A stretch of DNA of 64,000 bases from Halomonas binhaiensis (GTDB lineage Bacteria; Pseudomonadota; Gammaproteobacteria; Pseudomonadales; Halomonadaceae): NCBI RefSeq assembly GCF_008329985.2, contig NZ_CP038437.2, forward strand, positions 2,852,001 to 2,916,000. The letters are read 5' to 3'. Below the pieces are notes generated by a model. It was given only the letters and a program-made list of their open reading frames with translations, was not told where the DNA came from and did no database searches. Shown here piece after piece: positions 1 to 64,000 of this stretch. Within the stretch, counting starts at the first letter, position 1. Each line of letters opens with the position of its first letter. The position numbers were made by a program, and so were the translations under genes.

Positions 1-2
1 AG

Positions 3-86
3 CCTGAATTCAACTACAACATTCCCGAACCGATCGATTGCAAAGGCGTTTCTCCCAACAGTGGACAAACCACCAGAGATCAGTGA
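3..86 (+). CDS. C-terminal end of an unidentified upstream gene (partial)
   Basis: An open frame enters from the left edge and stops at a TGA at 84-86. The 27 visible residues (beginning PEFNYNIPEPIDCKG) use codons typical of the GC-rich genes in this window, which is why I treat it as the tail of a real gene. The family cannot be recognised from so little sequence. It precedes a broken LuxR-type gene on the same strand. Confidence 0.25.
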   Translation, partial: PEFNYNIPEPIDCKGVSPNSGQTTRDQ

Positions 87-198
87 GTTACCGGCTTACC
101 TGGCAAGGCGGACCATGCAAGCCACTTCCCATCAGTTACGGCTCTAGGGCGCGGGCTAGCAACCCTCTCCTTCGCTCATACAGACATGAACCTACCCC

Positions 199-1065
199 AT
201 GGCATCGTATGAGCGATTGAGACTTACCGGAGTCATTGACATGGTCGAGAGCCTGGTCCCGAATCGAGAAAGATTGGCCATTGTGATCGATACGCTTGGA
301 GAGCCCTTCTTTCACGATGCCATGATCGAGTATCTCTCAGAACTATTCGGCGGGCTCAAGGGCCTTTCGCTGCTGTACCACAAGAGTGCTCAGCCAGAAA
401 TTCTGGTGAATCAGGTGCTCGACGAGAACGTTCAGGAGATTTATCTCAGTGGTCTCTACATCCTTGACCCACTCAACAACGTCACTCGCGATAACTTATC
501 TGCCTGAATATACAGTTTTAACGAAAGCTTCGAGATTGATATTGACAAGATTCGCTATCAAGAAGAGGTTTTCAAGAGAGCACGTATAAGCGACGAGCTC
601 GCTTGGCTTATCAAAATGCCTGATGCAAGCATGCTGGCTTTCTGCCTCGACAAACCGGATGCGCAGTTCACAGCCGATGAGATCCAGTTGGCGAAGTCTG
701 AATTGCCGGTGGTTAAGTCGCTATCTGAAAAGCATTTTGAACAGGAGTTTCTCAGCAAGCTCAAGGAGCGGCCGGGAACCTTTACACAAATTGAGCGTAT
801 TCAGCACCTGCAGAGCAATCGGGTGATCGAATCTTCCGTTGGCGTCCTGACCGTGCGTCGAGAGGTTGGGTATCATGAAGCTGCGTTCGAGAGCGAGGCT
901 ATTCTGACCAGCAGCATTGTCTCACTGGGCGACGAGCACTACCTTGAACAAAGAATTCGCCCACGAAACAGTGTCAGCGTCAAACACTACCAGGGAATTA
1001 TCAACCGAGCACTGGCTGAATACCCTTTGTCGAAACGTGAACAGCCCCATGCTAACTACATCTAA
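199..1065 (+). pseudogene. LuxR-type transcriptional regulator, broken by an internal stop and missing its DNA-binding domain
   Basis: Two open stretches, 199-507 and 508-1065, lie in the same frame and are separated only by a TGA at 505-507. The codons after it continue a plausible protein without a frameshift (IYSFNESFEIDIDKIRYQEE). The C-terminus reaches PLSKREQ, which resembles the first residues of a LuxR/GerE helix-turn-helix (usually LTxREQE), and then changes to PHANYI and stops. The whole HTH is therefore absent. The break coincides with the start of an AT-rich island at about 1040, so insertion of that island, or a linked deletion, probably removed the domain. No clear Shine-Dalgarno precedes the ATG at 199. 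The LuxR assignment rests on the short C-terminal motif and is moderate. Confidence 0.5.
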
Positions 1066-1096
1066 TAAAAACAATATACTAACAAAGGGTACGTTC

Positions 1097-2413
1097 TCAG
1101 GCGATATAGCTTGAGTCCGCATTCTCACGTTTGTCATTGACAGTTTTTCTCTTTGATTCACATCGTTCCAAAACACCTGGATTGAAAATTTTTATGTCAA
1201 TATGCACTCCAAGATCATCCTTCAAAGACTTTCTAAGTCTTTCTGAAATATCGTATATCTGTGATCTTTCAAAATTGTATTTCCCACGTGACAATTCCAC
1301 ATTAAGTATGACATGATCTGAAAACCCGTGCTTCTCGATTTCCAATAAGTAATATGGCGATAGTTCTGGAAAATCACACAATACCGTCTCCACTTGACTT
1401 GGAAACATATTAACCCCTTTGACAATCAACATGTCATCAGATCGAGAAGCTATACGTTCCACCCATACACCACTAAGACCTTTTCTCTTTACAATACGAG
1501 TAATATCACCAGTTCTATATCTTATAAGTGGAAGCGCTTCTTTCAAAAAGCTCGTTATAACTAACTCCCCATAACATCCGTCAGGTACCAATTCACCTTC
1601 TTCGTTCACAATTTCCACATAAAAATGATCGCTCCACAATATAATACTGTCACTATCATTCGGGTCTTCAACCCCAACTCCTGGTCCCATTATTTCTGAC
1701 AAACCATATATATTCACAGCTTTTATGCCAAGTGCCTTTTCTATTTGCTGCTTCATATTGACTGGCCATGGCTCAGCCCCCATAAAACCTAGCCTCAAGG
1801 GACTACGGGAAATGTCAAAATTTAATTTTTCTGATTGTTCAGAAAGATGCATTGCAAATGAAGGAGTACTCAAAAGCACAGTGGCTTTAAGATCACGCAA
1901 TAGATCAATCTGTTTTCTTGTATTCCCAGATGAAGCAGGTACCAATGTTGCGCCACTAGCTTCAACTCCAAGCTGAAGACCTAGGCCACCGGTAAACATC
2001 CCGTATCCAAACGAATTATGTACAATGTCATCTTTTGATAACCCGTGCATCATTAGGCAACGAAGAACAAGTGTTTCCCAGTTCCTAATGTCATTCTTGG
2101 TATACCCAACAATCTTTGGTCTGTTCTTTGTACCACTTGAAGAATGAAGTCTTACAACTTCAGAAAGCGGTACGGCGAATAACCCATAAGGGTAATTTTC
2201 TTGAAAATCTTTTTTTGTAGTAAATGGAAGAGAATTTATATCACGCAAAGAATTAACATCATGATTAGAGACGCCGAAGTCCAAAAGCTTTGATTGATAG
2301 TCTGAACCACCAACACGAATCCTCTTCAGCGCATTCGCAATGCAGTTCACATAATACTCCTCTAGATCTTGGCATAAATTTTCTTTCCCATCGATAACTG
2401 AATTATCAAACAT
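1097..2413 (-). CDS. PaaK-like AMP-dependent acyl-CoA ligase/adenylating enzyme
   Basis: This 438-residue protein has the architecture of the phenylacetate-CoA ligase (PaaK) branch of the AMP-binding superfamily. It shows a P-loop region SSGTKNRPKIVGYT near residue 92, the FGYGMFTGGLG segment, NIYGLSEIMGPGVG as the aromatic/glutamate motif, a YRTGD motif, the hinge segment SDDMLIVKGVNMFPSQVE, and a C-terminal lysine region ESKRKTVNDKR. The P-loop is unusual, since most relatives read SSGTTGKP. The family activates a carboxylic acid as an acyl-AMP and passes it to CoA; the acid used here is unknown. I chose the ATG at 2413 (GGGAG eight bases upstream) over a GTG nine bases earlier. It is the last gene of the operon and overlaps the transporter gene by eight bases. 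Strongly AT-rich. Confidence 0.85.
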   Translation of the reverse strand: MFDNSVIDGKENLCQDLEEYYVNCIANALKRIRVGGSDYQSKLLDFGVSNHDVNSLRDINSLPFTTKKDFQENYPYGLFAVPLSEVVRLHSSSGTKNRPKIVGYTKNDIRNWETLVLRCLMMHGLSKDDIVHNSFGYGMFTGGLGLQLGVEASGATLVPASSGNTRKQIDLLRDLKATVLLSTPSFAMHLSEQSEKLNFDISRSPLRLGFMGAEPWPVNMKQQIEKALGIKAVNIYGLSEIMGPGVGVEDPNDSDSIILWSDHFYVEIVNEEGELVPDGCYGELVITSFLKEALPLIRYRTGDITRIVKRKGLSGVWVERIASRSDDMLIVKGVNMFPSQVETVLCDFPELSPYYLLEIEKHGFSDHVILNVELSRGKYNFERSQIYDISERLRKSLKDDLGVHIDIKIFNPGVLERCESKRKTVNDKRENADSSYIA

Positions 2414-3260
2414 TACCGACACTCCCCAAGGTCAGAACAATGATACTTGAAATAGAAAACACAATACCTAACACTTTAATACTGCTAACTCTTTCCTTAA
2501 GATGTACCACACCAAGAACCACAGGAACTAGAGGGTACATTGAAACAATCAGAACACTAATTATAAGCAACTGGCCTTCTTTGGCTATCGTGTAGAGAAC
2601 AAGACCAAGAGCACTTATTGAACCTGCAAACATAGCAATTCTTGCCTGTCTCCTAGTAGCCTCAAAAATACTAGGATTTGCATAAGGGAAAATTACTATA
2701 GAGGCAACAAACATACTAACTGCCACAGCGGCCAAGGCTCCTGAAGGAGAGACTTCCCCTAATGTTACTAGTTGACATGCAAACCCAAATCCAGAGAAAA
2801 CAGCTTGGCCTACTCCACTTCTTTTTTCCTCATTTTCATGGCCATGTTTAGCATGCTCAGTACTCCAAGTCATAAGCATAATTGCCGGGATTGAAAAAAC
2901 AAGCCCTAGACTACTTAACAGACCAATACGCTCGCCGAGAAACAGGATGGATATAATTAGAGAGAAAACCACCATCGAAACGCCACTAAGCGGCACAACT
3001 ACACTAACAGCACCAGTACTCATGCCTCGATATAGAAAAATCGCGCCCAATGCTGAAGCAATACCTGATAGAGCCCCCCAATAAAGAGAGTTTAAGGTAA
3101 AATCCGAATAGGCAAGCGCTGCTATTAATGCTATTAAAAAACCACCTATGTGCGTAAAGAAGCTTATCTTCTTCACATCATAATGCCTAGACAACATACC
3201 ATTTATAAAATGGGTAATTCCTAGACATATCATCGCTATAAGTGAAATAAAAATAGACAA
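2406..3260 (-). CDS. DMT-superfamily (EamA-type) transporter
   Basis: The 284-residue protein is almost entirely hydrophobic, with about ten predicted membrane helices in two similar halves, as in EamA-domain metabolite exporters. Helices are visible from residue 1 (SLIAMICLGITHFINGML) to the C-terminus (VLGIVFSISSIIVLTLGS). A short charged loop (TEHAKHGHENEEKRSG) separates the halves near residue 145. The start is a TTG preceded by GGAG. It sits between the EctC-like gene (five bases away) and the PaaK-like gene (overlapping), so I infer that it exports the pathway product, although substrate import is also possible. No substrate can be read from the sequence. Confidence 0.85.
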   Translation of the reverse strand: MSIFISLIAMICLGITHFINGMLSRHYDVKKISFFTHIGGFLIALIAALAYSDFTLNSLYWGALSGIASALGAIFLYRGMSTGAVSVVVPLSGVSMVVFSLIISILFLGERIGLLSSLGLVFSIPAIMLMTWSTEHAKHGHENEEKRSGVGQAVFSGFGFACQLVTLGEVSPSGALAAVAVSMFVASIVIFPYANPSIFEATRRQARIAMFAGSISALGLVLYTIAKEGQLLIISVLIVSMYPLVPVVLGVVHLKERVSSIKVLGIVFSISSIIVLTLGSVGNV

Positions 3261-3265
3261 CTCGC

Positions 3266-3661
3266 CTACTCCACCAAGTCATTTATTGCAGGGTACCCCC
3301 CTGTATCATCATGTACCTCATCGCCTCTTGTCGGTGGTGTGAAAACACAGATACCCCGAAGATCTGTAATAGCATGCAACTCATGCTCATCCCCGATACT
3401 CAAGTAATAGCACACCCCCGGAGATAGCTCGTGCCTAACCCCACTAAAACAGTCATAAACATACCCAGTGCCAGAAACCATATAAACAAACTCTTCTTGA
3501 TGCTTATAACAAATATTTAAAGTTTCACCAGAGCGTATGACCGTATCATGTACCGAGTATTGAGCCCCGTCATCACTAACAAGAAGCCTATAACTATCAA
3601 AATTATGATTATCTACATGCTGAAAGGAATTCCTTAGCTCACTCTTGCTCCACACCTTCAT
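3266..3661 (-). CDS. EctC-like cupin (ectoine synthase family)
   Basis: This 131-residue single-domain cupin aligns by eye with ectoine synthase over its whole length and in the same numbering. As I recall the EctC literature, iron is bound by Tyr52, Glu57 and His93, and all three are present here (CYKHQEE and DEHELH). Other pocket residues also match: Arg25, Thr40, Tyr85, Cys105, Phe107, Glu115 and His117 (ICVFTPP, DEVH). Three usually conserved positions differ: Trp21 is Phe, Asn38 is His and His55 is Gln. EctC closes N-gamma-acetyl-diaminobutyrate to ectoine by loss of water; I infer a related cyclisation on a different or modified substrate. The gene overlaps the EctA-like gene by 23 bases and has AAGGAG upstream of its ATG. 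A general cupin of other function is a weaker alternative. Confidence 0.85.
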   Translation of the reverse strand: MKVWSKSELRNSFQHVDNHNFDSYRLLVSDDGAQYSVHDTVIRSGETLNICYKHQEEFVYMVSGTGYVYDCFSGVRHELSPGVCYYLSIGDEHELHAITDLRGICVFTPPTRGDEVHDDTGGYPAINDLVE

Positions 3662-4154
3662 TCACCAACTCCTTTTTCCTCTCAAGTCGTATCAAAGTTT
3701 CTTTATGATGACTGCTAATAAAATCGCTCTCTAAAAATAAATCTTTTTGAGACACATTAGTCTCATACTGTTTGGCAAGTGACGTCAGCGTGTTGTATGC
3801 TGCGTCATTACAAACATCAATCGTAGCTTCAAATGCACTAACATCTTCGCCTACACTATCGATCAATTTTTTGACTAACGAAAAGCCTAATCCAGAACTT
3901 CTTACACTAGGATCAACAGCTATCTGCCACAAAAACAGCGTTCTATTATCATCAGGCCTGATATATGCAAGAATATAACCAAGCAATCTATCCCCAGACT
4001 TGGCCACCAGAGATGTCTTCCTGAAATCTCGTGCCCAAACAAGATAAAAATACTCAGGATATAAATCCAAATTGTCATTGCAAGCTGCCAGTCGAAACAA
4101 GCTTTTTGCATCAACTACCGACGGATGCTCAAATCTAATTTCACTTTGGATCAT
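3639..4154 (-). CDS. EctA-like GNAT acetyltransferase (diaminobutyrate acetyltransferase family)
   Basis: The 171-residue protein follows the EctA pattern: an N-terminal LDLYPEYFYL where EctA has LDLNSSYxYL, then TSLVAKSGDRLLGYILAY, the central FLWQIAVDP, and the acetyl-CoA-binding loop RSSGLG near residues 85-90. EctA transfers acetyl from acetyl-CoA to the gamma-amino group of L-2,4-diaminobutyrate. The C-terminal third is more divergent, so the acceptor or acyl donor may differ. I start at the ATG at 4154 rather than the in-frame TTG at 4196, because the match to EctA begins there and AGG lies upstream. It is the first gene of the operon. No ectB (diaminobutyrate aminotransferase) is in this window. 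Confidence 0.83.
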   Translation of the reverse strand: MIQSEIRFEHPSVVDAKSLFRLAACNDNLDLYPEYFYLVWARDFRKTSLVAKSGDRLLGYILAYIRPDDNRTLFLWQIAVDPSVRSSGLGFSLVKKLIDSVGEDVSAFEATIDVCNDAAYNTLTSLAKQYETNVSQKDLFLESDFISSHHKETLIRLERKKELVNEGVEQE

Positions 4155-4248
4155 TACAATACCTGTACGAGATTCATTTGATTCAGGATACTGCAAAGAT
4201 TAGGATATATGAAATCAATTCATGTCATCTTTAATATGAGGTGATTCG
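4155..4248. promoter_or_regulatory. Divergent promoter region between the EctA-like gene and the LysR gene
   Basis: This 94-base AT-rich gap separates two divergently transcribed genes, the classical arrangement in which a LysR protein binds between itself and its target operon. A half-palindrome-like stretch (ATGAAATCAATTCAT, 4209-4223) could be part of the operator. No individual promoter box was assigned with confidence. Confidence 0.45.
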
Positions 4249-5172
4249 ATGAGCAACAAACATGAAATAACACTGACTCAGCTTCGTGCCTTCAAGAGTG
4301 TAGCGGACTCACAATCTTACACTAAAGCTGCTTCATGTACTGGTGTAAGCCAATCCGGTATCAGCCATTCCTTAACAAGACTTGAGGATTTCTTTGAAAC
4401 TCCACTTTTTTCCTACAACGGTAGAAACATTTCTGGCCTTACTCCCGTGGGGAGTAAACTATACACTTTCACTACAAACATCATAACAGAACTAAATAAT
4501 ATTAACTCCCTCGCAGACTTTTCAAGAAGCACACCCAAGGAACGACTTAACATCGCTTCGATCAATAGCGTTGCCACATCATATCTAAACAACATACAGA
4601 ACAACAAAATTGAAAGCTGCATTAGGAACGTACTCACGGGGTTTGAGCATGAAGTGGAAAGATGGGTCATGGATGGAATAGCTGACATCGGATTTACAAC
4701 GGATATCTCAAACACTATCTCACAAAAGTGGAAAGGAAAATTTCATTGGAAGGTTGCATTTCAAGACGAGCTGGTTGTAATTGTTCCCAAGGCACACCCT
4801 CTAGCCAACAACCTTGAAGTTTCTCTTGATCAAGCTAGTGACTTCCCACTAATTATTTCTTCAGGTGGGTGCGAGGATTTAGTATATAATTTTTTTGAAG
4901 AATCAGGAATTTCACGCAGTGAACTTGTGATACGACTATGGGTTAATAACTTTAGCACTTTGATCCAAATGGCTAGAAATGACGTTGGCGTTTCTATTGT
5001 TCCTAGACTTGCCCTTCGCAAGGAAGACACTAGAGGCATTGAGACACTAAGCTTAAATCCTATTTTATACAGATCCATCTTAGTTTTCGGACTGACGGAT
5101 AATATGAGTCGCCCTGAGATAAAGTACTTCTTCGAAAACTTCAAGAACGAAAAAAACAATTTTAATTATTAA
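4249..5172 (+). CDS. LysR-family transcriptional regulator
   Basis: The 307-residue protein has a winged HTH at residues 10-70 (LTQLRAFKSVADSQSYTKAA, then GVSQSGISHSLTRLEDFF) followed by a LysR effector-binding domain (DELVVIVPKAHPLA, then an SIVPRLAL segment). GAGGTG lies seven bases before the ATG. Divergent orientation and shared AT-rich composition indicate that it controls the EctA-like/EctC-like operon, probably in response to a precursor or product, which is inference. It is a typical-length, apparently intact LysR protein. Confidence 0.9.
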   Translation: MSNKHEITLTQLRAFKSVADSQSYTKAASCTGVSQSGISHSLTRLEDFFETPLFSYNGRNISGLTPVGSKLYTFTTNIITELNNINSLADFSRSTPKERLNIASINSVATSYLNNIQNNKIESCIRNVLTGFEHEVERWVMDGIADIGFTTDISNTISQKWKGKFHWKVAFQDELVVIVPKAHPLANNLEVSLDQASDFPLIISSGGCEDLVYNFFEESGISRSELVIRLWVNNFSTLIQMARNDVGVSIVPRLALRKEDTRGIETLSLNPILYRSILVFGLTDNMSRPEIKYFFENFKNEKNNFNY

Positions 5173-5421
5173 TAGCGGAAGACAAAAACAATCTATTTAA
5201 AACACCTAAATTGATGATACTCTTGAAACTCTCATCTGCGGAAGAGTACGCAAAAAAACCTCTCCAAGTGGAAATAATCCATATATTAACATCGAGAAAT
5301 CTGTAACAAATAGAGCAGGAGATTAAAGTGCGTTGCGAATTGAGTAGCTGTCAAGAACTTATCGCTACACTCGTCAATAGTCTCAACCCTAGCAAGTGGG
5401 GTATACCCTAAGCACAACAAT
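5173..5421. other. Gap at the right edge of the island; no gene seen
   Basis: About 250 bases hold no convincing coding sequence. The first half is AT-rich like the island, and the composition rises towards the truncated isochorismatase gene. I looked for the missing LuxR HTH coding sequence here and did not find it. Confidence 0.5.
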
Positions 5422-5440
5422 AAAAAACCCCTCTGAGGGG
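5422..5440 (-). terminator. Rho-independent terminator of the isochorismatase-like gene
   Basis: On the minus strand CCCCT-CAG-AGGGG is followed by TTTTTT (plus strand AAAAAA at 5422-5427, then the stem). It starts nine bases beyond the stop codon of the truncated hydrolase gene. The stem is short but GC-rich with a clean U-run. Confidence 0.7.
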
Positions 5441-5448
5441 ACTGAGGT

Positions 5449-5751
5449 TCAAGCAACCAGTTGTCTGGCCAGTTCCATCTCGACCGACTCGCCATTGCTA
5501 TTGAGTGCAGCCAGGCCCGACTCGGGCATGTCCCGGAGGTGCATTGCGCCACGGCGATCTTTCTCGCCAGCAGCCGCAGACATGTGAGCGGACTCATGCC
5601 GAACATGGATGACGAGATCCTTTACCGATCGAGCATGCTCAATGACTTTGGCTGCATTCGTTGCTGCTGTTTCAATACTCTCCAGCGGCAGCTTGCCACC
5701 GGGGAAATATTCATTCTGGATATCTACAACAATGATGGCGCGGTTACTCAT
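5449..5751 (-). pseudogene. Truncated isochorismatase-family cysteine hydrolase
   Basis: The first 50 residues (MSNRAIIVVDIQNEYFPGG, then VIHVRHES) are a clear isochorismatase/nicotinamidase-type N-terminus, including the Asp of VVDIQ. After HESAH the protein departs from the family; a 45-residue unrelated tail ending MELARQLVA completes a protein of only 100 residues, against about 180 usually. The segment with the catalytic cysteine (normally near residue 110-120) is missing. I therefore read it as a remnant formed by deletion or rearrangement next to the AT-rich island. The tail was not recognised. Confidence 0.6.
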
Positions 5752-5881
5752 GTGACCAACCCTCTTTCAGTGGTATTTACCAGGTGTCCTGGCGCCATCC
5801 CCCCAGTGTCAACCTGTTCATGCTCTGGCAAGGACTGCGCTGGGTAGACCAGCTCCCTTCAACACGCGGGTCGCGAGCAAC

Positions 5882-5905
5882 GGGCCGCCATGAAGGTGGC
5901 GGCCC
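5882..5905 (-). terminator. Hairpin terminator after the MBL-fold gene
   Basis: A nine-base stem GGGCCGCCA / TGGCGGCCC with a six-base loop lies seven bases past the stop codon of the minus-strand gene starting at 6790. The following U-run is weak (CGTTGC on the minus strand), so it may terminate inefficiently or mainly protect the 3' end. Confidence 0.5.
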
Positions 5906-5911
5906 ATGGGA

Positions 5912-6790
5912 TCAAAAAGAGATGACCTCGCCGTCGGCGGGAATCAAGACGTGATCCTGGATGCCTTCTGCCTGCACATAATCGGCCAATTCGTCCCGGC
6001 TCAGCGTCATATGGTTCACCGCGTCCATATGCACCGCGATAATGGTGGCATTTGGAACCGCCTGATGGGTACGCAGCGTATCTTCCTTGCCCATGATGAT
6101 GGGGTCGCCTTCGAAGCCGGTCACCTCGGCGGCGCCGGTATTCAGCACGATCACCTCAGGGTTGTAGCGCTCCAGTGCCTGCTCGACCTCATCGCGCCAG
6201 ACGCTATCACCAACCACATAGGTGGTCTTCTGTCCCGGCGCCTCGAAGACCACGCCCATGACATCGCCTAATGATTGTGCCAGCTCGGGGACGGCATAGA
6301 GCGTATCAGAGCCGTGCTGGCCACCTGTCTTGTGGAGCTGCACCCCGCCGAACTCGGCATCACCATCGAGAATGCGCACATCACTGAAGCCCTGGGAGCG
6401 AATCAGCTCAGCATCGGCGGCATTCTGGGTGAACAGGGGAATATCCTTCGGTAGCAACTCCTGAGCGGCAGCGTCCCAGTGGTCGAGATGAGTGTGGGTA
6501 ACGATCACGGCGTCCGTGTCGGCGATCACATCCTCTGCCGGCATTGGCAGCCCAACCAACGGATTGCGCAATTCGCTGCGATAGGTGTTTTCGAAGCCCG
6601 GATAGGCGCCCTGCTCAGCCAGCATTGGGTCGATCAGGAAAGTGGTATCGCCATAGGTGATCTTCAGCGTGGCATTGCGGATCTGCTGCACCTGCGGCGT
6701 TGTCTCCTGAGAAGTCGAGTCCGCGGATGCACTGCCGGCGATGAGGGCCGTGGTCAGGGTCAAGGAACTTGCGAATGTCTTGATCAGCAT
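5912..6790 (-). CDS. Secreted metallo-beta-lactamase-fold hydrolase
   Basis: The 292-residue protein begins with a signal peptide (MLIKTFASSLTLTTALIAGSA, cleaved near SASA-DS), so it probably acts in the periplasm. The metal-binding motif VTHTHLDHWD lies near residue 98; later ligand candidates are HKTGGQHG, the Asp of VVGDSVW and HMDAVNHMTL. This is the UlaG-like branch of the MBL fold, whose substrates vary and cannot be told here. GGAG precedes the ATG. It is divergent from a GlxA-type regulator 125 bases away, which may control it. Confidence 0.85.
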   Translation of the reverse strand: MLIKTFASSLTLTTALIAGSASADSTSQETTPQVQQIRNATLKITYGDTTFLIDPMLAEQGAYPGFENTYRSELRNPLVGLPMPAEDVIADTDAVIVTHTHLDHWDAAAQELLPKDIPLFTQNAADAELIRSQGFSDVRILDGDAEFGGVQLHKTGGQHGSDTLYAVPELAQSLGDVMGVVFEAPGQKTTYVVGDSVWRDEVEQALERYNPEVIVLNTGAAEVTGFEGDPIIMGKEDTLRTHQAVPNATIIAVHMDAVNHMTLSRDELADYVQAEGIQDHVLIPADGEVISF

Positions 6791-6915
6791 ATGGATGCTC
6801 CTCCATTACATTGCTGGGGTAATGGCAAGCAGTCTAGAGTGACCCGACTGAGCAAAAAATTGGCCTGCAAGGCAATATTCGAAACTTTCGGGCCACAATG
6901 CCATAATCGACAAGA

Positions 6916-7893
6916 ATGAATGTCAGGAGTCGAACCTTGTCACTGCCCCGCGTCGGGCTGATCCTTCACCCGAATATCAGTCCTTTTCATTTCTCGGTGC
7001 CCTACACGGTGTTCGGTATGGCCTTGCCCGACCGCCTACTGTTCGATCTATTCATCGTGGCACCAGAGGGAACGCCGCTGCAGGCCGAGCGAGTAATGAC
7101 ACTGCAGCCCGACGGCGGCCTGGAACTGCTGGACAGGGTAGATATCGCAGTGGTACCTGGCTGGCATGACCTGAATGAAGCGCCAGCGCCAGAGTTGGCC
7201 GAGGCGCTCACCCGTTGTCATGAGCGAGGCGCCCATGTGGTAGGACTCTGTTACGGCACCTATGCCCTCGCTTATGCCGGGCTGCTGGACGGTAGACGGG
7301 CATCGACTCACTGGATGGCCGAGCAGGACTTCAGTGATCGCTTTCCCAGAGTCAAGCTGGACACCAATGCGCTCTATGTGGAGGAAGATCGTCTGGTGAC
7401 ATCTGCCGGTACCGCAGCCGGCCTGGATTGTTGCTTGTTCCTGGTACGCGAATATTACGGCGCGCAGATTGCCAACAAGGTGGCCCGTGTCATGGTAGTC
7501 CCACCACATCGGGAGGGAGGACAGGCGCAGTTCATAGAGCAGCCGGTTGCCACCTCTACCCAGGACGCCCATATCAACCACCTGCTCGACTATCTGCGGG
7601 AACACCTGGCGGAATCACACACCATTGACGAACTCGCTGACCATACGGCCATGAGCCGGCGTACCTTCACGCGCCATTTCCACAAGGCCACCGGCATGAC
7701 GGTAGTGGAATGGCTAGTGAGCGAGCGGTTACGGCGTGGCCGCGAGCTATTGGAAAACACATCATTGTCGGTAGAAGCCATTGCGGAAAGGGCCGGTTTT
7801 CGCACAGCAACATCTTTTCGGCAACATTTCAGACAGCGCCATCAGGTCAGTCCCCGCGACTGGCGCAAGACATTCGGCGAGCCAAAAGACTGA
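6916..7893 (+). CDS. GlxA-family AraC-type transcriptional regulator
   Basis: The 325-residue protein joins an N-terminal DJ-1/PfpI-like (glutamine amidotransferase-like) domain (about residues 8-180, with HVVGLCYGTYALAYAG at the nucleophile elbow) to a C-terminal AraC HTH (about 215-315; TIDELADHTAMSRRTFTRHF and SVEAIAERAGFRTATSFRQHF). Family members sense small metabolites and activate nearby genes. The divergent MBL-fold gene is the obvious candidate target, but that is inference. Confidence 0.9.
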   Translation: MNVRSRTLSLPRVGLILHPNISPFHFSVPYTVFGMALPDRLLFDLFIVAPEGTPLQAERVMTLQPDGGLELLDRVDIAVVPGWHDLNEAPAPELAEALTRCHERGAHVVGLCYGTYALAYAGLLDGRRASTHWMAEQDFSDRFPRVKLDTNALYVEEDRLVTSAGTAAGLDCCLFLVREYYGAQIANKVARVMVVPPHREGGQAQFIEQPVATSTQDAHINHLLDYLREHLAESHTIDELADHTAMSRRTFTRHFHKATGMTVVEWLVSERLRRGRELLENTSLSVEAIAERAGFRTATSFRQHFRQRHQVSPRDWRKTFGEPKD

Positions 7894-8286
7894 CCATTAT
7901 CGGGCCCACGCCTTGATGAGTTGATCATCTTCCCGTGCCTGTTGATTGAGATTTCGCCCGATATTGGTGATCAGCCGCGACAGCTTTAATCCGATCAGCA
8001 CAAGAAGGAGCCTTGCGCCCCGAAGGTTTGCGGGGCTCAACACGATGTATCAGCGTCGCCGATCGATAGGTAGATTGACCAACGGCTCGTCGGGCACACC
8101 GATGCCGTGATCTTCGATATCGGCATATATGAAGCTAATACTCCTGTTTACCTGTAGCAGTCTCGTCTTGTCGGATACCGTATACAACTATGAAGCTCTA
8201 CCTCGTCACTACAAATCATGAGTTAGCATCAGCAGCCTCGTACACAGCTCCAATCAAGGCTCGCCCCACTCCCTCAGAAAACCTTG
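7894..8286. other. Gap of about 390 bases with no intact gene
   Basis: No complete coding sequence is visible. On the minus strand 7897-8001 reads as a short open stretch (KLSRLITNIGRNLNQQARED, ending IKAWAR and stop) that vaguely resembles the C-terminus of plasmid mobilisation protein MobC, and may be a gene remnant. A weak hairpin (GCCCCG / CGGGGC) lies near 8012-8036. The rest looks like decayed intergenic DNA. Confidence 0.4.
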
Positions 8287-10047
8287 TTATTCCGTACGCC
8301 TCCACATACTGGACAAGGAAACTGCCAGTACCGACATCAGCACAAGTGCCAGCGCTGGCAACAGTACTGCCCACGGTGCACGCTCCAGATAAGGCATGCT
8401 CTCCGAGAGCAAAAGCCCCCACTCTGGCGCAGGAGGGCGAGGCCCCAACCCGAGAAAACCCAGTGACGCTAATGCCAGAGCCGTTCCCGGCAGCCTCAGC
8501 ATTGCGTGCCGAAATACCGGCCCGATGACGGAAGGTATGAGATACCGGATCAATAGGCGAAAGCTGCCCACCCCCAGAATTGGCGTAATCCTAATATGTG
8601 CTTGCCCCATCACTTCGGTTACCAGCGCCGCCGTGTGGGCAGCCAACGGCGCCCAGGTCACAGCAGTCACCGCAATGACCGCCCCGCTTGCACTAGGCCC
8701 CATGACCCCGGCGACGATCAATCCGGCAATCACAGGAGGTGTAGCATTGGTAATCTCTATGGGTCCTGCCGCCAACCGCGGCATGAGCCCAATCAGGACA
8801 CCGATCACGAAGGTAATGAAAACCGTGACCAGCGCCATACCCATAGTGGAAAGTGCACCATGGCTAACACGTGCCAGAATATCGCGACCGGTACCGTCGG
8901 CACCTAATGGTAGAGCCAAACTCGGAGGCTGCAACCGCAGATAGGCGGAAGCCATAGGGTCACGCCCCAGGCCTGCAAGGATGATCACAGCGAGTATCAC
9001 CACCGCCCCTACCGGGACAACCCAGCGTCCTCGCCCTGCATGACGAGCATGGGCAGCTACAGGAATGGCACCGGTACGGAGTGCAGGCCCCAGCAGTGCA
9101 GAACGACCGAGATTGATGGCGGCTCCCAGCACAACAGCAATGAGGAGCAAGATCAGAATGCCTGCCTGAAGCGCCGGCAAGTCCTGAGCCGAGGCAGCAC
9201 CTAATGTCGCGCGCCCGAGCCCGGGGATAGAAAACACCTGCTCTACAGCGATGGCACCTCCGGTTAACCCTATGACGACCAGCCCAACCTGAGGCATCAA
9301 GCTTGGCAAGGTACGCTGCAAGACCGCCAATACGATGCGACGCCGTTCAAAGCCTGCCACATGCCAGGTCGCAAGCCAGCGTTCGGAGAATGCTACCGTC
9401 AATGCATCACTGAACAGCCGCCCTATCAGTCCTCCTCCCGGCAGTCCCAGCGCCAACGCTGGCAATACAAGATGGCGAGGTTCTCCCCAGCCATAAGGCG
9501 GAAACCACTTCAACCAGGCTGCAAAGACCACCAATAGAAGCGATGCCAGCAGAAATTCAGGCAAAGCCGTAAGCGTAGCGCCAACGGCACCCGATGTTGA
9601 TGTTGGATTACCAGCAAGTCCACGCCGCATGGTCGGCAGGCAAATCAACACGGCAGTCACTACTGCCACCAGCAGTGCAGCTAACATCAACGTCAGCGAG
9701 ACCTGGGTCGCCTGTAGCATCCCTGGTAGCACTGGGGCGCCGGAAATCCATGAGTTACCTGCATCCCCATGGAGGAGCCCCGTTACCCAAGTCGACAGTT
9801 TCTCCACTGGCCCGAGATCAAGCCCCAACTGCATGCGAATAGCATCCAAGGCTTCCTGAGTCGGATTCTGCTCTCCGGCCCGGGCACGCAAAATGCTGAG
9901 CGCAGGGTCCCGACCAGACAACCATGGCAACAGCCCCACCAGTAACACAACGCCTGACAACGTGATGAGTCGTGATAGGAACGGAATGAGCCAGCGCCCA
10001 TGCATACGGCGACGATGCGCCCCAGCCGAAAGGTTAAAGTCTGTCAT
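8287..10047 (-). CDS. Fused two-domain ABC permease of the nickel/peptide/opine type
   Basis: The 586-residue protein combines what are normally two separate permeases. The first half is DppB/NikB-like, ending with the typical EQVFSIPGLGRATLGA. The second half is DppC/NikC-like, containing GPRPPAPEWGLLLSES before the last helix. About eleven to twelve membrane helices are visible, with a linker around residues 320-345. The fusion fixes the two halves as one inner-membrane channel. I start at the ATG at 10047; a GTG at 10074 overlapping the previous stop is possible. It is the last gene of the operon led by two ATPases. Confidence 0.87.
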   Translation of the reverse strand: MTDFNLSAGAHRRRMHGRWLIPFLSRLITLSGVVLLVGLLPWLSGRDPALSILRARAGEQNPTQEALDAIRMQLGLDLGPVEKLSTWVTGLLHGDAGNSWISGAPVLPGMLQATQVSLTLMLAALLVAVVTAVLICLPTMRRGLAGNPTSTSGAVGATLTALPEFLLASLLLVVFAAWLKWFPPYGWGEPRHLVLPALALGLPGGGLIGRLFSDALTVAFSERWLATWHVAGFERRRIVLAVLQRTLPSLMPQVGLVVIGLTGGAIAVEQVFSIPGLGRATLGAASAQDLPALQAGILILLLIAVVLGAAINLGRSALLGPALRTGAIPVAAHARHAGRGRWVVPVGAVVILAVIILAGLGRDPMASAYLRLQPPSLALPLGADGTGRDILARVSHGALSTMGMALVTVFITFVIGVLIGLMPRLAAGPIEITNATPPVIAGLIVAGVMGPSASGAVIAVTAVTWAPLAAHTAALVTEVMGQAHIRITPILGVGSFRLLIRYLIPSVIGPVFRHAMLRLPGTALALASLGFLGLGPRPPAPEWGLLLSESMPYLERAPWAVLLPALALVLMSVLAVSLSSMWRRTE

Positions 10048-10057
10048 GCTGCTGCTT

Positions 10058-11575
10058 TCACTCGTCACTCTCACCCGCGAGTCGTGTATGTTCGGTGACC
10101 AGTCTACGCTCCCGCGGATCTCGCTCTGCCGCTACCACATGAGGTGACTCCCCCTGAATGACACGCTCATGAAGCATTGGTACTGCAGCATCGGTTGCCA
10201 GAATCGTGGCCTCGGCATCAATAATGGCCTGGCGGCGCTCTGGCCCCTGGGGCAGGTCAGCCGCTCTCTTCAGCGCCGCGTCAATGTCGGGGTCACAAAG
10301 CTGGGCGATGTTGAAGGAGCCTTCACAGGCGAAATCGCTGTACAGGTAGGCCACTGGATCACCAGAGTCGAGCATGGTCGCTCGCGATAATATGAAAGCG
10401 TCGAACTCACCTGACAGCATGTCCGCTTCAATATGGGCATACTGGCGGACTTCCTGCTGAACAGTGAACCCTGCTGTCGTCAACTGCTGCTCAAGCAGTA
10501 CCGCGACTTCCGGCAGTTCTGCCCGATCAGTGAAGGTGGCAAGCGTGATCTTGGCACCTTCTGGGTCCGCTGCGGGTGTTCTGCCCTCAATGGGCGAACG
10601 CAATTCATCGGCCCACGGTAGTGCAGGCCCCAGGAGTCCCTTGGCAACATCAGCCCGCCCCTCGTATACCGTCCTGACGATGGCGTCACGATCAATTGCC
10701 TGGCGGGCTGCCGCCCGCAGGCCAGGATTCTGAAAAGGGCCTGTTTCAGTGTTGAGGTAGAGCGTGTTAGTCCGCGGCATCGGCACTTCATGAACCAGCT
10801 CGGGGTCAATCAGCGCCACTTGAGAAACCGGCACGGCCTCGACGACATCTGCGGTACCAGTGCGCAAAGCCGCGCCTCGCGCCGTACCATCGGGCACGTA
10901 GTCTGCATCAATGCCTGCCAGCTCAGCCTTTTCCCCCCAGTACCCCTCGTAGCGATCAAGCCTGGCACTTTGGGTACCGTTGATCTCCTTGAGCACGAAT
11001 GGGCCGGTACCGGCTTCGATGGGATTGACACGTCCATCCTCGCCATAGGCACTTGCCGCTAGAATCGCCAGCTGCGGACTGGAGAGACGATTGGGTACCA
11101 AGGGATCAGCCTCTGCGGTGCGCACGATGACAGCGTGATCATCTTCGGCCTCGATCGTCATCGAGACGCCATCCAGGATACGCGGCTTGGGCGAAGCCTT
11201 CGTGGCCGCAGATAATGCCTTGACCACCTGCTCTGCCGTCAGGTGGCTACCATCATGAAAGGTAACACCCTCACGAATCTCGAAGCGCCAGGTTCTAGGG
11301 TCCAGTTGCTCCCACTCTGTCGCCAGGAACGGCTGCGGATCACCATCATCATTGAGGCGTACCAACGTCTCCGCCGTACTCCAGCGCGAGAGCTTGAAGG
11401 CATCGTCAGTCAGCGGGTTCAAACCAGAACGGGGTGGCTGCAGCATGGCAACTCGAATGCGCTGCTCTCCACTGGCAGCAGTATCAGCCCCCTTGGGGTC
11501 TTCTTGCTGACAGCCCGCGAGCATGGCCAATGAAAGTGCAGCGATAGAGAAAGATAATGGGGCACGTGACGTCAA
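10058..11575 (-). CDS. ABC-transporter substrate-binding lipoprotein (nickel/peptide/opine family, SBP family 5)
   Basis: The protein of about 505 residues starts at a TTG (AGGAG eight bases upstream) and has a lipoprotein signal ending LAMLAGC, so it should be anchored in the periplasm. The mature part is a family-5 binding protein: TAETLVRL, TWRFEIREGVTFHDG, GTGPFVL, AARQAIDRDAIV. NikA, CntA and DppA belong to this family. With a Zur box in front of the operon, zinc or a zinc-metallophore complex is the most likely cargo, though peptide or nickel cannot be excluded from sequence alone. Confidence 0.87.
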   Translation of the reverse strand: MTSRAPLSFSIAALSLAMLAGCQQEDPKGADTAASGEQRIRVAMLQPPRSGLNPLTDDAFKLSRWSTAETLVRLNDDGDPQPFLATEWEQLDPRTWRFEIREGVTFHDGSHLTAEQVVKALSAATKASPKPRILDGVSMTIEAEDDHAVIVRTAEADPLVPNRLSSPQLAILAASAYGEDGRVNPIEAGTGPFVLKEINGTQSARLDRYEGYWGEKAELAGIDADYVPDGTARGAALRTGTADVVEAVPVSQVALIDPELVHEVPMPRTNTLYLNTETGPFQNPGLRAAARQAIDRDAIVRTVYEGRADVAKGLLGPALPWADELRSPIEGRTPAADPEGAKITLATFTDRAELPEVAVLLEQQLTTAGFTVQQEVRQYAHIEADMLSGEFDAFILSRATMLDSGDPVAYLYSDFACEGSFNIAQLCDPDIDAALKRAADLPQGPERRQAIIDAEATILATDAAVPMLHERVIQGESPHVVAAERDPRERRLVTEHTRLAGESDE

Positions 11576-11892
11576 GATACGGACTCCTGGAAGCAGGTCG
11601 AGGCCGAAGTAGTGGAAAAGAGTGGAAAGCGAAGCAGGACGAACAGCGCAATGGCACTGATCGCCGGGAAGGCAGCCGACACCAGCCAAGGAGCAGTGGC
11701 CGCATATGAAGGAAAAAGTGCATCATCCAGCAGGTCAACGACGAGAACGTTACCCACGAGGACTACCACGCCACCGACTGCCGCACCCGCCAAAACAAGA
11801 TTGTCACGCAGATGCGTCGCCAGAAATGGCAACACCATATAAAAGCCGACATTGAAGATAAGCTGGCTTATCCGCAGAACCGGATGCGTCAT
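11572..11892 (-). pseudogene. Internally deleted MFS transporter remnant
   Basis: The 106-residue reading frame joins an MFS N-terminus (ISQLIFNVGFYMVLPFLATHLRD) directly to what looks like the last helices of such a transporter (APWLVSAAFPAISAIALFVLL). About 280 central residues would be missing, so a working transporter is unlikely. It keeps an ATGA overlap with the ATPase gene upstream and runs into the binding-protein gene. Its place in the operon mirrors the MFS metallophore exporters of opine-metallophore clusters. A genuine small membrane protein is a less likely reading. Confidence 0.6.
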
Positions 11893-12725
11893 GGGCTCAC
11901 CCTATCTCGTGTTGAACCGCGAATCGACAGGGTCATGGCCGCTTGAAGCAGAGCCTCGGTTCGCGCATGCACGGGGGCACGGAACAGCTCTAGCGTAGGA
12001 CGGTCTTCAATAATGGCGCCGTTATCCAGAATGATGGTTCGCTGGCAAAGTCGGGAGATCACCGAAAGGTCGTGAGAGATGATGAGCAGTCCGATACCGG
12101 CAGACTGATTCAACGACTCCAGCACTCGGGTCACGCGGGTCTGGGCCGGGAGGTCGAGACCACTCAAGGGCTCATCGGCCAGTAACAGTTTCGGGCGTAC
12201 AGCGATCGCGCGCGCGATCGCAACACGCTGAGCTTGCCCTCCAGAGAGTTGTCCAGGGCGGCGTGTCAAAAGCCGGCTCTCCAGCCCAACTTGCTCTAGA
12301 GACTCCTCCACGCGCCGATCGTGATTGCAGTCGACACGCAGCCTCGCGAGTGGCTCTCTGACAAGATCACGGACACTCATCCGCGGATCCAATGAAGATG
12401 CAGGGTCCTGGGGAACATACTGAACTGTTCGCCGATACCAGCGCAGCGAACTCACCGATGCGGGGGCAATGGGCTTGCCGAGACACGAGATGCCCCCTGC
12501 GTCGGCACTCTCCAATGCGAGAATCAGATTCAGCAGTGTTGTCTTGCCCGCTCCGGATACGCCAGCCAGTCCGATGCATTCACCAGGAAACAGCTGGAAA
12601 CTCACGTTCTTCAATATCTGCCGTCTGGTGCCCCTTCTCCAGAAACCGGCGATTCCTGCAAACTTGTTGAGCCCTGTGACGCTAAGCAGAGAACCGTCTT
12701 CGTTGAACCGGTCTATGCTCTGCAT
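11889..12725 (-). CDS. ABC-transporter ATP-binding protein (DppF/CntF-like)
   Basis: The 278-residue ATPase has Walker A GVSGAGKT, signature LSGGQAQR, Walker B LLLADEPLSGLD and the switch histidine in IISHDLS. It forms a cytoplasmic nucleotide-binding subunit of the importer. The ATG at 12725 is preferred over a GTG two codons earlier because of spacing to GGTGAGG. It overlaps the first ATPase gene by thirteen bases and the MFS remnant by four. Confidence 0.9.
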   Translation of the reverse strand: MQSIDRFNEDGSLLSVTGLNKFAGIAGFWRRGTRRQILKNVSFQLFPGECIGLAGVSGAGKTTLLNLILALESADAGGISCLGKPIAPASVSSLRWYRRTVQYVPQDPASSLDPRMSVRDLVREPLARLRVDCNHDRRVEESLEQVGLESRLLTRRPGQLSGGQAQRVAIARAIAVRPKLLLADEPLSGLDLPAQTRVTRVLESLNQSAGIGLLIISHDLSVISRLCQRTIILDNGAIIEDRPTLELFRAPVHARTEALLQAAMTLSIRGSTRDRVSP

Positions 12726-13570
12726 GGCCACCTCACCTCAGCACTTGCATCGACAACTGATCGATCGTCTACCTCTGCTCGATGAGGAAATGCCCTGTCT
12801 CCGATGGCTGCTACCAGTTCCTGCGAAAAACGGTGTTGTGGATTGGACATGACCGTGTCTAGCGCAGCGCTTTCCACCAGCCGTCCTTCGTCAATGATCA
12901 CCACACGCTCACACAACTGTGCCGCAGCAGTCATATCATGTGAGATAAACAAGAGTGCGGGCGTATCCGCTGTACCGGTGCACTCCTTGAGCAAGTGAAG
13001 TACCTCCATCTGCGTGAGAACGTCGAGAGCGGTAGTGGGCTCGTCAGCCACGATAAGTGACGGCTTGCAGGCCAGAGCCAGCGCCAAGCAGATACGCTGG
13101 CGCTGACCGCCGGACAGTTCAGCAGAAGAGCGACAAACAACCTTATCCGGCTCTGCGATCATCAACCTTGCCAGCAGATCAATGGCTGCTTGATGCGCGT
13201 CTCGTTTGGACAATCCATGGAAGCGCATGAACGGCTCGCGCAGCTGCATGCCAACGGTGACCAAAGGATTCAGAGCGGCATGAGTATCCTGAAAGACCAT
13301 ACCAGCACGAGCTGCAACAGGACGCTGAGCCGCCTTGATATGACTGACATCCATACCATTGATGCGAATCTCACCCTTCAAGCTGACGGATGGCGGCGAG
13401 ATTCCCAGAATAGCGCTCGCAGTCATCGACTTTCCCGACCCGGACGGTCCAAGCAGGCACACCCGCTCTCCGGCATTGAGCTGAAATGAAAGATCATCGA
13501 CGATGAGCTGCCTGCCCACATGAAGTCGTAGATGACTCACCGTCAATACAGAGTGGCCCGGTGACCTCAT
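12713..13570 (-). CDS. ABC-transporter ATP-binding protein (DppD/CntD-like), first gene of the operon
   Basis: The 285-residue ATPase has Walker A GPSGSGKS, signature LSGGQRQR, Walker B LIVADEPTTALD and switch ISHDMT, as in oligopeptide/nickel-family importers. GAGG lies eight bases before its ATG. Two non-identical ATPases, a fused permease and a family-5 binding protein make a complete importer. The promoter in front carries a Zur-type operator over its -10 box, so the operon should be induced when zinc is scarce. Confidence 0.9.
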   Translation of the reverse strand: MRSPGHSVLTVSHLRLHVGRQLIVDDLSFQLNAGERVCLLGPSGSGKSMTASAILGISPPSVSLKGEIRINGMDVSHIKAAQRPVAARAGMVFQDTHAALNPLVTVGMQLREPFMRFHGLSKRDAHQAAIDLLARLMIAEPDKVVCRSSAELSGGQRQRICLALALACKPSLIVADEPTTALDVLTQMEVLHLLKECTGTADTPALLFISHDMTAAAQLCERVVIIDEGRLVESAALDTVMSNPQHRFSQELVAAIGDRAFPHRAEVDDRSVVDASAEVRWPCRA

Positions 13571-13610
13571 GTGGCGTGCCTCAAAAGCTTGATATAGTGG
13601 AATCTTTTTA

Positions 13611-13625
13611 TGTTATATCATAACA
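13611..13625 (-). promoter_or_regulatory. Zur (zinc uptake regulator) box overlapping a -10 element
   Basis: TGTTATATCATAACA differs at one position from the gammaproteobacterial Zur core as I know it (TGTTATAnTATAACA). On the minus strand it contains TATGAT, a good -10 hexamer, 40-55 bases before the first ATPase start. Zur bound there would block transcription when zinc is plentiful. No convincing -35 hexamer was found. Confidence 0.7.
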
Positions 13626-13934
13626 CTAATGAGTGTGACCACCTCCCCAATGCCAATATCCGGCTTGCTATTGGACAAGATGGCGTCATGACATCAGCAA
13701 AACGACGGATCAAATAAAAACGGCCAATGGAGGCGCTGAGCAATAGCGGCTGCAGTTGATTCCGAAGTCGTTGATTCCGATAGTCGTTGCTTCCGCTAGT
13801 CGCTGGAAACGACGACATCGAAACTGAGAATACTGATAAGAAAATCAAGAAGATACACGCAGTTGCCTGCATATCATTCTCAGGAAAGGATCAGCAACGA
13901 GATAGATGAACGACAGGAAAGAAAGCAGATGCAC
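13626..13934. other. Gap between the ABC operon promoter and the tRNA genes
   Basis: About 300 bases without a gene that I can support. A short repeat-like pair (GTCGTTGATTCCGAtAGTCGTTG, 13768-13790) is present. No TonB receptor or metallophore synthase gene lies here, although such genes often accompany this type of importer. Confidence 0.4.
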
Positions 13935-14010
13935 TGGCTCCCCGAGTAGGACTCGAACCTACGACCCAATGATTAACAGTCATTTGCTCTACCAACTGAG
14001 CTATCGGGGA
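13935..14010 (-). tRNA. tRNA-Asn (GTT)
   Basis: A 76-base cloverleaf on the minus strand with acceptor TCCCCGA / TCGGGGA, D-loop AGCTCAGTTGGTAGAGC, anticodon loop CTGTTAA with anticodon GTT, T-arm GGTTCGAGTCC and an encoded CCA end. First of three tandem tRNA-Asn copies. Confidence 0.97.
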
Positions 14011-14052
14011 ACGACGATGTGCAAACAAGGGCGACAATATCAGGTAGAGGGA

Positions 14053-14128
14053 TGGCTCCTCGAGCAGGACTCGAACCTGCGACCCAATGATTAACAGTCA
14101 TTTGCTCTACCAACTGAGCTATCGAGGA
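14053..14128 (-). tRNA. tRNA-Asn (GTT), variant copy
   Basis: Same cloverleaf and anticodon as its neighbours, but with paired compensatory changes in the acceptor stem (TCCTCGA / TCGAGGA) and T-stem (GCAGG / CCTGC), so folding is kept. Encoded CCA. The sequence difference argues that this copy is functional and under selection. Confidence 0.97.
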
Positions 14129-14198
14129 ATGACCCTGAATTGTCGGTGCTACTTCGTGATTGCCTGAAAAGGACATCATCACAAAGCTTTTTTGGCGC

Positions 14199-14274
14199 TG
14201 GCTCCCCGAGTAGGACTCGAACCTACGACCCAATGATTAACAGTCATTTGCTCTACCAACTGAGCTATCGGGGA
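14199..14274 (-). tRNA. tRNA-Asn (GTT)
   Basis: Identical in sequence, as far as I can see, to the copy ending at 14010: acceptor TCCCCGA / TCGGGGA, anticodon GTT, encoded CCA. It is probably the first tRNA-Asn transcribed in the minus-strand cluster. Confidence 0.97.
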
Positions 14275-14407
14275 ATCGCCTCAAGCACGGGGCGTAGTAT
14301 ACGGATTGCTTTCGATACGTCAAGCCCATCAATGACTTTCATGCACTTGCCAGCCCGGCTGGCCAGCCACATTTCATGCAATCCATCGGCGCAAAACATC
14401 GGAAAAC

Positions 14408-14446
14408 GAAAGCGCCCACCGATTCCAGGAACCGGTGGGCGCTTTC
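14408..14446 (-). terminator. Rho-independent terminator after tRNA-Met
   Basis: A perfect 13-base stem (GAAAGCGCCCACC / GGTGGGCGCTTTC) with a 13-base loop lies just beyond the 3' end of the tRNA-Met gene; the minus strand continues with GTTTTCC. It separates tRNA-Met from the tRNA-Asn cluster. Confidence 0.8.
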
Positions 14447-14453
14447 TGTATTT

Positions 14454-14530
14454 TGGTGGCTACACCCTGACTCGAACAGGGGACCCCATCATTATGAGTG
14501 ATGTGCTCTAACCAACTGAGCTATGTAGCC
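14454..14530 (-). tRNA. tRNA-Met (CAT), elongator type
   Basis: A 77-base cloverleaf on the minus strand: acceptor GGCTACA / TGTAGCC, D-arm AGCTCAGTTGGTTAGAGC, anticodon loop CTCATAA with CAT, T-arm TTCGAGTC, encoded CCA. The fully paired acceptor stem and close match to the E. coli elongator tRNA-Met rule out the initiator. Confidence 0.96.
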
Positions 14531-14637
14531 TTTTTGATCTTTCTGTTGTCTATCGGCGAACCACCGCCGCATCGACGGGGCTGAATTATGCACATCGAGC
14601 GAGTCATTGGCAAGCCCCATGGCGACAATGTTTTTTA

Positions 14638-14651
14638 ATTGAACGGGCAAT
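14638..14651 (+). promoter_or_regulatory. Candidate BetI operator
   Basis: ATTGAACGGGCAAT is an imperfect palindrome that resembles BetI sites (ATTGAACG-type half-sites) and lies about 100 bases before betI. BetI represses the bet genes and is released by choline. The match is by memory and incomplete, hence the low score. Confidence 0.4.
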
Positions 14652-14746
14652 CAACAAAAGGCATACTGCTTCTACGTCCATACTTCCCAAAGGATGGGAA
14701 CAGCCACCAAGGACATGTTCCGTCATGGACAGTGAAGGAGTATGCA

Positions 14747-15352
14747 ATGCCAAAAGTGGGAATGGAGCCGATCCGTCGCCAGCAACTGATCCAGGCCACC
14801 ATGACAGCTATCAGTGATGTCGGTCTGGCCGATGCAACTGTCGTGCGCATCGCCCGCCACGCGGGTGTATCCGCAGGCATCATCAGTCACTACTTTGGCG
14901 GCAAGGATGGTTTGCTCGAAGCCACCATGCGCCAGATCCTCAAGGATCTTAACAAGGCAGTGGCGGCACGCCGCAAGGCACTGGACGATGACAGTCCACG
15001 CGCTCACCTGCTCGCCATCGTCGACGGTAACTTCGACTCTTCGCAGACCAATGAGCGAGCCGCCGTCACGTGGCTGGCCTTCTGGGCCAATTCCGTACAC
15101 AAGCCAGACCTGCAACGCCTGCAGAGAGCCAATGACCGCCGCCTGTACGCCAACCTGTGCCATCAGTACCGGCGCTTGATGCCCCGTCAGGAGGCGCAGG
15201 ACGCCGCTCGAGGAACTGCCGCCATGATCGATGGCTTATGGTTGCGCGGCGCACTGAGCCCAGAGGGCCTGGACCCGCTGGAAGCTCGCCAGTTGGCTCG
15301 GGAGTATGTTGACCGTCTTGTCGAACACCACACTGGTCACGACAAAAACTAA
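14747..15352 (+). CDS. betI: BetI, choline-responsive TetR-family repressor
   Basis: The 201-residue protein carries a TetR HTH at about residues 8-55 (RRQQLIQATMTAISDVGLAD, then IARHAGVSAGIISHYFGGKDG) and a BetI-type C-terminal domain (AWLAFWANSVHKPDLQRLQ; AAMIDGLWLRGAL). The ATG at 14747 follows AAGGAG by six bases; the open frame extends 36 codons further upstream without family similarity. It leads the betIBA operon and represses it in the absence of choline. Length is close to E. coli BetI (195). Confidence 0.95.
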   Translation: MPKVGMEPIRRQQLIQATMTAISDVGLADATVVRIARHAGVSAGIISHYFGGKDGLLEATMRQILKDLNKAVAARRKALDDDSPRAHLLAIVDGNFDSSQTNERAAVTWLAFWANSVHKPDLQRLQRANDRRLYANLCHQYRRLMPRQEAQDAARGTAAMIDGLWLRGALSPEGLDPLEARQLAREYVDRLVEHHTGHDKN

Positions 15353-15370
15353 TCTTTTCAAGAGGGTGCC

Positions 15371-16840
15371 ATGCCATTACTCGACATCCAGACACTGTAC
15401 ATTGACGGACGCCGCCAACAAGCGACTTCCGGCGAATCCTTCTCGGTCATCAATCCCTATGATGGCAGTCATCTGGCCGATGTTCAGGTTGCCAGTCAAG
15501 CCGACCTGAATGCTGCCGTGGCTTCAAGCCAGCGCGGCCAGAAAGTCTGGGCAGCCATGTCAGGCATGGAACGAGGCCGCGTCATGCAGCGTGCCGTCGC
15601 CATTCTGCGTGAACGCAATGATGACATCGCCAGGCTCGAAACCCTCAATACCGGCAAGCCATATAGCGAAACGTCCAGCGTCGATATCGTTACCGGTGCA
15701 GATGTCATCGAATATTACGCTGGTCTTGCAGCGGCCATCGAAGGCAGCCAGATCCCCCTGCGCGAAGACAGCTTTGTCTATACCCGCCGCGAGCCCCTGG
15801 GCGTGATCGGTTCCATCGGTGCCTGGAACTATCCCATCCAGATCGCTTGCTGGAAGGCAGCCCCTGCTCTGGCAGCAGGCAATGCCGTAGTGTTCAAGCC
15901 CAGCGAAGTCACGCCCCTGACCACCATGATCCTGGCCGAGATCTTTACCGAAGCCGGCCTGCCTGATGGCGTCTTCAATGTCGTCCATGGTGCCGCAAGC
16001 GTCGGCCAGGCCATCACCGCGCATCCGGATATCGCCAAGGTCTCCTTCACCGGAGAAGTCGGCACTGGCAAGAAGGTCATGTCTGCGGCAGCCGCGTCCA
16101 CTCTCAAGGATGTGACCATGGAGCTGGGCGGCAAGTCTCCCCTGATCGTCTGCCGTGATGCCGATCTGGTGCGAGCCGCCGACGCTGCCATGATGGCCAA
16201 CTACTACTCCAGTGGCCAAGTCTGCACCAATGGCACTCGTGTGTTCGTCGACAATGCCGTCAAGGCAGAATTCGAAGCACTGATTGCAGAGCGTGTCCTG
16301 CGTATCAAGGCTGGGGATCCTCTCGATCCTGAGGTCAACTTCGGCCCTCTGGTCAGCTTCGAGCATCAGCAGAAGGTGCTGTCCTATATCGAACTGGGCA
16401 AGCAGGAAGGCGCTCGCCTCCTGGCCGGTGGCGACACCTGGGACCAAGGCGATTGGGCCAAGGGTGCCTGGGCAGCTCCCACCGTATTCAGCGACTGCAC
16501 CGATGACATGCGTATCGTGCGCGAGGAGATCTTCGGCCCGGTGATGGCGATCCTTGGCTTCGACAGTGAAGAAGAAGTCCTCGAGCGGGCCAATGACACC
16601 ACCTACGGCCTCGCTGCCGGGGTTTTCACTGAAAGCCTCAACCAGGCCCACCGCATGATCCACCGTCTCGAGGCAGGCATCTGCTGGATCAACACCTGGG
16701 GTGAGTCCCCTGCCGAAATGCCGGTAGGTGGCTACAAGCAATCCGGCGTTGGCCGCGAGAACGGCATCGAAACACTGGCTCACTACACCCAGACCAAGTC
16801 CATCCAGATCGAGATGGGACCGTTCGCTTCGGTTTTTTAA
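15371..16840 (+). CDS. betB: BetB, betaine-aldehyde dehydrogenase
   Basis: A 489-residue aldehyde dehydrogenase that oxidises betaine aldehyde to glycine betaine with NAD(P)+ in the cytoplasm, the second step of betaine synthesis from choline. Visible motifs are [31 protein letters not shown], the catalytic glutamate in MELGGKSPL and the catalytic cysteine in [13 protein letters not shown]. Length matches E. coli BetB (490). It begins eighteen bases after betI and is followed by betA, so the compatible-solute pathway is complete apart from choline uptake. Confidence 0.96.
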
Positions 16841-16916
16841 GCGTCCAGGTTTGAGTGCCAAGTTTGGGCGCTCAGGTGTTCAGCGTTCTGGTGTTTCACG
16901 CATCAAAGAGGTAGTC

Positions 16917-18629
16917 ATGACCCAAGTTCGCCAATTCGACTATGTCATCATTGGTGCCGGCTCAGCCGGCAATGTGCTCGCGACGCGTCTGACAGAAGAT
17001 GAAAATGTCAGCGTGCTGCTGCTGGAGGCTGGTGGTCCTGACTACCGGCTCGACTTCCGTACCCAGATGCCTGCAGCCCTGGCGTACCCTCTTCAAGGCA
17101 AGCGCTATAACTGGGCCTACGAAACAGACCCTGAGCCCCATATGAGCGGACGACGCATGGAATGTGGTCGTGGCAAGGGACTTGGTGGCTCTTCGCTGAT
17201 CAACGGCATGTGCTACATCCGTGGCAATGCACTGGATTACGACAACTGGGCCAAGCGTTCGGGACTGGAGGACTGGCATTACCTTAACTGCCTGCCCTAC
17301 TTCCGCAAGGCGGAGACCCGTGATATCGGTCCCAATGACTACCACGGCGGTGATGGTCCAGTCAGCGTGACGACGCCCAAGGCAGATAACAACCCGCTGT
17401 ACCACGCCTTTATCGAGGCGGGCCAGCAAGCGGGCTATCCCGCCACCGAGGATGTCAACGGCTACCAGCAGGAAGGCTTCGGGCCAATGGACCGCTTTGT
17501 CACGCCGAATGGTCGGCGCTCCAGCACAGCACGTGGCTATCTTGACCAGGCCAAGGGTCGCGCCAACCTGACCATCGAGACGCATGCCACCACTGACGTC
17601 ATCATGTTCGAGGGCAAGCGTGCCGTTGGTGTACGTTACGAGCGCAAAGGCCAGGTGCAGGAAGTCCGTGCCCAACGTGAAGTACTGCTGTGCGCCGGCG
17701 CCATCGCCTCCCCCCAAATCCTGCAGCGCTCCGGCATTGGTCCCCAGGATGTGCTCGACGAGTTCGGCATTGAGGCCGTACATGTCAACGACAACGTCGG
17801 CAAGCATCTACAGGACCATCTGGAGATGTATATCCAGTTTGAATGCAAGAAGCCCATTTCCCTGTACCCGGCGCTGAAGTGGTACAACCAGCCCAAGATC
17901 GGGGCTGAATGGCTGTTCATGGGCAGCGGACTGGGCGCCAGCAACCATTTCGAGGCAGCCGGTTTCATCCGTACCAACGATGCGGAAGAGTGGCCGAACC
18001 TGCAGTACCACTTCCTGCCCATCGCCATCAGCTACAACGGCAAGAGTGCTGTCCAGGCGCACGGCTTCCAGGCACATGTCGGTTCCATGCGTTCAGAAAG
18101 CGAGGGTCGGGTACGCCTGACCTCGCGTGATCCCAAGGCAGCGCCGTCGATCCTGTTCAATTACATGTCGACCGACAAGGATTGGCAGGAATTTCGCGAT
18201 GCCATCCGCCTCACCCGGGAAATCATGGCCCAGCCGGCTCTGGACGAGTACCGTGGTCGTGAAATCTCACCGGGGGCGCATATCCAGAGCGATGATGAAC
18301 TGGATGCCTTCGTGCGTGAACACGCCGAAACCGCCTACCACCCTTGCGGCAGCTGTCGCATGGGTGAAGGAGATGACTGTGTCGTCGACGGCGCAGGCCA
18401 CGTGCATGGTGTTGAAAATCTGCGCGTGGTGGATGCCTCGCTGTTCCCGGTCATCCCTACCGGCAACCTCAATGCACCGACGATCATGCTGGCCGAGCGC
18501 ATGGCCGACAAGATCCGCGGTCGCGAAATGGCGCCTCCCAGCACTGCACCCTACTACATCGCCAACGGTGCGCCGGCACAGCAGGAGCCCATGCGCAACA
18601 TCCAGCCAGAGCATGATTCCATCGGCTGA
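16917..18629 (+). CDS. betA: BetA, choline dehydrogenase
   Basis: The 570-residue GMC-family flavoprotein oxidises choline to betaine aldehyde at the membrane. It begins with the FAD-binding motif [15 protein letters not shown] and has the GMC signatures [20 protein letters not shown] and [15 protein letters not shown]. The C-terminal histidine region is [10 protein letters not shown], followed by [19 protein letters not shown]. The chosen ATG at 16917 starts the family match; an upstream extension would overlap betB. It is the last gene of betIBA. Confidence 0.96.
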
Positions 18630-18951
18630 CATTACACCACCATCCTGCCTATTCGGTGTTCCCTTCCAACCCCGGCTTCATGCCGGGGTTGCTGCGTGAG
18701 CCCGCCATCATTCCTTCATGTAAGGAATTCGCACCTGACTCGACTTTCCATCAAGGCCTTTTCACATCAACGGCGACAGTCGCTTCAAGGCAGCACAACC
18801 AACCGGACCTGAACATCCATTCGTTGCTGCTGCAAATGCTACAAGCGATACATGGCCTCTTTCGCCACAAAAATCTTTCCGCCCCAAGACATTATTGAGC
18901 GCATGAGAGCTCGCCATATGCATAACAACATATACACAACAAGGAGCCTTC
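18630..18951. other. Intergenic region after betA
   Basis: About 320 bases without a gene. A hairpin of nine base pairs (AACCCCGGC / GCCGGGGTT, 18668-18690) lies about 40 bases after betA and probably terminates or protects the bet transcript; it lacks a strong T-run. The final 60 bases carry the promoter region and the GGAG site of the kinase gene. Confidence 0.5.
18668..18690 (+). terminator. Hairpin after betA
   Basis: Perfect stem AACCCCGGC / GCCGGGGTT with a five-base loop. The downstream sequence is GCTGCG, so a U-run is missing and intrinsic termination is uncertain. Confidence 0.45.
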
Positions 18952-20238
18952 ATGAGCCAGGCCTTTCCACGACCTCTGGACTACCGCATTCTCGGCATAA
19001 GTGAATTGGCTCCTGTCATGGCCAAGGTGGCGAATGTAGCGGCAATCCTTGGTGGCAATGCCGATCACTGGCAAGCCAATGAAATCAGCGACGGCAACAT
19101 GAATGCCGTCTATCGCCTGAGCGGCCCGAATGGCTCCGTCATCATCAAGCAGGCATTGCCCTATATTCGCGTCATCGGTGAAGACTGGCCATTTCCTGTC
19201 TCTCGTATCGACTACGAAGCTGAGGCCCTGGGCTGGTACAACCGATTGACGCCACATCAATCACCTCGGATGCTACATCACGACCATCAACTCGGCGTGA
19301 TGGTCATGGAAGACCTCAGGCATCACAGCGTCGCTCGTCTGGCATTCATCCGGGGCCAGCAGTTTCCTGACCTGGGCGTGCAGCTGGGTGATTTTCTTGC
19401 CCACAGCCTGTTCTTCACCTCTGACTATCATCTCTCCACCCCGCAGAAGAAATCCCTGGCGGCGACCTTTTGCGGTAACGCCGTACTGTGTGAAACCAGT
19501 GAAGATGTCATTTTCACCAGCCCCTATCACCACCACCCCATGAACCGGGTGACACCCGGCACGGCATACATGGCCAGGCAGCTACGCGCCGACATCCCGT
19601 TGAAACTGGCTGCCACCCAGATGAAACAGGTCTTTCGCACACGTTCGGAGGCCCTGATACATGGCGACCTTCACACTGGATCCATCATGCTCAGGGGCAG
19701 TGACAACCGGGTCATTGATGCTGAGTGGGCATTTCATGGCCCAATGGGGTTTGATTCAGGCGTCCTGATCGGCAACTTGTTGATGGCCGCCATCAGTCAA
19801 GCGGGGCACCGCCAATCACTTCGCGAGCAAGAGGATATGAGCCATTGGCTGCTGTCCTGTATCCATCAGCTATGGCAACGTTTTACGCGACGCTTTCGCG
19901 CATTGGCCCACACGCATGCTGGCGACTTCATCACCGCAATGCATCTCGATGCGGAAAGCCTCGACATGCTGCTCGACCGACACCTGCACACAGTGCTTGC
20001 CGACAGCCTCGGTTTCGCCGGTGCCGAGATCATTCGTCGCATCATCGGCATAGCCCATGTAGAGGACTTCGAGCATATCACCAACCCATCGCTACGCGCG
20101 GAGCTCGAACAGCAAGCCCTTCAGATCGCTCGCCAATGGCTATTGAAGCGTCATGAATTTCACACGCTCGGCGATGCCCTACTCTGTGCCGAACGGCTCC
20201 TTTGCCGTCCCATCCAGGCCAGAATAAAGCAGACCTGA
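18952..20238 (+). CDS. mtnK: S-methyl-5-thioribose kinase
   Basis: The 428-residue protein phosphorylates methylthioribose at C1 with ATP in the methionine salvage pathway. It matches MtnK in its N-terminus (EISDGNMNAVYRL, substituting for a glycine-rich loop), the PFPVSRIDYEAEAL segment, the catalytic loop LIHGDLHTGSIM and IDAEWAFHGPMGFD for metal binding. GGAG precedes the ATG. It stands alone: no mtnA, mtnP or other salvage genes are adjacent, so its partners must be elsewhere. Confidence 0.9.
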   Translation: MSQAFPRPLDYRILGISELAPVMAKVANVAAILGGNADHWQANEISDGNMNAVYRLSGPNGSVIIKQALPYIRVIGEDWPFPVSRIDYEAEALGWYNRLTPHQSPRMLHHDHQLGVMVMEDLRHHSVARLAFIRGQQFPDLGVQLGDFLAHSLFFTSDYHLSTPQKKSLAATFCGNAVLCETSEDVIFTSPYHHHPMNRVTPGTAYMARQLRADIPLKLAATQMKQVFRTRSEALIHGDLHTGSIMLRGSDNRVIDAEWAFHGPMGFDSGVLIGNLLMAAISQAGHRQSLREQEDMSHWLLSCIHQLWQRFTRRFRALAHTHAGDFITAMHLDAESLDMLLDRHLHTVLADSLGFAGAEIIRRIIGIAHVEDFEHITNPSLRAELEQQALQIARQWLLKRHEFHTLGDALLCAERLLCRPIQARIKQT

Positions 20239-20252
20239 CAATCACAAGCCCC

Positions 20253-20284
20253 AGCCTGATGACACGAGCCTGATGACACGAGCC
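20253..20284. repeat. Tandem repeat, 2 x 14 bp
   Basis: AGCCTGATGACACG occurs twice head to tail (20253-20266, 20267-20280) followed by AGCC, immediately after mtnK. One of ten short tandem duplications in this window. Confidence 0.9.
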
Positions 20285-20338
20285 CAAGGACACTACTCGT
20301 CCAATTGCAATCCTGTCGCGACCGGGGCTGCCCCAACT

Positions 20339-20378
20339 GACAAGGCACCGGAGGTATCTTCGCCATCGGTGCCTTGTC
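20339..20378. terminator. Shared hairpin between convergent mtnK and symporter genes
   Basis: A perfect twelve-base stem (GACAAGGCACCG / CGGTGCCTTGTC) with a 16-base loop lies between the two convergent genes. Its long stem suits a bidirectional terminator, although neither side has a strong T-run. Confidence 0.6.
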
Positions 20379-20395
20379 TCACACGTCTTTCAAAT

Positions 20396-21808
20396 TCACT
20401 CTTGACGCACAGTCACGGCAGGCAGCGACGCCTGTGCAGACCCAGTCTGCCACAGCTTCGGCAGGAAAAACCCAACGCAGCATACCAATAGCCCCCAAGC
20501 ATTTGCCCCCAGCAGCAGAGCATATTTTCCCTCTCCAATGGCCATCCATTCAGGCAGCGCGGCAAAAGCATGCAGCAGGCCAAAGGCCATGCCGGGCCAG
20601 AAGGCCAGATGGAAGCTCGCCGCTCCAGGAGAATAGCGAGCAAGGATAAATACTGGCGCCAATCCCATGACCATAGTGCCGGAAATGGTCGTTGCCTTGA
20701 GAATATCCGTGCCAGCCAGCATCGGCAGGTTACCCAGTACCGCAAATACCACCATGACAATGGCACCATTACGCCACTGCCGGGCACTGGGCAGGCGCTC
20801 GGCCAAGGCTGGAATATCACGGGCCAACGATGCTGACAGCGAGGCAAAGGTGGAATCCAGAGTCGAGCCTGCCGCAGCGATCATCAGCATCGACATCAGC
20901 AGCAATGTACCGCTTCCCAGTAACGCCGCTACAGCCGCAGGCGCATTACCATGGGTCTCGATACCCTCTACATACGCCTGGACGCCCACCAGACTGAACA
21001 GGGCAATCGCCAGGAACCCGGCCACGCCTGCGATGATAAATGCTCGCAGCATATCGCGTTCGCGATTGAGAAAGCCTCGATCCGTCAGTACGGGATCATG
21101 AAAGGGATAACTGAACACCTGCAGCATCGCTACCAGCATGAGATCGACGCCCCCCGCCAGCGTCCACTCACCGGCATGCAACAAGGGCGTTTCATTGGTG
21201 CTTGTCTGCGGCAATACCCAGAACATGACCAGTCCAAGCAGAACGACAAACAGCGCACTCTGGATAGCATCCGTGAACAGCGAACCACGCATGCCTCCCT
21301 TGAGGCTGTAAACCAGGGTAAAGCCCGTAAAGGCCAATGCTGCTGCAATGAAGCTTGTCGAACCAGGCGCACCAAAGTAGCCGCCCACCACTGCGGTATT
21401 ACTCCATATCTCGTTGTATAGCCGCACCAGGATCGCCAGCGAGAAGGCCAATGCAGCAGCACGGCCATAGCGTTGCATCAGAAATGCTACAAGCCCGGTG
21501 GCGGCGAAACGGCGACGAAGATAAAGGATGACCACGCCAGCAACCGGAATCGATAACCACCAGGTCGCATAGGCCAGCCCTCCCACCAGTCCGTAGGAGG
21601 CACCGAGGTTAGCGGCATTGGTAATTGATTTGGCAAAGATCCAGGAGATGAATACCGACAGCGTCAACATCGGCATGGATACTGCTCGCCCATTCACCAT
21701 CCCGTTGAAGAAGCCTTCTGCACTAGAGGCACGCGGCGTCAGCCACACCAGCAGTACGCCATAGACACACAGAAAACCCCAGAAGGCCATGAGGAATACT
21801 GTACTCAT
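20396..21808 (-). CDS. Sodium:solute symporter (SSS family)
   Basis: The 470-residue membrane protein has about twelve to thirteen helices with SSS-family features: ISWIFAKSITNAANLGASYG in the second helix, LVYSLKGGMRGSLFTDAIQ, and SLARDIPALAERLPSARQWR in a late loop. It couples uptake of an unknown solute to sodium. Its ATG overlaps the stop of the ArsS-like gene (ATGA), so translation is coupled and the solute may be connected with that enzyme. No known substrate subfamily could be named. Confidence 0.85.
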   Translation of the reverse strand: MSTVFLMAFWGFLCVYGVLLVWLTPRASSAEGFFNGMVNGRAVSMPMLTLSVFISWIFAKSITNAANLGASYGLVGGLAYATWWLSIPVAGVVILYLRRRFAATGLVAFLMQRYGRAAALAFSLAILVRLYNEIWSNTAVVGGYFGAPGSTSFIAAALAFTGFTLVYSLKGGMRGSLFTDAIQSALFVVLLGLVMFWVLPQTSTNETPLLHAGEWTLAGGVDLMLVAMLQVFSYPFHDPVLTDRGFLNRERDMLRAFIIAGVAGFLAIALFSLVGVQAYVEGIETHGNAPAAVAALLGSGTLLLMSMLMIAAAGSTLDSTFASLSASLARDIPALAERLPSARQWRNGAIVMVVFAVLGNLPMLAGTDILKATTISGTMVMGLAPVFILARYSPGAASFHLAFWPGMAFGLLHAFAALPEWMAIGEGKYALLLGANAWGLLVCCVGFFLPKLWQTGSAQASLPAVTVRQE

Positions 21809-22767
21809 GCCAGCGCGCCTCCACAGCTTGAGCCTTGCCCTGCCGTGCAGCCGTAGCAGTGGCTCGCCACCTGAATCGGCTGATGGGAAAAGTCGTGTTC
21901 CAGCAGATCCCGCAGGTGCAAGGCACCTTGCTTGCCACCCAGTGGCATATCAAGCATTTGATTGAAATCGCAGTCGTAGGTATAGCCGCGATAATCCACT
22001 GACAAGGTATCTCGACACATCACGTGCTCAAGATTGGCATCACAATGGCTGTCCTTGAGTAGTGCCATGTAGTCATTGAACCCGCCTTTGGAGATCAACT
22101 GGCTGCCAAAACGTGCAATCGGCATATTGGTGATGGTGAACAAGCCGTCGAACTGAATGCCGAACTGCTCTGCCAGTTCACGCTTGTAGGCTTGTTCCAG
22201 TTGCTGTTGTGGTGGAGGCAAGCTGGGGCCACCCGGATTGAACACCAGGTGCAACTCAGGTGCACCTGGTTCACCGCTGCCATAGCCCGCCGCATTGAGC
22301 CTGCGCAGGCCTTCAATACTGGCGTTGAACACTCCCTTGCCGCGCTGCGCGTCAACATTGTCCTCGGTATAGCAAGGCAGGGATGCCACGACTTCAACCT
22401 GATGTGCGGCCAGAAATGCCACCAGATCTTCGTGACCAGGCTCCACCAGAATGGTCAAGTTGCTGCGATCGATGACATGCACACCACGTTCGTACGCCGC
22501 TTTCACCAGAGGACGGAACGCCGGCATCATTTCCGGGGCGCCTCCCGTCAGATCGAGCGTCTTGATGTCATGCCGATCAATGAATTCCAGCACCAATGCC
22601 TGCGTCTCTTCATCCATCATCTCGGTGCGGCGCGGACTGGCAGCAACGTGACAATGCGTGCAAGACAGGTTGCATAGATAGCCGATATTCACTTGCAGCG
22701 TGCGCAGTGTACGGCGCCTGATCGGAGGAAACCCGCCGGCGATAAGATATTCTCTGGTATCAAGCAT
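21805..22767 (-). CDS. arsS: ArsS-like radical SAM protein (arsenosugar biosynthesis family)
   Basis: The 320-residue enzyme has the radical SAM cluster motif CNLSCTHCH (C32, C36, C39), LDLTGGAPEMMPAFRPLV, VVASLPCYTEDNVDAQRG, a proline-rich FNPGGPSLPPPQ and the C-terminal cysteine motif CYGCTAGQGSSCGG. This is the ArsS pattern; some homologues carry selenocysteine in the C-terminal motif, but here it is Cys. ArsS is implicated in adding the 5'-deoxyadenosyl group to dimethylated arsenic on the way to arsenosugars. The usual arsM methyltransferase partner is not present here. It is flanked by a DoxX-like gene and the symporter in one operon. Confidence 0.85.
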   Translation of the reverse strand: MLDTREYLIAGGFPPIRRRTLRTLQVNIGYLCNLSCTHCHVAASPRRTEMMDEETQALVLEFIDRHDIKTLDLTGGAPEMMPAFRPLVKAAYERGVHVIDRSNLTILVEPGHEDLVAFLAAHQVEVVASLPCYTEDNVDAQRGKGVFNASIEGLRRLNAAGYGSGEPGAPELHLVFNPGGPSLPPPQQQLEQAYKRELAEQFGIQFDGLFTITNMPIARFGSQLISKGGFNDYMALLKDSHCDANLEHVMCRDTLSVDYRGYTYDCDFNQMLDMPLGGKQGALHLRDLLEHDFSHQPIQVASHCYGCTAGQGSSCGGALA

Positions 22768-22787
22768 GAATCACCTGTGCTCCGACA

Positions 22788-23198
22788 TCATACATTTGAG
22801 CTTTTGCCGCGTTTTACGGTCAGCAACGTGTCGTGGTCACGCATCACATACAGCGTCCAGCACGCCGCCAGCATGGGGAACGCAGCAAAGAACAACAGGT
22901 TGCCGAATGGGTCTGTCACCATCGAAGGGATAGTCACCAACGTTGTGATCCCATGTAGCATCAGTACCAAACCATAGCTGATGCGTTTGAAGCTGCCGCT
23001 GACAAACGCCAGCACCAGAATCAACTCAAGACCCCCCAATGCATGGATTGCGATATTCCCTATGCCCTCGATGCCAAAGAAAGTGTCGAAGACACGGCTG
23101 CCGTGAGCAGGATCGAGAAACTTGTCCAGCGTCCAGACGAACAACACGACAAACACACCTAGACGTAACGACAATAAACTGGTCTTAAGTCCTTCCAT
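22788..23198 (-). CDS. DoxX-like four-helix membrane protein
   Basis: The 136-residue protein has four predicted membrane helices (LGVFVVLFVWTLDKFLDP; IHALGGLELILVLAFVSG; LMLHGITTLVTIPSM; LLFFAAFPMLAACWTLYVM), the layout of DoxX/MauE-type proteins. The function is unknown; members often accompany redox or sulfur chemistry. I chose the ATG at 23198 (GGAG eight bases upstream); ATGs at 23225 and 23276 are alternatives. It is the first gene of the operon with the ArsS-like enzyme, 20 bases away. Confidence 0.7.
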   Translation of the reverse strand: MEGLKTSLLSLRLGVFVVLFVWTLDKFLDPAHGSRVFDTFFGIEGIGNIAIHALGGLELILVLAFVSGSFKRISYGLVLMLHGITTLVTIPSMVTDPFGNLLFFAAFPMLAACWTLYVMRDHDTLLTVKRGKSSNV

Positions 23199-23479
23199 TG
23201 CATGGGCTCCATTGCCTGTTTCCATATTCGCCCACCACTTCGAACCTACAGCATGACCGCCATGGATCGAACGCATGGAAGGGCTTCCACTCGGCAGTCA
23301 CGCAAGCCAACTGCCGCGTAGACATGTCGATGTAGAATCACGAACCTTACACTTGGCAGGAAAGTATGAGATGCACGCCTTTTGCCCTGCCCATTCCAGC
23401 GCCATACTCGACATTGGTCCAAGGGCCTTGCTTTCGCCTCCTCCTTCCCTTGCTGAAACAGCGGGGCTCTGCCAGTATT

Positions 23480-23493
23480 CAAACAAGTGTTTA
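23480..23493 (+). promoter_or_regulatory. Candidate PsrA/FadR-type fatty-acid operator before fadE
   Basis: CAAACAAGTGTTTA fits the pseudomonad PsrA consensus as I recall it (G/CAAAC-N2-4-GTTTG/C) except at the last base. It lies 24 bases before the fadE start, a natural repression site released by long-chain acyl-CoA. Confidence 0.4.
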
Positions 23494-23516
23494 ATTATTC
23501 CTGACTGGAGAGCCTC

Positions 23517-25979
23517 ATGCTCAGCCTGCTCCTGCTGTTGCTCACCCTTGTTGGTCTGATTCTTGTCGCCCGGCGCGAAGCCGGTGCTCTTCCTGCTCTG
23601 GCAGTGCCCGGAATCTTCGGGTTGATTGGTCTGATAAGCGGGGCAAGCCTGGCTGCCGTCGTACTGCTGGCCTGCGCTGCGATCATTGCTGCCTGTGGCC
23701 TCCCCGCCTTGCGCAACAAGTGGCTGACAGCCCGCCTGTTCGCGATGTTCAAGAAAGTAGCCCCGAAGGTCTCCGAAACCGAGCGCACGGCCCTGGAAGC
23801 AGGCAGCGTCGCCTGGGATGGAGAACTGTTTTCCGGAAAGCCGGACTGGCAGCGATTGTTGTCATTTCATGATGATGGCCTGAGCGAAGAAGAGCGTGCC
23901 TTTATCGACCACCAGTGCAGCGTGGCCGCCGGCATGTGCAATTCCTGGGACATTGCCAAGGAACGTGCAGACCTGCCCGAGGAACTGTGGAACTACATCA
24001 AGAAGGAACGTTTCTTCGGCATGATCATTCCGAAGGAATACGGCGGCCTGGGTTTCTCCGCCAAGGCACAGTCTGCCGTGCTGCAGAAACTTGCCGTCAA
24101 TGAGACATTGATGGTCACCGTTGGCGTTCCCAACTCGCTTGGCCCTGGAGAGCTGCTGCTCAAGTACGGCACCCAGGAACAGAAGGACCACTACCTGCCA
24201 CGCCTGGCAGATGGCCGCGAAATCCCCTGCTTCGGCCTGACGGGACCACGTGCCGGCTCCGATGCCACCTCCCTGCCGGATGTCGGCATCGTGTGCAAGA
24301 AGGTCATCGACGGAGAGGAAGTGCTGGGTCTCTCTCTGACCTTCAACAAGCGCTGGATCACTCTCGCGCCCATTGCCACCGTAGTCGGCCTGGCCTTCCG
24401 CATGTTCGACCCGGATCACCTGCTGGGTGACGAAGAGGACCTGGGTATCACCTGCGCCCTGGTGCCACGCGATACCGAAGGCATGGAGATCGGCCGTCGT
24501 CACCACCCCATCGGCAGCCCCTTCATGAATGGCCCGATTCGCGGCCAGGATGTCTTCGTCCCGCTGGATACCATCATCGGTGGCCCGAAAATGGCTGGCG
24601 AAGGATGGCGCATGCTGGTCGAATGCCTGTCCGTGGGCCGCTGTATCACCCTGCCCTCCGGCGCCACGGGCACCAGCCGTTATGCCATCGGTTGGGCGGG
24701 AGGCTTCGCCCGCATTCGTCGTCAGTTCAACGTTCCTGTCGCGGAGATGGAAGGTGTTCAAGAGCCTCTGGCACGCATGGCAGCCAAGGGCTATATCGCC
24801 AATGCCGTGGTCTACCAGACCGCCAACACCATCGACCATGGGGAAGCGCCTTCTGTACCTTCAGCCATTCTCAAGAGCCACCTGACCGAATTTCAGCGTG
24901 AAGTGCTGGCCGATGCCATGGACATCCATGGTGGCAAGGCAGTCACCCTTGGTCCGCGCAACTATATCGGTATCGGCTACAGCGCCAACCCGGTGGCCAT
25001 CACCGTGGAAGGCGCCAATATCATGACCCGCAACCTGATGATCTTCGGCCAGGGTGCCATTCGCTGCCACCCTTATGTGCTCGAAGAACTGGCCGCCAAG
25101 GATACGGAAGACCAGGCCCGCTTCGACAAGGCCTTCTTCGCGCATGCCGGGTTGATTTTCGGCAATGCAGCCCGAGCCTTCAGCATGGGCCTGACACAGG
25201 GGCTGGGGTTCGGCCAACCCTCGACGCCCTTCGACCAGGTTGCCACCCCCTTCGCTCAGGATGTGGCGCGTCTATCCGCAGGCTTCGGACTATGCGCCGA
25301 TGCCGCCATGGCCAGCCTCGGCTCGGCCCTCAAGCAACGAGAGATGCTCTCCGCGCGTCTCGGCGACATCCTGGCCAACCTCTATCTCACCAGCATGGTG
25401 ATCAAGCACTGGCATGAAGGCGACAAGGTCGAAGGTGAGAAAGCGCTGTTCCAGTACGCCTGTACTTTCCTGCTCTACCGTGCTGAACAAGCCTTCGTTG
25501 AAGTGTTCGATAACCTGCCCAACCGGGCATTGGGGCGCGTTCTGAAGCTCGTCGTGATGCCGCGTGGTCGGCGTTGGTCCAAGCCCCATGACGACCTTGC
25601 ACGCAACATTGCCGCCCAGGTCTCTCGCCACACCCCTCTACGCAGCAAACTGCTGGCAGGCAGCTGGGATCAGCAGGATGGTACCGAGGACAACCCTCTG
25701 GCTCACTACAACGCGCTGCTCGCCACCCAGGACCGTGCCGAGGCCCTGTACCGCACCATCAACAAGGCCCATGCCAAGGGCGAGTTACCCGCCCAGGCAC
25801 TGCATCCTGAACAGCGTCTTGAAGCCGCTCTTGAGGCAGGCGTGATCAACCAGGAGGATGCACAGTTCATGAGAGAGCGTGAGGCAGAAGTGCTGGAAAT
25901 GCTCAGCGTGGATGACTTCGCCTTCGATGCCTTTGTCAGCGACAAGGAAAAGCTGGTACGTCACGCCGACGCCGCCTAA
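23517..25979 (+). CDS. fadE: FadE, long-chain acyl-CoA dehydrogenase
   Basis: The 820-residue protein carries out the first oxidation of beta-oxidation (acyl-CoA to trans-2-enoyl-CoA with FAD). The N-terminus has two hydrophobic segments (LLLLLLTLVGLILVARREAG and a second near residues 30-60) that should anchor it to the membrane, as in E. coli FadE (814 residues). The acyl-CoA dehydrogenase domain follows (GMIIPKEYGGLGFS; CFGLTGPRAGSDATSLPD; VSVGRC-type LSVGRCITLPSGATG; DIHGGKAV). The last 280 residues are the FadE-specific C-terminal domain (DUF1974). It stands as a single gene with its own terminator. Confidence 0.96.
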   Translation: MLSLLLLLLTLVGLILVARREAGALPALAVPGIFGLIGLISGASLAAVVLLACAAIIAACGLPALRNKWLTARLFAMFKKVAPKVSETERTALEAGSVAWDGELFSGKPDWQRLLSFHDDGLSEEERAFIDHQCSVAAGMCNSWDIAKERADLPEELWNYIKKERFFGMIIPKEYGGLGFSAKAQSAVLQKLAVNETLMVTVGVPNSLGPGELLLKYGTQEQKDHYLPRLADGREIPCFGLTGPRAGSDATSLPDVGIVCKKVIDGEEVLGLSLTFNKRWITLAPIATVVGLAFRMFDPDHLLGDEEDLGITCALVPRDTEGMEIGRRHHPIGSPFMNGPIRGQDVFVPLDTIIGGPKMAGEGWRMLVECLSVGRCITLPSGATGTSRYAIGWAGGFARIRRQFNVPVAEMEGVQEPLARMAAKGYIANAVVYQTANTIDHGEAPSVPSAILKSHLTEFQREVLADAMDIHGGKAVTLGPRNYIGIGYSANPVAITVEGANIMTRNLMIFGQGAIRCHPYVLEELAAKDTEDQARFDKAFFAHAGLIFGNAARAFSMGLTQGLGFGQPSTPFDQVATPFAQDVARLSAGFGLCADAAMASLGSALKQREMLSARLGDILANLYLTSMVIKHWHEGDKVEGEKALFQYACTFLLYRAEQAFVEVFDNLPNRALGRVLKLVVMPRGRRWSKPHDDLARNIAAQVSRHTPLRSKLLAGSWDQQDGTEDNPLAHYNALLATQDRAEALYRTINKAHAKGELPAQALHPEQRLEAALEAGVINQEDAQFMREREAEVLEMLSVDDFAFDAFVSDKEKLVRHADAA

Positions 25980-26008
25980 TCCTCACTCCTGCAGAAGAAC
26001 CCAATGAT

Positions 26009-26042
26009 GCAATACGCCCGGCTAGATAGCCGGGCGTATTGC
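26009..26042. terminator. Bidirectional terminator between fadE and the aminotransferase gene
   Basis: A 16-base perfect stem (GCAATACGCCCGGCTA / TAGCCGGGCGTATTGC) with a two-base loop, followed by ATTTCT on the plus strand. It lies 30 bases after fadE and 50 before the stop of the convergent aminotransferase gene. Confidence 0.8.
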
Positions 26043-26091
26043 ATTTCTGATCAACGACTCTCGTCCGATCCCTTTGACACTGCACACATGC

Positions 26092-27285
26092 TCAACCAAG
26101 TTTGCGCAAGGCCGATTTCAAGCGCATGACTGCGGGCCCGGCTTGCTCCGGCGTGATGCCCGAATATGAAAGCCGCATTTGATTAGCTCCCTCGTAGCGG
26201 GCTTCAGCAGGATAGAACTCCGCACCGGGGACAAATGCCACTCCTTCTTCAAGGGCCAGTTGCAGCAAGGTGGAAGCCTCCACATCTTGCTCAAGCGTGC
26301 CCCACAGGAACATTCCGCCTTCGGGACGTGTGAAGCTGATGCTGCCCGCAAGCTCTGAGTTCAGTGCGTCCGCCAGTGCATGCATGCGTTGCCGGTAACC
26401 CTGCATTGCCTTGTCTAGATTCGCTTCCAATCGCCCCGACGCCAGATAGTGGGAGACGATGTTTTGCGACATGGTGCTGGTGTGCAGGTCCTTGGACTGC
26501 TTCATGATCACCATGTCCCTGAGCAGGCTTGGCTCTGCCGTCACCCAGCCAACACGCAATCCAGGAGAGATGAACTTCGAAAAGGACGCCACATGTATGC
26601 AGTTATGGCTACCCATCGAGCGCGCAAGCTGATGAATGGTGGGGAGCTCCTGTCCTGAAAAACGCAATTTCCCATAAGGGTTATCTTCGATGATATAAAA
26701 ACCATACTTTTCAGACAGTTCAATAAGGGCTCTACGCCGTTCCAGTGCCATGACCCGCCCAGTTGGATTGGCGAAGTCCGGCACGACATACACCGCACCG
26801 ACCTTCGAAGATCGAGCCAGGTCCTCGACTTCATCAAGCGCTATTCCATCCTCGTCGCCACCAGCACTTGCCATCTCGATGCCTGCAATATCCAGGATCT
26901 GCAAGGCGGCAAGGTAGGTCGGGCGCTCAACAATGACTTTCTCTCCAGGCGCAACAGCAACATGGAACGCCAGCTCAAGTCCTTGTTGAGATCCCGTCGT
27001 TATCAGCACGTCATCGATGTCCACCCCTTGGTCATAGGAGAGAAACCGATCACTTATCATTTGCCTGAGCGAAGGTTCTCCTTCTGTCAGGCTGTACTGA
27101 TAACGAGACTTCGCTGGCGAATCGGACAACCAGGTCCGGCAGGCTGCATCCAATCCCTCGATATCCATCAAATCGCTATTCGGCATGCCGCCCGCCAGCG
27201 ATATCATGCCCTCCTTTCTGGCCACTTCCAGGAGGTCACGAACCGGGGATGACCTCAAACGAGGTGACTTAGTTATCTCTTGCAT
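26092..27285 (-). CDS. PLP-dependent aminotransferase, class I (2-aminoadipate/LysN-like)
   Basis: The 397-residue fold-type I enzyme is the aminotransferase type related to MocR C-terminal domains and LysN. It shows ISLAGGMPNSDLMD at the N-terminus, TTGSQQGLELAF, VYVVPDFANPTGRVM, the PLP lysine in VASFSKFISPGLRVGW, and SYSGITPEQ near the end. It has no GntR DNA-binding domain, so it is an enzyme and not a regulator. The ATG at 27285 is preferred (AAGGAG upstream); a GTG three codons earlier is too close to the site. The substrate is unknown; nearby genes suggest amine or amino-acid catabolism. Confidence 0.88.
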   Translation of the reverse strand: MQEITKSPRLRSSPVRDLLEVARKEGMISLAGGMPNSDLMDIEGLDAACRTWLSDSPAKSRYQYSLTEGEPSLRQMISDRFLSYDQGVDIDDVLITTGSQQGLELAFHVAVAPGEKVIVERPTYLAALQILDIAGIEMASAGGDEDGIALDEVEDLARSSKVGAVYVVPDFANPTGRVMALERRRALIELSEKYGFYIIEDNPYGKLRFSGQELPTIHQLARSMGSHNCIHVASFSKFISPGLRVGWVTAEPSLLRDMVIMKQSKDLHTSTMSQNIVSHYLASGRLEANLDKAMQGYRQRMHALADALNSELAGSISFTRPEGGMFLWGTLEQDVEASTLLQLALEEGVAFVPGAEFYPAEARYEGANQMRLSYSGITPEQAGPAVMRLKSALRKLG

Positions 27286-27354
27286 GATCCTCACACTCCT
27301 TCATCGTCTCGCTCCTTGTTCCCTGTGACGGGTTAAGCTGCACGCAACCGAAAG

Positions 27355-29259
27355 TCATAGCGGCCAGACCCACAGAATCATCGGAATAGACACTGCCAGC
27401 ACCAGCAGCTCCAGTGGCAACCCCATGCGCCAGTAATCGCCAAAGCGATAGCCACCCGGCCCCATGACCAGCGTGTTGGACTGATGTCCAATCGGTGTCA
27501 GGAAGGCGCAGGAGGCGCTGATGGCCACCACCATCAGAAAGGGGTCCATGGATACGCCAAAACCGCTGGCCAGACTGACCGCAATGGGCGCCATCAGTAC
27601 GGCTGCAGCGGCATTGTTGATCACATCCGAAAGCATCATGGTGATCACGAACAATGCCACCAACGTGACCACTGGCGGCCATTGGCTACCCAATGTCAGC
27701 ATCCACTCGGCTACCATGGCCGCCCCGCCACTGCTCTCCAGAGCTTGCCCCACGGGCAACATGGCGGCAAGCAGCACGATGATCGGCCCATCAATGGCCT
27801 TGTAGGCGTCACGCAATGGCAGTACCCCGATCAACAGGGACACCACTGCGGCCGCGGACAATGCAACCGCCGACGACATGAAGTCGAGCAGCATGGCCAC
27901 GATGGCAAGTACGAAAATGCCAATCGACATCAGCAACAATCGAGGTTGCCCAATCGTCAGGTCTCGGCTGGCCAGGGGCAGACAGTCCAGTGCAGACAGG
28001 CTCTCGGCAATGTCGCCTTCATCCCCTTGCAGCAGCAGGACATCTCCTGGCTGGAAACGAATGTCACGTAGGCGTTGCTTGAGACGCCCCCCGTCGCGGG
28101 CCACCGCCACCAGATGCAGCCCATGTTGATTCTGCAGACGCAACTGACCGACAGTCCGGTTGACCATCACCGAGTCATTGCGAATCACCGCTTCGATCAG
28201 CTGCAGCCCCTCGGTATCAATCTTGTTCTTGTCTTGCTTGTTCTTGTCTTGCTTGTTCTTGTCTTGCTTTCTGGCCTGCTTATCATCGCTGTCACTGCTA
28301 TTGCCTGGCGTTCTTCCTGACTCGCCCTCATCTTCGCTGGCCACCGCATCGACCTCCTCTTCATCACGGCGCCCCAGCTTCAGGCCGGCCTTGTCAGCCA
28401 GAAGCTTCATCTCGTCAGGACCAACTTCCATCAGCAGGACATCTCCTTCCTGCAAAGCCCCCATGAAGGCATGTCCTGGCCGCCGCTTGTCATCACGGAT
28501 GACACCCAGGATCGGCATCGGCTCCTCAAGTGACTGACGAAGTTCACGCAATGACCAGCCATTAGCCTTGGAATCTTCGTCGACACGCAATTCCACCAGA
28601 TATTCCGAGGTCTCGAACATGGCCTCGGTGCTCGCCTTGCTGGCTCTCTGGGGCACCAGGCGCCACCCCAGCAGAATGATGAAGGCCAGGCCCGCAACGC
28701 CCACGACAGCACCCACCGGGGAAAAGGAGAACATGCCGAAAGCTTCCCCCGTCTGGGTAGCGCGGAAGCTGGCGATGATGATGTTGGGTGGTGTGCCGAT
28801 CAGGGTCATCAACCCTCCCAGCAGTGATGCAAAGGCCAACGGCATCAACAATATCGACGGCGAGATGTTGTGCTCTCTGGCCATGCGCAGAGCAACCGGC
28901 AGCAGCAGTGCCAGTGCTCCGACATTGTTCATCACCGCCGACAACACCATCACCACACCGGTCAGGACCAGCAGTTGCAGTGTCAATTGACTACCGACCT
29001 TCAAGGCCTGCTCAGCGATCACATCGACCAGCCCCGAGCGCTCGAAGCCCTTGCTCAACACCAGTACGGCCGCCACCGTGATGACTGCAGGGTGGCCAAA
29101 CCCCATGAAAGCTTCATCGGCAGGAACCAGCCCGAGCACTACCGATACCAGCAGCGCACTGATGGCCACCAGGTCATAACGAAAACGCCCCCAGATGAAC
29201 GCTGCCAGCGTCAATCCGAGGACGATGAAGATTTGCGTGCTGTCCGATAACCCCGCCAT
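27355..29259 (-). CDS. SLC13/ArsB-type permease with two TrkA-C domains
   Basis: The 634-residue protein has an N-terminal block of about five to six helices, with the family motif SAVMNNVGALALLLP and LIGTPPNIIIASF. It is followed by two cytoplasmic RCK/TrkA-C domains (about residues 215-300 and 355-425) and a second helical block containing LSDVINNAAAAVLMAPIAV and PIGHQSNTLVMGPGGY. This is the layout of DASS-family sulfate/dicarboxylate carriers. Between the TrkA-C domains lies an acidic, low-complexity insert with three copies of QDKNK that is probably not part of the fold. GGAGGTG precedes the ATG. The substrate is not determined. Confidence 0.88.
   Translation of the reverse strand: MAGLSDSTQIFIVLGLTLAAFIWGRFRYDLVAISALLVSVVLGLVPADEAFMGFGHPAVITVAAVLVLSKGFERSGLVDVIAEQALKVGSQLTLQLLVLTGVVMVLSAVMNNVGALALLLPVALRMAREHNISPSILLMPLAFASLLGGLMTLIGTPPNIIIASFRATQTGEAFGMFSFSPVGAVVGVAGLAFIILLGWRLVPQRASKASTEAMFETSEYLVELRVDEDSKANGWSLRELRQSLEEPMPILGVIRDDKRRPGHAFMGALQEGDVLLMEVGPDEMKLLADKAGLKLGRRDEEEVDAVASEDEGESGRTPGNSSDSDDKQARKQDKNKQDKNKQDKNKIDTEGLQLIEAVIRNDSVMVNRTVGQLRLQNQHGLHLVAVARDGGRLKQRLRDIRFQPGDVLLLQGDEGDIAESLSALDCLPLASRDLTIGQPRLLLMSIGIFVLAIVAMLLDFMSSAVALSAAAVVSLLIGVLPLRDAYKAIDGPIIVLLAAMLPVGQALESSGGAAMVAEWMLTLGSQWPPVVTLVALFVITMMLSDVINNAAAAVLMAPIAVSLASGFGVSMDPFLMVVAISASCAFLTPIGHQSNTLVMGPGGYRFGDYWRMGLPLELLVLAVSIPMILWVWPL
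28222..28266. repeat. In-frame tandem repeat, 3 x 15 bp, in the SLC13-type gene
   Basis: CTTGTTCTTGTCTTG is repeated three times head to tail and encodes a lysine-rich QDKNK repeat in the linker between the two TrkA-C domains of the minus-strand gene. The copies are identical, which suggests recent duplication and possible length variation between strains. Confidence 0.95.
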
Positions 29260-29362
29260 GCTGCACCTCCCTGTGTCGTCACTTCAGCATAGTTGCTGAA
29301 TGACTCAGGCAGTGCCGCTACACGCCCCACTTAGCGAAAAAACGGCAAAAAAGCAGCCACAA

Positions 29363-29410
29363 GACAGCAGGAAATGACAGCAGGAAATGACAGCACGGAA
29401 GGACAGCAAG
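29363..29410. repeat. Tandem repeat, about 3.7 x 13 bp, between genes
   Basis: GACAGCAGGAAAT occurs twice exactly (29363-29388), then as GACAGCACGGAAG and GACAGCAAG. It lies in the 180-base gap between the carboxymuconolactone-decarboxylase-like gene and the SLC13-type gene, both on the minus strand. No terminator was recognised in that gap. Confidence 0.9.
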
Positions 29411-29441
29411 AAGACTGTCGGAGATGAAAGTGCTGTTCAGA

Positions 29442-30008
29442 TCACGCTGCCGGCTCGGAAAATGGCAAAGGCGCTTCCCCCCGCCGCACTTCAAATACAT
29501 TAAGCGTCATGGCAACCAGGGCGTAATATCCCAGTACGCCGACCAGCTCGACGACAGCCACCTCACCAAGGCCATCCACGGCGTCACGATACAACTCATC
29601 ACTGACCCGACGAGTGTCATACAGCTCACGCGCCACCCGATAGACCAGGGACTCATCCGCAGCACTGAAATCAGGCGCCTTGCCAGTTCTCAGCGACTCG
29701 ATGATATCCGCGGAAACACCAGCTTCGCGGGCAATGGGCTCATGTATCTGCCATTCCGCCTGGGAGCGCCACCATGATGCCGTCGCCAGAATGGCCAATT
29801 CCGTCAGCCGCAAGGACAACTGCGTGTGATAACGGCAGAAGGCCCCGAGACGCTGCGCATGGTCAGCCAATTCCGGGCTATGGATCCAGGCAAGGAAGGG
29901 GCCATCGAGGTTTCCCCGGGGGCCACTGAGAATGTCCTTGAGCACCGCGCGCTGAGCGTCACTCATCTGCTCATCATCGAGCGAAGTAAGACGAGACTGA
30001 ATTTTCAT
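29442..30008 (-). CDS. Carboxymuconolactone-decarboxylase-like (AhpD-fold) protein
   Basis: The 188-residue helical protein matches the CMD family (GPFLAWIHSPELADHAQRLG; LRLTELAILATASWWRSQAEW; HEPIAREAGVSADIIESLR). It has no CxxC pair, so it is not a peroxidase-type AhpD; a decarboxylase or lactone-related role is possible but unproven. The chosen ATG at 30008 follows AAGGAGC; upstream codons do not resemble the family. It is directly downstream of the class III aminotransferase gene, 43 bases away, presumably in one operon. Confidence 0.85.
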   Translation of the reverse strand: MKIQSRLTSLDDEQMSDAQRAVLKDILSGPRGNLDGPFLAWIHSPELADHAQRLGAFCRYHTQLSLRLTELAILATASWWRSQAEWQIHEPIAREAGVSADIIESLRTGKAPDFSAADESLVYRVARELYDTRRVSDELYRDAVDGLGEVAVVELVGVLGYYALVAMTLNVFEVRRGEAPLPFSEPAA

Positions 30009-30042
30009 GAAAGCTCCTTGAGAGGTCCTTGAAAGCTCCTTG
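30008..30042. repeat. Duplicated ribosome-binding-site segment
   Basis: TGAAAGCTCCTTG appears at 30008-30020 and again at 30030-30042, nine bases apart. On the minus strand each copy reads CAAGGAGCTTTCA, so the Shine-Dalgarno in front of the CMD-like gene is present twice, although only the proximal copy is followed by an in-frame ATG. Confidence 0.85.
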
Positions 30043-30051
30043 GTGACTATC

Positions 30052-31377
30052 TCAACGGGAAAGCACTTGATCGATGGCCGTCCCCAGTTTGTCGACGACT
30101 TCATCGAGGTGCTGCTCTTCGAGAATGAAAGGTGGTGCCAGCAGGATGTGATCGCCCTGGCGGCCATCCACCGTACCGCCAGCGGGATAGCACATCAGGC
30201 CAGCCTGCATGGCCGCGGCCTTGATGCGTCCATTGATACCGCGCCCTGCATCGAAGGGCGCCTTGGTCTCACGATTCTCGACCAGTTCCAGCCCCCAGAA
30301 GAGCCCGCGCCCTCGGATATCACCGACATGAGGATGCTCGGCAAAGCGATCGCGCAGACGTTGCTCCAGTCCTTCTCCCAACCCTCTTACCCGTGCCAGC
30401 AGGTTGCGCTCTTCAATCACCTGCTGCACGGCAAGGGCTGCCGCACAAGCGGTGGCATGACCGATATAGGTGTGGCCATGCTGGAAAAAGCCGGAACCAG
30501 CAGCGATGGCGTCGCGAATCCTGCCACTGACCAAGGTGGCGCCAATCGGTTGGTAGCCCGCCCCCAGGCCTTTGGCCACGGTCGTCAGGTCTGCAGCGAT
30601 GCCTTCCTGCTCAGCGGCAAACAAGGTACCCGTGCGGCCCATGCCACACATCACCTCATCGAGAATCAACAAAATGCCATAGCGATCGCAGATCTCGCGC
30701 ACCCGACGAAAATATCCCGGAACTGCTGGTACCGCACCAAGCGTCGCTCCAACGACCGGCTCCGCGACGAAGGCCATGACGCTATCAGGCCCAAGACGCA
30801 GAATCTGGGCATCAAGCTCCGCCGCCAGGCGCTCTCCATAGGCCTCCGGGGTTTCCGTAGACTCCTGCCCCCGGTAGGCATAACAAGGGCTGACGTGCGT
30901 CATCTCCATCAACAACGGCTCGAACGGCCGGCGTCGCCAGGCATTACCGCCTGTGGCCAAGGCACCCAGCGTATTGCCATGGTAGCTCTGGCGCCGGGCG
31001 ATGACGTGGCGTCGCTGTGGTTGGCCAATCTCGAGGAAGTACTGGCGTGCCATTTTCAGCGCAGCTTCTACGGCCTCGGACCCTCCTGATACGAAATACA
31101 CCGATTCGATGCCTTCAGGCGCCCGCTCGACCAGAAAGTCCGCGAGTTGCTCCATCGGCTGCGATGTAAAGAAGGAACTGTGCGCATAGGCCATGTTCGC
31201 CACCTGTTCAGCAATGGCGTTGCGGACCTGGGGATCACTGTGGCCCAGGCAGGATACGGCCGCACCACCGCAGGCATCCAGATAACGGCGCCCTTGTGCA
31301 TCGATCAGGTAAGGCCCATCACCGGCTACGGCAGTGGGATATTGGTGGTGCAGGTGACGATGGAAGACATGGCTCAT
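30052..31377 (-). CDS. Class III PLP-dependent aminotransferase
   Basis: The 441-residue enzyme belongs to the omega-amino-acid:pyruvate/4-aminobutyrate group. Features are YLIDAQGRRYLDACGGAAV, FVSGGSEAVEAALKMARQY, the substrate pocket segment RRQSYHGNTLGALA, LILDEVMCGMGRTG and the PLP lysine in TTVAKGLGAGYQPIGA. Transamination of a terminal amine to an aldehyde is the typical reaction; the amine is not identified. I start at the ATG at 31377 (GGGAG six bases upstream), sixteen codons inside the longest frame. It is divergent from an RpiR-type regulator 176 bases away. Confidence 0.9.
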   Translation of the reverse strand: MSHVFHRHLHHQYPTAVAGDGPYLIDAQGRRYLDACGGAAVSCLGHSDPQVRNAIAEQVANMAYAHSSFFTSQPMEQLADFLVERAPEGIESVYFVSGGSEAVEAALKMARQYFLEIGQPQRRHVIARRQSYHGNTLGALATGGNAWRRRPFEPLLMEMTHVSPCYAYRGQESTETPEAYGERLAAELDAQILRLGPDSVMAFVAEPVVGATLGAVPAVPGYFRRVREICDRYGILLILDEVMCGMGRTGTLFAAEQEGIAADLTTVAKGLGAGYQPIGATLVSGRIRDAIAAGSGFFQHGHTYIGHATACAAALAVQQVIEERNLLARVRGLGEGLEQRLRDRFAEHPHVGDIRGRGLFWGLELVENRETKAPFDAGRGINGRIKAAAMQAGLMCYPAGGTVDGRQGDHILLAPPFILEEQHLDEVVDKLGTAIDQVLSR

Positions 31378-31553
31378 GTGGGACTCCCGGTATTCGGATC
31401 GGCAAAAAGCATCCATGCACGTCAAAAGGCACTTTATGCAAATTTACAATGCATTTTTAAATACGGCAATTGAAATTTGCGCGAAAGATCGTCACGCAGC
31501 TGGCAAAATACGCTAACCTCTTGAATGTCGGCCCATACTTCACAGGACTCTCG

Positions 31554-32450
31554 ATGACTGACGCCCCTGCCACGCTGGATGCCTTGCAAACCCGTCTCGA
31601 AGATATCCGTACCGGACACAGCGAGACACGTCTCGGCAAACGCTCTCAACGGGTTCTCGCCACCCTGCTCGACACCCCCCAGCAAAGTGCAGTATCGTCC
31701 ATCAGCGACCTGGCTCAGCGCCTCAGCGTCAATGCCTCTACCCTGACCCGGCTGGCCCAGCGCTTGGGCTATGGTGGCTTTTCCGAGCTACAAGAGGTGT
31801 TTCGTCGCGAACTGACCGATGGTGGCCGACATTTCTACAGTGACCTGGCAGCAAAGCTGGCCACTGACCGTCAACAAGGAGGAGGACTCGAGCGCCTGGT
31901 ACGCATGGGACGCCAGGAAAGCGCCAACTTCTCGGGTCTGCTGGCACGACTGGATGCGGATACCTACCAACGCAGTGTCGAGAAACTGGCGACAGCCAAA
32001 AGAGTGAGGGTGCATGGCCAGCGGCAATTCGCATCGCTCGCCAGTTTCCTGGCCTATGGCCTGGGGATGCTGCGTTCGGAAGTGTCCATATTGAATCCTG
32101 GCAATCATGGCACTGCCGATGCCCTGGCTCAGATGGAGCCCGATGACGTGTTGATTGCCATCAGTTGCTTTCCTTACACCACCAGCGTGGTCACCACGGC
32201 TCAGGTAGCGGCCCGTCATGGCATCAATGTCATCGCCCTGACCGATGGCGAGCATTCCCCCCTGGCCCAGGTCGCTACTGAAACCTTTCATGTGCCCAAT
32301 GACAGTCTGTTCTTCTCCAACAGCATGTGTGCCTTCATGCTGCTCGCCCAGGGCCTGCTCAGCGAAGTGGCAGACACCCTGGGCGACAGAGGCCTGGAAG
32401 CGCTCAAGCAGCGCGAAAAAATGATTCAGGAACTCGGCGCAGCGTTATAG
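31554..32450 (+). CDS. MurR/RpiR-family transcriptional regulator
   Basis: The 298-residue protein has an N-terminal RpiR HTH (about residues 20-95; SISDLAQRLSVNASTLTRLAQRLGYGGFSE) and a SIS domain (about 130-270; RVRVHGQRQFASLASFLAYG, DVLIAISCFPYTTSVVTTAQ) that usually binds a sugar phosphate or related ligand. The start at 31554 fits AGGA upstream and the family N-terminus. It is divergent from the aminotransferase/CMD operon and is the likely regulator of that operon (inference from position). Confidence 0.9.
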   Translation: MTDAPATLDALQTRLEDIRTGHSETRLGKRSQRVLATLLDTPQQSAVSSISDLAQRLSVNASTLTRLAQRLGYGGFSELQEVFRRELTDGGRHFYSDLAAKLATDRQQGGGLERLVRMGRQESANFSGLLARLDADTYQRSVEKLATAKRVRVHGQRQFASLASFLAYGLGMLRSEVSILNPGNHGTADALAQMEPDDVLIAISCFPYTTSVVTTAQVAARHGINVIALTDGEHSPLAQVATETFHVPNDSLFFSNSMCAFMLLAQGLLSEVADTLGDRGLEALKQREKMIQELGAAL

Positions 32451-32560
32451 CTGTACTTAACCGCGTACAACGCGACTAAAGTCAGCTCACAGCTGATATT
32501 GTCGTCAGTCTTCTTACCGGTAGACTAAACGGCAATGAACAGGAAACAGAGGCTGGCCGA

Positions 32561-33190
32561 ATGGATCTCCACTACTGGGTTATCTTCGTTGTAACCGTCC
32601 TAGGCGTGTCGTTGATTCCAGGACCAAGCACCCTCATCGCATTTGCGCATGGGGCTGCAAACGGAAGTGGTCCCGCCATGTTCACCGCGATTGGAAACGC
32701 TACGGCTTCAACGTTGCAGGCCATTGCGGCATCGGCCGGTCTTGGCCTCGCCATTACCAGTTCAGCCATGCTGTTCATGGTCATCAAGTATGCAGGCGCA
32801 GCTTACCTGGTCTACGTAGGCATCCAGATATGGAGAACTGCTGCGCAGCGCGTCTCGCTCAGCTCGCAAGGGAATACTCTGGAAAGTCAGCCACAACGTT
32901 TGTTCATGAGCGGCTTCACAGTGGCAATCAGCAACCCGAAAGCCATTGCATTCTTCACGGCGTTTTTTCCACAATTCCTATCGCCTGCTGGCAACAGCAC
33001 CGTACAACTCGCCATCATGGTAATCCTTGTCGCGCTTTCCGCTTTCATCGTTGCACTATTCTACAGTTGCCTCGGGGCTTGGGTTCGCGGGCTAGCACTT
33101 TCCAGAACACTAATGAGACGAATCAACAAGACCACAGGAGGATTATTCGTGGCCAGCGGTTTCGGTCTTGCGATATCGAAAAGTAGTTAG
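32561..33190 (+). CDS. LysE-family amino-acid exporter
   Basis: The 209-residue inner-membrane protein has about six helices and the LysE/RhtB signature LGVSLIPGPSTLIAFAHGAA near the N-terminus, then GAAYLVYVGIQIWR and SGFTVAISNPKAIAFFTAFFPQF. Members export amino acids or their analogues. AGAGG lies upstream of the ATG. It stands alone between the RpiR gene and the convergent oxidoreductase gene. Confidence 0.92.
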   Translation: MDLHYWVIFVVTVLGVSLIPGPSTLIAFAHGAANGSGPAMFTAIGNATASTLQAIAASAGLGLAITSSAMLFMVIKYAGAAYLVYVGIQIWRTAAQRVSLSSQGNTLESQPQRLFMSGFTVAISNPKAIAFFTAFFPQFLSPAGNSTVQLAIMVILVALSAFIVALFYSCLGAWVRGLALSRTLMRRINKTTGGLFVASGFGLAISKSS

Positions 33191-33243
33191 GCTTCCTGTT
33201 ATTCCAGTGCCCTTGGTATTTCCTCGACATGGGCCGCAATAGC

Positions 33244-33279
33244 CGAAATGTGGCTGCTCAGGGGAGCAGCCACATTTCG
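33244..33279. terminator. Long perfect hairpin between convergent lysE-like and qor-like genes
   Basis: A perfect 16-base stem (CGAAATGTGGCTGCTC / GAGCAGCCACATTTCG) with a four-base loop AGGG ends two bases before the stop codon of the minus-strand gene. Without clear T-runs it acts as a strong transcription/3' end hairpin for both directions. Confidence 0.7.
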
Positions 33280-33281
33280 AT

Positions 33282-34274
33282 TCAAGGCAGCAGGATCGTG
33301 GAACCCGTCGTCTGCCGACCTGCCACAGCATCCTGCGCCTTGCCGGCTTCGGCCAGGGAGAAACGCTGGCTGACATCAACCTTGAGCTTGCCACTGGCGA
33401 GCATGTCGAACAGTTCCTCGGCCATCGCCTCGAAGCGTTCCCGGGTATCGGCATAACCGGCCAGGCTGGGACGCGTGGCAAACAACGAACCCTTCTGGTT
33501 GAGAATTCCCAGGTTCACGCCTTCTACCGGGCCTGAAGCATTGCCGAAGCTGACCATCAAACCACGCTTCTTGAGGCAGTCCAGAGAAGTCAGCCAGGTA
33601 TCCTTGCCGACAGAATCGTAGACGACATCCACCATCTCCCCGCCCGTCAGCTCACGAACCCGTTCCACCACATCTTCGCGGGTGTAATCGATGGTCGCCC
33701 AGGCCCCGTTACGCATGGCGATCTCGGCCTTTTCCGCGGAACTGACCGTACCGATCAACCTGACACCCAGTGCCTTGGCCCACTGGCAGGCCAACGAGCC
33801 TACGCCCCCGGCAGCGGCATGGAACAGAATGGTTTCGCCGCCCTTGAGCGGATAGGTCTGGCGCAGCAGGTACTGCACCGTAAGGCCCTTGAGCATACAG
33901 CCAGCCGCGGTATCGAAGTCGATACTGTCGGGTAATCGCACCACTTTTTCTGCGGGCATCACGTGTTGTTCTGCATAAGCCCCCAGAGGTGCCTGGGCAT
34001 AAGCCACACGATCGCCTACCTTGAGATGTGTGACGCCCTCGCCAATGGCATCGACCACACCGGCACCTTCGGTACCGAGCCCAGACGGCATCACGGCAGT
34101 CGGGTACAACCCGGTACGGAAATAGATATCGATGAAGTTCAGGCCAATCGCTTGATTGGCCACCCGAACCTCACCGGCCCCAGGCTCTGGCGTCGCAACC
34201 TCGACGAGCTCGAGCACTTCAGAGCCACCCGTACGAGAGAACTGGATTTGCTTGATCTGGGTTTGCTTGACCAC
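33282..34274 (-). CDS. qorA: NADPH:quinone oxidoreductase (zinc-independent MDR family)
   Basis: The 330-residue protein matches quinone oxidoreductase 1: LNFIDIYFRTGLYP, LGTEGAGVVDAIGEGV, the NADPH-binding loop HAAAGGVGSLACQWAKALG and YDSVGKDTWLTSLDCLKKRG. It lacks the structural zinc cysteines of alcohol dehydrogenases. It reduces quinones in the cytoplasm with NADPH. The start is a GTG with AAGGAA seven bases upstream. Confidence 0.92.
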   Translation of the reverse strand: MVKQTQIKQIQFSRTGGSEVLELVEVATPEPGAGEVRVANQAIGLNFIDIYFRTGLYPTAVMPSGLGTEGAGVVDAIGEGVTHLKVGDRVAYAQAPLGAYAEQHVMPAEKVVRLPDSIDFDTAAGCMLKGLTVQYLLRQTYPLKGGETILFHAAAGGVGSLACQWAKALGVRLIGTVSSAEKAEIAMRNGAWATIDYTREDVVERVRELTGGEMVDVVYDSVGKDTWLTSLDCLKKRGLMVSFGNASGPVEGVNLGILNQKGSLFATRPSLAGYADTRERFEAMAEELFDMLASGKLKVDVSQRFSLAEAGKAQDAVAGRQTTGSTILLP

Positions 34275-34498
34275 GGAGCATTTCCTTTAGCTGTTTAATG
34301 AAGTTAGGGTTAATCAGTCAAGCGCCGAGCGGGAATGTGGTCAAGCACCAAGTCACCAGAGACCCGCCGTCAGGAGTTGACAATCAAAACTGCATACATA
34401 AAACTCAGGAAAGTGTATACATATTGGAAGGGATAAAGTCCTCACCAATGATGCCACTTACGACAACTCGATTCAGGATGTCATACAGGAGCGACACC

Positions 34499-34999
34499 AT
34501 GACTTCTCGCAAAACTGCTCTTAGCCTGCGCTTCGCTCTCGCTGCAGCCGCGCTGGCCGCCCTGCCTCTGATGGGTTCTTCCGTCGCCATGGCCGAAGAA
34601 GGTGAAGGTGTACCCGAAGAATGTGCCCTGACCATCTCTGGCGATGATCAGATGCAGTTCGACAAGAAAGAACTCAGCGTTCCTTCAAGCTGTGAAACCG
34701 TCAGCCTGACGCTGGAACATAGCGGCAGCATGGATGCCACTGCCATGGGTCATAACTGGGTGCTCGCTCCAACCGACGCCTATGAGGAAATCGCTCAGGC
34801 AGGCATGCAGGCGGGCCCGGATGCCGGCTATCTGCCCGAAGATGACCGCATCATTGCAGCCACTGACATCATTGGTGGTGGCGAAAGCACCACTGTCGAA
34901 TTCTCCACCGCAGACCTGGCCGGCCAGGACCTGACCTTCTTCTGCTCCTTCCCGGGCCACTACTCCATGATGAACGGTACTTTCACTGTCACAGAATAA
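34499..34999 (+). CDS. azu: Azurin (periplasmic blue copper protein)
   Basis: The 166-residue precursor has a signal peptide (SLRFALAAAALAALPLMGSS, cleaved after AMA). The mature type I copper fold follows with ligands His in MGHNWVL, and Cys, His and Met in FFCSFPGHYSMMNG. The cysteine pair ECALT and SSCET forms the usual disulfide. Azurin shuttles single electrons between periplasmic redox enzymes. The ATG at 34499 follows AGGAG by seven bases. A single gene with its own terminator. Confidence 0.95.
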   Translation: MTSRKTALSLRFALAAAALAALPLMGSSVAMAEEGEGVPEECALTISGDDQMQFDKKELSVPSSCETVSLTLEHSGSMDATAMGHNWVLAPTDAYEEIAQAGMQAGPDAGYLPEDDRIIAATDIIGGGESTTVEFSTADLAGQDLTFFCSFPGHYSMMNGTFTVTE

Positions 35000-35072
35000 G
35001 TGGCCACAAGGTAAGTACCGTATCGGGCACACCTCACTGCTGGAGCCCCACGTCAACGGTCTCCGCAACAAA

Positions 35073-35104
35073 AATGCCCTCGCAGGAACTCCTGCGAGGG
35101 CATT
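35073..35104 (+). terminator. Terminator after azurin
   Basis: A perfect 15-base stem (AATGCCCTCGCAGGA / TCCTGCGAGGGCATT) with a two-base loop, followed by GTCTTGTT. It lies 74 bases after azurin and 70 before the stop of the convergent gene, so it may serve both. Confidence 0.75.
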
Positions 35105-35174
35105 GTCTTGTTCGCCGGCATCAGCACAGCGGCGACAGCGGGCAAACGTCATCAGGCAAGCATCATCAGACCAA

Positions 35175-35789
35175 CTACAGCGTGGTCGGAAATGTCTCCA
35201 GTCCACGTATAAAGCGGCGCTTGTAATCCTCGAACAACGCCTTGTCGTGCTTGAAGTTGGCCACCACCGACTTCTGATCCACCGTCAATGCACGGGGCAG
35301 ATCCTTGAAACCGGTCGAGGGATGCTTGGGCCCCAGCCCCACTTGCAGCCCGCCTGGCCCCTTGAGCCAGCGCTGAATGCCTGCAGCAGCAAAGCGGGCC
35401 TTGTCGGCATCGCTGACCACATCGACACGAATAGGAGCACGCAGCGCTAGTTCTGCCACCAGGCGCAACGCTGGGTTGAGTCCACGCGCCTTGGCTTTGG
35501 CGGCATCTTCGGACACCTGGTCATCGGCATCCGGATCGAGCGACACCATGTGCACGACACTCATGCTTTTCCCGGCTTCATCGCTGACCAGCAGTGCCAA
35601 CGCGATAGGTCGAGACTGATCATCCACCAGCGCAAGCAGGCGTGCAGCATCCTGCTTGAACAGCACTCCGATCACGCCAGCGAATGTCGCCAGAGGAGCG
35701 ATACCCGCCTGATGACCATAGACTTCGGCACACAATCGAGCCAGGCAAGCCTCACGCTGCTGTGGCTGGTTGATTTTCACGACCTTCAT
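35175..35789 (-). CDS. Conserved hypothetical protein, GNAT-like fold possible
   Basis: The 204-residue soluble protein is not recognised. It has a central RPIALALLVSDEAGKSMSVV stretch and an SLDPDADD segment that would suit strands of a GNAT fold, but no R/QxxGxG/A loop is visible. The C-terminus is basic (NFKHDKALFEDYKRRFIRG). I start at the ATG at 35789, where good codon use begins and GGA lies upstream; the frame is open for 49 more codons. It is divergent from the glycerophosphodiesterase gene. Confidence 0.75.
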   Translation of the reverse strand: MKVVKINQPQQREACLARLCAEVYGHQAGIAPLATFAGVIGVLFKQDAARLLALVDDQSRPIALALLVSDEAGKSMSVVHMVSLDPDADDQVSEDAAKAKARGLNPALRLVAELALRAPIRVDVVSDADKARFAAAGIQRWLKGPGGLQVGLGPKHPSTGFKDLPRALTVDQKSVVANFKHDKALFEDYKRRFIRGLETFPTTL

Positions 35790-35945
35790 TGAGATTCCCC
35801 GGGAAAGCGGTTCAAACGAATCGCGGGAGACTAGCACATTATGCTGCCAAGCTCTCCCCAATACCGCACCAAAGCGTCTTGAGCCTGTCATACTGGCACC
35901 TGCATGATGCTTGCTGCTCATATTGGCTGTCACCAAGGAGATGCC

Positions 35946-36686
35946 ATGACATCACCCTCTCCCCACCTGCCTCGACTGATTGCCCACCGCGGATTGTCTG
36001 CCCATGCTCCGGAAAACACCCGGGCTGCGGTTCGTGCAGCCCACCGTGCGGGTTTCCACTGGGTCGAGCTTGATGTGCAGCTGCTTGGAGACGGCACGCC
36101 AGTCATCTGGCATGACTCAGGCATGAAACGCTGCTCCGATGGGCGTGGAAAACTCCACAAGATGCATCTGGAACAAGCCAGGGAATACGATGTGGGTGCC
36201 TGGTTTTCCGCGGAATTTCGTGGTGAACGCATGGCCACGCTGGAAGAGATGCTGAGCCTGATCTCACGTCTGGACATGGGACTCAACCTGGAGCTCAAGG
36301 TATGTCGCGGGAGAGATCCGATAGCGCTGGCCAAGGCGGTGGTTCCCCAGTTGCTGGAAGCCCTCCCTTTCGAGCGCCGTCTACTGTCCTCGTTCAATTA
36401 CCATGCCCTGAAGCAGGCACGCCACATGGCGGGTCCGGATGAGCTGGCACTGGGCGTCCTGTGCAAGAAACTGCCGCAACAGTGGCGCGAGAAGATGGAT
36501 ACGCTCCAGGCATACAGCCTGCATACTGACTGGAAGCAACTGAAGGAAAAGCGGGCGCGCATGGTGAAGGAAGCAGGCATTCCCCTGCTGTGCTATACCG
36601 CCAACGACCCGCTTGCTTTCGGGCCGCGCTGGGACTGGGGCGTGACCAGTGTGATCTCGGACGACCCTCAGCGCTTCATGGATTAG
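35946..36686 (+). CDS. ugpQ: Glycerophosphodiester phosphodiesterase
   Basis: The 246-residue enzyme hydrolyses glycerophosphodiesters to glycerol-3-phosphate and an alcohol. The GDPD motifs are IAHRGLSAHAPENT at the N-terminus, WVELDVQLLGDGTPVIWHD, and LNLELKV for metal binding. It has no signal peptide, so it is cytoplasmic like E. coli UgpQ (247 residues). AAGGAG lies before the ATG at 35946; an earlier in-frame ATG at 35904 lacks family similarity. Confidence 0.93.
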   Translation: MTSPSPHLPRLIAHRGLSAHAPENTRAAVRAAHRAGFHWVELDVQLLGDGTPVIWHDSGMKRCSDGRGKLHKMHLEQAREYDVGAWFSAEFRGERMATLEEMLSLISRLDMGLNLELKVCRGRDPIALAKAVVPQLLEALPFERRLLSSFNYHALKQARHMAGPDELALGVLCKKLPQQWREKMDTLQAYSLHTDWKQLKEKRARMVKEAGIPLLCYTANDPLAFGPRWDWGVTSVISDDPQRFMD

Positions 36687-36740
36687 GCTTTCATGAACCA
36701 GCGCCTGATGCCGGAATCACCTCATCCCAGCATCAAGCCG

Positions 36741-36778
36741 CCATCATTGAACGGTTCAACTGATCAGTTCAATGATGG
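36741..36778. terminator. Hairpin overlapping the end of cobQ
   Basis: A perfect twelve-base stem (CCATCATTGAAC / GTTCAATGATGG) with a 14-base loop. The right arm and the loop contain the last codons and stop of cobQ (stop at 36756-36758), so the 3' end of the gene is itself part of the hairpin. It also follows ugpQ by 55 bases on the other strand. Confidence 0.6.
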
Positions 36779-38213
36779 CATCCATATCCAGATGATATTC
36801 AATGCTGTCGGCCAGGCGTTCAAGCTGCTCCTCGCGATGGACATTCAGATCGATGCGCCGGGCCTCGCCTTCGTTCAATCCCAGCCAAGCCAGCAATGTC
36901 GTGCAGGCATCCGGTGTATCGAACAGACCATGCAGGTAGGTACCCATCACCTGGCCATCCTCGCTGACAGCGCCTTCGTCGCGTCCTTCCAGTGTCATCA
37001 GCGGCCGTGTCAGTGCCTCGCCCCGACTGATGCCCTGATGGATTTCGTAGCCATGGATGCTGCAGGAGCCATCAACTGTCGTGATGCGACCGCTGATGCG
37101 GCGCAACTGCTTGGTCGGGCGCAATACGGTTTCCATACGCAACAGGCCAAGTCCTGGAGCACCGCCCGGCTCACCTTCCAGGCCATCAGGATCATCGATC
37201 CAATCACCCAGCATCTGGAAACCGCCGCAGATGCCCAGCACCCGCCCGCCATAACGCAAGTGGCGCTGCAGGCGCTCCTCCCACCCCTGCTGCCGCAACC
37301 AGGCAAGGTCAGAGAGCGTGCTCTTGCTCCCTGGCAGGAGGATCACATCGGCTTCCGGCACAGGGGCACCTGGTCCGACAACATGCAAGGACACACCGGG
37401 GTGCAGGCGCAATGGATCCAGGTCGGTGTGATTGCTGATTCGAGGCAACGCCGGCACGACCACCTTGAGCACGCCGCCACCTTCGACACGTTGCTCAAGG
37501 GACAGGCTATCCTCGGCATCCAGCATCAATCCTGGCAGATAGGGCAAGACTCCCAGAACGGACTTGTTTTCTCGAGCCTCGAGCCAGCTCAAGCCCGGTT
37601 CCAGCAGGGAAATATCTCCCCGGAAGCGATTGATGATGAGGCCTTTGATGCGCAGCCACTCGCTGCTGGATACCAATCCCAGGGTGCCGCACAACTGCGC
37701 AAAGACACCTCCCCGGTCGATATCCCCCACCAGTAATACAGGGCAATCCACTGCTTCGGCAAAGCCCATATTGGCGATGTCACCCTGGCGCAGGTTGACC
37801 TCAGCCGGACTCCCGGCACCTTCTGCGATGATGACGTCATAACGGCGCGACAAGCGCTCCCAGCATGCCATCACGGTTTTCTGCGCCGTGGTCTTGTAGG
37901 CGTGATAATCCAGCGCCTTCATGCTGCCATGCACACGCCCGGCAAGGATCACCTGCGATCGCTGGTCACCTTCGGGCTTGAGCAGCACGGGATTCATGTC
38001 ACTGTGTGGCTCGACGCCTGCCGCTTGAGCCTGCAAGGCCGTGGAACGCCCGATCTCGCCGCCGTCGATGGTCACCGCACTGTTGAGCGCCATGTTCTGA
38101 GGCTTGAACGGCGCCACCTTGAAGCCGCGCCGATACAACGCCCGACAAAGCCCTGCCACTACCGTGCTCTTGCCAGCATCCGACGTCGTTCCTTGAATCA
38201 TCAACGTCGGCAT
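36756..38213 (-). CDS. cobQ: Cobyric acid synthase
   Basis: The 485-residue enzyme amidates four carboxylates of adenosylcobyrinic acid a,c-diamide with glutamine and ATP. It has the N-terminal dethiobiotin-synthase-like ATPase motif [20 protein letters not shown], then [12 protein letters not shown]. The C-terminal glutaminase domain carries the nucleophile in [13 protein letters not shown] and the HGLFD histidine. It is the last gene of the riboswitch-led operon and overlaps cobO by a TGATATG junction. Confidence 0.96.
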
Positions 38214-38214
38214 A

Positions 38215-38826
38215 TCACCACTCCACGCCTTTCTGGGCCTTGATACCCTGTTCCTTGAAAGCGTGCTTGACCACTCGCATTTCCGTCACCGTATCGGCCA
38301 GCTCGATCAACGCATCCGGGGCGTGACGACCGGTCACGACCACATGCTGCATCTCTGGCCTGGCCTGAAGATCATCCAGCACTCGGTCGAGCTCCAGATA
38401 ACCACGACGCAAGGCAATATTCAGCTCATCCAGCAATACCATGTCGACATCGGGATCACGCAGCAGCTCCCGCGCCTTGTCCCAGGCCGCTTCGGCGGCC
38501 GCCATGTCACGCTGGATATCCTGAGTGTCCCAGCTATAGCCTTCCCCCATGACATGAAAGCTGACCCCAGGCTGGGCACGGCAGAAGGCGGCCTCGCCTG
38601 TGGCAAAGGCTCCCTTGATGAATTGCACGACGCCCACGTTCATGCCATGGCCCAGTGCCCTGGCCAGCATGCCGAAGGCCGATGAACTCTTGCCCTTGCC
38701 AGGCCCGGTGAGCACCAGCAGAACGCCCTGCTCCTTGTCGGCATTGGCGATACGTTCGCGCATGATGCGCTGCTTGTTCGCCATCCGCTGCGCATGACGC
38801 TCGGAATTAACTTGAGGACGACTCAT
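38215..38826 (-). CDS. cobO: Cob(I)yrinic acid a,c-diamide adenosyltransferase
   Basis: The 203-residue enzyme (BtuR/CobA type) attaches the 5'-deoxyadenosyl group to cobalt. It has the P-loop [41 protein letters not shown] and [22 protein letters not shown] precedes the ATG. It is located between the B12 importer ATPase and cobQ, supplying adenosylated substrate to the amidation step and salvaging imported corrinoids. Confidence 0.96.
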
Positions 38827-38853
38827 GAAACCTCCAGGAATTTGAAACTGGCC

Positions 38854-38889
38854 AGAAGTGTGAAGCTAGACAGAAATGTGAAGCTAGAC
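38854..38889. repeat. Tandem repeat, 2 x 18 bp, at the end of btuD
   Basis: AGAAGTGTGAAGCTAGAC (38854-38871) and AGAAATGTGAAGCTAGAC (38872-38889) lie head to tail and overlap the stop codon of the minus-strand ATPase gene. The duplication copies the stop region without changing the reading frame. Confidence 0.9.
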
Positions 38890-39657
38890 AGCGCTTGAAA
38901 GAGGCACAAAGACTCTCACTCCATCGATGATGGCCGAGGTCAGGGATTGGCCATAGAGTCGCTCCAGTGCCGGAATGCTGAGCATGGCATCGCGCTCGCC
39001 CCAGCAGACCTCTCCATCGGGATACAGCAGCAACAGATAATCACACCAGCGAGCCGCCATGTTCAGGTCATGCAAGCACATGACGACGGCATGCCCCGAG
39101 GTCGCCTGCTCATCGAGCAATGCCATTACTGCCATCTGATGGTGCAGGTCCAGATGGTTGGTCGGCTCATCCACCAGCCACACCGCCGGTGACTGCGTCA
39201 GCACCGTGGCAATACCCACTCTCTGCCGTTCACCGCCCGACAGGGTGGCGATGGAACGCGCGGCCAGATGATCGACCCCAAGACGAACCAGAGCCTGCTG
39301 GGCCAGTTGGATGTCTTCGGCGCTTTCGTTTTGCCAAAGGTGCAGAAAAGGATGGCGTCCGATCAAGGCTGTCTCGAGCACGCTGGCCGGAAAATCGTCC
39401 TGGTGATGCTGGAACACCATCCCCAGGTGCTGGGCAACATGACGCCGACGTAGTTGCCCCAGAGGCACCCCATCCAGGCACACCCGGCCACGACGCGGTG
39501 CCTTCAAGCCTGCCAGGGTATGCAGCAACGTTGTCTTGCCGGTGCCATTAGGGCCGAGAATTCCCCAGCGCGAGCCGGGCGGGATCGTCAGGGAAAGCGC
39601 ACTGCCATCTGCGCGCTCCGGTATATCAATCACCAGTTCCTGGGTACTCAAGTGCAT
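38884..39657 (-). CDS. btuD: Vitamin B12/iron-siderophore-type ABC ATPase
   Basis: The 257-residue ATPase has Walker A LGPNGTGKTTLLH, the signature LSGGERQRVGIA, Walker B VWLVDEPTNHLDL and a switch histidine in MCLHDLNMA. This is the FecE/BtuD branch. GAGGAG precedes the ATG. Position after a riboswitch-controlled btuB, btuF and btuC supports corrinoid import in preference to iron. Confidence 0.92.
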   Translation of the reverse strand: MHLSTQELVIDIPERADGSALSLTIPPGSRWGILGPNGTGKTTLLHTLAGLKAPRRGRVCLDGVPLGQLRRRHVAQHLGMVFQHHQDDFPASVLETALIGRHPFLHLWQNESAEDIQLAQQALVRLGVDHLAARSIATLSGGERQRVGIATVLTQSPAVWLVDEPTNHLDLHHQMAVMALLDEQATSGHAVVMCLHDLNMAARWCDYLLLLYPDGEVCWGERDAMLSIPALERLYGQSLTSAIIDGVRVFVPLSSAV

Positions 39658-39675
39658 GTCCGTCTCCTCACCCCA

Positions 39676-40662
39676 TCAACCACGGCTGCGATGCAGCAGG
39701 TACAGGAAACTCGGAACACCGAGCAACGCCGTAATGACACCGACGGGCAGTTGCTGGGGAGCAATGACCGTACGCGCCAGCGTATCGGCCAGAGTCAGCA
39801 GCGCCCCTCCGGCCAGCAAGGAGGCCGGCAGGATGATGCGTTGATCGGAACCCAGGCGCAGACGCAGCATATGCGGCACCATCAAACCGACGAAGCCGAC
39901 GCTGCCTGCTGTCGTGACAGCAACAGCCGTAGCAAGGCTCGCTGCTGCATACAGCCCCAGTTCAACCGGACGAACCGCCACCCCCAGAGCAGCAGCCTGG
40001 AGTCCACCTCGGGCCAGCACATTGAGGCTGCGCCCGAAAGGTGCCAATGACACGGCAGCGATGGCGGCCAGGCTGAGTACCGGCCAGGGGCTTCCGGCAT
40101 AGGCCATGTCCCCCATCAGCCAATACAGCATGCCGGGCAACTGCTCTACCGGACTGATGGTCAGGAGAAAAGTGATCGTCGCCCCCCAGCCGGAAGCCAG
40201 GACAATGCCGGTCAGCAGGAGCCTGGCCGGCGTCCAGCTACCGCCGCCATGGGCCAGGCCGAAAACCAGCAGTGTGGACAACAGGGCACCAGAGAAAGCC
40301 GCCAAGGAGACCAGCGCAGCCCCCAGGCCCGCCAGCATGGCGAGCAAGGCCGCCACTGCCGCCCCACCGGATAACCCCAGCACATAAGGGTCAGCCAGTG
40401 GATTGCGCAGCAGCACTTGCATCAACGCGCCGGCCAGCGCCAGCAGCGCACCGGTACCGAAAGCGGCCAGGGCTCTCGGCAGGCGCAGCTCCCAGAGCAA
40501 GGTCTGGTGCAAGGGGCTGCCATTCCCCAGCACTGTGGCCCACAGTTCCTGGGGTGACAGATTGATGCTGCCCAGTGCCAGCGCCAATAGAATAGCGGCC
40601 ACGGAGATCAGCCCCAGCACACATAGCGGCGGCCAGACCCGAGGCATGTGGCGCAATGACAT
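39676..40662 (-). CDS. btuC: FecCD/BtuC-family ABC permease for vitamin B12
   Basis: The 328-residue inner-membrane permease has about ten helices and BtuC-type motifs: LRLPRALAAFGTGALLALAG, QVLLRNPLADPYVLGLSGGA, and GSVGFVGLMVPHMLRL near residue 255. The ATG at 40662 overlaps the stop of the binding-protein gene (TGATATG); a longer frame upstream lies inside that gene. E. coli BtuC has 326 residues. Confidence 0.93.
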   Translation of the reverse strand: MSLRHMPRVWPPLCVLGLISVAAILLALALGSINLSPQELWATVLGNGSPLHQTLLWELRLPRALAAFGTGALLALAGALMQVLLRNPLADPYVLGLSGGAAVAALLAMLAGLGAALVSLAAFSGALLSTLLVFGLAHGGGSWTPARLLLTGIVLASGWGATITFLLTISPVEQLPGMLYWLMGDMAYAGSPWPVLSLAAIAAVSLAPFGRSLNVLARGGLQAAALGVAVRPVELGLYAAASLATAVAVTTAGSVGFVGLMVPHMLRLRLGSDQRIILPASLLAGGALLTLADTLARTVIAPQQLPVGVITALLGVPSFLYLLHRSRG

Positions 40663-40663
40663 A

Positions 40664-41689
40664 TCAGCGGCGCTCACGGGCGCTCTCCAGGTGACGGCAT
40701 AGAGACTTGGTGCCTTCCACCAGGCGCGGAGTGGCCCTTTGCACCAGGTCGGGATTGATGAAGAACAGGTTATCGCGCTCAACCGCCTTGAGGTGCGGAT
40801 AAGCCTGCCAGGCATCGAGCCAGGAAGAGTCCGCCTTGCCCATTCCCCCGGTGATGATGGCTTCAGGGTTCGCTGCCAGCACGGCCTCCTGGGAAATACG
40901 CGGTACCATGGGAGCCTCATCGGCAAACAGATTGACGCCCCCGCACAGTGCCAGTGACTGGCTGATCCAATGCTGGCCATTGATGGTCATCAGTGGTCTT
41001 TCCCAGACTTCGTAGAACACGCTCACAGGTTCGGAATCTGCATAACGCTGGGTAAGATCACGAATGTCATCACGCAGTGCCGTAGCTGCCTGTTCCGCCT
41101 TATCCTGGCTGTCGGCCAGTACACCCAGACGTTCCAGAGTCGAAGCTATCGTCTCGAAGCTTTTCGCATCGGAATGAAATACCTTGATTCCAAGCGCAGA
41201 CAGTCGCTCTACCTGCTCACGGGGATTGCCGCCATCCCAGCTCACGACCAGGTCCGGCTCAAGCGCCAGCAAGGCTTCGAGGTCGATACGGTCATAGCTT
41301 CCCACCCTCGGCAGGGCTTGAGCCGCTTTTGGATAGTCGCTGAAACTCACTGCGCCGACGACCTTTTCACCGGCCCCGGCAGCGAACAACAACTCCGTCA
41401 CACTGGGGGCCAGCGCGACAATGCGTTGTGCCGGTGCAGCAAGACAGACTTCGGTTCCACTGTCATCCACGACACACCGCGAGGCTTCTTCGGCGCTCAC
41501 CACCGACATGCCAAGCGACAAGCTCACTGCCAGCAGTACGATGCTGCCTGCAGTCTTTATCGCCCGTGTCGGCCACTTGATGTTTATCGGGCGTTCAAGG
41601 CCCCCCATGCGCTCAGGAGCATGTTTCATGCGCTCAAGGCTGTATTCCATTGGCTCAGGGCTGTATTCCATTGGCTCAGGGCTGTTCAT
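40664..41689 (-). CDS. btuF: Periplasmic vitamin B12-binding protein (BtuF-like) with a repeat-bearing N-terminal extension
   Basis: The 341-residue product has the helical-backbone binding fold of BtuF/FhuD: RIVALAPSVTELLFAAGAGEK, DRIDLEALLALEPDLVVSW, and YEVWERPLMTINGQHW. A signal-type hydrophobic segment (AGSIVLLAVSLSLGMSVVSA) begins only around residue 50. Before it is a soluble stretch made of seven-residue repeats (SPEPMEY, SLERMKH, APERM). The ATG at 41689 forms an ATGA overlap with the btuB stop; an internal ATG at MKHAPERM or later would give a normal signal peptide, so the true start is uncertain. Confidence 0.88.
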   Translation of the reverse strand: MNSPEPMEYSPEPMEYSLERMKHAPERMGGLERPINIKWPTRAIKTAGSIVLLAVSLSLGMSVVSAEEASRCVVDDSGTEVCLAAPAQRIVALAPSVTELLFAAGAGEKVVGAVSFSDYPKAAQALPRVGSYDRIDLEALLALEPDLVVSWDGGNPREQVERLSALGIKVFHSDAKSFETIASTLERLGVLADSQDKAEQAATALRDDIRDLTQRYADSEPVSVFYEVWERPLMTINGQHWISQSLALCGGVNLFADEAPMVPRISQEAVLAANPEAIITGGMGKADSSWLDAWQAYPHLKAVERDNLFFINPDLVQRATPRLVEGTKSLCRHLESARERR

Positions 41690-41690
41690 G
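41607..41690. repeat. In-frame 21-bp repeat (about 4 units) at the btuB/btuF junction
   Basis: Two exact units (CTGTATTCCATTGGCTCAGGG at 41640-41660 and 41661-41681, given here as 21 bp less the last base in this text: CTGTATTCCATTGGCTCAGG) are flanked by two degenerate ones. On the minus strand they encode seven-residue repeats at the N-terminus of the BtuF-like protein and duplicate possible start codons. Confidence 0.9.
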
Positions 41691-43527
41691 GCTGGAAGCC
41701 AACGCTCAAGTAGGCTGCGCGCCCGGGGTTGATATAGTCCCAGCCGTTGAAGCTGTCCCGCGCGGTGGCATATTCGCGATCGAGGACATTCTCCAGGGTC
41801 AGGTTGGCCTTCCATTGAGGGGCGAAATTCCAGCCTGCCCGCAGGTCGATGGTGCCATAGCCTGACAAGCGTTCTTTATTGTCTGCATCGTTGTAGCGAT
41901 GGTTCTGTGCCACGAAGGATGCGCCGAGATTCCAGTCGCCGATGCGTCGATCTGCATCCAGGCGTACCCCTTGGGTCGCACGGCGCACCAAGCGCTTGCC
42001 ACTCTTGCGGTCTTCGGGGTCGGTGTAGGTGGCAGAGGCAGCCAGAACCCACTGGTTCCACTCCAGTCCCGTGGTCAGCTCAACACCCCGAATGCGGGCG
42101 CGATCCACATTGAACGGCGCATAATGCGAGTCCTGCACCGTATATGCCACCATGTCGTCGATATCGCTCTGGTACACGGCCACATCCCAGAATCCCCGGC
42201 CATACTGCCCACGCAGGCCAAGCTCGACACTTTCCGCTTTCTCGGGGTCGAGGTCAGGATTGCCGAAGTCGGGGAAGTACAGCTCATTGAAAGTCGGTGC
42301 CCGGAATGCCGTGGCGTAACTGGCTCGCAGGGTATAGTGGTCATCCAGGGCATAACCCAAAGCAAGGTGCCCGGTGGTCTCGCCGCCGAAGGCCTCGTTG
42401 TCGTCATGGCGCAGGCCGACCTGCAGCGAGAAGGGAGCGAAGTCCAGCAGGGTCTGAGCGAACACCGCCACATTGTCACGGCTGTCTTCCGCGTAATCGG
42501 TAGTGCTGTCGATCTTGTCCTGCTGATACTCTGCCCCGGCGACCAGTTCGTGATTGCCCATCAGCACAGAGTTGTCCCAACGCGCCGTGTGTGTCGTGGT
42601 ATCGAAAGTGGTGGCGCCAAGGTCGGAAAAATCATCCAGCTCATCGCGGGCTTCGCTGATGGTCAAGCGCGAAGTCCAGTTGCTCGTGACAGGTATCTCG
42701 CCATACACCCCGGCCACTTGCTGCACATAGTCGGAATCACCGCCTTCGTACTCGGTATTGCCTGACGCACGCAACGCGGTGACGCCCATGACAGCACCAT
42801 TGTCGAAGTCGTGCGCCAGCCGCACCAGGCCCGTGGTGTTGTCGTAGCCCTTGTCTTCCCCGCCCTTGCGTACTTCCGAGCCATCGCTGCTCAGGTGGCT
42901 GGCACTGAACTGGTAGCGGGTCGCATTGGCCTCCCCGCTCAGGTTGGCCTGGGCCCTGGCCGTGCCAAAAGAGCCTCCTCCCAAGGTGATGCTGGGAGTC
43001 GGTCGTTCACCTTCGGGTTCGAGGGTGAACAGTTGCACAACGCCGCCTACCGCATCGGCACCATATAGCGCACCACGCGGGCCACGCACGACTTCGATGC
43101 GTTCGAACATGCGCGGGTCGAGAAACTGCCAGGCCGGGCCGCCGTTGGTGGCCGAACGCAGGCGCATGCCATCGATCAGCAACAATGTCGATTCAGGGCC
43201 GGTACCACGCAGATAGAGACTGGTGTTCTTGCCGAACCCACCACTGGATGAAAAATCAACGCCGGCCTGGCCACGCAGGGCATCGATCAGACTGATAGGG
43301 TCGCGCTGGCGCAGCGTCTGTTCGTTGATGACACTGACCGAAGACAATGTCTCACTGGCCGTGCGTGGTGCCAGGGTCGCAGATACGACCATGGGATCGA
43401 GGTTCACACTTTCATCATCGCCAGTGCTCTGGGCACTGGCCTGGGCAACGAATGCCAGCGGCATGGCAGCAAGGCTGAGAACAGGCAGGCCTGATACCGC
43501 TCGGGCAGGAAGAAAGGAGCGCAACAT
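41686..43527 (-). CDS. btuB: BtuB-like TonB-dependent corrinoid receptor
   Basis: The 613-residue outer-membrane receptor has a signal peptide (GLPVLSLAAMPLAFVAQASA), a TonB box (DPMVVSAT), a plug domain (LIDALRGQAGVDFSSSGGFG; SLYLRGTGPESTLLLIDGMR; IEVVRGPRGALYGADAVGG) and a 22-strand-type barrel ending in YLSVGFQP with the terminal aromatic residue near the end. Length equals E. coli BtuB (614). The ATG at 43527 gives the signal peptide. A cobalamin riboswitch lies directly upstream, so expression falls when B12 is plentiful. Confidence 0.95.
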   Translation of the reverse strand: MLRSFLPARAVSGLPVLSLAAMPLAFVAQASAQSTGDDESVNLDPMVVSATLAPRTASETLSSVSVINEQTLRQRDPISLIDALRGQAGVDFSSSGGFGKNTSLYLRGTGPESTLLLIDGMRLRSATNGGPAWQFLDPRMFERIEVVRGPRGALYGADAVGGVVQLFTLEPEGERPTPSITLGGGSFGTARAQANLSGEANATRYQFSASHLSSDGSEVRKGGEDKGYDNTTGLVRLAHDFDNGAVMGVTALRASGNTEYEGGDSDYVQQVAGVYGEIPVTSNWTSRLTISEARDELDDFSDLGATTFDTTTHTARWDNSVLMGNHELVAGAEYQQDKIDSTTDYAEDSRDNVAVFAQTLLDFAPFSLQVGLRHDDNEAFGGETTGHLALGYALDDHYTLRASYATAFRAPTFNELYFPDFGNPDLDPEKAESVELGLRGQYGRGFWDVAVYQSDIDDMVAYTVQDSHYAPFNVDRARIRGVELTTGLEWNQWVLAASATYTDPEDRKSGKRLVRRATQGVRLDADRRIGDWNLGASFVAQNHRYNDADNKERLSGYGTIDLRAGWNFAPQWKANLTLENVLDREYATARDSFNGWDYINPGRAAYLSVGFQP

Positions 43528-43659
43528 GATGAAGTATCCCCTGGTACCATGCGCACCCGCACGGCACGAAGCCTTGAATGACCAAGAACGGGGAAATGAG
43601 GAAGGAAGGCGTAACAACGCGCCCAGCTTCGGGAGCCCACCGCCCCTGGCATGGAATTT

Positions 43660-43887
43660 CAGGCCGGTCTCCGGGCTGACGAGCGAACATCTGCATGTTC
43701 CACGCGACCACCTTCCCGTGCCGGGCAGCAAGCCCGCGTGAAAGTGCCGACGAGCCTGTTGCTCAAGTCGACAGTTCTAGATATGCACAGTGGTGTGTCA
43801 GGCCGCGCTTTACTCGATCACCGTTGCGGGGGCAGCGTCGGATTGTCACCGACTTCCCGTTTCACCCCGACGCATCACATGCGTTCA
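43660..43887 (-). ncRNA. Cobalamin riboswitch
   Basis: On the minus strand the leader begins GGGTGAAACGGGAAGTCGGT, continues GACAATCCGACGCTGCCCCCG (split here: GACAATCCGACG, CTGCCCCCGC), then AACGGTGATCGAG, and ends with a GCCCGGAGACCGGCCTG box. These are the conserved core pieces of the AdoCbl riboswitch, including the CCCCGC-A-CTGT-type B12-box region (here CCCCGCAACGGTGA). It sits 130 bases before btuB and should control the whole btuB-cobQ operon. Confidence 0.93.
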
Positions 43888-43985
43888 GGAACGTCATATC
43901 TCCTTGCCGCTCGCTACACAGCGAGTGATATGCCGCTCCCTCAGGGGCACCTGAGAACCCAGGTAAACTACCAATGCCGGCCATG

Positions 43986-44002
43986 AGCGTCAATGTGACG
44001 CT
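43986..44002 (-). terminator. Short hairpin after the cob operon
   Basis: A seven-base stem AGCGTCA / TGACGCT with a three-base loop lies thirteen bases after the last cob gene, before the riboswitch. It lacks a T-run, so termination is only suggested. Confidence 0.35.
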
Positions 44003-44014
44003 TTGTCATCAAGG

Positions 44015-44446
44015 TCATTTCAATGCCATGACCAAGCCATGGCGCACATGCCATACGCTGCTGCTGGCCTCTGCTGCATCCTGTGCCAACCAGCCCGCCA
44101 GATCACGTAGCTGACGCTGGAATGGCTCGACAGGCACGATCCCGCGTCCGACTTCCGGGACAATCAGCACCACTTCTGCTGACTCGCGACCGGCCCAGTC
44201 CTTGAAGGCCTGGCGCCAGCATTCACGCAGCGCATCGTTCTCCAGCTCGGCGCCATTCCTGTTGCAGCAGACCTCTTCAAGCCACTTGAGCCAGCCATGA
44301 ACCACTACCTCAGCGTGGGTCTCAGCCAGACGCGGATATCGCATCCGCTCCAGCGCTTCGCTGGCCTGAATCCAGCTTGCCTGAGGAAAGCGTTCGCTCA
44401 CACGTTCGCGTTTGCCGGCGCAGGCACCGCCGAGGAAGAGTTGCAT
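44015..44446 (-). CDS. Divergent CobU-like protein
   Basis: The 143-residue protein resembles adenosylcobinamide kinase/guanylyltransferase (CobU) but is shorter than usual (about 175-180). The C-terminal half has the CobU-type VLIVPEVGRGIVPVEPFQRQ and LRDLAGWLAQDAAE. The P-loop is degenerate (LFLGGACAGKRE), lacking the Ser/Thr that follows the lysine, and a middle part is missing. A second, apparently regular CobU lies in the same operon. It may be a specialised guanylyltransferase-like domain, a regulatory paralogue or a decaying duplicate. It overlaps cobC by 49 bases and is the last gene. Confidence 0.65.
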   Translation of the reverse strand: MQLFLGGACAGKRERVSERFPQASWIQASEALERMRYPRLAETHAEVVVHGWLKWLEEVCCNRNGAELENDALRECWRQAFKDWAGRESAEVVLIVPEVGRGIVPVEPFQRQLRDLAGWLAQDAAEASSSVWHVRHGLVMALK

Positions 44447-45123
44447 GTCACACCCTCTGTGGTGGTTGTCAGATACCAGCGCCGCCCGGAGGCCTGTTCC
44501 ACAACGCCGTCCCAGAACGAGACCTGTTCGAAGCCACGCCGCCATTCACGAATCACACCACCATGGGTGACTACCAGAACCTTGTATCGCGGCTCCCCAG
44601 CCACTTTTTCTACAACTTCTCCAACAACTCTTTCTTCTCCAACAACTCTTTCTTCTACAACAACGCTTTCTTCTGCAACTTCTCCAGCAGCGTCGGCAAA
44701 GATATCGTTCAATGCGGCTTCCAATCGTTCGCGCAGTTGCTGGGCGGACTCGCCACCCGTCGGAGCCAGCTCTCCGGCACTGTCGATCCAGGCACGATAG
44801 GCAGGGTCATCCTTGAGTTCTTCCCAGGTACACCCTTCGAAGTCACCAAAGTCATTTTCGCGCAGGCGGTTATCCAGGCGCGGACGGGGCCAGTCACGAC
44901 CTTCCGAGATATGCGCCAGCGTCTGACGGCAACGGACCAGGTCACTGGTGACCACGGCATCGAAGCGTTCGCCTTCCAGGTAGTCGCGCAAGCGATCCAT
45001 TCCCTCCAGGGCATCGGGCATCAACAGCTCGATATCACGCTGCCCCTGGTAGCGCTTTTCCAGATTCCATTGGGTCACGCCGTGGCGAACCACCACCAGC
45101 TCGAGGCCCACACCAATAGCCAT
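44398..45123 (-). CDS. cobC: Histidine phosphatase, alpha-ribazole-phosphatase-like
   Basis: The 241-residue protein carries the phosphohistidine motif LVVVRHGVTQWNLEKRYQGQ and the second histidine in VVTHGGVIREW. It should remove the phosphate from alpha-ribazole-5'-phosphate or adenosylcobalamin-5'-phosphate. An inserted stretch of valine/glutamate repeats (ESVVVEERVVGEERVVGEVV) precedes the second motif and is encoded by an 18-bp tandem repeat. GGAGGAG precedes the ATG at 45123. It overlaps both neighbours by 49 bases. Confidence 0.88.
   Translation of the reverse strand: MAIGVGLELVVVRHGVTQWNLEKRYQGQRDIELLMPDALEGMDRLRDYLEGERFDAVVTSDLVRCRQTLAHISEGRDWPRPRLDNRLRENDFGDFEGCTWEELKDDPAYRAWIDSAGELAPTGGESAQQLRERLEAALNDIFADAAGEVAEESVVVEERVVGEERVVGEVVEKVAGEPRYKVLVVTHGGVIREWRRGFEQVSFWDGVVEQASGRRWYLTTTTEGVTCNSSSAVPAPANANV
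44617..44670. repeat. In-frame tandem repeat, 3 x 18 bp, inside cobC
   Basis: TTCTCCAACAACTCTTTC occurs twice exactly (44617-44652), then once as TTCTACAACAACGCTTTC (44653-44670). On the minus strand it encodes six-residue units of the type ERVVGE between the catalytic motifs of the phosphatase. The upstream flank has similar partial units. Confidence 0.95.
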
Positions 45124-45908
45124 AATTCTCCTCCTTCGATTGCGGCCCCCAGCAGATCGCCGCTGATACCGCCAAAGGTCCGTCTTGCTCCCGCGGCAAA
45201 GATGACAACAAACAAGGCTGTCGCCAGTCCCAATGTCAGCATGCTCCACGCTTGCCCTGAGCTCATCAGCACAAACGGCAGCACAGACAGCAACACGGGC
45301 AGTGCCGTCGCCAACACCAGGTCACGCGGCCCCAGGCTCTGTTGCCATAGATGAGCCAGCCCCTCTGGGCGTGCCGCTGGCACCCGGACCAGCAGGAACA
45401 CCGCCATCCAGCGAGCCAGGGCAGGAATGGCAACCAGCCACCAGATACCCGCTTCAAGCTCGAGCAGCCACCACACCAACGCCAGCTTCCAGGCTAGATG
45501 AAATACCAGCACCACCACCGCAAAACTGCCTACCTGCGGATCCTTCATGATCGCCCAGCGCTTTTCCAGCGGGGCATTACTGCCCAGGGCGTCGGCAAGA
45601 TCCATCAAGCCATCCAGATGCAACCCGCCACTCAACCCGACCCACAGGCTGACGATCAGCAATGCCTGTAGTGGCAACGGTAAGCCCAGGGCTCCACTGC
45701 CCCAACTCACCATGCCCAGCGCTACCCCGATCAAGGCGCCTACCAGCGGATATGCCCGCGCCGCCCAACGCCGCGACGCCTGGTTCCAGTCGCAGGCCAC
45801 GGGCAGCGGGATACGCGTCAGGAACTGAATGGCGAGGCCCAACCCGTGAGCAGCATCACGCCTGTCACCCTGTGGCTTGTGTGTCTCCTCACGGGTCGAC
45901 TGCGTCAT
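45075..45908 (-). CDS. cobS: Adenosylcobinamide-GDP ribazoletransferase (cobalamin synthase)
   Basis: The 277-residue integral membrane enzyme joins adenosylcobinamide-GDP with alpha-ribazole (phosphate) to form adenosylcobalamin (phosphate). Motifs are AIQFLTRIPLPV, YPLVGALIGVALG, the acidic GGLHLDGLMDLADALGSN and MKDPQVGSFAVV. Several helices follow to the C-terminus. It begins within four bases of the cobU stop (ATGA overlap). Confidence 0.95.
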   Translation of the reverse strand: MTQSTREETHKPQGDRRDAAHGLGLAIQFLTRIPLPVACDWNQASRRWAARAYPLVGALIGVALGMVSWGSGALGLPLPLQALLIVSLWVGLSGGLHLDGLMDLADALGSNAPLEKRWAIMKDPQVGSFAVVVLVFHLAWKLALVWWLLELEAGIWWLVAIPALARWMAVFLLVRVPAARPEGLAHLWQQSLGPRDLVLATALPVLLSVLPFVLMSSGQAWSMLTLGLATALFVVIFAAGARRTFGGISGDLLGAAIEGGELWLLVWASSWWWFATA

Positions 45909-46546
45909 GTATGCCTCTTTGTATCAATGCGTTTTCCGGTGTCAATGCGTTCCCCGGAGGCAATACGCTCCTCAGCGTGAAGGCGCGTTTCATCCTCAAG
46001 CGCACATGGCGTGGCCTTCCAATCGATTACCTGTCCTGCTACCACTTCCACGACCCGGTCGGCAACGCCTGCCAGATGACAATGGATGCGCTGCAGGAAG
46101 GCCAGGTAACGCCACACCATGACATCTCGAGGAGGCAACTCTTCATTGAGATCATTGGATACCACGACCAGGGCGATGCTGCGTGCCCGAGCGTCTTCCA
46201 GCAACTCAGCGAACATGGCCAAAGCCTGATCATCGTCCAGTGGGCTGTCGAACATGACCTGGCTGACCCATAAGGTCAGGCAATCAAGCAGCAAGGTATC
46301 GCCACTGTTCACCTGCTGCCAGGCAGCACCCAGATCCCAGGGCGCCTCCAGGGTCACCCAGCCATCACCGCGATCGCAACGATGGCGTGCGATGCGCTCA
46401 CGCATCTCCCCATCTGCCGCCTTGGCCGTGGCCAGGTACCATAGCCTGCCGCCACATCGATCGGGCTCTTGGTGCAATGAACGAGCCAGTGACTCGGCCA
46501 CGCGACTCTTGCCACTGCGCACTCCTCCGCTGACGAAGACGATCAC
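45905..46546 (-). CDS. cobU: Bifunctional adenosylcobinamide kinase/guanylyltransferase
   Basis: The 213-residue protein has the P-loop FVSGGVRSGKSRVAESLA, then ATAKAADGEMRERIARHR (the conserved histidine region) and TLLLDCLTLWVSQ. It phosphorylates adenosylcobinamide and attaches GMP. The SN-EVGxGIVP segment of standard CobU is replaced by VVVSNDLNEELPPRDVM, the variant common in some families. The C-terminal 30 residues (ASGERIDTGKRIDTKRHT) are an extra, repetitive tail. It overlaps cobD and cobS by four bases each. Confidence 0.93.
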   Translation of the reverse strand: MIVFVSGGVRSGKSRVAESLARSLHQEPDRCGGRLWYLATAKAADGEMRERIARHRCDRGDGWVTLEAPWDLGAAWQQVNSGDTLLLDCLTLWVSQVMFDSPLDDDQALAMFAELLEDARARSIALVVVSNDLNEELPPRDVMVWRYLAFLQRIHCHLAGVADRVVEVVAGQVIDWKATPCALEDETRLHAEERIASGERIDTGKRIDTKRHT

Positions 46547-47661
46547 TCGGCAGCTCCTGCAAGGGCGGCAAGCCAGGCGTCATTGGTCGCCGGAAGCCCC
46601 AGGGCCAAACGCACCCAACTGCCATCCAGACCCGCAAAGGTATGCGTATGGCGGGCAATGAAGCCATGTTTCACCAGTTGCCGCAGCATGGCTTCACCAC
46701 GCGCAGGACTGGCGACGCCCCCAGGGCGGCACAGGACAAAATTGGCATGCGCCTCGGGGACGACATAACCGAGCCGTCGCAGGTTTTTGCCCACGCGAGA
46801 GCGTTCCCCGGACACCCAGTTCAACGTGCGTTCGACATAGCCTTGGTCGTTCAGCAGGTGCGGTATCAAGGCGGCAGCCAACGCATTGAGGCTCCAGGCC
46901 ACTTGGTATCCCGAGATCTGTTGCACTCGCTCAGGTTGTGCCAGCAGATAGCCCAAGCGCAGCCCAGGCAAGCAGTAAAACTTGGTCAACGAACGCAGCA
47001 GCACCAACGGTGCCCCCCGTCTCACCCAATCGACGAGAGACGCCTGTTCGCCATGGAATTCAATGAAGGCTTCATCGACGACCAGCAACGTATTCGCTGC
47101 CTCGGCATGCTCCAGCAACGTCTCGATGGCCTGGCACGACACCAGGGTACCAGTGGGGTTGTTCGGGCGGCAGAGAAAGACCACATCCACTGCCACCAGC
47201 GCCTGACACAACCCATCCACATCAAGACGAAAGTCATCGCCGACAAGGGATAGACGTCGAACCTCCATGCCATTCAGTTCACAAGCCCGCGCGTACTCGC
47301 CGAAGGTCGGCTCAATGACCAATGCGCGTTTGCTACGGTATGCCTGAGCGATCAGATGGATCGCCTCTGCTCCCCCATTGGTGACACGCACCTGGGCCGC
47401 ATCGAGAGCGTGATGATGCGCCAGCGCCTCACGCGCTTCCTGTTGCTGGCGGTCAGGGTAATGGGTAAGCAGAGGCAACGAACGGGCCAACCAGTCGCCA
47501 AGCCAATCCGGCGGTCCCAGTGGATTGAGGCTGGCACTCAGGTCGGTCAGGGCGTCATTGTCCGAAATCCCCAGCCGCGCCAGCAAGGCATCGCCTTCGC
47601 CACCATGTTGTGGCCACGGCTGTGGATAGCACTTCGATCTCACACTGCCCCTCCTCGCCAT
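46543..47661 (-). CDS. cobD: Threonine-phosphate decarboxylase / cobalamin-type aminotransferase
   Basis: The 372-residue PLP enzyme (CobD/CobC family) supplies the aminopropanol phosphate linker by decarboxylating threonine phosphate. It shows PWPQHGGEGDALLARLGI, DLSASLNPLGPP, VTNGGAEAIHLIAQAY, CRPNNPTGT, VVDEAFIEFHGE and the PLP lysine in LLRSLTKFYCLPGLRLGY. I start at the ATG at 47661, overlapping cbiB by 22 bases; the longer frame is inside cbiB. Confidence 0.93.
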   Translation of the reverse strand: MARRGSVRSKCYPQPWPQHGGEGDALLARLGISDNDALTDLSASLNPLGPPDWLGDWLARSLPLLTHYPDRQQQEAREALAHHHALDAAQVRVTNGGAEAIHLIAQAYRSKRALVIEPTFGEYARACELNGMEVRRLSLVGDDFRLDVDGLCQALVAVDVVFLCRPNNPTGTLVSCQAIETLLEHAEAANTLLVVDEAFIEFHGEQASLVDWVRRGAPLVLLRSLTKFYCLPGLRLGYLLAQPERVQQISGYQVAWSLNALAAALIPHLLNDQGYVERTLNWVSGERSRVGKNLRRLGYVVPEAHANFVLCRPGGVASPARGEAMLRQLVKHGFIARHTHTFAGLDGSWVRLALGLPATNDAWLAALAGAAE

Positions 47662-48689
47662 ATGGCCAATATTGCTTCCAGCAAGGTGGTGATCATTGGT
47701 GTTGCGATCACCAGCATGACGACTACCCCCATGGTGCCAGCATGCAGGCACAAGATGGCTTCCTGGATATGCCCGGCATGTAGCGCCTGCAGTGGTCGCC
47801 CCAGGCGTGCGCGTTCGGACACCTGGCCAGCATAGACATTGCGTCCCCCCAGCTGTATCCCCAGCAGATTGGCCACCATCGCCTCGGGCCAGCCACTGTT
47901 GGGGCTGGGGTGGCGTGGTGCTTCCCGGCAAGTGGTCCGCCATGCCTCCTTCCACAGATGCATGCGAGTACGACGCCAATGACCGCTCAGCAGTACCGGA
48001 GCTGTCAGCCACATGGCAAACGCGGTGAGCCGAGCCGGCAACCAGTTGACGATGTCGTCCAGACGGGCCGATGCCCAGCCGAAATCCGTGTAGCGTTCAT
48101 TGCGATAGCCGACCATGGAATCCAGGGTATTCACTGCCTTGTAGGCCATGGCCATGGGTGCCCCACCGACCAATACCCAGAATAACGGCGCGGTAATGCC
48201 ATCCACGGTGTTCTCCGCCACACTCTCGACACAGGCTCGGGCAACCCCGGCTTCGTCCAGCTCGCGGGTATCACGCCCGACCAGAGCAGCAACCGCCTTT
48301 CGCGCCGCTACCAGGTCGCCCCGACGCAGTGGAATGTAGACCTCCCGCGCAGCCGCCACCAGGCCATGGGCGGCCAGGCATGTCGCCAGCAGCAGCACTT
48401 CCACCATCAGTGCCAGCCACGTGTTCACCATTGCCACCAGTGCCAGCACCAGCGCCGTCAGGCTCCAGGCAAGCACGACCACGACCAGCACCAGGGCAAC
48501 CCCCTTGATGCGCTTGGCTCGCGCACGTCCATGATTCCAGAGCTTGTCCAGCAAGGCGATCAAGCGGCCCAGGGCGACAACGGGATGGGGCAGCCAACGC
48601 GGATCTCCGATCATCAGATCGAGCAGCAATGCCAGCAGAGTCAGCCACAGAATCTCACTGGCGAATGGAGCAGAAAGCGCAAATGGCAT
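47640..48689 (-). CDS. cbiB: Adenosylcobinamide-phosphate synthase
   Basis: The 349-residue integral membrane protein (CbiB/CobD) attaches the aminopropanol linker to adenosylcobyric acid. Typical segments are DLMIGDPRWLPHPVVALGRL, SVAENTVDGITAPLFWVLVGG, YKAVNTLDSMVGYRNERYTDFG and SPNSGWPEAMVANLLGIQLGG. The ATG lies four bases after the cobT stop. It is somewhat longer than the Salmonella protein (319). Confidence 0.95.
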   Translation of the reverse strand: MPFALSAPFASEILWLTLLALLLDLMIGDPRWLPHPVVALGRLIALLDKLWNHGRARAKRIKGVALVLVVVVLAWSLTALVLALVAMVNTWLALMVEVLLLATCLAAHGLVAAAREVYIPLRRGDLVAARKAVAALVGRDTRELDEAGVARACVESVAENTVDGITAPLFWVLVGGAPMAMAYKAVNTLDSMVGYRNERYTDFGWASARLDDIVNWLPARLTAFAMWLTAPVLLSGHWRRTRMHLWKEAWRTTCREAPRHPSPNSGWPEAMVANLLGIQLGGRNVYAGQVSERARLGRPLQALHAGHIQEAILCLHAGTMGVVVMLVIATPMITTLLEAILAIWRGGAV

Positions 48690-48692
48690 GGG

Positions 48693-49874
48693 TCACTTTC
48701 TCTCCATATTTACTTGCTCCATATTTACTTGCTCCATATTCACTTGCTCCAGGCTTGCCTTCTCCGCAGCAGACCCTGTAGCCTCCACCATGGCCTGCTC
48801 TTGTTCCTCGTCGCCCTTGGCGACTCCCGCATCATCGAAGGTGGCCATTTCCGCCAGCATGCGGCAAGCCGCGTCGAGCAGCGGATAGGCCAAGGCCGCA
48901 CCACTGCCCTCCCCGAGACGTAGATCAAGCTGCAGCAGAGGGTTGCCGCCCACTGCTGACAGGGCATGTCCATGCCCCGCTTCCTGGGACAGATGACCAA
49001 AGATCAGATAGTCGCGCACGGCCGGACACAGGCGGCACGCCGTCAAGGCCGCCACCGTGGCAATGAAGCCATCGACCAGCACGGGCAAGCGCGCTGCTGC
49101 ACCTGCCAGGAACGCCCCCACCATCGCAGCGATCTCCAGCCCACCGAGCCGCGCCAAAGTGGCCAAGGCATCATCGGCGCAGGTTCCCCTACCCAGGGCC
49201 GTGGCAATCACATCACACTTGTGCTTCAAGCCCGCATCATCGATGCCTGTACCGCGCCCGACCACCTGCTCTGGCGCAACCCCCGTGAAGGCTGCCAGCA
49301 GGGCACTGCTCGACGTGGTATTGGCGATTCCCATCTCGCCGAGGATCAGACACCGGCACCCCGCCTCTCGTGCTCGATCCACCGCGCGACTACCGACCAT
49401 CAGCGCAGCCAGTGCCTGCTCTCGCGTCATGGCGTCTTCTCTGGCAATGTTGCCGCTTCCCGCCCTCACTCGATCGACGACAACCGCACCTCGATCTTCA
49501 CCAGGTCGCATTTCGTATGGTGTCGCCACCCCCACATCGATGACTTCCAGACGCGCGCCCACCTGGCGAGCGAAAACATTGATGGCCGCTCCACCGTTGG
49601 CAAAATTGGTCACCATCTGTGCTGTCACTGCCTGGGGAAAAGCCGACACCCCCTCTTCCGCCACACCATGATCTGCGGCAAACACCAGTACGGCCGGGGG
49701 ATCGACACGGGGCAGCCCTTCTCCACTGATGGCCGCGAGATCTGCTACCAGGTGTTCCAACCTGCCCAGGCTGCCAGGCGGCTTGGTCAACATGTCGAGA
49801 CGCGCCTGCGCACGCTCCCGGGCACTTGCATCGGCTGGCTGAATTCGCTGAAGAAGGGTGTTCAAGTCACTCAT
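48693..49874 (-). CDS. cobT: Nicotinate-nucleotide:dimethylbenzimidazole phosphoribosyltransferase
   Basis: The 393-residue enzyme makes alpha-ribazole-5'-phosphate from nicotinate mononucleotide and the lower-ligand base. Motifs are TKPPGSLGRLEHLVADLAAI, VFAADHGVAEEGVSAFPQAV, LGEMGIANTTSSSALLAAFTG and SQEAGHGHALSAVGGNPLL, with the catalytic glutamate near residue 335 (LGEGSGAALAYPLLDAA). The last 20 residues are three EQVNM repeats encoded by a 15-bp tandem repeat and are absent from standard CobT (about 350). It leads the cobT operon. Confidence 0.95.
   Translation of the reverse strand: MSDLNTLLQRIQPADASARERAQARLDMLTKPPGSLGRLEHLVADLAAISGEGLPRVDPPAVLVFAADHGVAEEGVSAFPQAVTAQMVTNFANGGAAINVFARQVGARLEVIDVGVATPYEMRPGEDRGAVVVDRVRAGSGNIAREDAMTREQALAALMVGSRAVDRAREAGCRCLILGEMGIANTTSSSALLAAFTGVAPEQVVGRGTGIDDAGLKHKCDVIATALGRGTCADDALATLARLGGLEIAAMVGAFLAGAAARLPVLVDGFIATVAALTACRLCPAVRDYLIFGHLSQEAGHGHALSAVGGNPLLQLDLRLGEGSGAALAYPLLDAACRMLAEMATFDDAGVAKGDEEQEQAMVEATGSAAEKASLEQVNMEQVNMEQVNMERK
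48705..48749. repeat. In-frame tandem repeat, 3 x 15 bp, at the 3' end of cobT
   Basis: CATATTTACTTGCTC occurs at 48705-48719 and 48720-48734, then CATATTCACTTGCTC at 48735-48749. On the minus strand this gives EQVNM three times near the CobT C-terminus, just before the stop codon. Confidence 0.95.
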
Positions 49875-50012
49875 GCAGGCATTCCTTTCCAGGTGGAGCT
49901 GTGAGCCATTCAGCTCAGCAATGCCGCGCAGCTTACCAGATCATCGAACGTCCCTGATAAAGCCGAAACAGAATTCCACCGTCGATATGGCAATATCGGC
50001 CAAACACCACTA

Positions 50013-50028
50013 CTGTATATACGTACAT
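50013..50028 (+). promoter_or_regulatory. LexA (SOS) box-like site
   Basis: CTGTATATACGTACAT matches the gammaproteobacterial LexA consensus CTGT-N8-ACAG except for the final base, with the typical alternating AT centre. It lies about 40 bases before the PA0069-type radical SAM gene. As I recall, PA0069 itself belongs to the LexA regulon of Pseudomonas aeruginosa, which supports the assignment. Confidence 0.65.
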
Positions 50029-50068
50029 ATAAAATCATACCCATTCACTTGCCATCAGCTCATTTGCC

Positions 50069-51136
50069 ATGACTCGCATTCACCCGATACTCAAAGGCCG
50101 AGGTACCAACAAGGCACCTGCCAACCGCTATGCGCCAACGCATGTTGAAGATGCCGACGATGGCTGGTGGCAAGAGGCATGCCCCGACACCCTGGCAACA
50201 GTCGTCACCACAGAAGCAACAAAAAGCGCCCTGTCATGGAACCGTTCGCCTGACCTGCCCTTTGACCGCTCTCTCAACCCTTATCGTGGCTGCGAGCACG
50301 GCTGCATCTACTGCTACGCCAGGCCCAGCCATGCCTATTGGGACCTGTCACCAGGTATCGACTTCGAAACCCGGCTGATTGCCCGCAGTGGATTGGTCGA
50401 GAGACTGCGCGAAGAACTGTGCAAGCCAGGTTACCAATGCCAATCGATCAACCTGTCCGGCAATACCGACTGCTATCAGCCCATTGAAGCCAGATATGGC
50501 ACGACACGAGCGCTGCTGGAACTACTGCTGGAATGTCGCCATCCCGTCACCATCGTCACCAAGAGCAGCCTGATCCTGCGCGACTTGGATCTTCTGAAGG
50601 AGATGGCACAACATCGCCTGGTTCGGGTATTCATCAGCCTGACCAGTCTCGATCGTGAATTGAAAAGACATCTGGAACCCAGGGCCGCCTCCCCCGAGGC
50701 CCGTCTCAAGGTCATCTCCAGCCTGAGCCAGGCCGGCATTCCAGTGGGCACACTGCTGGCCCCCATGATTCCCGGGCTCACGGATCATGAAATGGAACGA
50801 CTACTCGAAGCCGCTCGAAACGCTGGCGCTCTCAGTGCCAGCTGGATGCTGCTGCGCCTGCCCCTGGAAGTCGCACCGTTGTTTGAAGACTGGCTGGCGG
50901 ATCACTACCCCGAACGGGCCGCCAAGGTCATGAGCCTGATCCGCCAATGCCGCGGCGGGTCGGATTACGACAGCCGCTTCGGTCATCGCATGCGCGGCGA
51001 AGGCGTGTTCGCGGAGCTGTTGTCACAACGCTTTCACAAGGCCTGTCGCCGCCTGGGGTTGAATGAACGCCGGGATGAGCAGCAACTGAACACGACAGAC
51101 TTCCGGCCACCGCACCCTCAGGGTGAGCTGTTTTGA
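50069..51136 (+). CDS. PA0069-family radical SAM protein (SplB-like)
   Basis: The 355-residue protein has the iron-sulfur motif NPYRGCEHGCIYCYARPSH (CxxxCxxC), then INLSGNTDCYQPIE and VTIVTKSSLILRDLDLLKEM, typical of the PA0069/spore-photoproduct-lyase-like group. The N-terminal ILKGRGTNKAPANRY is family-specific. The reaction is unknown; a role in DNA damage repair is suggested by the relation to SplB and by the LexA-like box upstream, but this is inference. Confidence 0.88.
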   Translation: MTRIHPILKGRGTNKAPANRYAPTHVEDADDGWWQEACPDTLATVVTTEATKSALSWNRSPDLPFDRSLNPYRGCEHGCIYCYARPSHAYWDLSPGIDFETRLIARSGLVERLREELCKPGYQCQSINLSGNTDCYQPIEARYGTTRALLELLLECRHPVTIVTKSSLILRDLDLLKEMAQHRLVRVFISLTSLDRELKRHLEPRAASPEARLKVISSLSQAGIPVGTLLAPMIPGLTDHEMERLLEAARNAGALSASWMLLRLPLEVAPLFEDWLADHYPERAAKVMSLIRQCRGGSDYDSRFGHRMRGEGVFAELLSQRFHKACRRLGLNERRDEQQLNTTDFRPPHPQGELF

Positions 51137-51258
51137 GGCAGGCGAACCCCCAGTGGACAGCGTGGTCATCGGGTATCCCGGGCCACGGCATAGGCGTGTT
51201 TAATTCCGGCCGGCAAAACCAACCTCACATATACTATTGAAGCAACGGAAAGCAATAA

Positions 51259-51295
51259 AATGTAGGGAGATGAAATGCAGGGAAATGAAATGTAG
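51259..51295. repeat. Tandem repeat, about 2.5 x 15 bp
   Basis: AATGTAGGGAGATGA (51259-51273), AATGCAGGGAAATGA (51274-51288) and AATGTAG (51289-51295) lie head to tail in the leader of the DUF1326 gene, 43 bases before its start. Each unit contains an AGGGA Shine-Dalgarno-like core. Confidence 0.85.
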
Positions 51296-51337
51296 TCCAG
51301 AAAGCCTTTCACGAACCTGCTCTGGAGGAGATATGCA

Positions 51338-51973
51338 ATGACTTATGTCGATTGGATGATCCAAGGAGCGGAGATTACTACCTGCAACTGCAATTGGGGG
51401 TGCCCTTGCCAGTTCAACGCACTGCCTTCCTATGGCAACTGCCGCGCGGCGGTGGGCATACGCATTGACGAAGGACACTTTGGCGACGTACAGCTCGACG
51501 GGCTGAAAGCAGTGGCCATAGTGGCCTGGCCCGGTGCTATCCATGAAGGACACGGCGAGGTTCTGCCCATCGTCGACGAACGTGCCACACCCGAGCAACG
51601 TGAGGCGATGTTGAAGATCCTCGGGGGTGAGGAAACCGAAGAGTTCGCCACCATCTTCAACGTGGTCAAGGCGACCACCGACACTGTTCACGAGCCGCTG
51701 TTCAAGGCAATTGAGTTCGAGTCAGATGAAGACGCGAGGATCGGGCGTTTCTCGGTAGAAGGCATCGTCGAAGCTACCGCCGAACCCATTCTCAACCCCG
51801 TTACTGGACAGCCACACCGCGCAAAAGTCGTACTACCGCAGGGTTTCGAATATTCAGAAGCAGAATACGCAAGCAGCAATACAAGGACGGCTGGCCCCAT
51901 CGAGAATGAATGGAGCAATCGTCACGCGCACTTCTGCATGCTGCATCTAGGGCCTCACGGCATCATTCGGTAA
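51338..51973 (+). CDS. DUF1326 domain protein
   Basis: The 211-residue soluble protein begins with the DUF1326 hallmark GAEITTCNCNWGCPCQFNALPS, a CxCxxxCxCQ cysteine cluster that should bind a metal, and continues through GNCRAAVGIRIDEGHFGD. Function is unknown; members are nearly always encoded next to a DUF2182 membrane protein, as here (six bases apart). GGAGGAG precedes the ATG. The cysteine cluster suggests metal binding or sensing. Confidence 0.9.
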   Translation: MTYVDWMIQGAEITTCNCNWGCPCQFNALPSYGNCRAAVGIRIDEGHFGDVQLDGLKAVAIVAWPGAIHEGHGEVLPIVDERATPEQREAMLKILGGEETEEFATIFNVVKATTDTVHEPLFKAIEFESDEDARIGRFSVEGIVEATAEPILNPVTGQPHRAKVVLPQGFEYSEAEYASSNTRTAGPIENEWSNRHAHFCMLHLGPHGIIR

Positions 51974-51979
51974 GGCGCC

Positions 51980-52843
51980 ATGGCCGCCTCCCCGCTTGAA
52001 CTTGTCCTCGCCCGCGACCGCATTCTTGTCGTCGCGAGCGTGGTCGGGCTATGTCTGCTGGCCTGGCTGTTCCTGGTTCATCTGACGCTGCAGATGGAGA
52101 CGATGGATGGCATAGCTGCACGCATGATGGGCATGCAGACCGACGATTCCCTGTCAGCCTTCATTGCCACCACCATGGGACCAGGTGCCGCCACACTTAC
52201 CGATGCAAGCGTCAACTTCACTCTCGTCACCCTGATGTGGGCGGTGATGATGATCGGCATGATGCTGCCAAGTGCAGCACCCACCATTCTCCTGTTTGCC
52301 ACACTCGAACGGAAAAGCAGGCAACATGGGATCTCAGGACGGACAGCAGCCTTCGTTGGCGGATATCTCGCTATCTGGAGTGTCTACTCCGTCGCCGCAG
52401 CAGCGGTGCAGACGCTACTCTCCCATACACACCTTTTATCAATGCAAATGGCAGCAACAAGCACCTTCCTTGCTGGCCTGGTCTTTATTGGTGCCGGACT
52501 GTATGAATTGACACCACTGAAAGACCGTTGTCTCACGCAATGCCGCTCGCCCATTGAGTGGCTTCCACGCCACATGCGTCCAGGCCGCCTGGGTGCACTG
52601 CACATGGGCATGGAGCACGGCATTTATTGCCTCGGCTGCTGCTGGGTCCTGATGCTTCTGCTCTTCGTCGGGGGAGTGATGAACCTGATCTGGGTTGCCG
52701 CCCTGGCTCTGCTGGTTCTAGCACAGAAACTTGTACCGGGCACACTTGTCCTGACCCGCATCACTGCTGCCGTTCTTGTCGCCAGCGGCATTGTGCTTCT
52801 GGTCCATCCACTGCTGCCAGCCCACCTCTTGCCCTGGCAATGA
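51980..52843 (+). CDS. DUF2182 integral membrane protein
   Basis: The 287-residue protein has about seven helices and the DUF2182 motifs MWAVMMIGMMLPSAAPTILLF, DRCLTQCRSPIEW and GALHMGMEHGIYCLGCCW with paired cysteines. Methionine-, histidine- and cysteine-rich membrane segments suggest handling of a soft metal such as copper; this is inference. It forms a pair with the DUF1326 gene directly upstream, and both appear intact. Confidence 0.88.
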   Translation: MAASPLELVLARDRILVVASVVGLCLLAWLFLVHLTLQMETMDGIAARMMGMQTDDSLSAFIATTMGPGAATLTDASVNFTLVTLMWAVMMIGMMLPSAAPTILLFATLERKSRQHGISGRTAAFVGGYLAIWSVYSVAAAAVQTLLSHTHLLSMQMAATSTFLAGLVFIGAGLYELTPLKDRCLTQCRSPIEWLPRHMRPGRLGALHMGMEHGIYCLGCCWVLMLLLFVGGVMNLIWVAALALLVLAQKLVPGTLVLTRITAAVLVASGIVLLVHPLLPAHLLPWQ

Positions 52844-52901
52844 GAGCGGCGGCCATTGCATCACGCAAGACCGCCAAGCCATTGGCAAGGTGAAAAGTTG
52901 C

Positions 52902-53156
52902 TTACTGGGCGCTGTCCTGAGCACCGTTGCGATAGCGACCGGCCAGTTCCACCACGGCACGCTGTGCCAGCGGAGACAGCTCTGTATCATCCCTATCAAG
53001 ACAAGCGACCAGGCGCTGCTTCATGGAGCGCGCCCAGAAGCTTTCCAGGTGCCTGCGGATGCCCTGCACGACCTGGTCTTCATCGCTGGCACCGCTGAGA
53101 TTAGTGGCGATCTGATTGACCATACGGATCAGAGTATCATCCTGGTTGTGTGACAT
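52902..53156 (-). CDS. fdsD: NAD-dependent formate dehydrogenase delta subunit
   Basis: The 84-residue protein matches FdsD: DTLIRMVNQIATNLSG near the N-terminus, VQGIRRHLESFWARSMK and LSPLAQRAVVELA. FdsD is needed for cofactor insertion or stability of the FdsABG complex. The ATG at 53156 follows GGAGGGA; an upstream GTG five codons earlier would include the ribosome-binding site in the coding sequence and is rejected. It is separated from fdhD by 160 bases, unlike the other overlapping genes of the operon. Confidence 0.9.
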   Translation of the reverse strand: MSHNQDDTLIRMVNQIATNLSGASDEDQVVQGIRRHLESFWARSMKQRLVACLDRDDTELSPLAQRAVVELAGRYRNGAQDSAQ

Positions 53157-53317
53157 ATTCCCTCCCGACACTTGAGGAAACGCTGAATAAATCGACGAGC
53201 ATGCTCAATCACAAGGCGCCCGGAGCACAGGAACCGGAACCTATGGGGTATAGGTGAGGATTCCGCGCACCGCGTAACGCAGTGATTGAGTCGCGCAGGC
53301 ATTTATGCAGCATTTCC

Positions 53318-54133
53318 CTAAGACGTGGCCATGGCCGACAACCCGCCGGCCTCTGGACGATGATAGACAAGGTGACGTCCCGGACGGCAGAACCCCACCA
53401 GCAACATGTTGGCTTCCCGTGCCTGCTCCACGGCCAGGGTCGTGGCTGCTGAAACCGCCACAAGCGCCCCGATGCCTGCACTGGCGCTCTTGTGGACCAT
53501 TTCATAGCTGGCGCGACTGGACACCAGGACGAAGCCATCGGCAACACTCTCGCCACGGCGCGCCAGCGCCCCGATCAGCTTGTCCAGCGCGTTGTGTCGC
53601 CCCACATCTTCGCGTACCAGCTCGATGCGACCTTGAGCATTACACCAGGCTGCACCATGCGTGGCCCCGGTCATGGCCTGCAATGCCTGATGCTGGGCCA
53701 GGGACGCCTGGGCATGCTGGATGGCGCTGTCCCGGATGGTAGGTGCAGTGACCTGAGAAATGGGCCGGATGGCCTGTTCCAGGGCTTCGGTTCCACACAG
53801 GCCACAGCCGGTACGCCCCGTCAGGTTGCGCCGTTGCTGCTTGAGTACATCAAGCCGCTGGCCAGCAATCTTCATGTGCACCGCCAGCCCATGCGCTTGT
53901 TCCTGCACCTCAAGGTCGTAGCACTCATGAGGATGCATCAGGATGCCCTCGGATAGACTGAAACCGAGAGCAAAATCCTCCAGGTCCGCAGGGCTTGCCA
54001 TCATCACTGCGTGGGAAATGCCGTTGTAGACCATGGCCACGGGCACTTCACTGGCCAGGGCATCCTCGGCCTGAGCCGAGATATGCCCTTGTTCCCCTCG
54101 ACGTACCTCTAGCGAGTAGTGCTGGTAGGTCAT
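53318..54133 (-). CDS. fdhD: FdhD/FdsC formate dehydrogenase sulfurtransferase
   Basis: The 271-residue protein delivers sulfur to the molybdenum cofactor so that the formate dehydrogenase becomes active. It has VPVAMVYNGISHAVMMASP, FALGFSLSEGIL, the loop TGCGLCGTEALEQAI with the catalytic cysteines, and REDVGRHNALDKLIGAL. Its ATG overlaps the fdsA stop (ATGA). Confidence 0.95.
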   Translation of the reverse strand: MTYQHYSLEVRRGEQGHISAQAEDALASEVPVAMVYNGISHAVMMASPADLEDFALGFSLSEGILMHPHECYDLEVQEQAHGLAVHMKIAGQRLDVLKQQRRNLTGRTGCGLCGTEALEQAIRPISQVTAPTIRDSAIQHAQASLAQHQALQAMTGATHGAAWCNAQGRIELVREDVGRHNALDKLIGALARRGESVADGFVLVSSRASYEMVHKSASAGIGALVAVSAATTLAVEQAREANMLLVGFCRPGRHLVYHRPEAGGLSAMATS

Positions 54134-57009
54134 GGTGCCACTGCCTTGCCCGACACCTGCTGGGCTGATGCCAGGTGGTCGCGCTGCTGCCGGTCAAAAT
54201 CACTGAAGCGCTGCTGCCAGGCCGAGGGCTGACTGACCTTCTCCACCTGTACCGCCGTGACCTTGTACTCAGGACAGTTGGTGGCCCAGTCAGAATTGTC
54301 GGTGGTGATGACGTTGGCGCCACTCCCCGGATGGTGGAAGGTGGTATACACCACACCCGGCTGCATGCGTTCGCTGATACGCGCCCGCAGCACCGTCTGG
54401 CCGGCTCGGCTGGTGATACCCAGCCAATCGCCATCACGCACACCACGCACCTCCGCATCAGAAGGATGCAACTCCAGCACATCCTCGTCGTGCCAGTGCT
54501 GGTTGTCGGTACGCCGGGTCTGTGCACCGACGTTGTACTGGGAAAGAATCCGCCCGGTCGTCAGCAACAGAGGGAAACGACGGTTGGTGCGCTCTTCCGT
54601 CGCGACATATTCGGTGATGGCGAAGCGTCCCAGGCCAATCGGGAAGTCGACCTCATGCAGCGTCGGTGTACCCACGGGGTACTCGGCATTGCATGGCCAC
54701 TGCAGGCTGCCTTCTGCTTCGAGTCGCGCATAGCTGACACCGGCAAAGCTCGGCGTGAGACTGGCGATCTCATCCATGATCTCGGACGGATGGCGATAGT
54801 TCATCGGGTAGCCCAAGGCCTGGGCCAGCTCCTGGGTGACTTCCCAGTCTGCCTTGCCTGCCAGGGGCGCCGTGACCTGTCGAACCCGGTTGATACGCCG
54901 TTCTGCATTGGTGAAAGTGCCATCCTTCTCCAGGAAGCTCGATCCGGGCAACAGTACGTGAGCGTACTTGGCCGTCTCGTTGAGGAAAATATCCTGAACG
55001 ATGAGACATTCCAGGGAAGATAGCGCCGCCTCGACATGCTGCGTATTGGGGTCGGACTGGGCGATATCTTCACCCTGCACATACAGTGCCTTGAAGCTGC
55101 CTTCGATCGCCGCATCAAACATGTTGGGAATGCGCAGACCTGGCTCGTCATCCAGATCGACACCCCAGGCCGCTTCGAAACGTCCTCGTGCTTCGGCATT
55201 GGATACGTGCTGATAACCTGGCAACTCATGGGGGAAAGAGCCCATGTCGCAGGAACCCTGCACGTTATTCTGACCACGCAGCGGGTTCACCCCGACGCCT
55301 TCGCGGCCAATATTGCCGGTAGCCATGGCCAGGTTGGCGATGCCCATGACCATGCTGGAGCCCTGGCTGTGTTCGGTGACACCCAGGCCGTAGTAGATGG
55401 CGCCATTGCCTACAGTGGCATAGCTGCGTGCAGCACGGCGAACGGCCTCGGCGTCCACTCCCGTGATGGCCTCGCTGGCCTCGGGAGAGTGACGCGCATC
55501 GCTGATGAAATCACGCCAGGCCCGGTAGGCCGCCGTATCACAGCGCTTGGCAATGAACTCATGATCTTCCAGATCTTCCGTCACGACCACGTGAGCCAGG
55601 GCGTTGATCAGCGCCACGTTGGTTCCCGGGCGCAGTGGCAGATGCTGGGCCGCCTTGAGATGCGGCGTCTTGAGCAGATCGATGCGGCGTGGATCGGCCA
55701 CGATCAGCGTGGCACCTTCGCGCAGACGGCGACGCATCATCGATCCGAATACCGGGTGGGCATCGGTGGGGTTGGCACCGATCACCAGGATGGTATCGGC
55801 CTGCATCACGGAATCGAAGGTCTGAGTGCCGGCAGACTCGCCCAGCGTCGTCTTGAGGCCATACCCTGTCGGAGAATGGCAAACCCGGGCACAGGTGTCG
55901 GTGTTGTTGTTGCCAAAGGCGGCACGCACCAGCTTCTGTACCAGGTAGGTCTCCTCGTTGGTGCAACGCGAAGAGGTGATCCCGCCAATACTTTCACGGC
56001 CATGCTTGGCTTGAATCGCCTTGAGGCGCTGGGCAGCAAAATCGATCGCTTCCTGCCAGCTCACCTGACGCCAGGGTTGGTCGATGGACTCTCGCACCAT
56101 CGGGCTGGTCAGGCGGTCAGGGTGTGTTGCATAACCGAAGGCAAAGCGTCCCTTGACGCAAGAATGACCATGGTTGGCATCGCCTCCCTTGTAGGGAACC
56201 ATGCGCACCAACTGGTCGCCCTTCATCTGGGCTTCGAAAGAGCAGCCCACACCACAGTAGGCACAGGTGGTGACGATGCTGTGCTCAGGCTGGCCGGCCT
56301 CGATGACGCTCTTCTCCATCAATGTGGAGGTGGGGCACGCCTGCACACAGGCACCGCAGGAAACACAGTCGGATGCCAGGAAGGATTGCTCCGGTCCCAC
56401 AGAGACCTTGGAGTCAAAGCCCCGGCCCTCAATGGTCAGGGCAAAGGTACCCTGAACCTCCTCGCAGGCCCGCACGCAGCGCGAACAGACGATGCACTTG
56501 CTGGGATCGAAGCTGAAATAGGGGTTGGAATGGTCCTGCTCGGCCTGCAGGTGATTTTCGCCCTCGAAGCCATAGCGCACCTGGCGCAATCCAACCGCCC
56601 CAGCCATGTCCTGCAGCTCGCAGTCACCATTGGCCGGACATGTCAGGCAGTCCAGCGGATGGTCGGAGATATACAGCTCCATCACGTTGCGGCGTAACTT
56701 GGCCAGGCGTTCATTCTGGGTCGTCACCTGCATGCCGGCTTCCACCGGCGTTGTGCAGGCTGCAGGATAGCCACGCTTTCCTGTCACCTGCACGGCACAC
56801 AGACGACAGGATCCGTAGGCATCCAGGCTATCCGTGGCACACAGCTTGGGAATCTGGATTCCCGCGAGAGACGCAGCACGCAACAACGAAGTGCCTGCCG
56901 GTACCGTGACATTGATGCCATCGATCTCGAGACTCACAGGGGGGCCTTGGGGGGGCTCTGGAGTACCAAGGTCCTGGGCATGCTGTCGGGGGTCGAAGTG
57001 CTCGATCAT
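54130..57009 (-). CDS. fdsA: NAD-dependent formate dehydrogenase alpha (catalytic molybdenum/tungsten) subunit
   Basis: The 959-residue subunit oxidises formate to CO2. In order it shows an N-terminal [2Fe-2S] domain (CATDSLDAYGSCRLC), a histidine-ligated [4Fe-4S] motif, two ferredoxin-type clusters (CIVCSRCVRAC; CVSCGACVQACP), a further cluster (CAYCGVGCSF), then the bis-MGD domain with the active-site Cys in RVCHSPTGYGLK and ANPTDAHPVFG. The C-terminal domain has TTGRILSQYN and PGVVYTTFHHP. Electrons pass from the molybdenum site to FdsB. It overlaps fdsB and fdhD by four bases each. The length equals that of Cupriavidus FdsA as I recall it. Confidence 0.96.
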   Translation of the reverse strand: MIEHFDPRQHAQDLGTPEPPQGPPVSLEIDGINVTVPAGTSLLRAASLAGIQIPKLCATDSLDAYGSCRLCAVQVTGKRGYPAACTTPVEAGMQVTTQNERLAKLRRNVMELYISDHPLDCLTCPANGDCELQDMAGAVGLRQVRYGFEGENHLQAEQDHSNPYFSFDPSKCIVCSRCVRACEEVQGTFALTIEGRGFDSKVSVGPEQSFLASDCVSCGACVQACPTSTLMEKSVIEAGQPEHSIVTTCAYCGVGCSFEAQMKGDQLVRMVPYKGGDANHGHSCVKGRFAFGYATHPDRLTSPMVRESIDQPWRQVSWQEAIDFAAQRLKAIQAKHGRESIGGITSSRCTNEETYLVQKLVRAAFGNNNTDTCARVCHSPTGYGLKTTLGESAGTQTFDSVMQADTILVIGANPTDAHPVFGSMMRRRLREGATLIVADPRRIDLLKTPHLKAAQHLPLRPGTNVALINALAHVVVTEDLEDHEFIAKRCDTAAYRAWRDFISDARHSPEASEAITGVDAEAVRRAARSYATVGNGAIYYGLGVTEHSQGSSMVMGIANLAMATGNIGREGVGVNPLRGQNNVQGSCDMGSFPHELPGYQHVSNAEARGRFEAAWGVDLDDEPGLRIPNMFDAAIEGSFKALYVQGEDIAQSDPNTQHVEAALSSLECLIVQDIFLNETAKYAHVLLPGSSFLEKDGTFTNAERRINRVRQVTAPLAGKADWEVTQELAQALGYPMNYRHPSEIMDEIASLTPSFAGVSYARLEAEGSLQWPCNAEYPVGTPTLHEVDFPIGLGRFAITEYVATEERTNRRFPLLLTTGRILSQYNVGAQTRRTDNQHWHDEDVLELHPSDAEVRGVRDGDWLGITSRAGQTVLRARISERMQPGVVYTTFHHPGSGANVITTDNSDWATNCPEYKVTAVQVEKVSQPSAWQQRFSDFDRQQRDHLASAQQVSGKAVAP

Positions 57010-58574
57010 GAGCGGCCTCCATCTGCGGGGCGCCGGAAATCAGCGGAAAAATGCGTCAGGGCACTCTGCACCGGGAAAGGCGTCATGCCCCCCATGGCAC
57101 ACAGGGAACCATCCACCATGGTCTCGCAGAGATCTTCCAGCAGGGCGAGGTTGGCGTCTCGGTCCTCGTCGGCGCGGATACGGTCGATGACCTCCACCCC
57201 ACGGGTGGAACCGATACGACAAGGGGTGCACTTGCCACAGGATTCCACTTTGCAGAATTCCATGGAAAAGCGGGCCTGTTCGGCCATGTCGACGCTATCG
57301 TCAAACATCACCACACCGCCGTGCCCGAGTACGGCTCCAGCAGCAGAGAAAGCCTCGTAGTCCAGTGGCAGTTGCCATTGGGATTGTGGCAGGTAGGCAC
57401 CCAGTGGCCCGCCTACCTGCACGGCACGCAGAGGCCTGCCGGTGAGCGTGCCGCCACCAAATTCTTCCATCAATTCGTGCAGGGTGGCACCAAAGGCCAA
57501 CTCGACCAGCCCGCCGCGCTGCACATTGCCTGCTAGCTGCAGCGCCAGAGTACCGCGCGAGCGCCCCATGCCATAGTCGGCATAGGCTTGGCCGCCCTCG
57601 GCGAGGATATAGGGCACAGCCGCCAGCGACAGCACGTTGTTGACCACCGTGGGAAGACCAAACAGCCCTTCGATGGCAGGCAACGGAGGCTTGGCACGCA
57701 CCAGTCCCCGCTTGCCTTCGAGACTCTCCAGCAACGAGGTTTCCTCGCCGCAGATATAGGCGCCCGCACCCAGGCGCACTTCCAGGTGGAAGCACTTGCC
57801 GCTGTGGCGGATATCATCTCCCAGATAACCCGCTGCTTCGGCACGAGCAATCGCCGTTTGCAGGATTTCCAGGGCCAGAGGATATTCCGAGCGCAGATAG
57901 ATGTAGCCTTGAGTCGCCCCTACCGCGAGACCGGCAATGGTCATGCCTTCGATCAGCATGTAGGGATCACATTCCATCACCAGCCGGTCAGCGAAAGTCC
58001 CGGAGTCGCCCTCGTCGGCGTTACATACGATATATTTCTGCGTTGCCTCGGTATCGAGAACCGTCTGCCACTTGATGCCGGTGGGAAAGGCTGCCCCGCC
58101 ACGACCACGCAGTCCCGAAGCCTTGACCTCTTCGACGATTTCCCGCGGCGCGCGGGCAAGCGCGGCTTCCAGGCCACGAAAACCATCATGGGCCAGGTAA
58201 TCGACAATCGACAACGGATCGGTGACACCGATACGGGCAAAGGTGAGGCGTTGCTGCCTGGCGAAGTAGGAAATCGCTTCCGTTGCCCCTAGCGCCAGTG
58301 CATGCTCTTCACGGCCTTCAAGCATTCCGGCATCCAGCAGCTCAGGAATGTCGTCCGCGCTGACCGGCCCATAGGCCATGCGACCATTGGCAGTTTCTAC
58401 CTCTACCAGGGGTTCCAGCCAGGCAGCGCCTCGAGAGCCGTTACGCACAAGGGTGATGGACAGGCCACGGGCCTGCGCCTCTCGCTCTAGGCGCGCCGCG
58501 ACATCATCTGCGCCCAGGGAAAGGGCCGTGGTGTCGCAAGGTACGAATACACGAACACCGACACGAATACTCAT
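57006..58574 (-). CDS. fdsB: NAD-dependent formate dehydrogenase beta subunit (NuoF-like)
   Basis: The 522-residue subunit carries FMN and a [4Fe-4S] cluster and reduces NAD+. It has a short N-terminal thioredoxin-like extension, then the NuoF signature GLRGRGGAAFPTGIKW, CNADEGDSGTFADRLVME, GAYICGEETSLLESLEGKRG (here 20 residues at most are quoted: GAYICGEETSLLESLEG), and the C-terminal ESCGKCTPCRIGSTRG cluster motif. It overlaps fdsG and fdsA by ATGA junctions. Confidence 0.95.
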   Translation of the reverse strand: MSIRVGVRVFVPCDTTALSLGADDVAARLEREAQARGLSITLVRNGSRGAAWLEPLVEVETANGRMAYGPVSADDIPELLDAGMLEGREEHALALGATEAISYFARQQRLTFARIGVTDPLSIVDYLAHDGFRGLEAALARAPREIVEEVKASGLRGRGGAAFPTGIKWQTVLDTEATQKYIVCNADEGDSGTFADRLVMECDPYMLIEGMTIAGLAVGATQGYIYLRSEYPLALEILQTAIARAEAAGYLGDDIRHSGKCFHLEVRLGAGAYICGEETSLLESLEGKRGLVRAKPPLPAIEGLFGLPTVVNNVLSLAAVPYILAEGGQAYADYGMGRSRGTLALQLAGNVQRGGLVELAFGATLHELMEEFGGGTLTGRPLRAVQVGGPLGAYLPQSQWQLPLDYEAFSAAGAVLGHGGVVMFDDSVDMAEQARFSMEFCKVESCGKCTPCRIGSTRGVEVIDRIRADEDRDANLALLEDLCETMVDGSLCAMGGMTPFPVQSALTHFSADFRRPADGGRS

Positions 58575-59065
58575 CCGGCCACCTCCAGAATCTGTGTCCG
58601 CAACGCATCGGTCAAGGCATCGAAGCGCTCAGGGGTAACTCGGCCCAGCACTCGATCATCGACCCTCACGGACGGTCCGCAGGCACAATTGCCAAGGCAG
58701 TAGACAGCTTCCAGGGTGATCTCGCGATCCGCGGTGGTGTGATGGTAATCAATGCCCAGGCTTGCCTTGGCATGAGCTTCCAGACTGCGGGCACCAACCG
58801 CCTGACAGGCCTCTGCACGACAGATCTGCACCACATGGCGGCCTGGCGGTGTCGTGCGAAAATGGTGATAGAAACTGATCACGCCATGCACCTCAGCCTT
58901 GGTCTGGCCGAGGGCATCAGCGATCTGTGCGATAGCCGCTTCAGGGATGAAGCCGAGGCGATCTTGAATGGCGTGCAGGATAGGCAACAAGGCCCCTGGC
59001 TTATGCTTCAGGGCGTCTATCTCGGCCTGAACTGACTGAGGGTTGCCCTCTCGAGGCTTGCTCAT
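58571..59065 (-). CDS. fdsG: NAD-dependent formate dehydrogenase gamma subunit (NuoE-like)
   Basis: The 164-residue thioredoxin-fold [2Fe-2S] protein passes electrons within the complex. It shows KPGALLPILHAIQDRLGFIP, AEVHGVISFYHHFRT and the cluster cysteines in ICRAEACQA and YCLGNCACGPS. GGGGGAG precedes the ATG. It is the first gene of the operon and faces the divergent regulator. Confidence 0.95.
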   Translation of the reverse strand: MSKPREGNPQSVQAEIDALKHKPGALLPILHAIQDRLGFIPEAAIAQIADALGQTKAEVHGVISFYHHFRTTPPGRHVVQICRAEACQAVGARSLEAHAKASLGIDYHHTTADREITLEAVYCLGNCACGPSVRVDDRVLGRVTPERFDALTDALRTQILEVAG

Positions 59066-59250
59066 TGCACTCCCCCTGATTGTTATCTTGCTGTATCAAA
59101 TATGCACGACAATTCATATTTAGAGTTGGTATTCATGCCTACAGCAGTTTCGCTATAAAACAGCCATGAAGGGTCTATGAAATACGTGCGTCACGGTGCG
59201 ATCAAAGCTACCATTGTGCGAACAAGCATAAAATATGAAACTTTGTTCAT
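59066..59250. promoter_or_regulatory. Divergent promoter region of fds operon and its regulator, with an inverted repeat at the regulator start
   Basis: This 185-base AT-richer gap contains an inverted repeat (ATATGAAACTTTGTTCATAT, 59233-59252) that overlaps the start codon of the regulator gene, a likely autoregulatory operator. Other AT-rich stretches (ATCAAATATGCACGACAATT region) may carry the fds promoter. No individual -35/-10 pair was assigned. Confidence 0.5.
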
Positions 59251-60321
59251 ATGAAACGTATTCAAATCACCCCCGCCTGGTACTTCAGTGACGAATCCGG
59301 CAATCAGATCGATCCCACGCTATTCGCCCTGCTCGAGGCCATCCATCGACATGGAAAGCTGACCCAGGCTGCCGAGGATGCTGGTGTCTCCTATCGCCAT
59401 GCCTGGAATCTACTCAAGAAATGGGAACAGTTCTTTGGCACACCCCTGGTCGAACTGACTCGTGGACGGGGCGCACAGCTTTCCCCATTGGGCAAGAAAC
59501 TGCTTTGGGCCGAGCAGCGAGTGATTGCCCGCCTGGGCCCTCAGCTGGAAAGTCTTGGGTCGGAACTCAACCTGGCTATCCAGCAGCAACTTGAGGGTGT
59601 TCAACCCGTCCTGCGACTGCATGCCAGCCATGGCTTTGCCGTCGAGTTGCTGCCTAAATATCTTCAGGAATTGAGCCTTGATCTGCAGTACTGCAGCCCG
59701 CGGGAGGCACTGGCAACGCTCAATCGCGGGGCCTGTGACCTGGCAGGTTTCCATCTTCCCCAGGGCCCCGTGGGGCAACAGGTCATTCGCGACTATCAAG
59801 GCTTGCTCAAGCCACGCAGTCACCGCGTCATCGGGTTCATTTCGCGCAATCAGGGCCTGATGGTGGCACCAGGCAACCCCTTGGGAGTCGATGGGCTCCC
59901 GGCCTTGGCTGGAAGAAAAGTGCGCTTCATCAACCGCCAGGCGACATCTGGCACCCGGGCACTGCTGGATGGACTGCTGAACGAGGCAGGTATCAGGCCA
60001 AGTGCCATCCCCGGCTATGAGGTAGAGGAATACACCCACTCTGCCGTAGCGGCATATGTGGCGGCGGGCATGGCAGATGCGGGGTTTGGTGTCGAGGCAG
60101 CAGCGCAACGCTTTGGCCTGGATTTCGTTCCTCTCGCACAGGAAAACTACCTGCTGGTCTGCCAGCAACGCAGCCTTCAGGACTCTCGCTTCATGCGCCT
60201 GCTGGAGATATTGCGCAGCGAAGACTTCCAGAAAGCCGTATCGACCTTGCCGGGCTATGCCCCCCACCGTTGCGGCCAGGTGATCGAAACCACTGAGCTG
60301 CTGCTCAGCCCGCGTTCATGA
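59251..60321 (+). CDS. fdsR: FdsR-type regulator: ModE/LysR-like HTH plus substrate-binding domain
   Basis: The 356-residue protein has an N-terminal winged HTH (about residues 20-100; LFALLEAIHRHGKLTQAAED, then SYRHAWNLLKKWEQFFGTPL) and a C-terminal periplasmic-binding-like domain (about 125-345; NPLGVDGLPALAGRKVRFIN, RQATSGTRALLDGLLNEAG) related to molybdate/formate sensors. Divergent position next to fdsG matches FdsR of other Fds systems. No Shine-Dalgarno is visible before the ATG at 59251, so the mRNA may be leaderless or the start internal. Confidence 0.85.
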   Translation: MKRIQITPAWYFSDESGNQIDPTLFALLEAIHRHGKLTQAAEDAGVSYRHAWNLLKKWEQFFGTPLVELTRGRGAQLSPLGKKLLWAEQRVIARLGPQLESLGSELNLAIQQQLEGVQPVLRLHASHGFAVELLPKYLQELSLDLQYCSPREALATLNRGACDLAGFHLPQGPVGQQVIRDYQGLLKPRSHRVIGFISRNQGLMVAPGNPLGVDGLPALAGRKVRFINRQATSGTRALLDGLLNEAGIRPSAIPGYEVEEYTHSAVAAYVAAGMADAGFGVEAAAQRFGLDFVPLAQENYLLVCQQRSLQDSRFMRLLEILRSEDFQKAVSTLPGYAPHRCGQVIETTELLLSPRS

Positions 60322-60322
60322 T

Positions 60323-60353
60323 GACATGCCGCCCATGATAAGGGCGGCATGTC
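60323..60353 (+). terminator. Rho-independent terminator after fdsR
   Basis: A twelve-base stem (GACATGCCGCCC / GGGCGGCATGTC) with a seven-base loop, followed by CTGTCTTTGC. It starts one base after the fdsR stop codon. Confidence 0.75.
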
Positions 60354-60656
60354 CTGTCTTTGCATCACACCTTCACTACTTAACGATCTGCCAATCCACT
60401 GATCAGCCAATTCGCTTATCAATCAGTATACCGACTCCGTATTCAATCCATTAAACCAAAGTATATTTACTTTAATATCAATATCTTAATAAACACATAT
60501 CAACTTTCTTAATTTATCTTATTGCATCCGGATGCATTCAAGGTGAACACTGGTTCCGCGAGCCTTGGATCAGTGCCTCCCTGGCTCCCCACTTTCAACA
60601 ACAAATCTCACGCAATCACAAAACGAGAGTCCACCTCTCTCGCTGGGAGTCTCGAC
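60354..60656. other. AT-rich promoter region before the TRAP operon
   Basis: About 300 bases with no gene that I can support. The section 60440-60520 is strongly AT-rich (AATATCTTAATAAACACATA) and is the likely promoter and regulator-binding region. An open frame starting at 60522 runs into dctP but lacks the signal-peptide context, so I do not count it. Confidence 0.45.
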
Positions 60657-61652
60657 ATGCTAACCACGCGTTACCTTCCTTCCCTTCGTCTCATGGTATG
60701 CATCACCGCCCTTGGCACCTCTCTGGCAGCCAATGCCGGGACAGAAAAAACCATCGACGTCAGCCTGCCTCTCGGTCCGGATTCCCAGCAGGGAATCGGC
60801 GTCCTGAAGTTTGGCGAGGAACTCGAGCGGCTGTCCGAAGGAAGACTCACTATCGAGCCACACTATGACAATGCACTTGGTGCTGAGCGGGAAGTCGTTG
60901 AAGGCATGGGGTTTGGCACCATTGACGCAGGAATCTCCTCAACCGGCCCGATGGGAGGATTTGTCGACGAATTCATGCTGTTCGACCTGCCCTATGTGTT
61001 CAATGACCATGCCCATGCTTATGCGTTTCTCGATAGCGAATACGGAGAGCAGCTGGCACAACTCGCCGAAGATCAGATGAACGTGAAGATTCTGGCCTGG
61101 ATGGAAAATGGTTTCCGCCACGAGACCAACTCCGTGCGTCCGATCCATGAACCGGCAGACCTCAAGGGAATCAATCATCGCACCCAGGAAAGCCGCGTTC
61201 AGGTCGATACCTGGGAGGCACTGGGTGCCAACGCTACTCCCATGGCATGGACCGAGGTCTACACCGCGCTTCAGCAAGGCGTCATGGACAGTCAGGAAAA
61301 CCCTCTGGCAACCATCTATGACGTCAACTTCTTCGAAGTGCAGAACTACCTGAACCTGACCAAGCATGTCTACTCACCTGCGCCGCTGATGATGAGTCTG
61401 GACCTGTTCAACTCTTTCAGTGAAGAGGACCAGGCCATCATTCTCGAGGCGGCGCAACTTGCTCTTCCCGTACAGCGTGAAGCAAGTCAGGAACTGGAAA
61501 ACCGCTACCTGACTCAGCTCGAGGAAAAGGGCATGACGGTCACTGAGCCTGACTTGCCTGCGTTCAAGGCAGCTGTCCAGCCTGTGATCGATGAGTGGTC
61601 GGAAACCGTCGGCAAGGACCTTGTCGATGCTGCGGTGAACTTCAACGACTAG
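60657..61652 (+). CDS. dctP: TRAP transporter substrate-binding protein (DctP)
   Basis: The 331-residue precursor has a signal peptide (LPSLRLMVCITALGTSLAANA). The mature DctP-type fold shows SLPLGPDSQQGIGVLKFGEE, NHRTQESRVQVDTWEALGAN and AWTEVYTALQQGVMDSQENP, the last being a hallmark of the family. It captures a carboxylate or related solute in the periplasm. The ATG at 60657 follows GGGAG by seven bases. Substrate not identified; the SDR gene downstream suggests a hydroxy- or sugar acid. Confidence 0.93.
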   Translation: MLTTRYLPSLRLMVCITALGTSLAANAGTEKTIDVSLPLGPDSQQGIGVLKFGEELERLSEGRLTIEPHYDNALGAEREVVEGMGFGTIDAGISSTGPMGGFVDEFMLFDLPYVFNDHAHAYAFLDSEYGEQLAQLAEDQMNVKILAWMENGFRHETNSVRPIHEPADLKGINHRTQESRVQVDTWEALGANATPMAWTEVYTALQQGVMDSQENPLATIYDVNFFEVQNYLNLTKHVYSPAPLMMSLDLFNSFSEEDQAIILEAAQLALPVQREASQELENRYLTQLEEKGMTVTEPDLPAFKAAVQPVIDEWSETVGKDLVDAAVNFND

Positions 61653-61739
61653 TTCCCGCCTGCCGCCCGGTTCATCGCTGTCACTCCATGGCTGATGACT
61701 GCCATCACGCATGAACCTTGCCACATAACCCTGGTAGCC

Positions 61740-61761
61740 GCCGCCGGGCACTACCGGCGGC
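61740..61761 (+). other. Intergenic hairpin between dctP and dctQ
   Basis: An eight-base GC-only stem (GCCGCCGG / CCGGCGGC) with a six-base loop and no T-run. In this position it could stabilise the dctP message or reduce read-through into the membrane-subunit genes; binding proteins are usually needed in excess. Confidence 0.5.
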
Positions 61762-61792
61762 GAGACTCCCCCAGCATCCAGGAGGTCCTTTC

Positions 61793-62329
61793 ATGAGGCG
61801 TTCACTGTCGGCTGTACGCAAGGGCATTGATAGATTCAACTGCATTCTAGGCTGGTTTTTGGCCTTCACGCTGCTGGTCATGACGGTTCTTATCTTCTGG
61901 CAGTTCTTTGCCAGGTTCGTCATTGGAAAACCGCTCTATTTCTCTGAAGAAATTGCCAGGTTCTGCATGATATGGCTGACCTTTCTCGGTGCAGGATTCG
62001 CCTTCAGAAAGGGGTTGCTGATATCGATAGATATCGCACTGGAACATGCCAGCCCCGTGCTTGGAAAGATGATACGAATTCTGATCATCCTATCTTCCAT
62101 CTGCTTTGCATTCATATTGACGTATTTTGGTTTCGATATTGTCGACCGCGTTTCCCACCAGACAGCGCCAAGCACCAGAATATCCATGATGTGGCCATAC
62201 ATTGCCGTCCCGCTTGGCGGCATCGTCATCATCATCAATTCCATTGACCTGCTGTTAAAAGAATGCGTGTCGGAAGAATGCGCATTGCAAGAACTCGCAC
62301 ATAAAGAACCCAGAAGCGAGGAGGCATAA
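61793..62329 (+). CDS. dctQ: TRAP transporter small permease (DctQ)
   Basis: The 178-residue protein has four membrane helices and the DctQ motif YFSEEIARFCMIWLTFLGAGFA (quoted part: YFSEEIARFCMIWLTFLGA). It bridges DctP binding and the large channel subunit. GGAGGTCC lies before the ATG at 61793; the longer frame has no similarity. Confidence 0.93.
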   Translation: MRRSLSAVRKGIDRFNCILGWFLAFTLLVMTVLIFWQFFARFVIGKPLYFSEEIARFCMIWLTFLGAGFAFRKGLLISIDIALEHASPVLGKMIRILIILSSICFAFILTYFGFDIVDRVSHQTAPSTRISMMWPYIAVPLGGIVIIINSIDLLLKECVSEECALQELAHKEPRSEEA

Positions 62330-62331
62330 TC

Positions 62332-63603
62332 ATGGCATTATTACTCTTCGGATCATTGATCGTCTTTTTCATCATTGGCGTCCCTATCGCCTTTTCTCTT
62401 GGCCTCGCTTCTGCCATCACTGTCTGGCAGGGTGACTTGATGCCCATGCTGATCATTGCTCAGCAGTTCATTGCTTCCGTCAACTCCTTTCCCTTGATGG
62501 CTATTCCATTCTTCATTCTTGCCGGATATCTCATGCAGAGTGGGGGCATTTCCAAACGCCTGGTCGATTTTTCCAATACCCTCGTGGGCAGCATGACCGG
62601 GGGACTGGCGATGGTGGCCATTCTCACCTCGTTGTTCTTTGCCGCCATATCCGGCTCTGGAGCAGCCACCACTGCAGCGATTGGCTCCATTCTTATTCCT
62701 GCCATGGTGGCAAAAGGCTATGCCAGCGACTATGCCGCTTCCAATCAGGCTGCCTCCGGGGCTTTGGGTGTCATTATTCCCCCAAGCATTCCATTGATTC
62801 TTTATGCCATCGCTGCAGATGTTTCAGTAGGAGACATGTTTGTCGCTGGCGTATTACCGGGCCTGATGCTCACCTTCAGCCTGATCGTCTATGCCTATTT
62901 CTATGCCAGACGCAAGCACCATGGAGGAGAAGAAAAGAGTTCCTGGCACGACATCTATCAGGCTGGACGCAAGGCACTGTTGGCCATTTTCATGCCCATC
63001 ATCATTCTTGGCGGCATCTATGGTGGCTTTTTCACACCAACAGAAGCTGCAGTGGTCGCGGTGGTCTACTCCTTCATCATTGGCACGCTGGTCTACCGGG
63101 AAATCCACTTCCGAGAGCTACCGAAGATCTTTCAGGAAGCTGCCGTCATGACGGCTGTGGTATTGATCATCATTGGCGCCGCAGGAGTGTATGGAAGAAT
63201 CCTCCAAAGCCTGCGTGTCCCTACCATGATCTCGGAGTTTGTCATAGGCACCATTGACAGCCCCTTGCTCTTCATTCTGCTTGTCAATCTTCTGCTTCTG
63301 ATTGCAGGAATGTTCATTGAAGCCGCTGCAGCCATTCTGATCCTGGTGCCTATCCTGCTCCCCATCGCCATCAACTTTGGATTCGACCCGATTCACCTTG
63401 GTGTCGTCATGGTCGTCAACCTGGCCATGGGCATGTTCACCCCGCCGGTAGGACTGAACCTGTTTGTGGCTTCCCAGATATCCCAGGTCAGCGTGACACG
63501 CCTTTCCTATGCCATCGCCCCCTTTGTTGCCATTGTGCTGGTCAACCTTCTGATCATCAGCATGGTTCCGTCCCTGTCGACCTGGCTGCCCTCGCTGCGA
63601 TGA
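62332..63603 (+). CDS. dctM: TRAP transporter large permease (DctM)
   Basis: The 423-residue protein has about twelve helices and DctM hallmarks: FPLMAIPFFILAGYLMQSGG, AAISGSGAATTAAIGSILIP, SGALGVIIPPSIPLILYA, GGFFTPTEAAVVAVVYSF and FTPPVGLNLFVASQIS. It forms the sodium-driven channel. It starts two bases after the dctQ stop codon. Confidence 0.95.
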   Translation: MALLLFGSLIVFFIIGVPIAFSLGLASAITVWQGDLMPMLIIAQQFIASVNSFPLMAIPFFILAGYLMQSGGISKRLVDFSNTLVGSMTGGLAMVAILTSLFFAAISGSGAATTAAIGSILIPAMVAKGYASDYAASNQAASGALGVIIPPSIPLILYAIAADVSVGDMFVAGVLPGLMLTFSLIVYAYFYARRKHHGGEEKSSWHDIYQAGRKALLAIFMPIIILGGIYGGFFTPTEAAVVAVVYSFIIGTLVYREIHFRELPKIFQEAAVMTAVVLIIIGAAGVYGRILQSLRVPTMISEFVIGTIDSPLLFILLVNLLLLIAGMFIEAAAAILILVPILLPIAINFGFDPIHLGVVMVVNLAMGMFTPPVGLNLFVASQISQVSVTRLSYAIAPFVAIVLVNLLIISMVPSLSTWLPSLR

Positions 63604-63611
63604 AACGCTGT

Positions 63612-63650
63612 CGGTCTTAAGAACCGGTCTTGAGAGCCGGTCTTGAGAAA
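63612..63650. repeat. Tandem repeat, 3 x 13 bp, after dctM
   Basis: CGGTCTTAAGAAC, CGGTCTTGAGAGC and CGGTCTTGAGAAA lie head to tail just after the dctM stop codon and before the SDR gene. The units do not form a hairpin with each other. Confidence 0.9.
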
Positions 63651-63700
63651 AAAGGAATTTCACTCATGCCCCGCCCCATTCAATGCAAAAGGATACACCT

Positions 63701-64000
63701 ATGACCGTTGTCGAAAGCCTTGTTCCTCAACCTGGATTACGTGTTCTGGTCACCGCTGGAGCCAATGGCATCGGGTTTGAAATCGCCCGGGCCTTCCATG
63801 AGTCCGGCGCCCATGTTCATGTCTGCGATCTGGATGAGGCTGCCATTGCGGCATTACCCGACGGTATTGCTGCAACGCATGCCGATGTCAGTGATGAATC
63901 TCATGTCACACGGTTGTTCGATGACCTGTCTTACCTCGGCGGGCTCGATGTCGTCGTCAATAATGCGGGTATCGCCGGCCCCACCGGGGGCATCGATGAA
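63701..64000 (+). CDS. Short-chain dehydrogenase/reductase (partial, cut by the window edge)
   Basis: The first 100 codons show an SDR Rossmann fold: the cofactor loop RVLVTAGANGIGFEIARAFH (TGxxxGIG type, with TAG in place of TGG), the acidic residue of VHVCDLDEAA that favours NAD, and VVVNNAGIAGPTG. AAAGGA precedes the ATG. It follows the TRAP operon by about 100 bases and may oxidise the imported solute. The active-site YxxxK is beyond the window. Confidence 0.9.
   Translation, partial: MTVVESLVPQPGLRVLVTAGANGIGFEIARAFHESGAHVHVCDLDEAAIAALPDGIAATHADVSDESHVTRLFDDLSYLGGLDVVVNNAGIAGPTGGIDE

Follow-up and report, generated by a model that had tools for sequence, protein, structure and literature searches.

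A gene cluster in a single-contig Halomonadaceae genome encodes remodeled members of the ectoine enzyme families EctA and EctC (here EctA' and EctC') together with a transporter and a divergent LysR-type regulator, and this lysR/ectA'-ectC'-transporter unit is found again, its four genes arranged alike, in five further Halomonadaceae genomes, three of which hold broken copies. Our best explanation, which we offer tentatively and with rather less than even confidence, is that this regulated cluster is an accessory 'ectoine-analogue' module, spread by horizontal transfer, which uses the host's diaminobutyrate or a relative of it to make an ectoine-like cyclic amidine and exports the product.

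Within the window (the whole 64,000-nucleotide stretch that was analyzed) we confirmed five open reading frames (ORFs) at 1097-5172, all intact, with a predicted operon of four tightly packed genes reading away from lysR (Table 1). Measured from ORF ends, ectA' and ectC' overlap by 23 bases, ectC' and the transporter gene are separated by a 5-base gap, and the transporter and ligase genes overlap by 17 bases. Relatives suggest that EctA' probably starts later than its ORF, at ATG 4154 (171 aa), and that the ligase probably starts at ATG 2413, in which case its overlap with the transporter is 8 bases, as in H. piscis. The GC content is 0.395 across 1097-5172 versus 0.583 across 5901-64000. Coordinates, Pfam families, and base composition all agree with the preliminary description of a tightly packed, AT-rich five-gene cluster, as does the lack of ectB, which is absent among the cluster's ORFs and so does not lie next to ectA' and ectC' as in an ectoine operon. 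An anti-phage defense system was considered and rejected, with PADLOC matching none of the five proteins at E <= 0.001.

Table 1. Features of the cluster, in window coordinates
Feature	Position	Strand	Characteristics
PaaK-like AMP-forming acyl-CoA ligase	1097..2413 (ORF to GTG 2422)	-	PF00501 + PF14535; last gene, lineage-specific
EamA/DMT-family transporter, presumed exporter	2406..3260	-	PF00892 in two stretches
EctC', EctC-family cupin of separate clade	3266..3661	-	PF06339; E57, Y85, H93 kept, Phe21, Gly103
EctA', EctA-family GNAT of separate clade	3639..4154 (ORF to TTG 4196)	-	PF00583; Tyr32, Ala119
ectA'/lysR intergenic region	4155..4248	.	Aligned across six loci
TCAT-N7-ATGA dyad, candidate LysR operator	4225..4239	.	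Position kept in 6/6 loci
LysR-type regulator, divergent	4249..5172	+	PF00126, PF03466

Because the same gene order is found in five further genomes, albeit partly broken there, the cluster is more than a chance association. A search for further EctA-EctC-DMT-PaaK neighborhoods lacking EctB, as proposed earlier, was successful for the regulator, the two enzymes, and the transporter, but not for the ligase, which among the six loci is common only to the window and Halomonas piscis; in four other Halomonadaceae (loci L040-L043, one copy decayed) the unit is ligase-free and ends at the transporter. The H. piscis copy has transposase genes inside ectA' and lysR, that of genome G113 has a frameshift in ectA', and that of G091 has decayed through a deletion and is the only one in which the EctA-EctC pairing is lost; all four frames are intact in G242 and G208. 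With broken copies in three of the six genomes, the function of the module is dispensable, a point against our explanation.

The module is rare: of 90 genomes of the genus only 1 carries it, and of 275 genomes of the family only 6 do. In samples of larger groups, the host (G000) alone exceeded 124 bits among 398 phylum genomes, and only the host and G208 exceeded 115 bits among 390 order genomes. When 5.8 billion proteins were searched with a profile, eight EctA' sequences were recovered, one of them a fragment, and every named one is from Halomonas. A first scan of genome contigs gave zero relatives, and a second gave a 22-residue match (L038) and a canonical Paenibacillus EctA (L037) accompanied by ectB and ectC. 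Plasmid-borne relatives were looked for and rejected: blastn with window positions 1-6000 matched seven plasmid records, all within 5513-5756 and outside the cluster, and the transporter had a single plasmid match (Rhodococcus, 29% identity), around which we found no ect genes to a distance of 4 kb. An empty insertion site could not be defined, the sole syntenic genome (G078) sharing just 5881-7880 of window positions 1-12000. The low GC content and patchy occurrence suggest that the module has spread horizontally.

The transporter matches PF00892 in two stretches (56.6 bits; cut-off 28.2), as befits a two-domain EamA/DMT protein, and is 78% identical to its H. piscis counterpart and 37-43% identical to those of the four ligase-free loci, for which the LysR identities are 33-36%. 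A TCAT-N6/7-ATGA dyad starting 21-24 bases ahead of lysR is present in all six loci (shuffle chance, 0.005-0.009 per region), and is a plausible site for LysR binding. We envisage that the regulator would control the divergent ectA'-ectC'-transporter genes through this dyad, that EctA' would acylate either diaminobutyrate from the host EctB or a close diamino acid, that EctC' would then cyclize the acylated product, giving a cyclic amidine other than, or in addition to, ectoine, and that the EamA transporter would export it. The PaaK-type ligase, which the lineage comprising the window and H. piscis would have gained, would plausibly supply a particular acyl-CoA.

A divergent LysR gene beside genes for a DMT transporter and an enzyme of modification is also what would be expected of detoxification, in which a toxic diamino acid or analogue from outside the cell is sensed by LysR, modified by EctA' and EctC', and expelled by the transporter. 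Hosts that already own EctA and EctC, and the patchy occurrence and decay expected of a conditionally useful gene set, fit this too. However, two successive biosynthetic-type enzymes exceed what one modification needs, no toxic substrate is indicated by our analysis, and the PaaK-type ligase in two genomes is left unexplained, and we consider detoxification unlikely.

The ectoine-analogue module would draw on its host for diaminobutyrate or a relative of it. A complete canonical ectABC lies about 0.6 Mb from the cluster, and canonical ectB and ectC are found in all six genomes carrying the module. The host EctB scores 648.7 bits against TIGR02407 (cut-off 552.2), in keeping with the earlier suggestion that it could supply this precursor.

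The assignment of the GNAT and the cupin to the EctA and EctC families is upheld, and both were matched to sequences of solved structures. EctA' matches PF00583 and the EctA family, and against the TIGR02406 equivalog cut-off of 120.6 bits the window protein scores 111.9 and the G242 and G208 copies 135.2 and 136.9; the latter two, lying above the cut-off, fit plain acetylation of diaminobutyrate, which counts against our explanation. We compared residues in seven EctA' sequences (P0041, of 88 residues, was excluded) with 118 canonical rows having a letter at the position, EctA rows from the loci having been retained if they shared more than 30% identity with the host EctA. Position 32 (window numbering of EctA') is Tyr or Cys in 7/7 EctA' versus Asn in 118/118 canonical rows, and position 119 is Ala in 7/7 versus Ser in 118/118. 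Asp30 and Trp76 are kept in every sequence of both sets; they correspond to Asp33 and Trp79 of P. lautus EctA, which we take to be residues with a role. Loss of Ser119 could mean that acyl transfer is altered or lost.

EctC' scores 121.5 bits against PF06339, well above the gathering cut-off of 27, and is below the NCBIfam NF009806 cut-off of 128 bits in the window (118.1), G242 (102.8), and G208 (116.4). In a tree of 60 distinct sequences, less 8 dropped for being under 115 residues, EctC' forms its own clade (support 100/99) on a long branch (1.58 changes per column), outside 40 canonical EctCs and grouping with none of the 6 orphan EctCs sampled; one further row, from a short piece in which ectB is lacking (L007), was included and assigned to no group. 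The iron ligands E57, Y85, and H93 (Glu57, Tyr84, and His92 of P. lautus EctC) are kept in 5/5 EctC'. Most substrate contacts are kept too, and the carboxylate- and amine-binding residues R25, T40, Y52, and E57 are retained. The 'piston' position 21, however, is Phe in 5/5 EctC' versus Trp in 40/40 canonical rows, and position 103 is Gly in 5/5 versus Leu, Met, Val, or Cys in the 46 others. Phe21 is not unique to the clade, because one orphan EctC on a Rhizobium plasmid (L048) has it as well. According to PMC6344544, Trp21 is completely conserved among 437 cluster-encoded EctCs, and W21A reduces the activity of P. lautus EctC to 9.7%. These clade-specific replacements at near-invariant positions of both enzymes favor something other than plain ectoine, without saying what instead.

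They bear on two further explanations. The module could be a second route from host diaminobutyrate to ectoine itself, exported, for example, as an osmolyte that cells release into their environment; the family matches of both enzymes, the two EctA' copies above the equivalog cut-off, and the host's diaminobutyrate supply suit this, but the replacements of Trp21, Asn32, Ser119, and the residue at 103, together with the scores of the window EctA' and the three EctC' under NCBIfam cut-offs, make it improbable. Equally improbable is that the substrate is unrelated to diaminobutyrate, or the reaction another one such as hydrolysis, with the ectoine resemblance reflecting ancestry only. Loss of the EctA serine and the EctC tryptophan, the long EctC' branch, and the side activities of H. 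elongata EctC, which according to PMC5924519 include ADPC formation from glutamine and hydrolysis of ectoine analogues, point this way; retention of the iron ligands, of the four carboxylate- and amine-binding residues, and of the EctA-EctC pairing everywhere except in the decayed copy of G091 points against it. It is very unlikely that the cluster is decaying and without present function, since, despite the broken copies in H. piscis, G113, and G091, frames are intact in the window (five), G242, and G208 (four each), the dyad is retained in 6/6 loci, and the genes common to the window and H. piscis are under purifying selection (dN/dS 0.08-0.28).

The preliminary description had made the ligase part of the scheme, which is not supported as a general rule, as the operon stops at the transporter, with no ligase gene, in four of the six loci (tblastn with the ligase gave no match in L040-L043). 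EctA' in general does not, therefore, require a ligase encoded alongside it, and the best reading is that the ligase is a lineage add-on. Like the phenylacetate-CoA ligase PaaK, it carries PF00501 and PF14535 and matches PaaK structures, but its TIGR02155 score of 439.5 bits is below the equivalog cut-off of 646.3, and 28 positions differ from 7/7 reference PaaKs. The H. piscis ligase is 79.7% identical to it (dN/dS 0.195). PaaA (TIGR02156) was not found in G000 (at E <= 0.001) or in G225 (of the six genomes only G242 has it), and the host has no further PaaK at E <= 1e-50; we therefore excluded feeding of the usual phenylacetate route. A more specific form of our explanation, possible but somewhat less likely than not, is a dedicated pathway to an exported non-ectoine cyclic amidine, with an EctA' that lacks the canonical serine and an EctC' with Phe for the Trp21 piston, in which one lineage's ligase would feed in an acyl group other than acetyl, so that a 2-substituted ectoine would result.

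In the open-licence literature we found no paper describing the EctA-EctC-PaaK-DMT combination without EctB, consistent with the earlier view that it is undescribed. The module resembles canonical ectABC in its enzyme families and in the EctC residues that bind iron and, for the most part, those that contact the substrate, and differs in lacking ectB, in having its own transporter and clade-specific replacements in both enzymes, and in its regulator, LysR rather than the MarR-type EctR. Annotation by tools for which every EctC marks an ectoine cluster would probably be wrong for such a locus. The replacements name residues worth testing, and three or four genes are enough for a direct test of the idea of another substrate and an exported product.

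Like orphan (solitary) EctCs, EctC' is encoded outside ectABC, but it is accompanied by a regulator, a transporter, and a partner from the EctA family, and its hosts already hold ectoine genes; the function of EctC-like proteins outside ectABC is called unresolved in PMC5924519 and PMC6344544. There is precedent for an EamA exporter closing a small-metabolite operon in CntI of the pseudopaline system. As described in PMC5719457, the biosynthetic genes of cntLMI likewise overlap and are followed by an EamA/DMT exporter gene, an analogy of layout only: its enzymes are different, it is under metal regulation by Zur, and, unlike in cntLMI, no outer-membrane receptor gene is seen beside the window's operon.

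The five genes that the preliminary description placed at this locus are borne out by open reading frame (ORF) reading and Pfam matches. Outward from the divergent lysR, a minus-strand operon encodes an EctA-like protein (EctA'), an EctC-like protein (EctC'), an EamA/DMT transporter, and a PaaK-like ligase, with successive spacings of a 23-base overlap, a 5-base gap, and a 17-base overlap. The GC content is 0.395 within the cluster versus 0.583 in the window from position 5901 onward. The cluster sits on a Halomonadaceae chromosome assembled as a single contig of 4,895,269 bases, and canonical ectABC lies ∼0.6 Mb away, with EctA and EctC scoring 221.6 bits (cut-off, 120.6) and 173 bits (cut-off, 128), respectively. 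Two same-frame ORFs beside the cluster are separated by stops and may be fragments of a single broken gene; a Pfam search gave no match for either. A 100-residue isochorismatase-type ORF covers profile positions 2 to 63 of 175, and is probably a truncated hydrolase at the island's right edge. Upstream of the window is a protein with a Yop-YscD cytoplasmic domain (PF16697, 42 bits), a domain that forms part of type III secretion systems; a Pfam search of the large ORFs next to it gave no clear match.

Positions of the cluster features and of side observations in fetched neighborhoods (L handles)
Feature	Location	Strand	Basis
lysR, divergent	window 4249-5172	+	ORF reading, Pfam
ectA' start (ATG)	window 4154	-	comparison with relatives
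Ligase gene start (ATG)	window 2413	-	comparison with relatives
Same-frame ORFs	window 199-507, 616-1065	+	
Isochorismatase-type ORF	window 5449-5751	-	
Yop-YscD domain ORF	L025 (same genome) 14462-14989	+	Pfam
LuxR-type regulator and autoinducer synthase genes	L040 (G242) 12687-14071		
Orphan ectC region	L048 (Rhizobium sp. WYJ-E13 plasmid) 1673-7568		
ectC region	L049 (Aliiroseovarius crassostreae plasmid) 6001-11655		

Among 90 genus genomes, EctA' is present only in the window's own, the best match in any other (59.3 bits) being within the canonical EctA range. It is found in six of 275 family genomes, namely the window's own, Halomonas piscis, and Halomonadaceae genomes G242, G208, G113, and G091, with the G091 copy separated from canonical EctA by gene context rather than score. 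A profile search of 5.8 billion proteins, which finds only proteins sharing exact words with an alignment row so that remoter relatives may escape, returned 80 proteins at E ≤ 1e-25. Seven (P0003 to P0009) score 210 to 299 bits; the next, at 147 bits, begins the rows annotated as or resembling canonical EctA. The clade motif also occurs in an 88-residue fragment (P0041), and all named EctA' proteins from this search are from Halomonas.

Searching the neighborhoods with the five proteins (tblastn) together with ORF reading showed that lysR and ectA'-ectC'-transporter are present in G242, G208, and G113, with a frame change near the end of ectA' in G113; G091 has a lysR/ectA'-transporter unit in which ectC' is lost and ectA' shortened. 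The transporter gene is last in the operon in all four, and there is no tblastn match to the ligase at E ≤ 1e-4 in these 15-kb neighborhoods. The ligase is otherwise present only in H. piscis (79.7% identical, likewise overlapping the transporter gene), where one transposase gene splits ectA' and another splits lysR. The ligase has therefore been gained by, or lost from, a four-gene unit; it is part of the operon in the window and H. piscis but not a general part of the module. Some 4 kb beyond lysR, G242 carries genes for a LuxR-type regulator and an autoinducer synthase.

The best family match of the ligase is PaaK (439.5 bits; cut-off, 646.3), both of whose domains (PF00501 and PF14535) it carries. 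It and its H. piscis relative differ from all seven reference PaaKs at 28 positions, including Lys for Thr at position 99, which we take to be within the nucleotide-binding loop. A role in the usual phenylacetate route can be rejected for this host, as both its genome and that of H. piscis lack any other PaaK (E ≤ 1e-50) and any PaaA (E ≤ 0.001). At the same thresholds, G242 has both and G208, G113, and G091 have neither; the module therefore does not generally require PaaK-derived phenylacetyl-CoA.

By TIGR02406 (cut-off, 120.6), EctA' is assigned to the EctA family, with the G242 and G208 proteins above the cut-off (135.2 and 136.9 bits) and the window protein below it (111.9 bits); it also matches sequences of solved EctA (best E, 9.9e-12). 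Seven EctA' proteins differ from 119 other EctA sequences, many of them near-copies, at seven fixed or nearly fixed positions, including N32 to Y or C, S33 to P, S119 to A, and F123 to L (conserved in 118/118, 114/118, 118/118, and 119/119 of the others, respectively). PMC8072286 lists EctA as one of the GNATs in which a serine occupies the position equivalent to S148 of PA3944 (nearly inactive when changed to Ala), and cautions that the serine's role is not fixed by conservation alone. From the N-x-x-S spacing, we infer that position 119 corresponds to S148, and the chemistry of EctA' may differ from that of canonical EctA.

EctC' is a PF06339 protein whose matches include the sequences of solved EctC structures (best E, 7.6e-24). 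Phylogenetic analysis of 52 sequences groups the five EctC' proteins together (support, 100/99), with a branch length of 1.58 changes per column, opposite 40 sequences with ectB nearby and six without, although its deeper placing is unsure owing to long branches. Of the residues named in PMC6344544, the iron ligands and most of the substrate contacts are retained, and Trp21 is replaced by Phe in all five. The paper describes Trp21 as a piston-like residue (Ala variant, 9.7% activity) that is invariant among 437 cluster-encoded EctCs and also conserved, though sometimes shifted, among 145 orphans. In our alignment, however, orphan L048 also has Phe and orphan L049 Gly at this position, which counts against a clade-specific reading. 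Position 103, two residues before Cys105 and presumably facing the barrel, is Gly in 5/5 EctC' and L, M, V, or C in 46/46 others. H. piscis has four EctC-family matches (L077, L078, L082, and L039): one canonical, EctC', and two more, one of them reading through a stop. The L048 ectC overlaps an amidase gene and lies behind the ectoine-type transporter genes ehuBCDA; the L049 ectC has neither ectA nor ectB nearby and is followed by ketosynthase-type, acyl-CoA dehydrogenase, AMP-binding, and acyl carrier protein genes.

The most economical reading is that host EctB would make diaminobutyrate, as anticipated in the preliminary description; such a supply is possible because canonical ectB-ectC is present in all six hosts, and EctB in the window's genome scores 648.7 bits against a cut-off of 552.2. 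EctA' would acylate diaminobutyrate or a relative, EctC' would close an amidine ring, and the EamA transporter would export the product, a role suggested by its family and by the precedent of CntI and pseudopaline (PMC5719457). The active-site changes point to something other than N-gamma-acetyl-diaminobutyrate. The main rival to this biosynthetic reading is detoxification. No description of this combination turned up in open-licence literature on ectoine with EctC, EctA and orphan, phenylacetate-CoA ligase, EamA, LysR, GNAT, or tetrahydropyrimidine and promiscuity, in line with the view that no such pathway has been described.

In the biosynthetic reading, LysR would act on the operon as a ligand-responsive switch. 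A candidate operator, a TCAT-N6/7-ATGA dyad (N6 in G113), starts 21 to 24 bases before lysR in 6/6 intergenic regions; two of these, from the window and H. piscis, carry identical copies and are not independent. Mononucleotide shuffles put the chance of a match arising somewhere within one of these regions at 0.005 to 0.009, the plain pattern occurs five times across the 64-kb window, and the dyad's right half runs into the likely ribosome-binding region of lysR. Between the window and H. piscis, dN/dS (our own Nei-Gojobori script) is 0.195 for the ligase, 0.284 for the transporter, 0.237 for ectC', 0.235 for ectA' (first 122 codons aligned), and 0.082 for lysR (first 186 codons).
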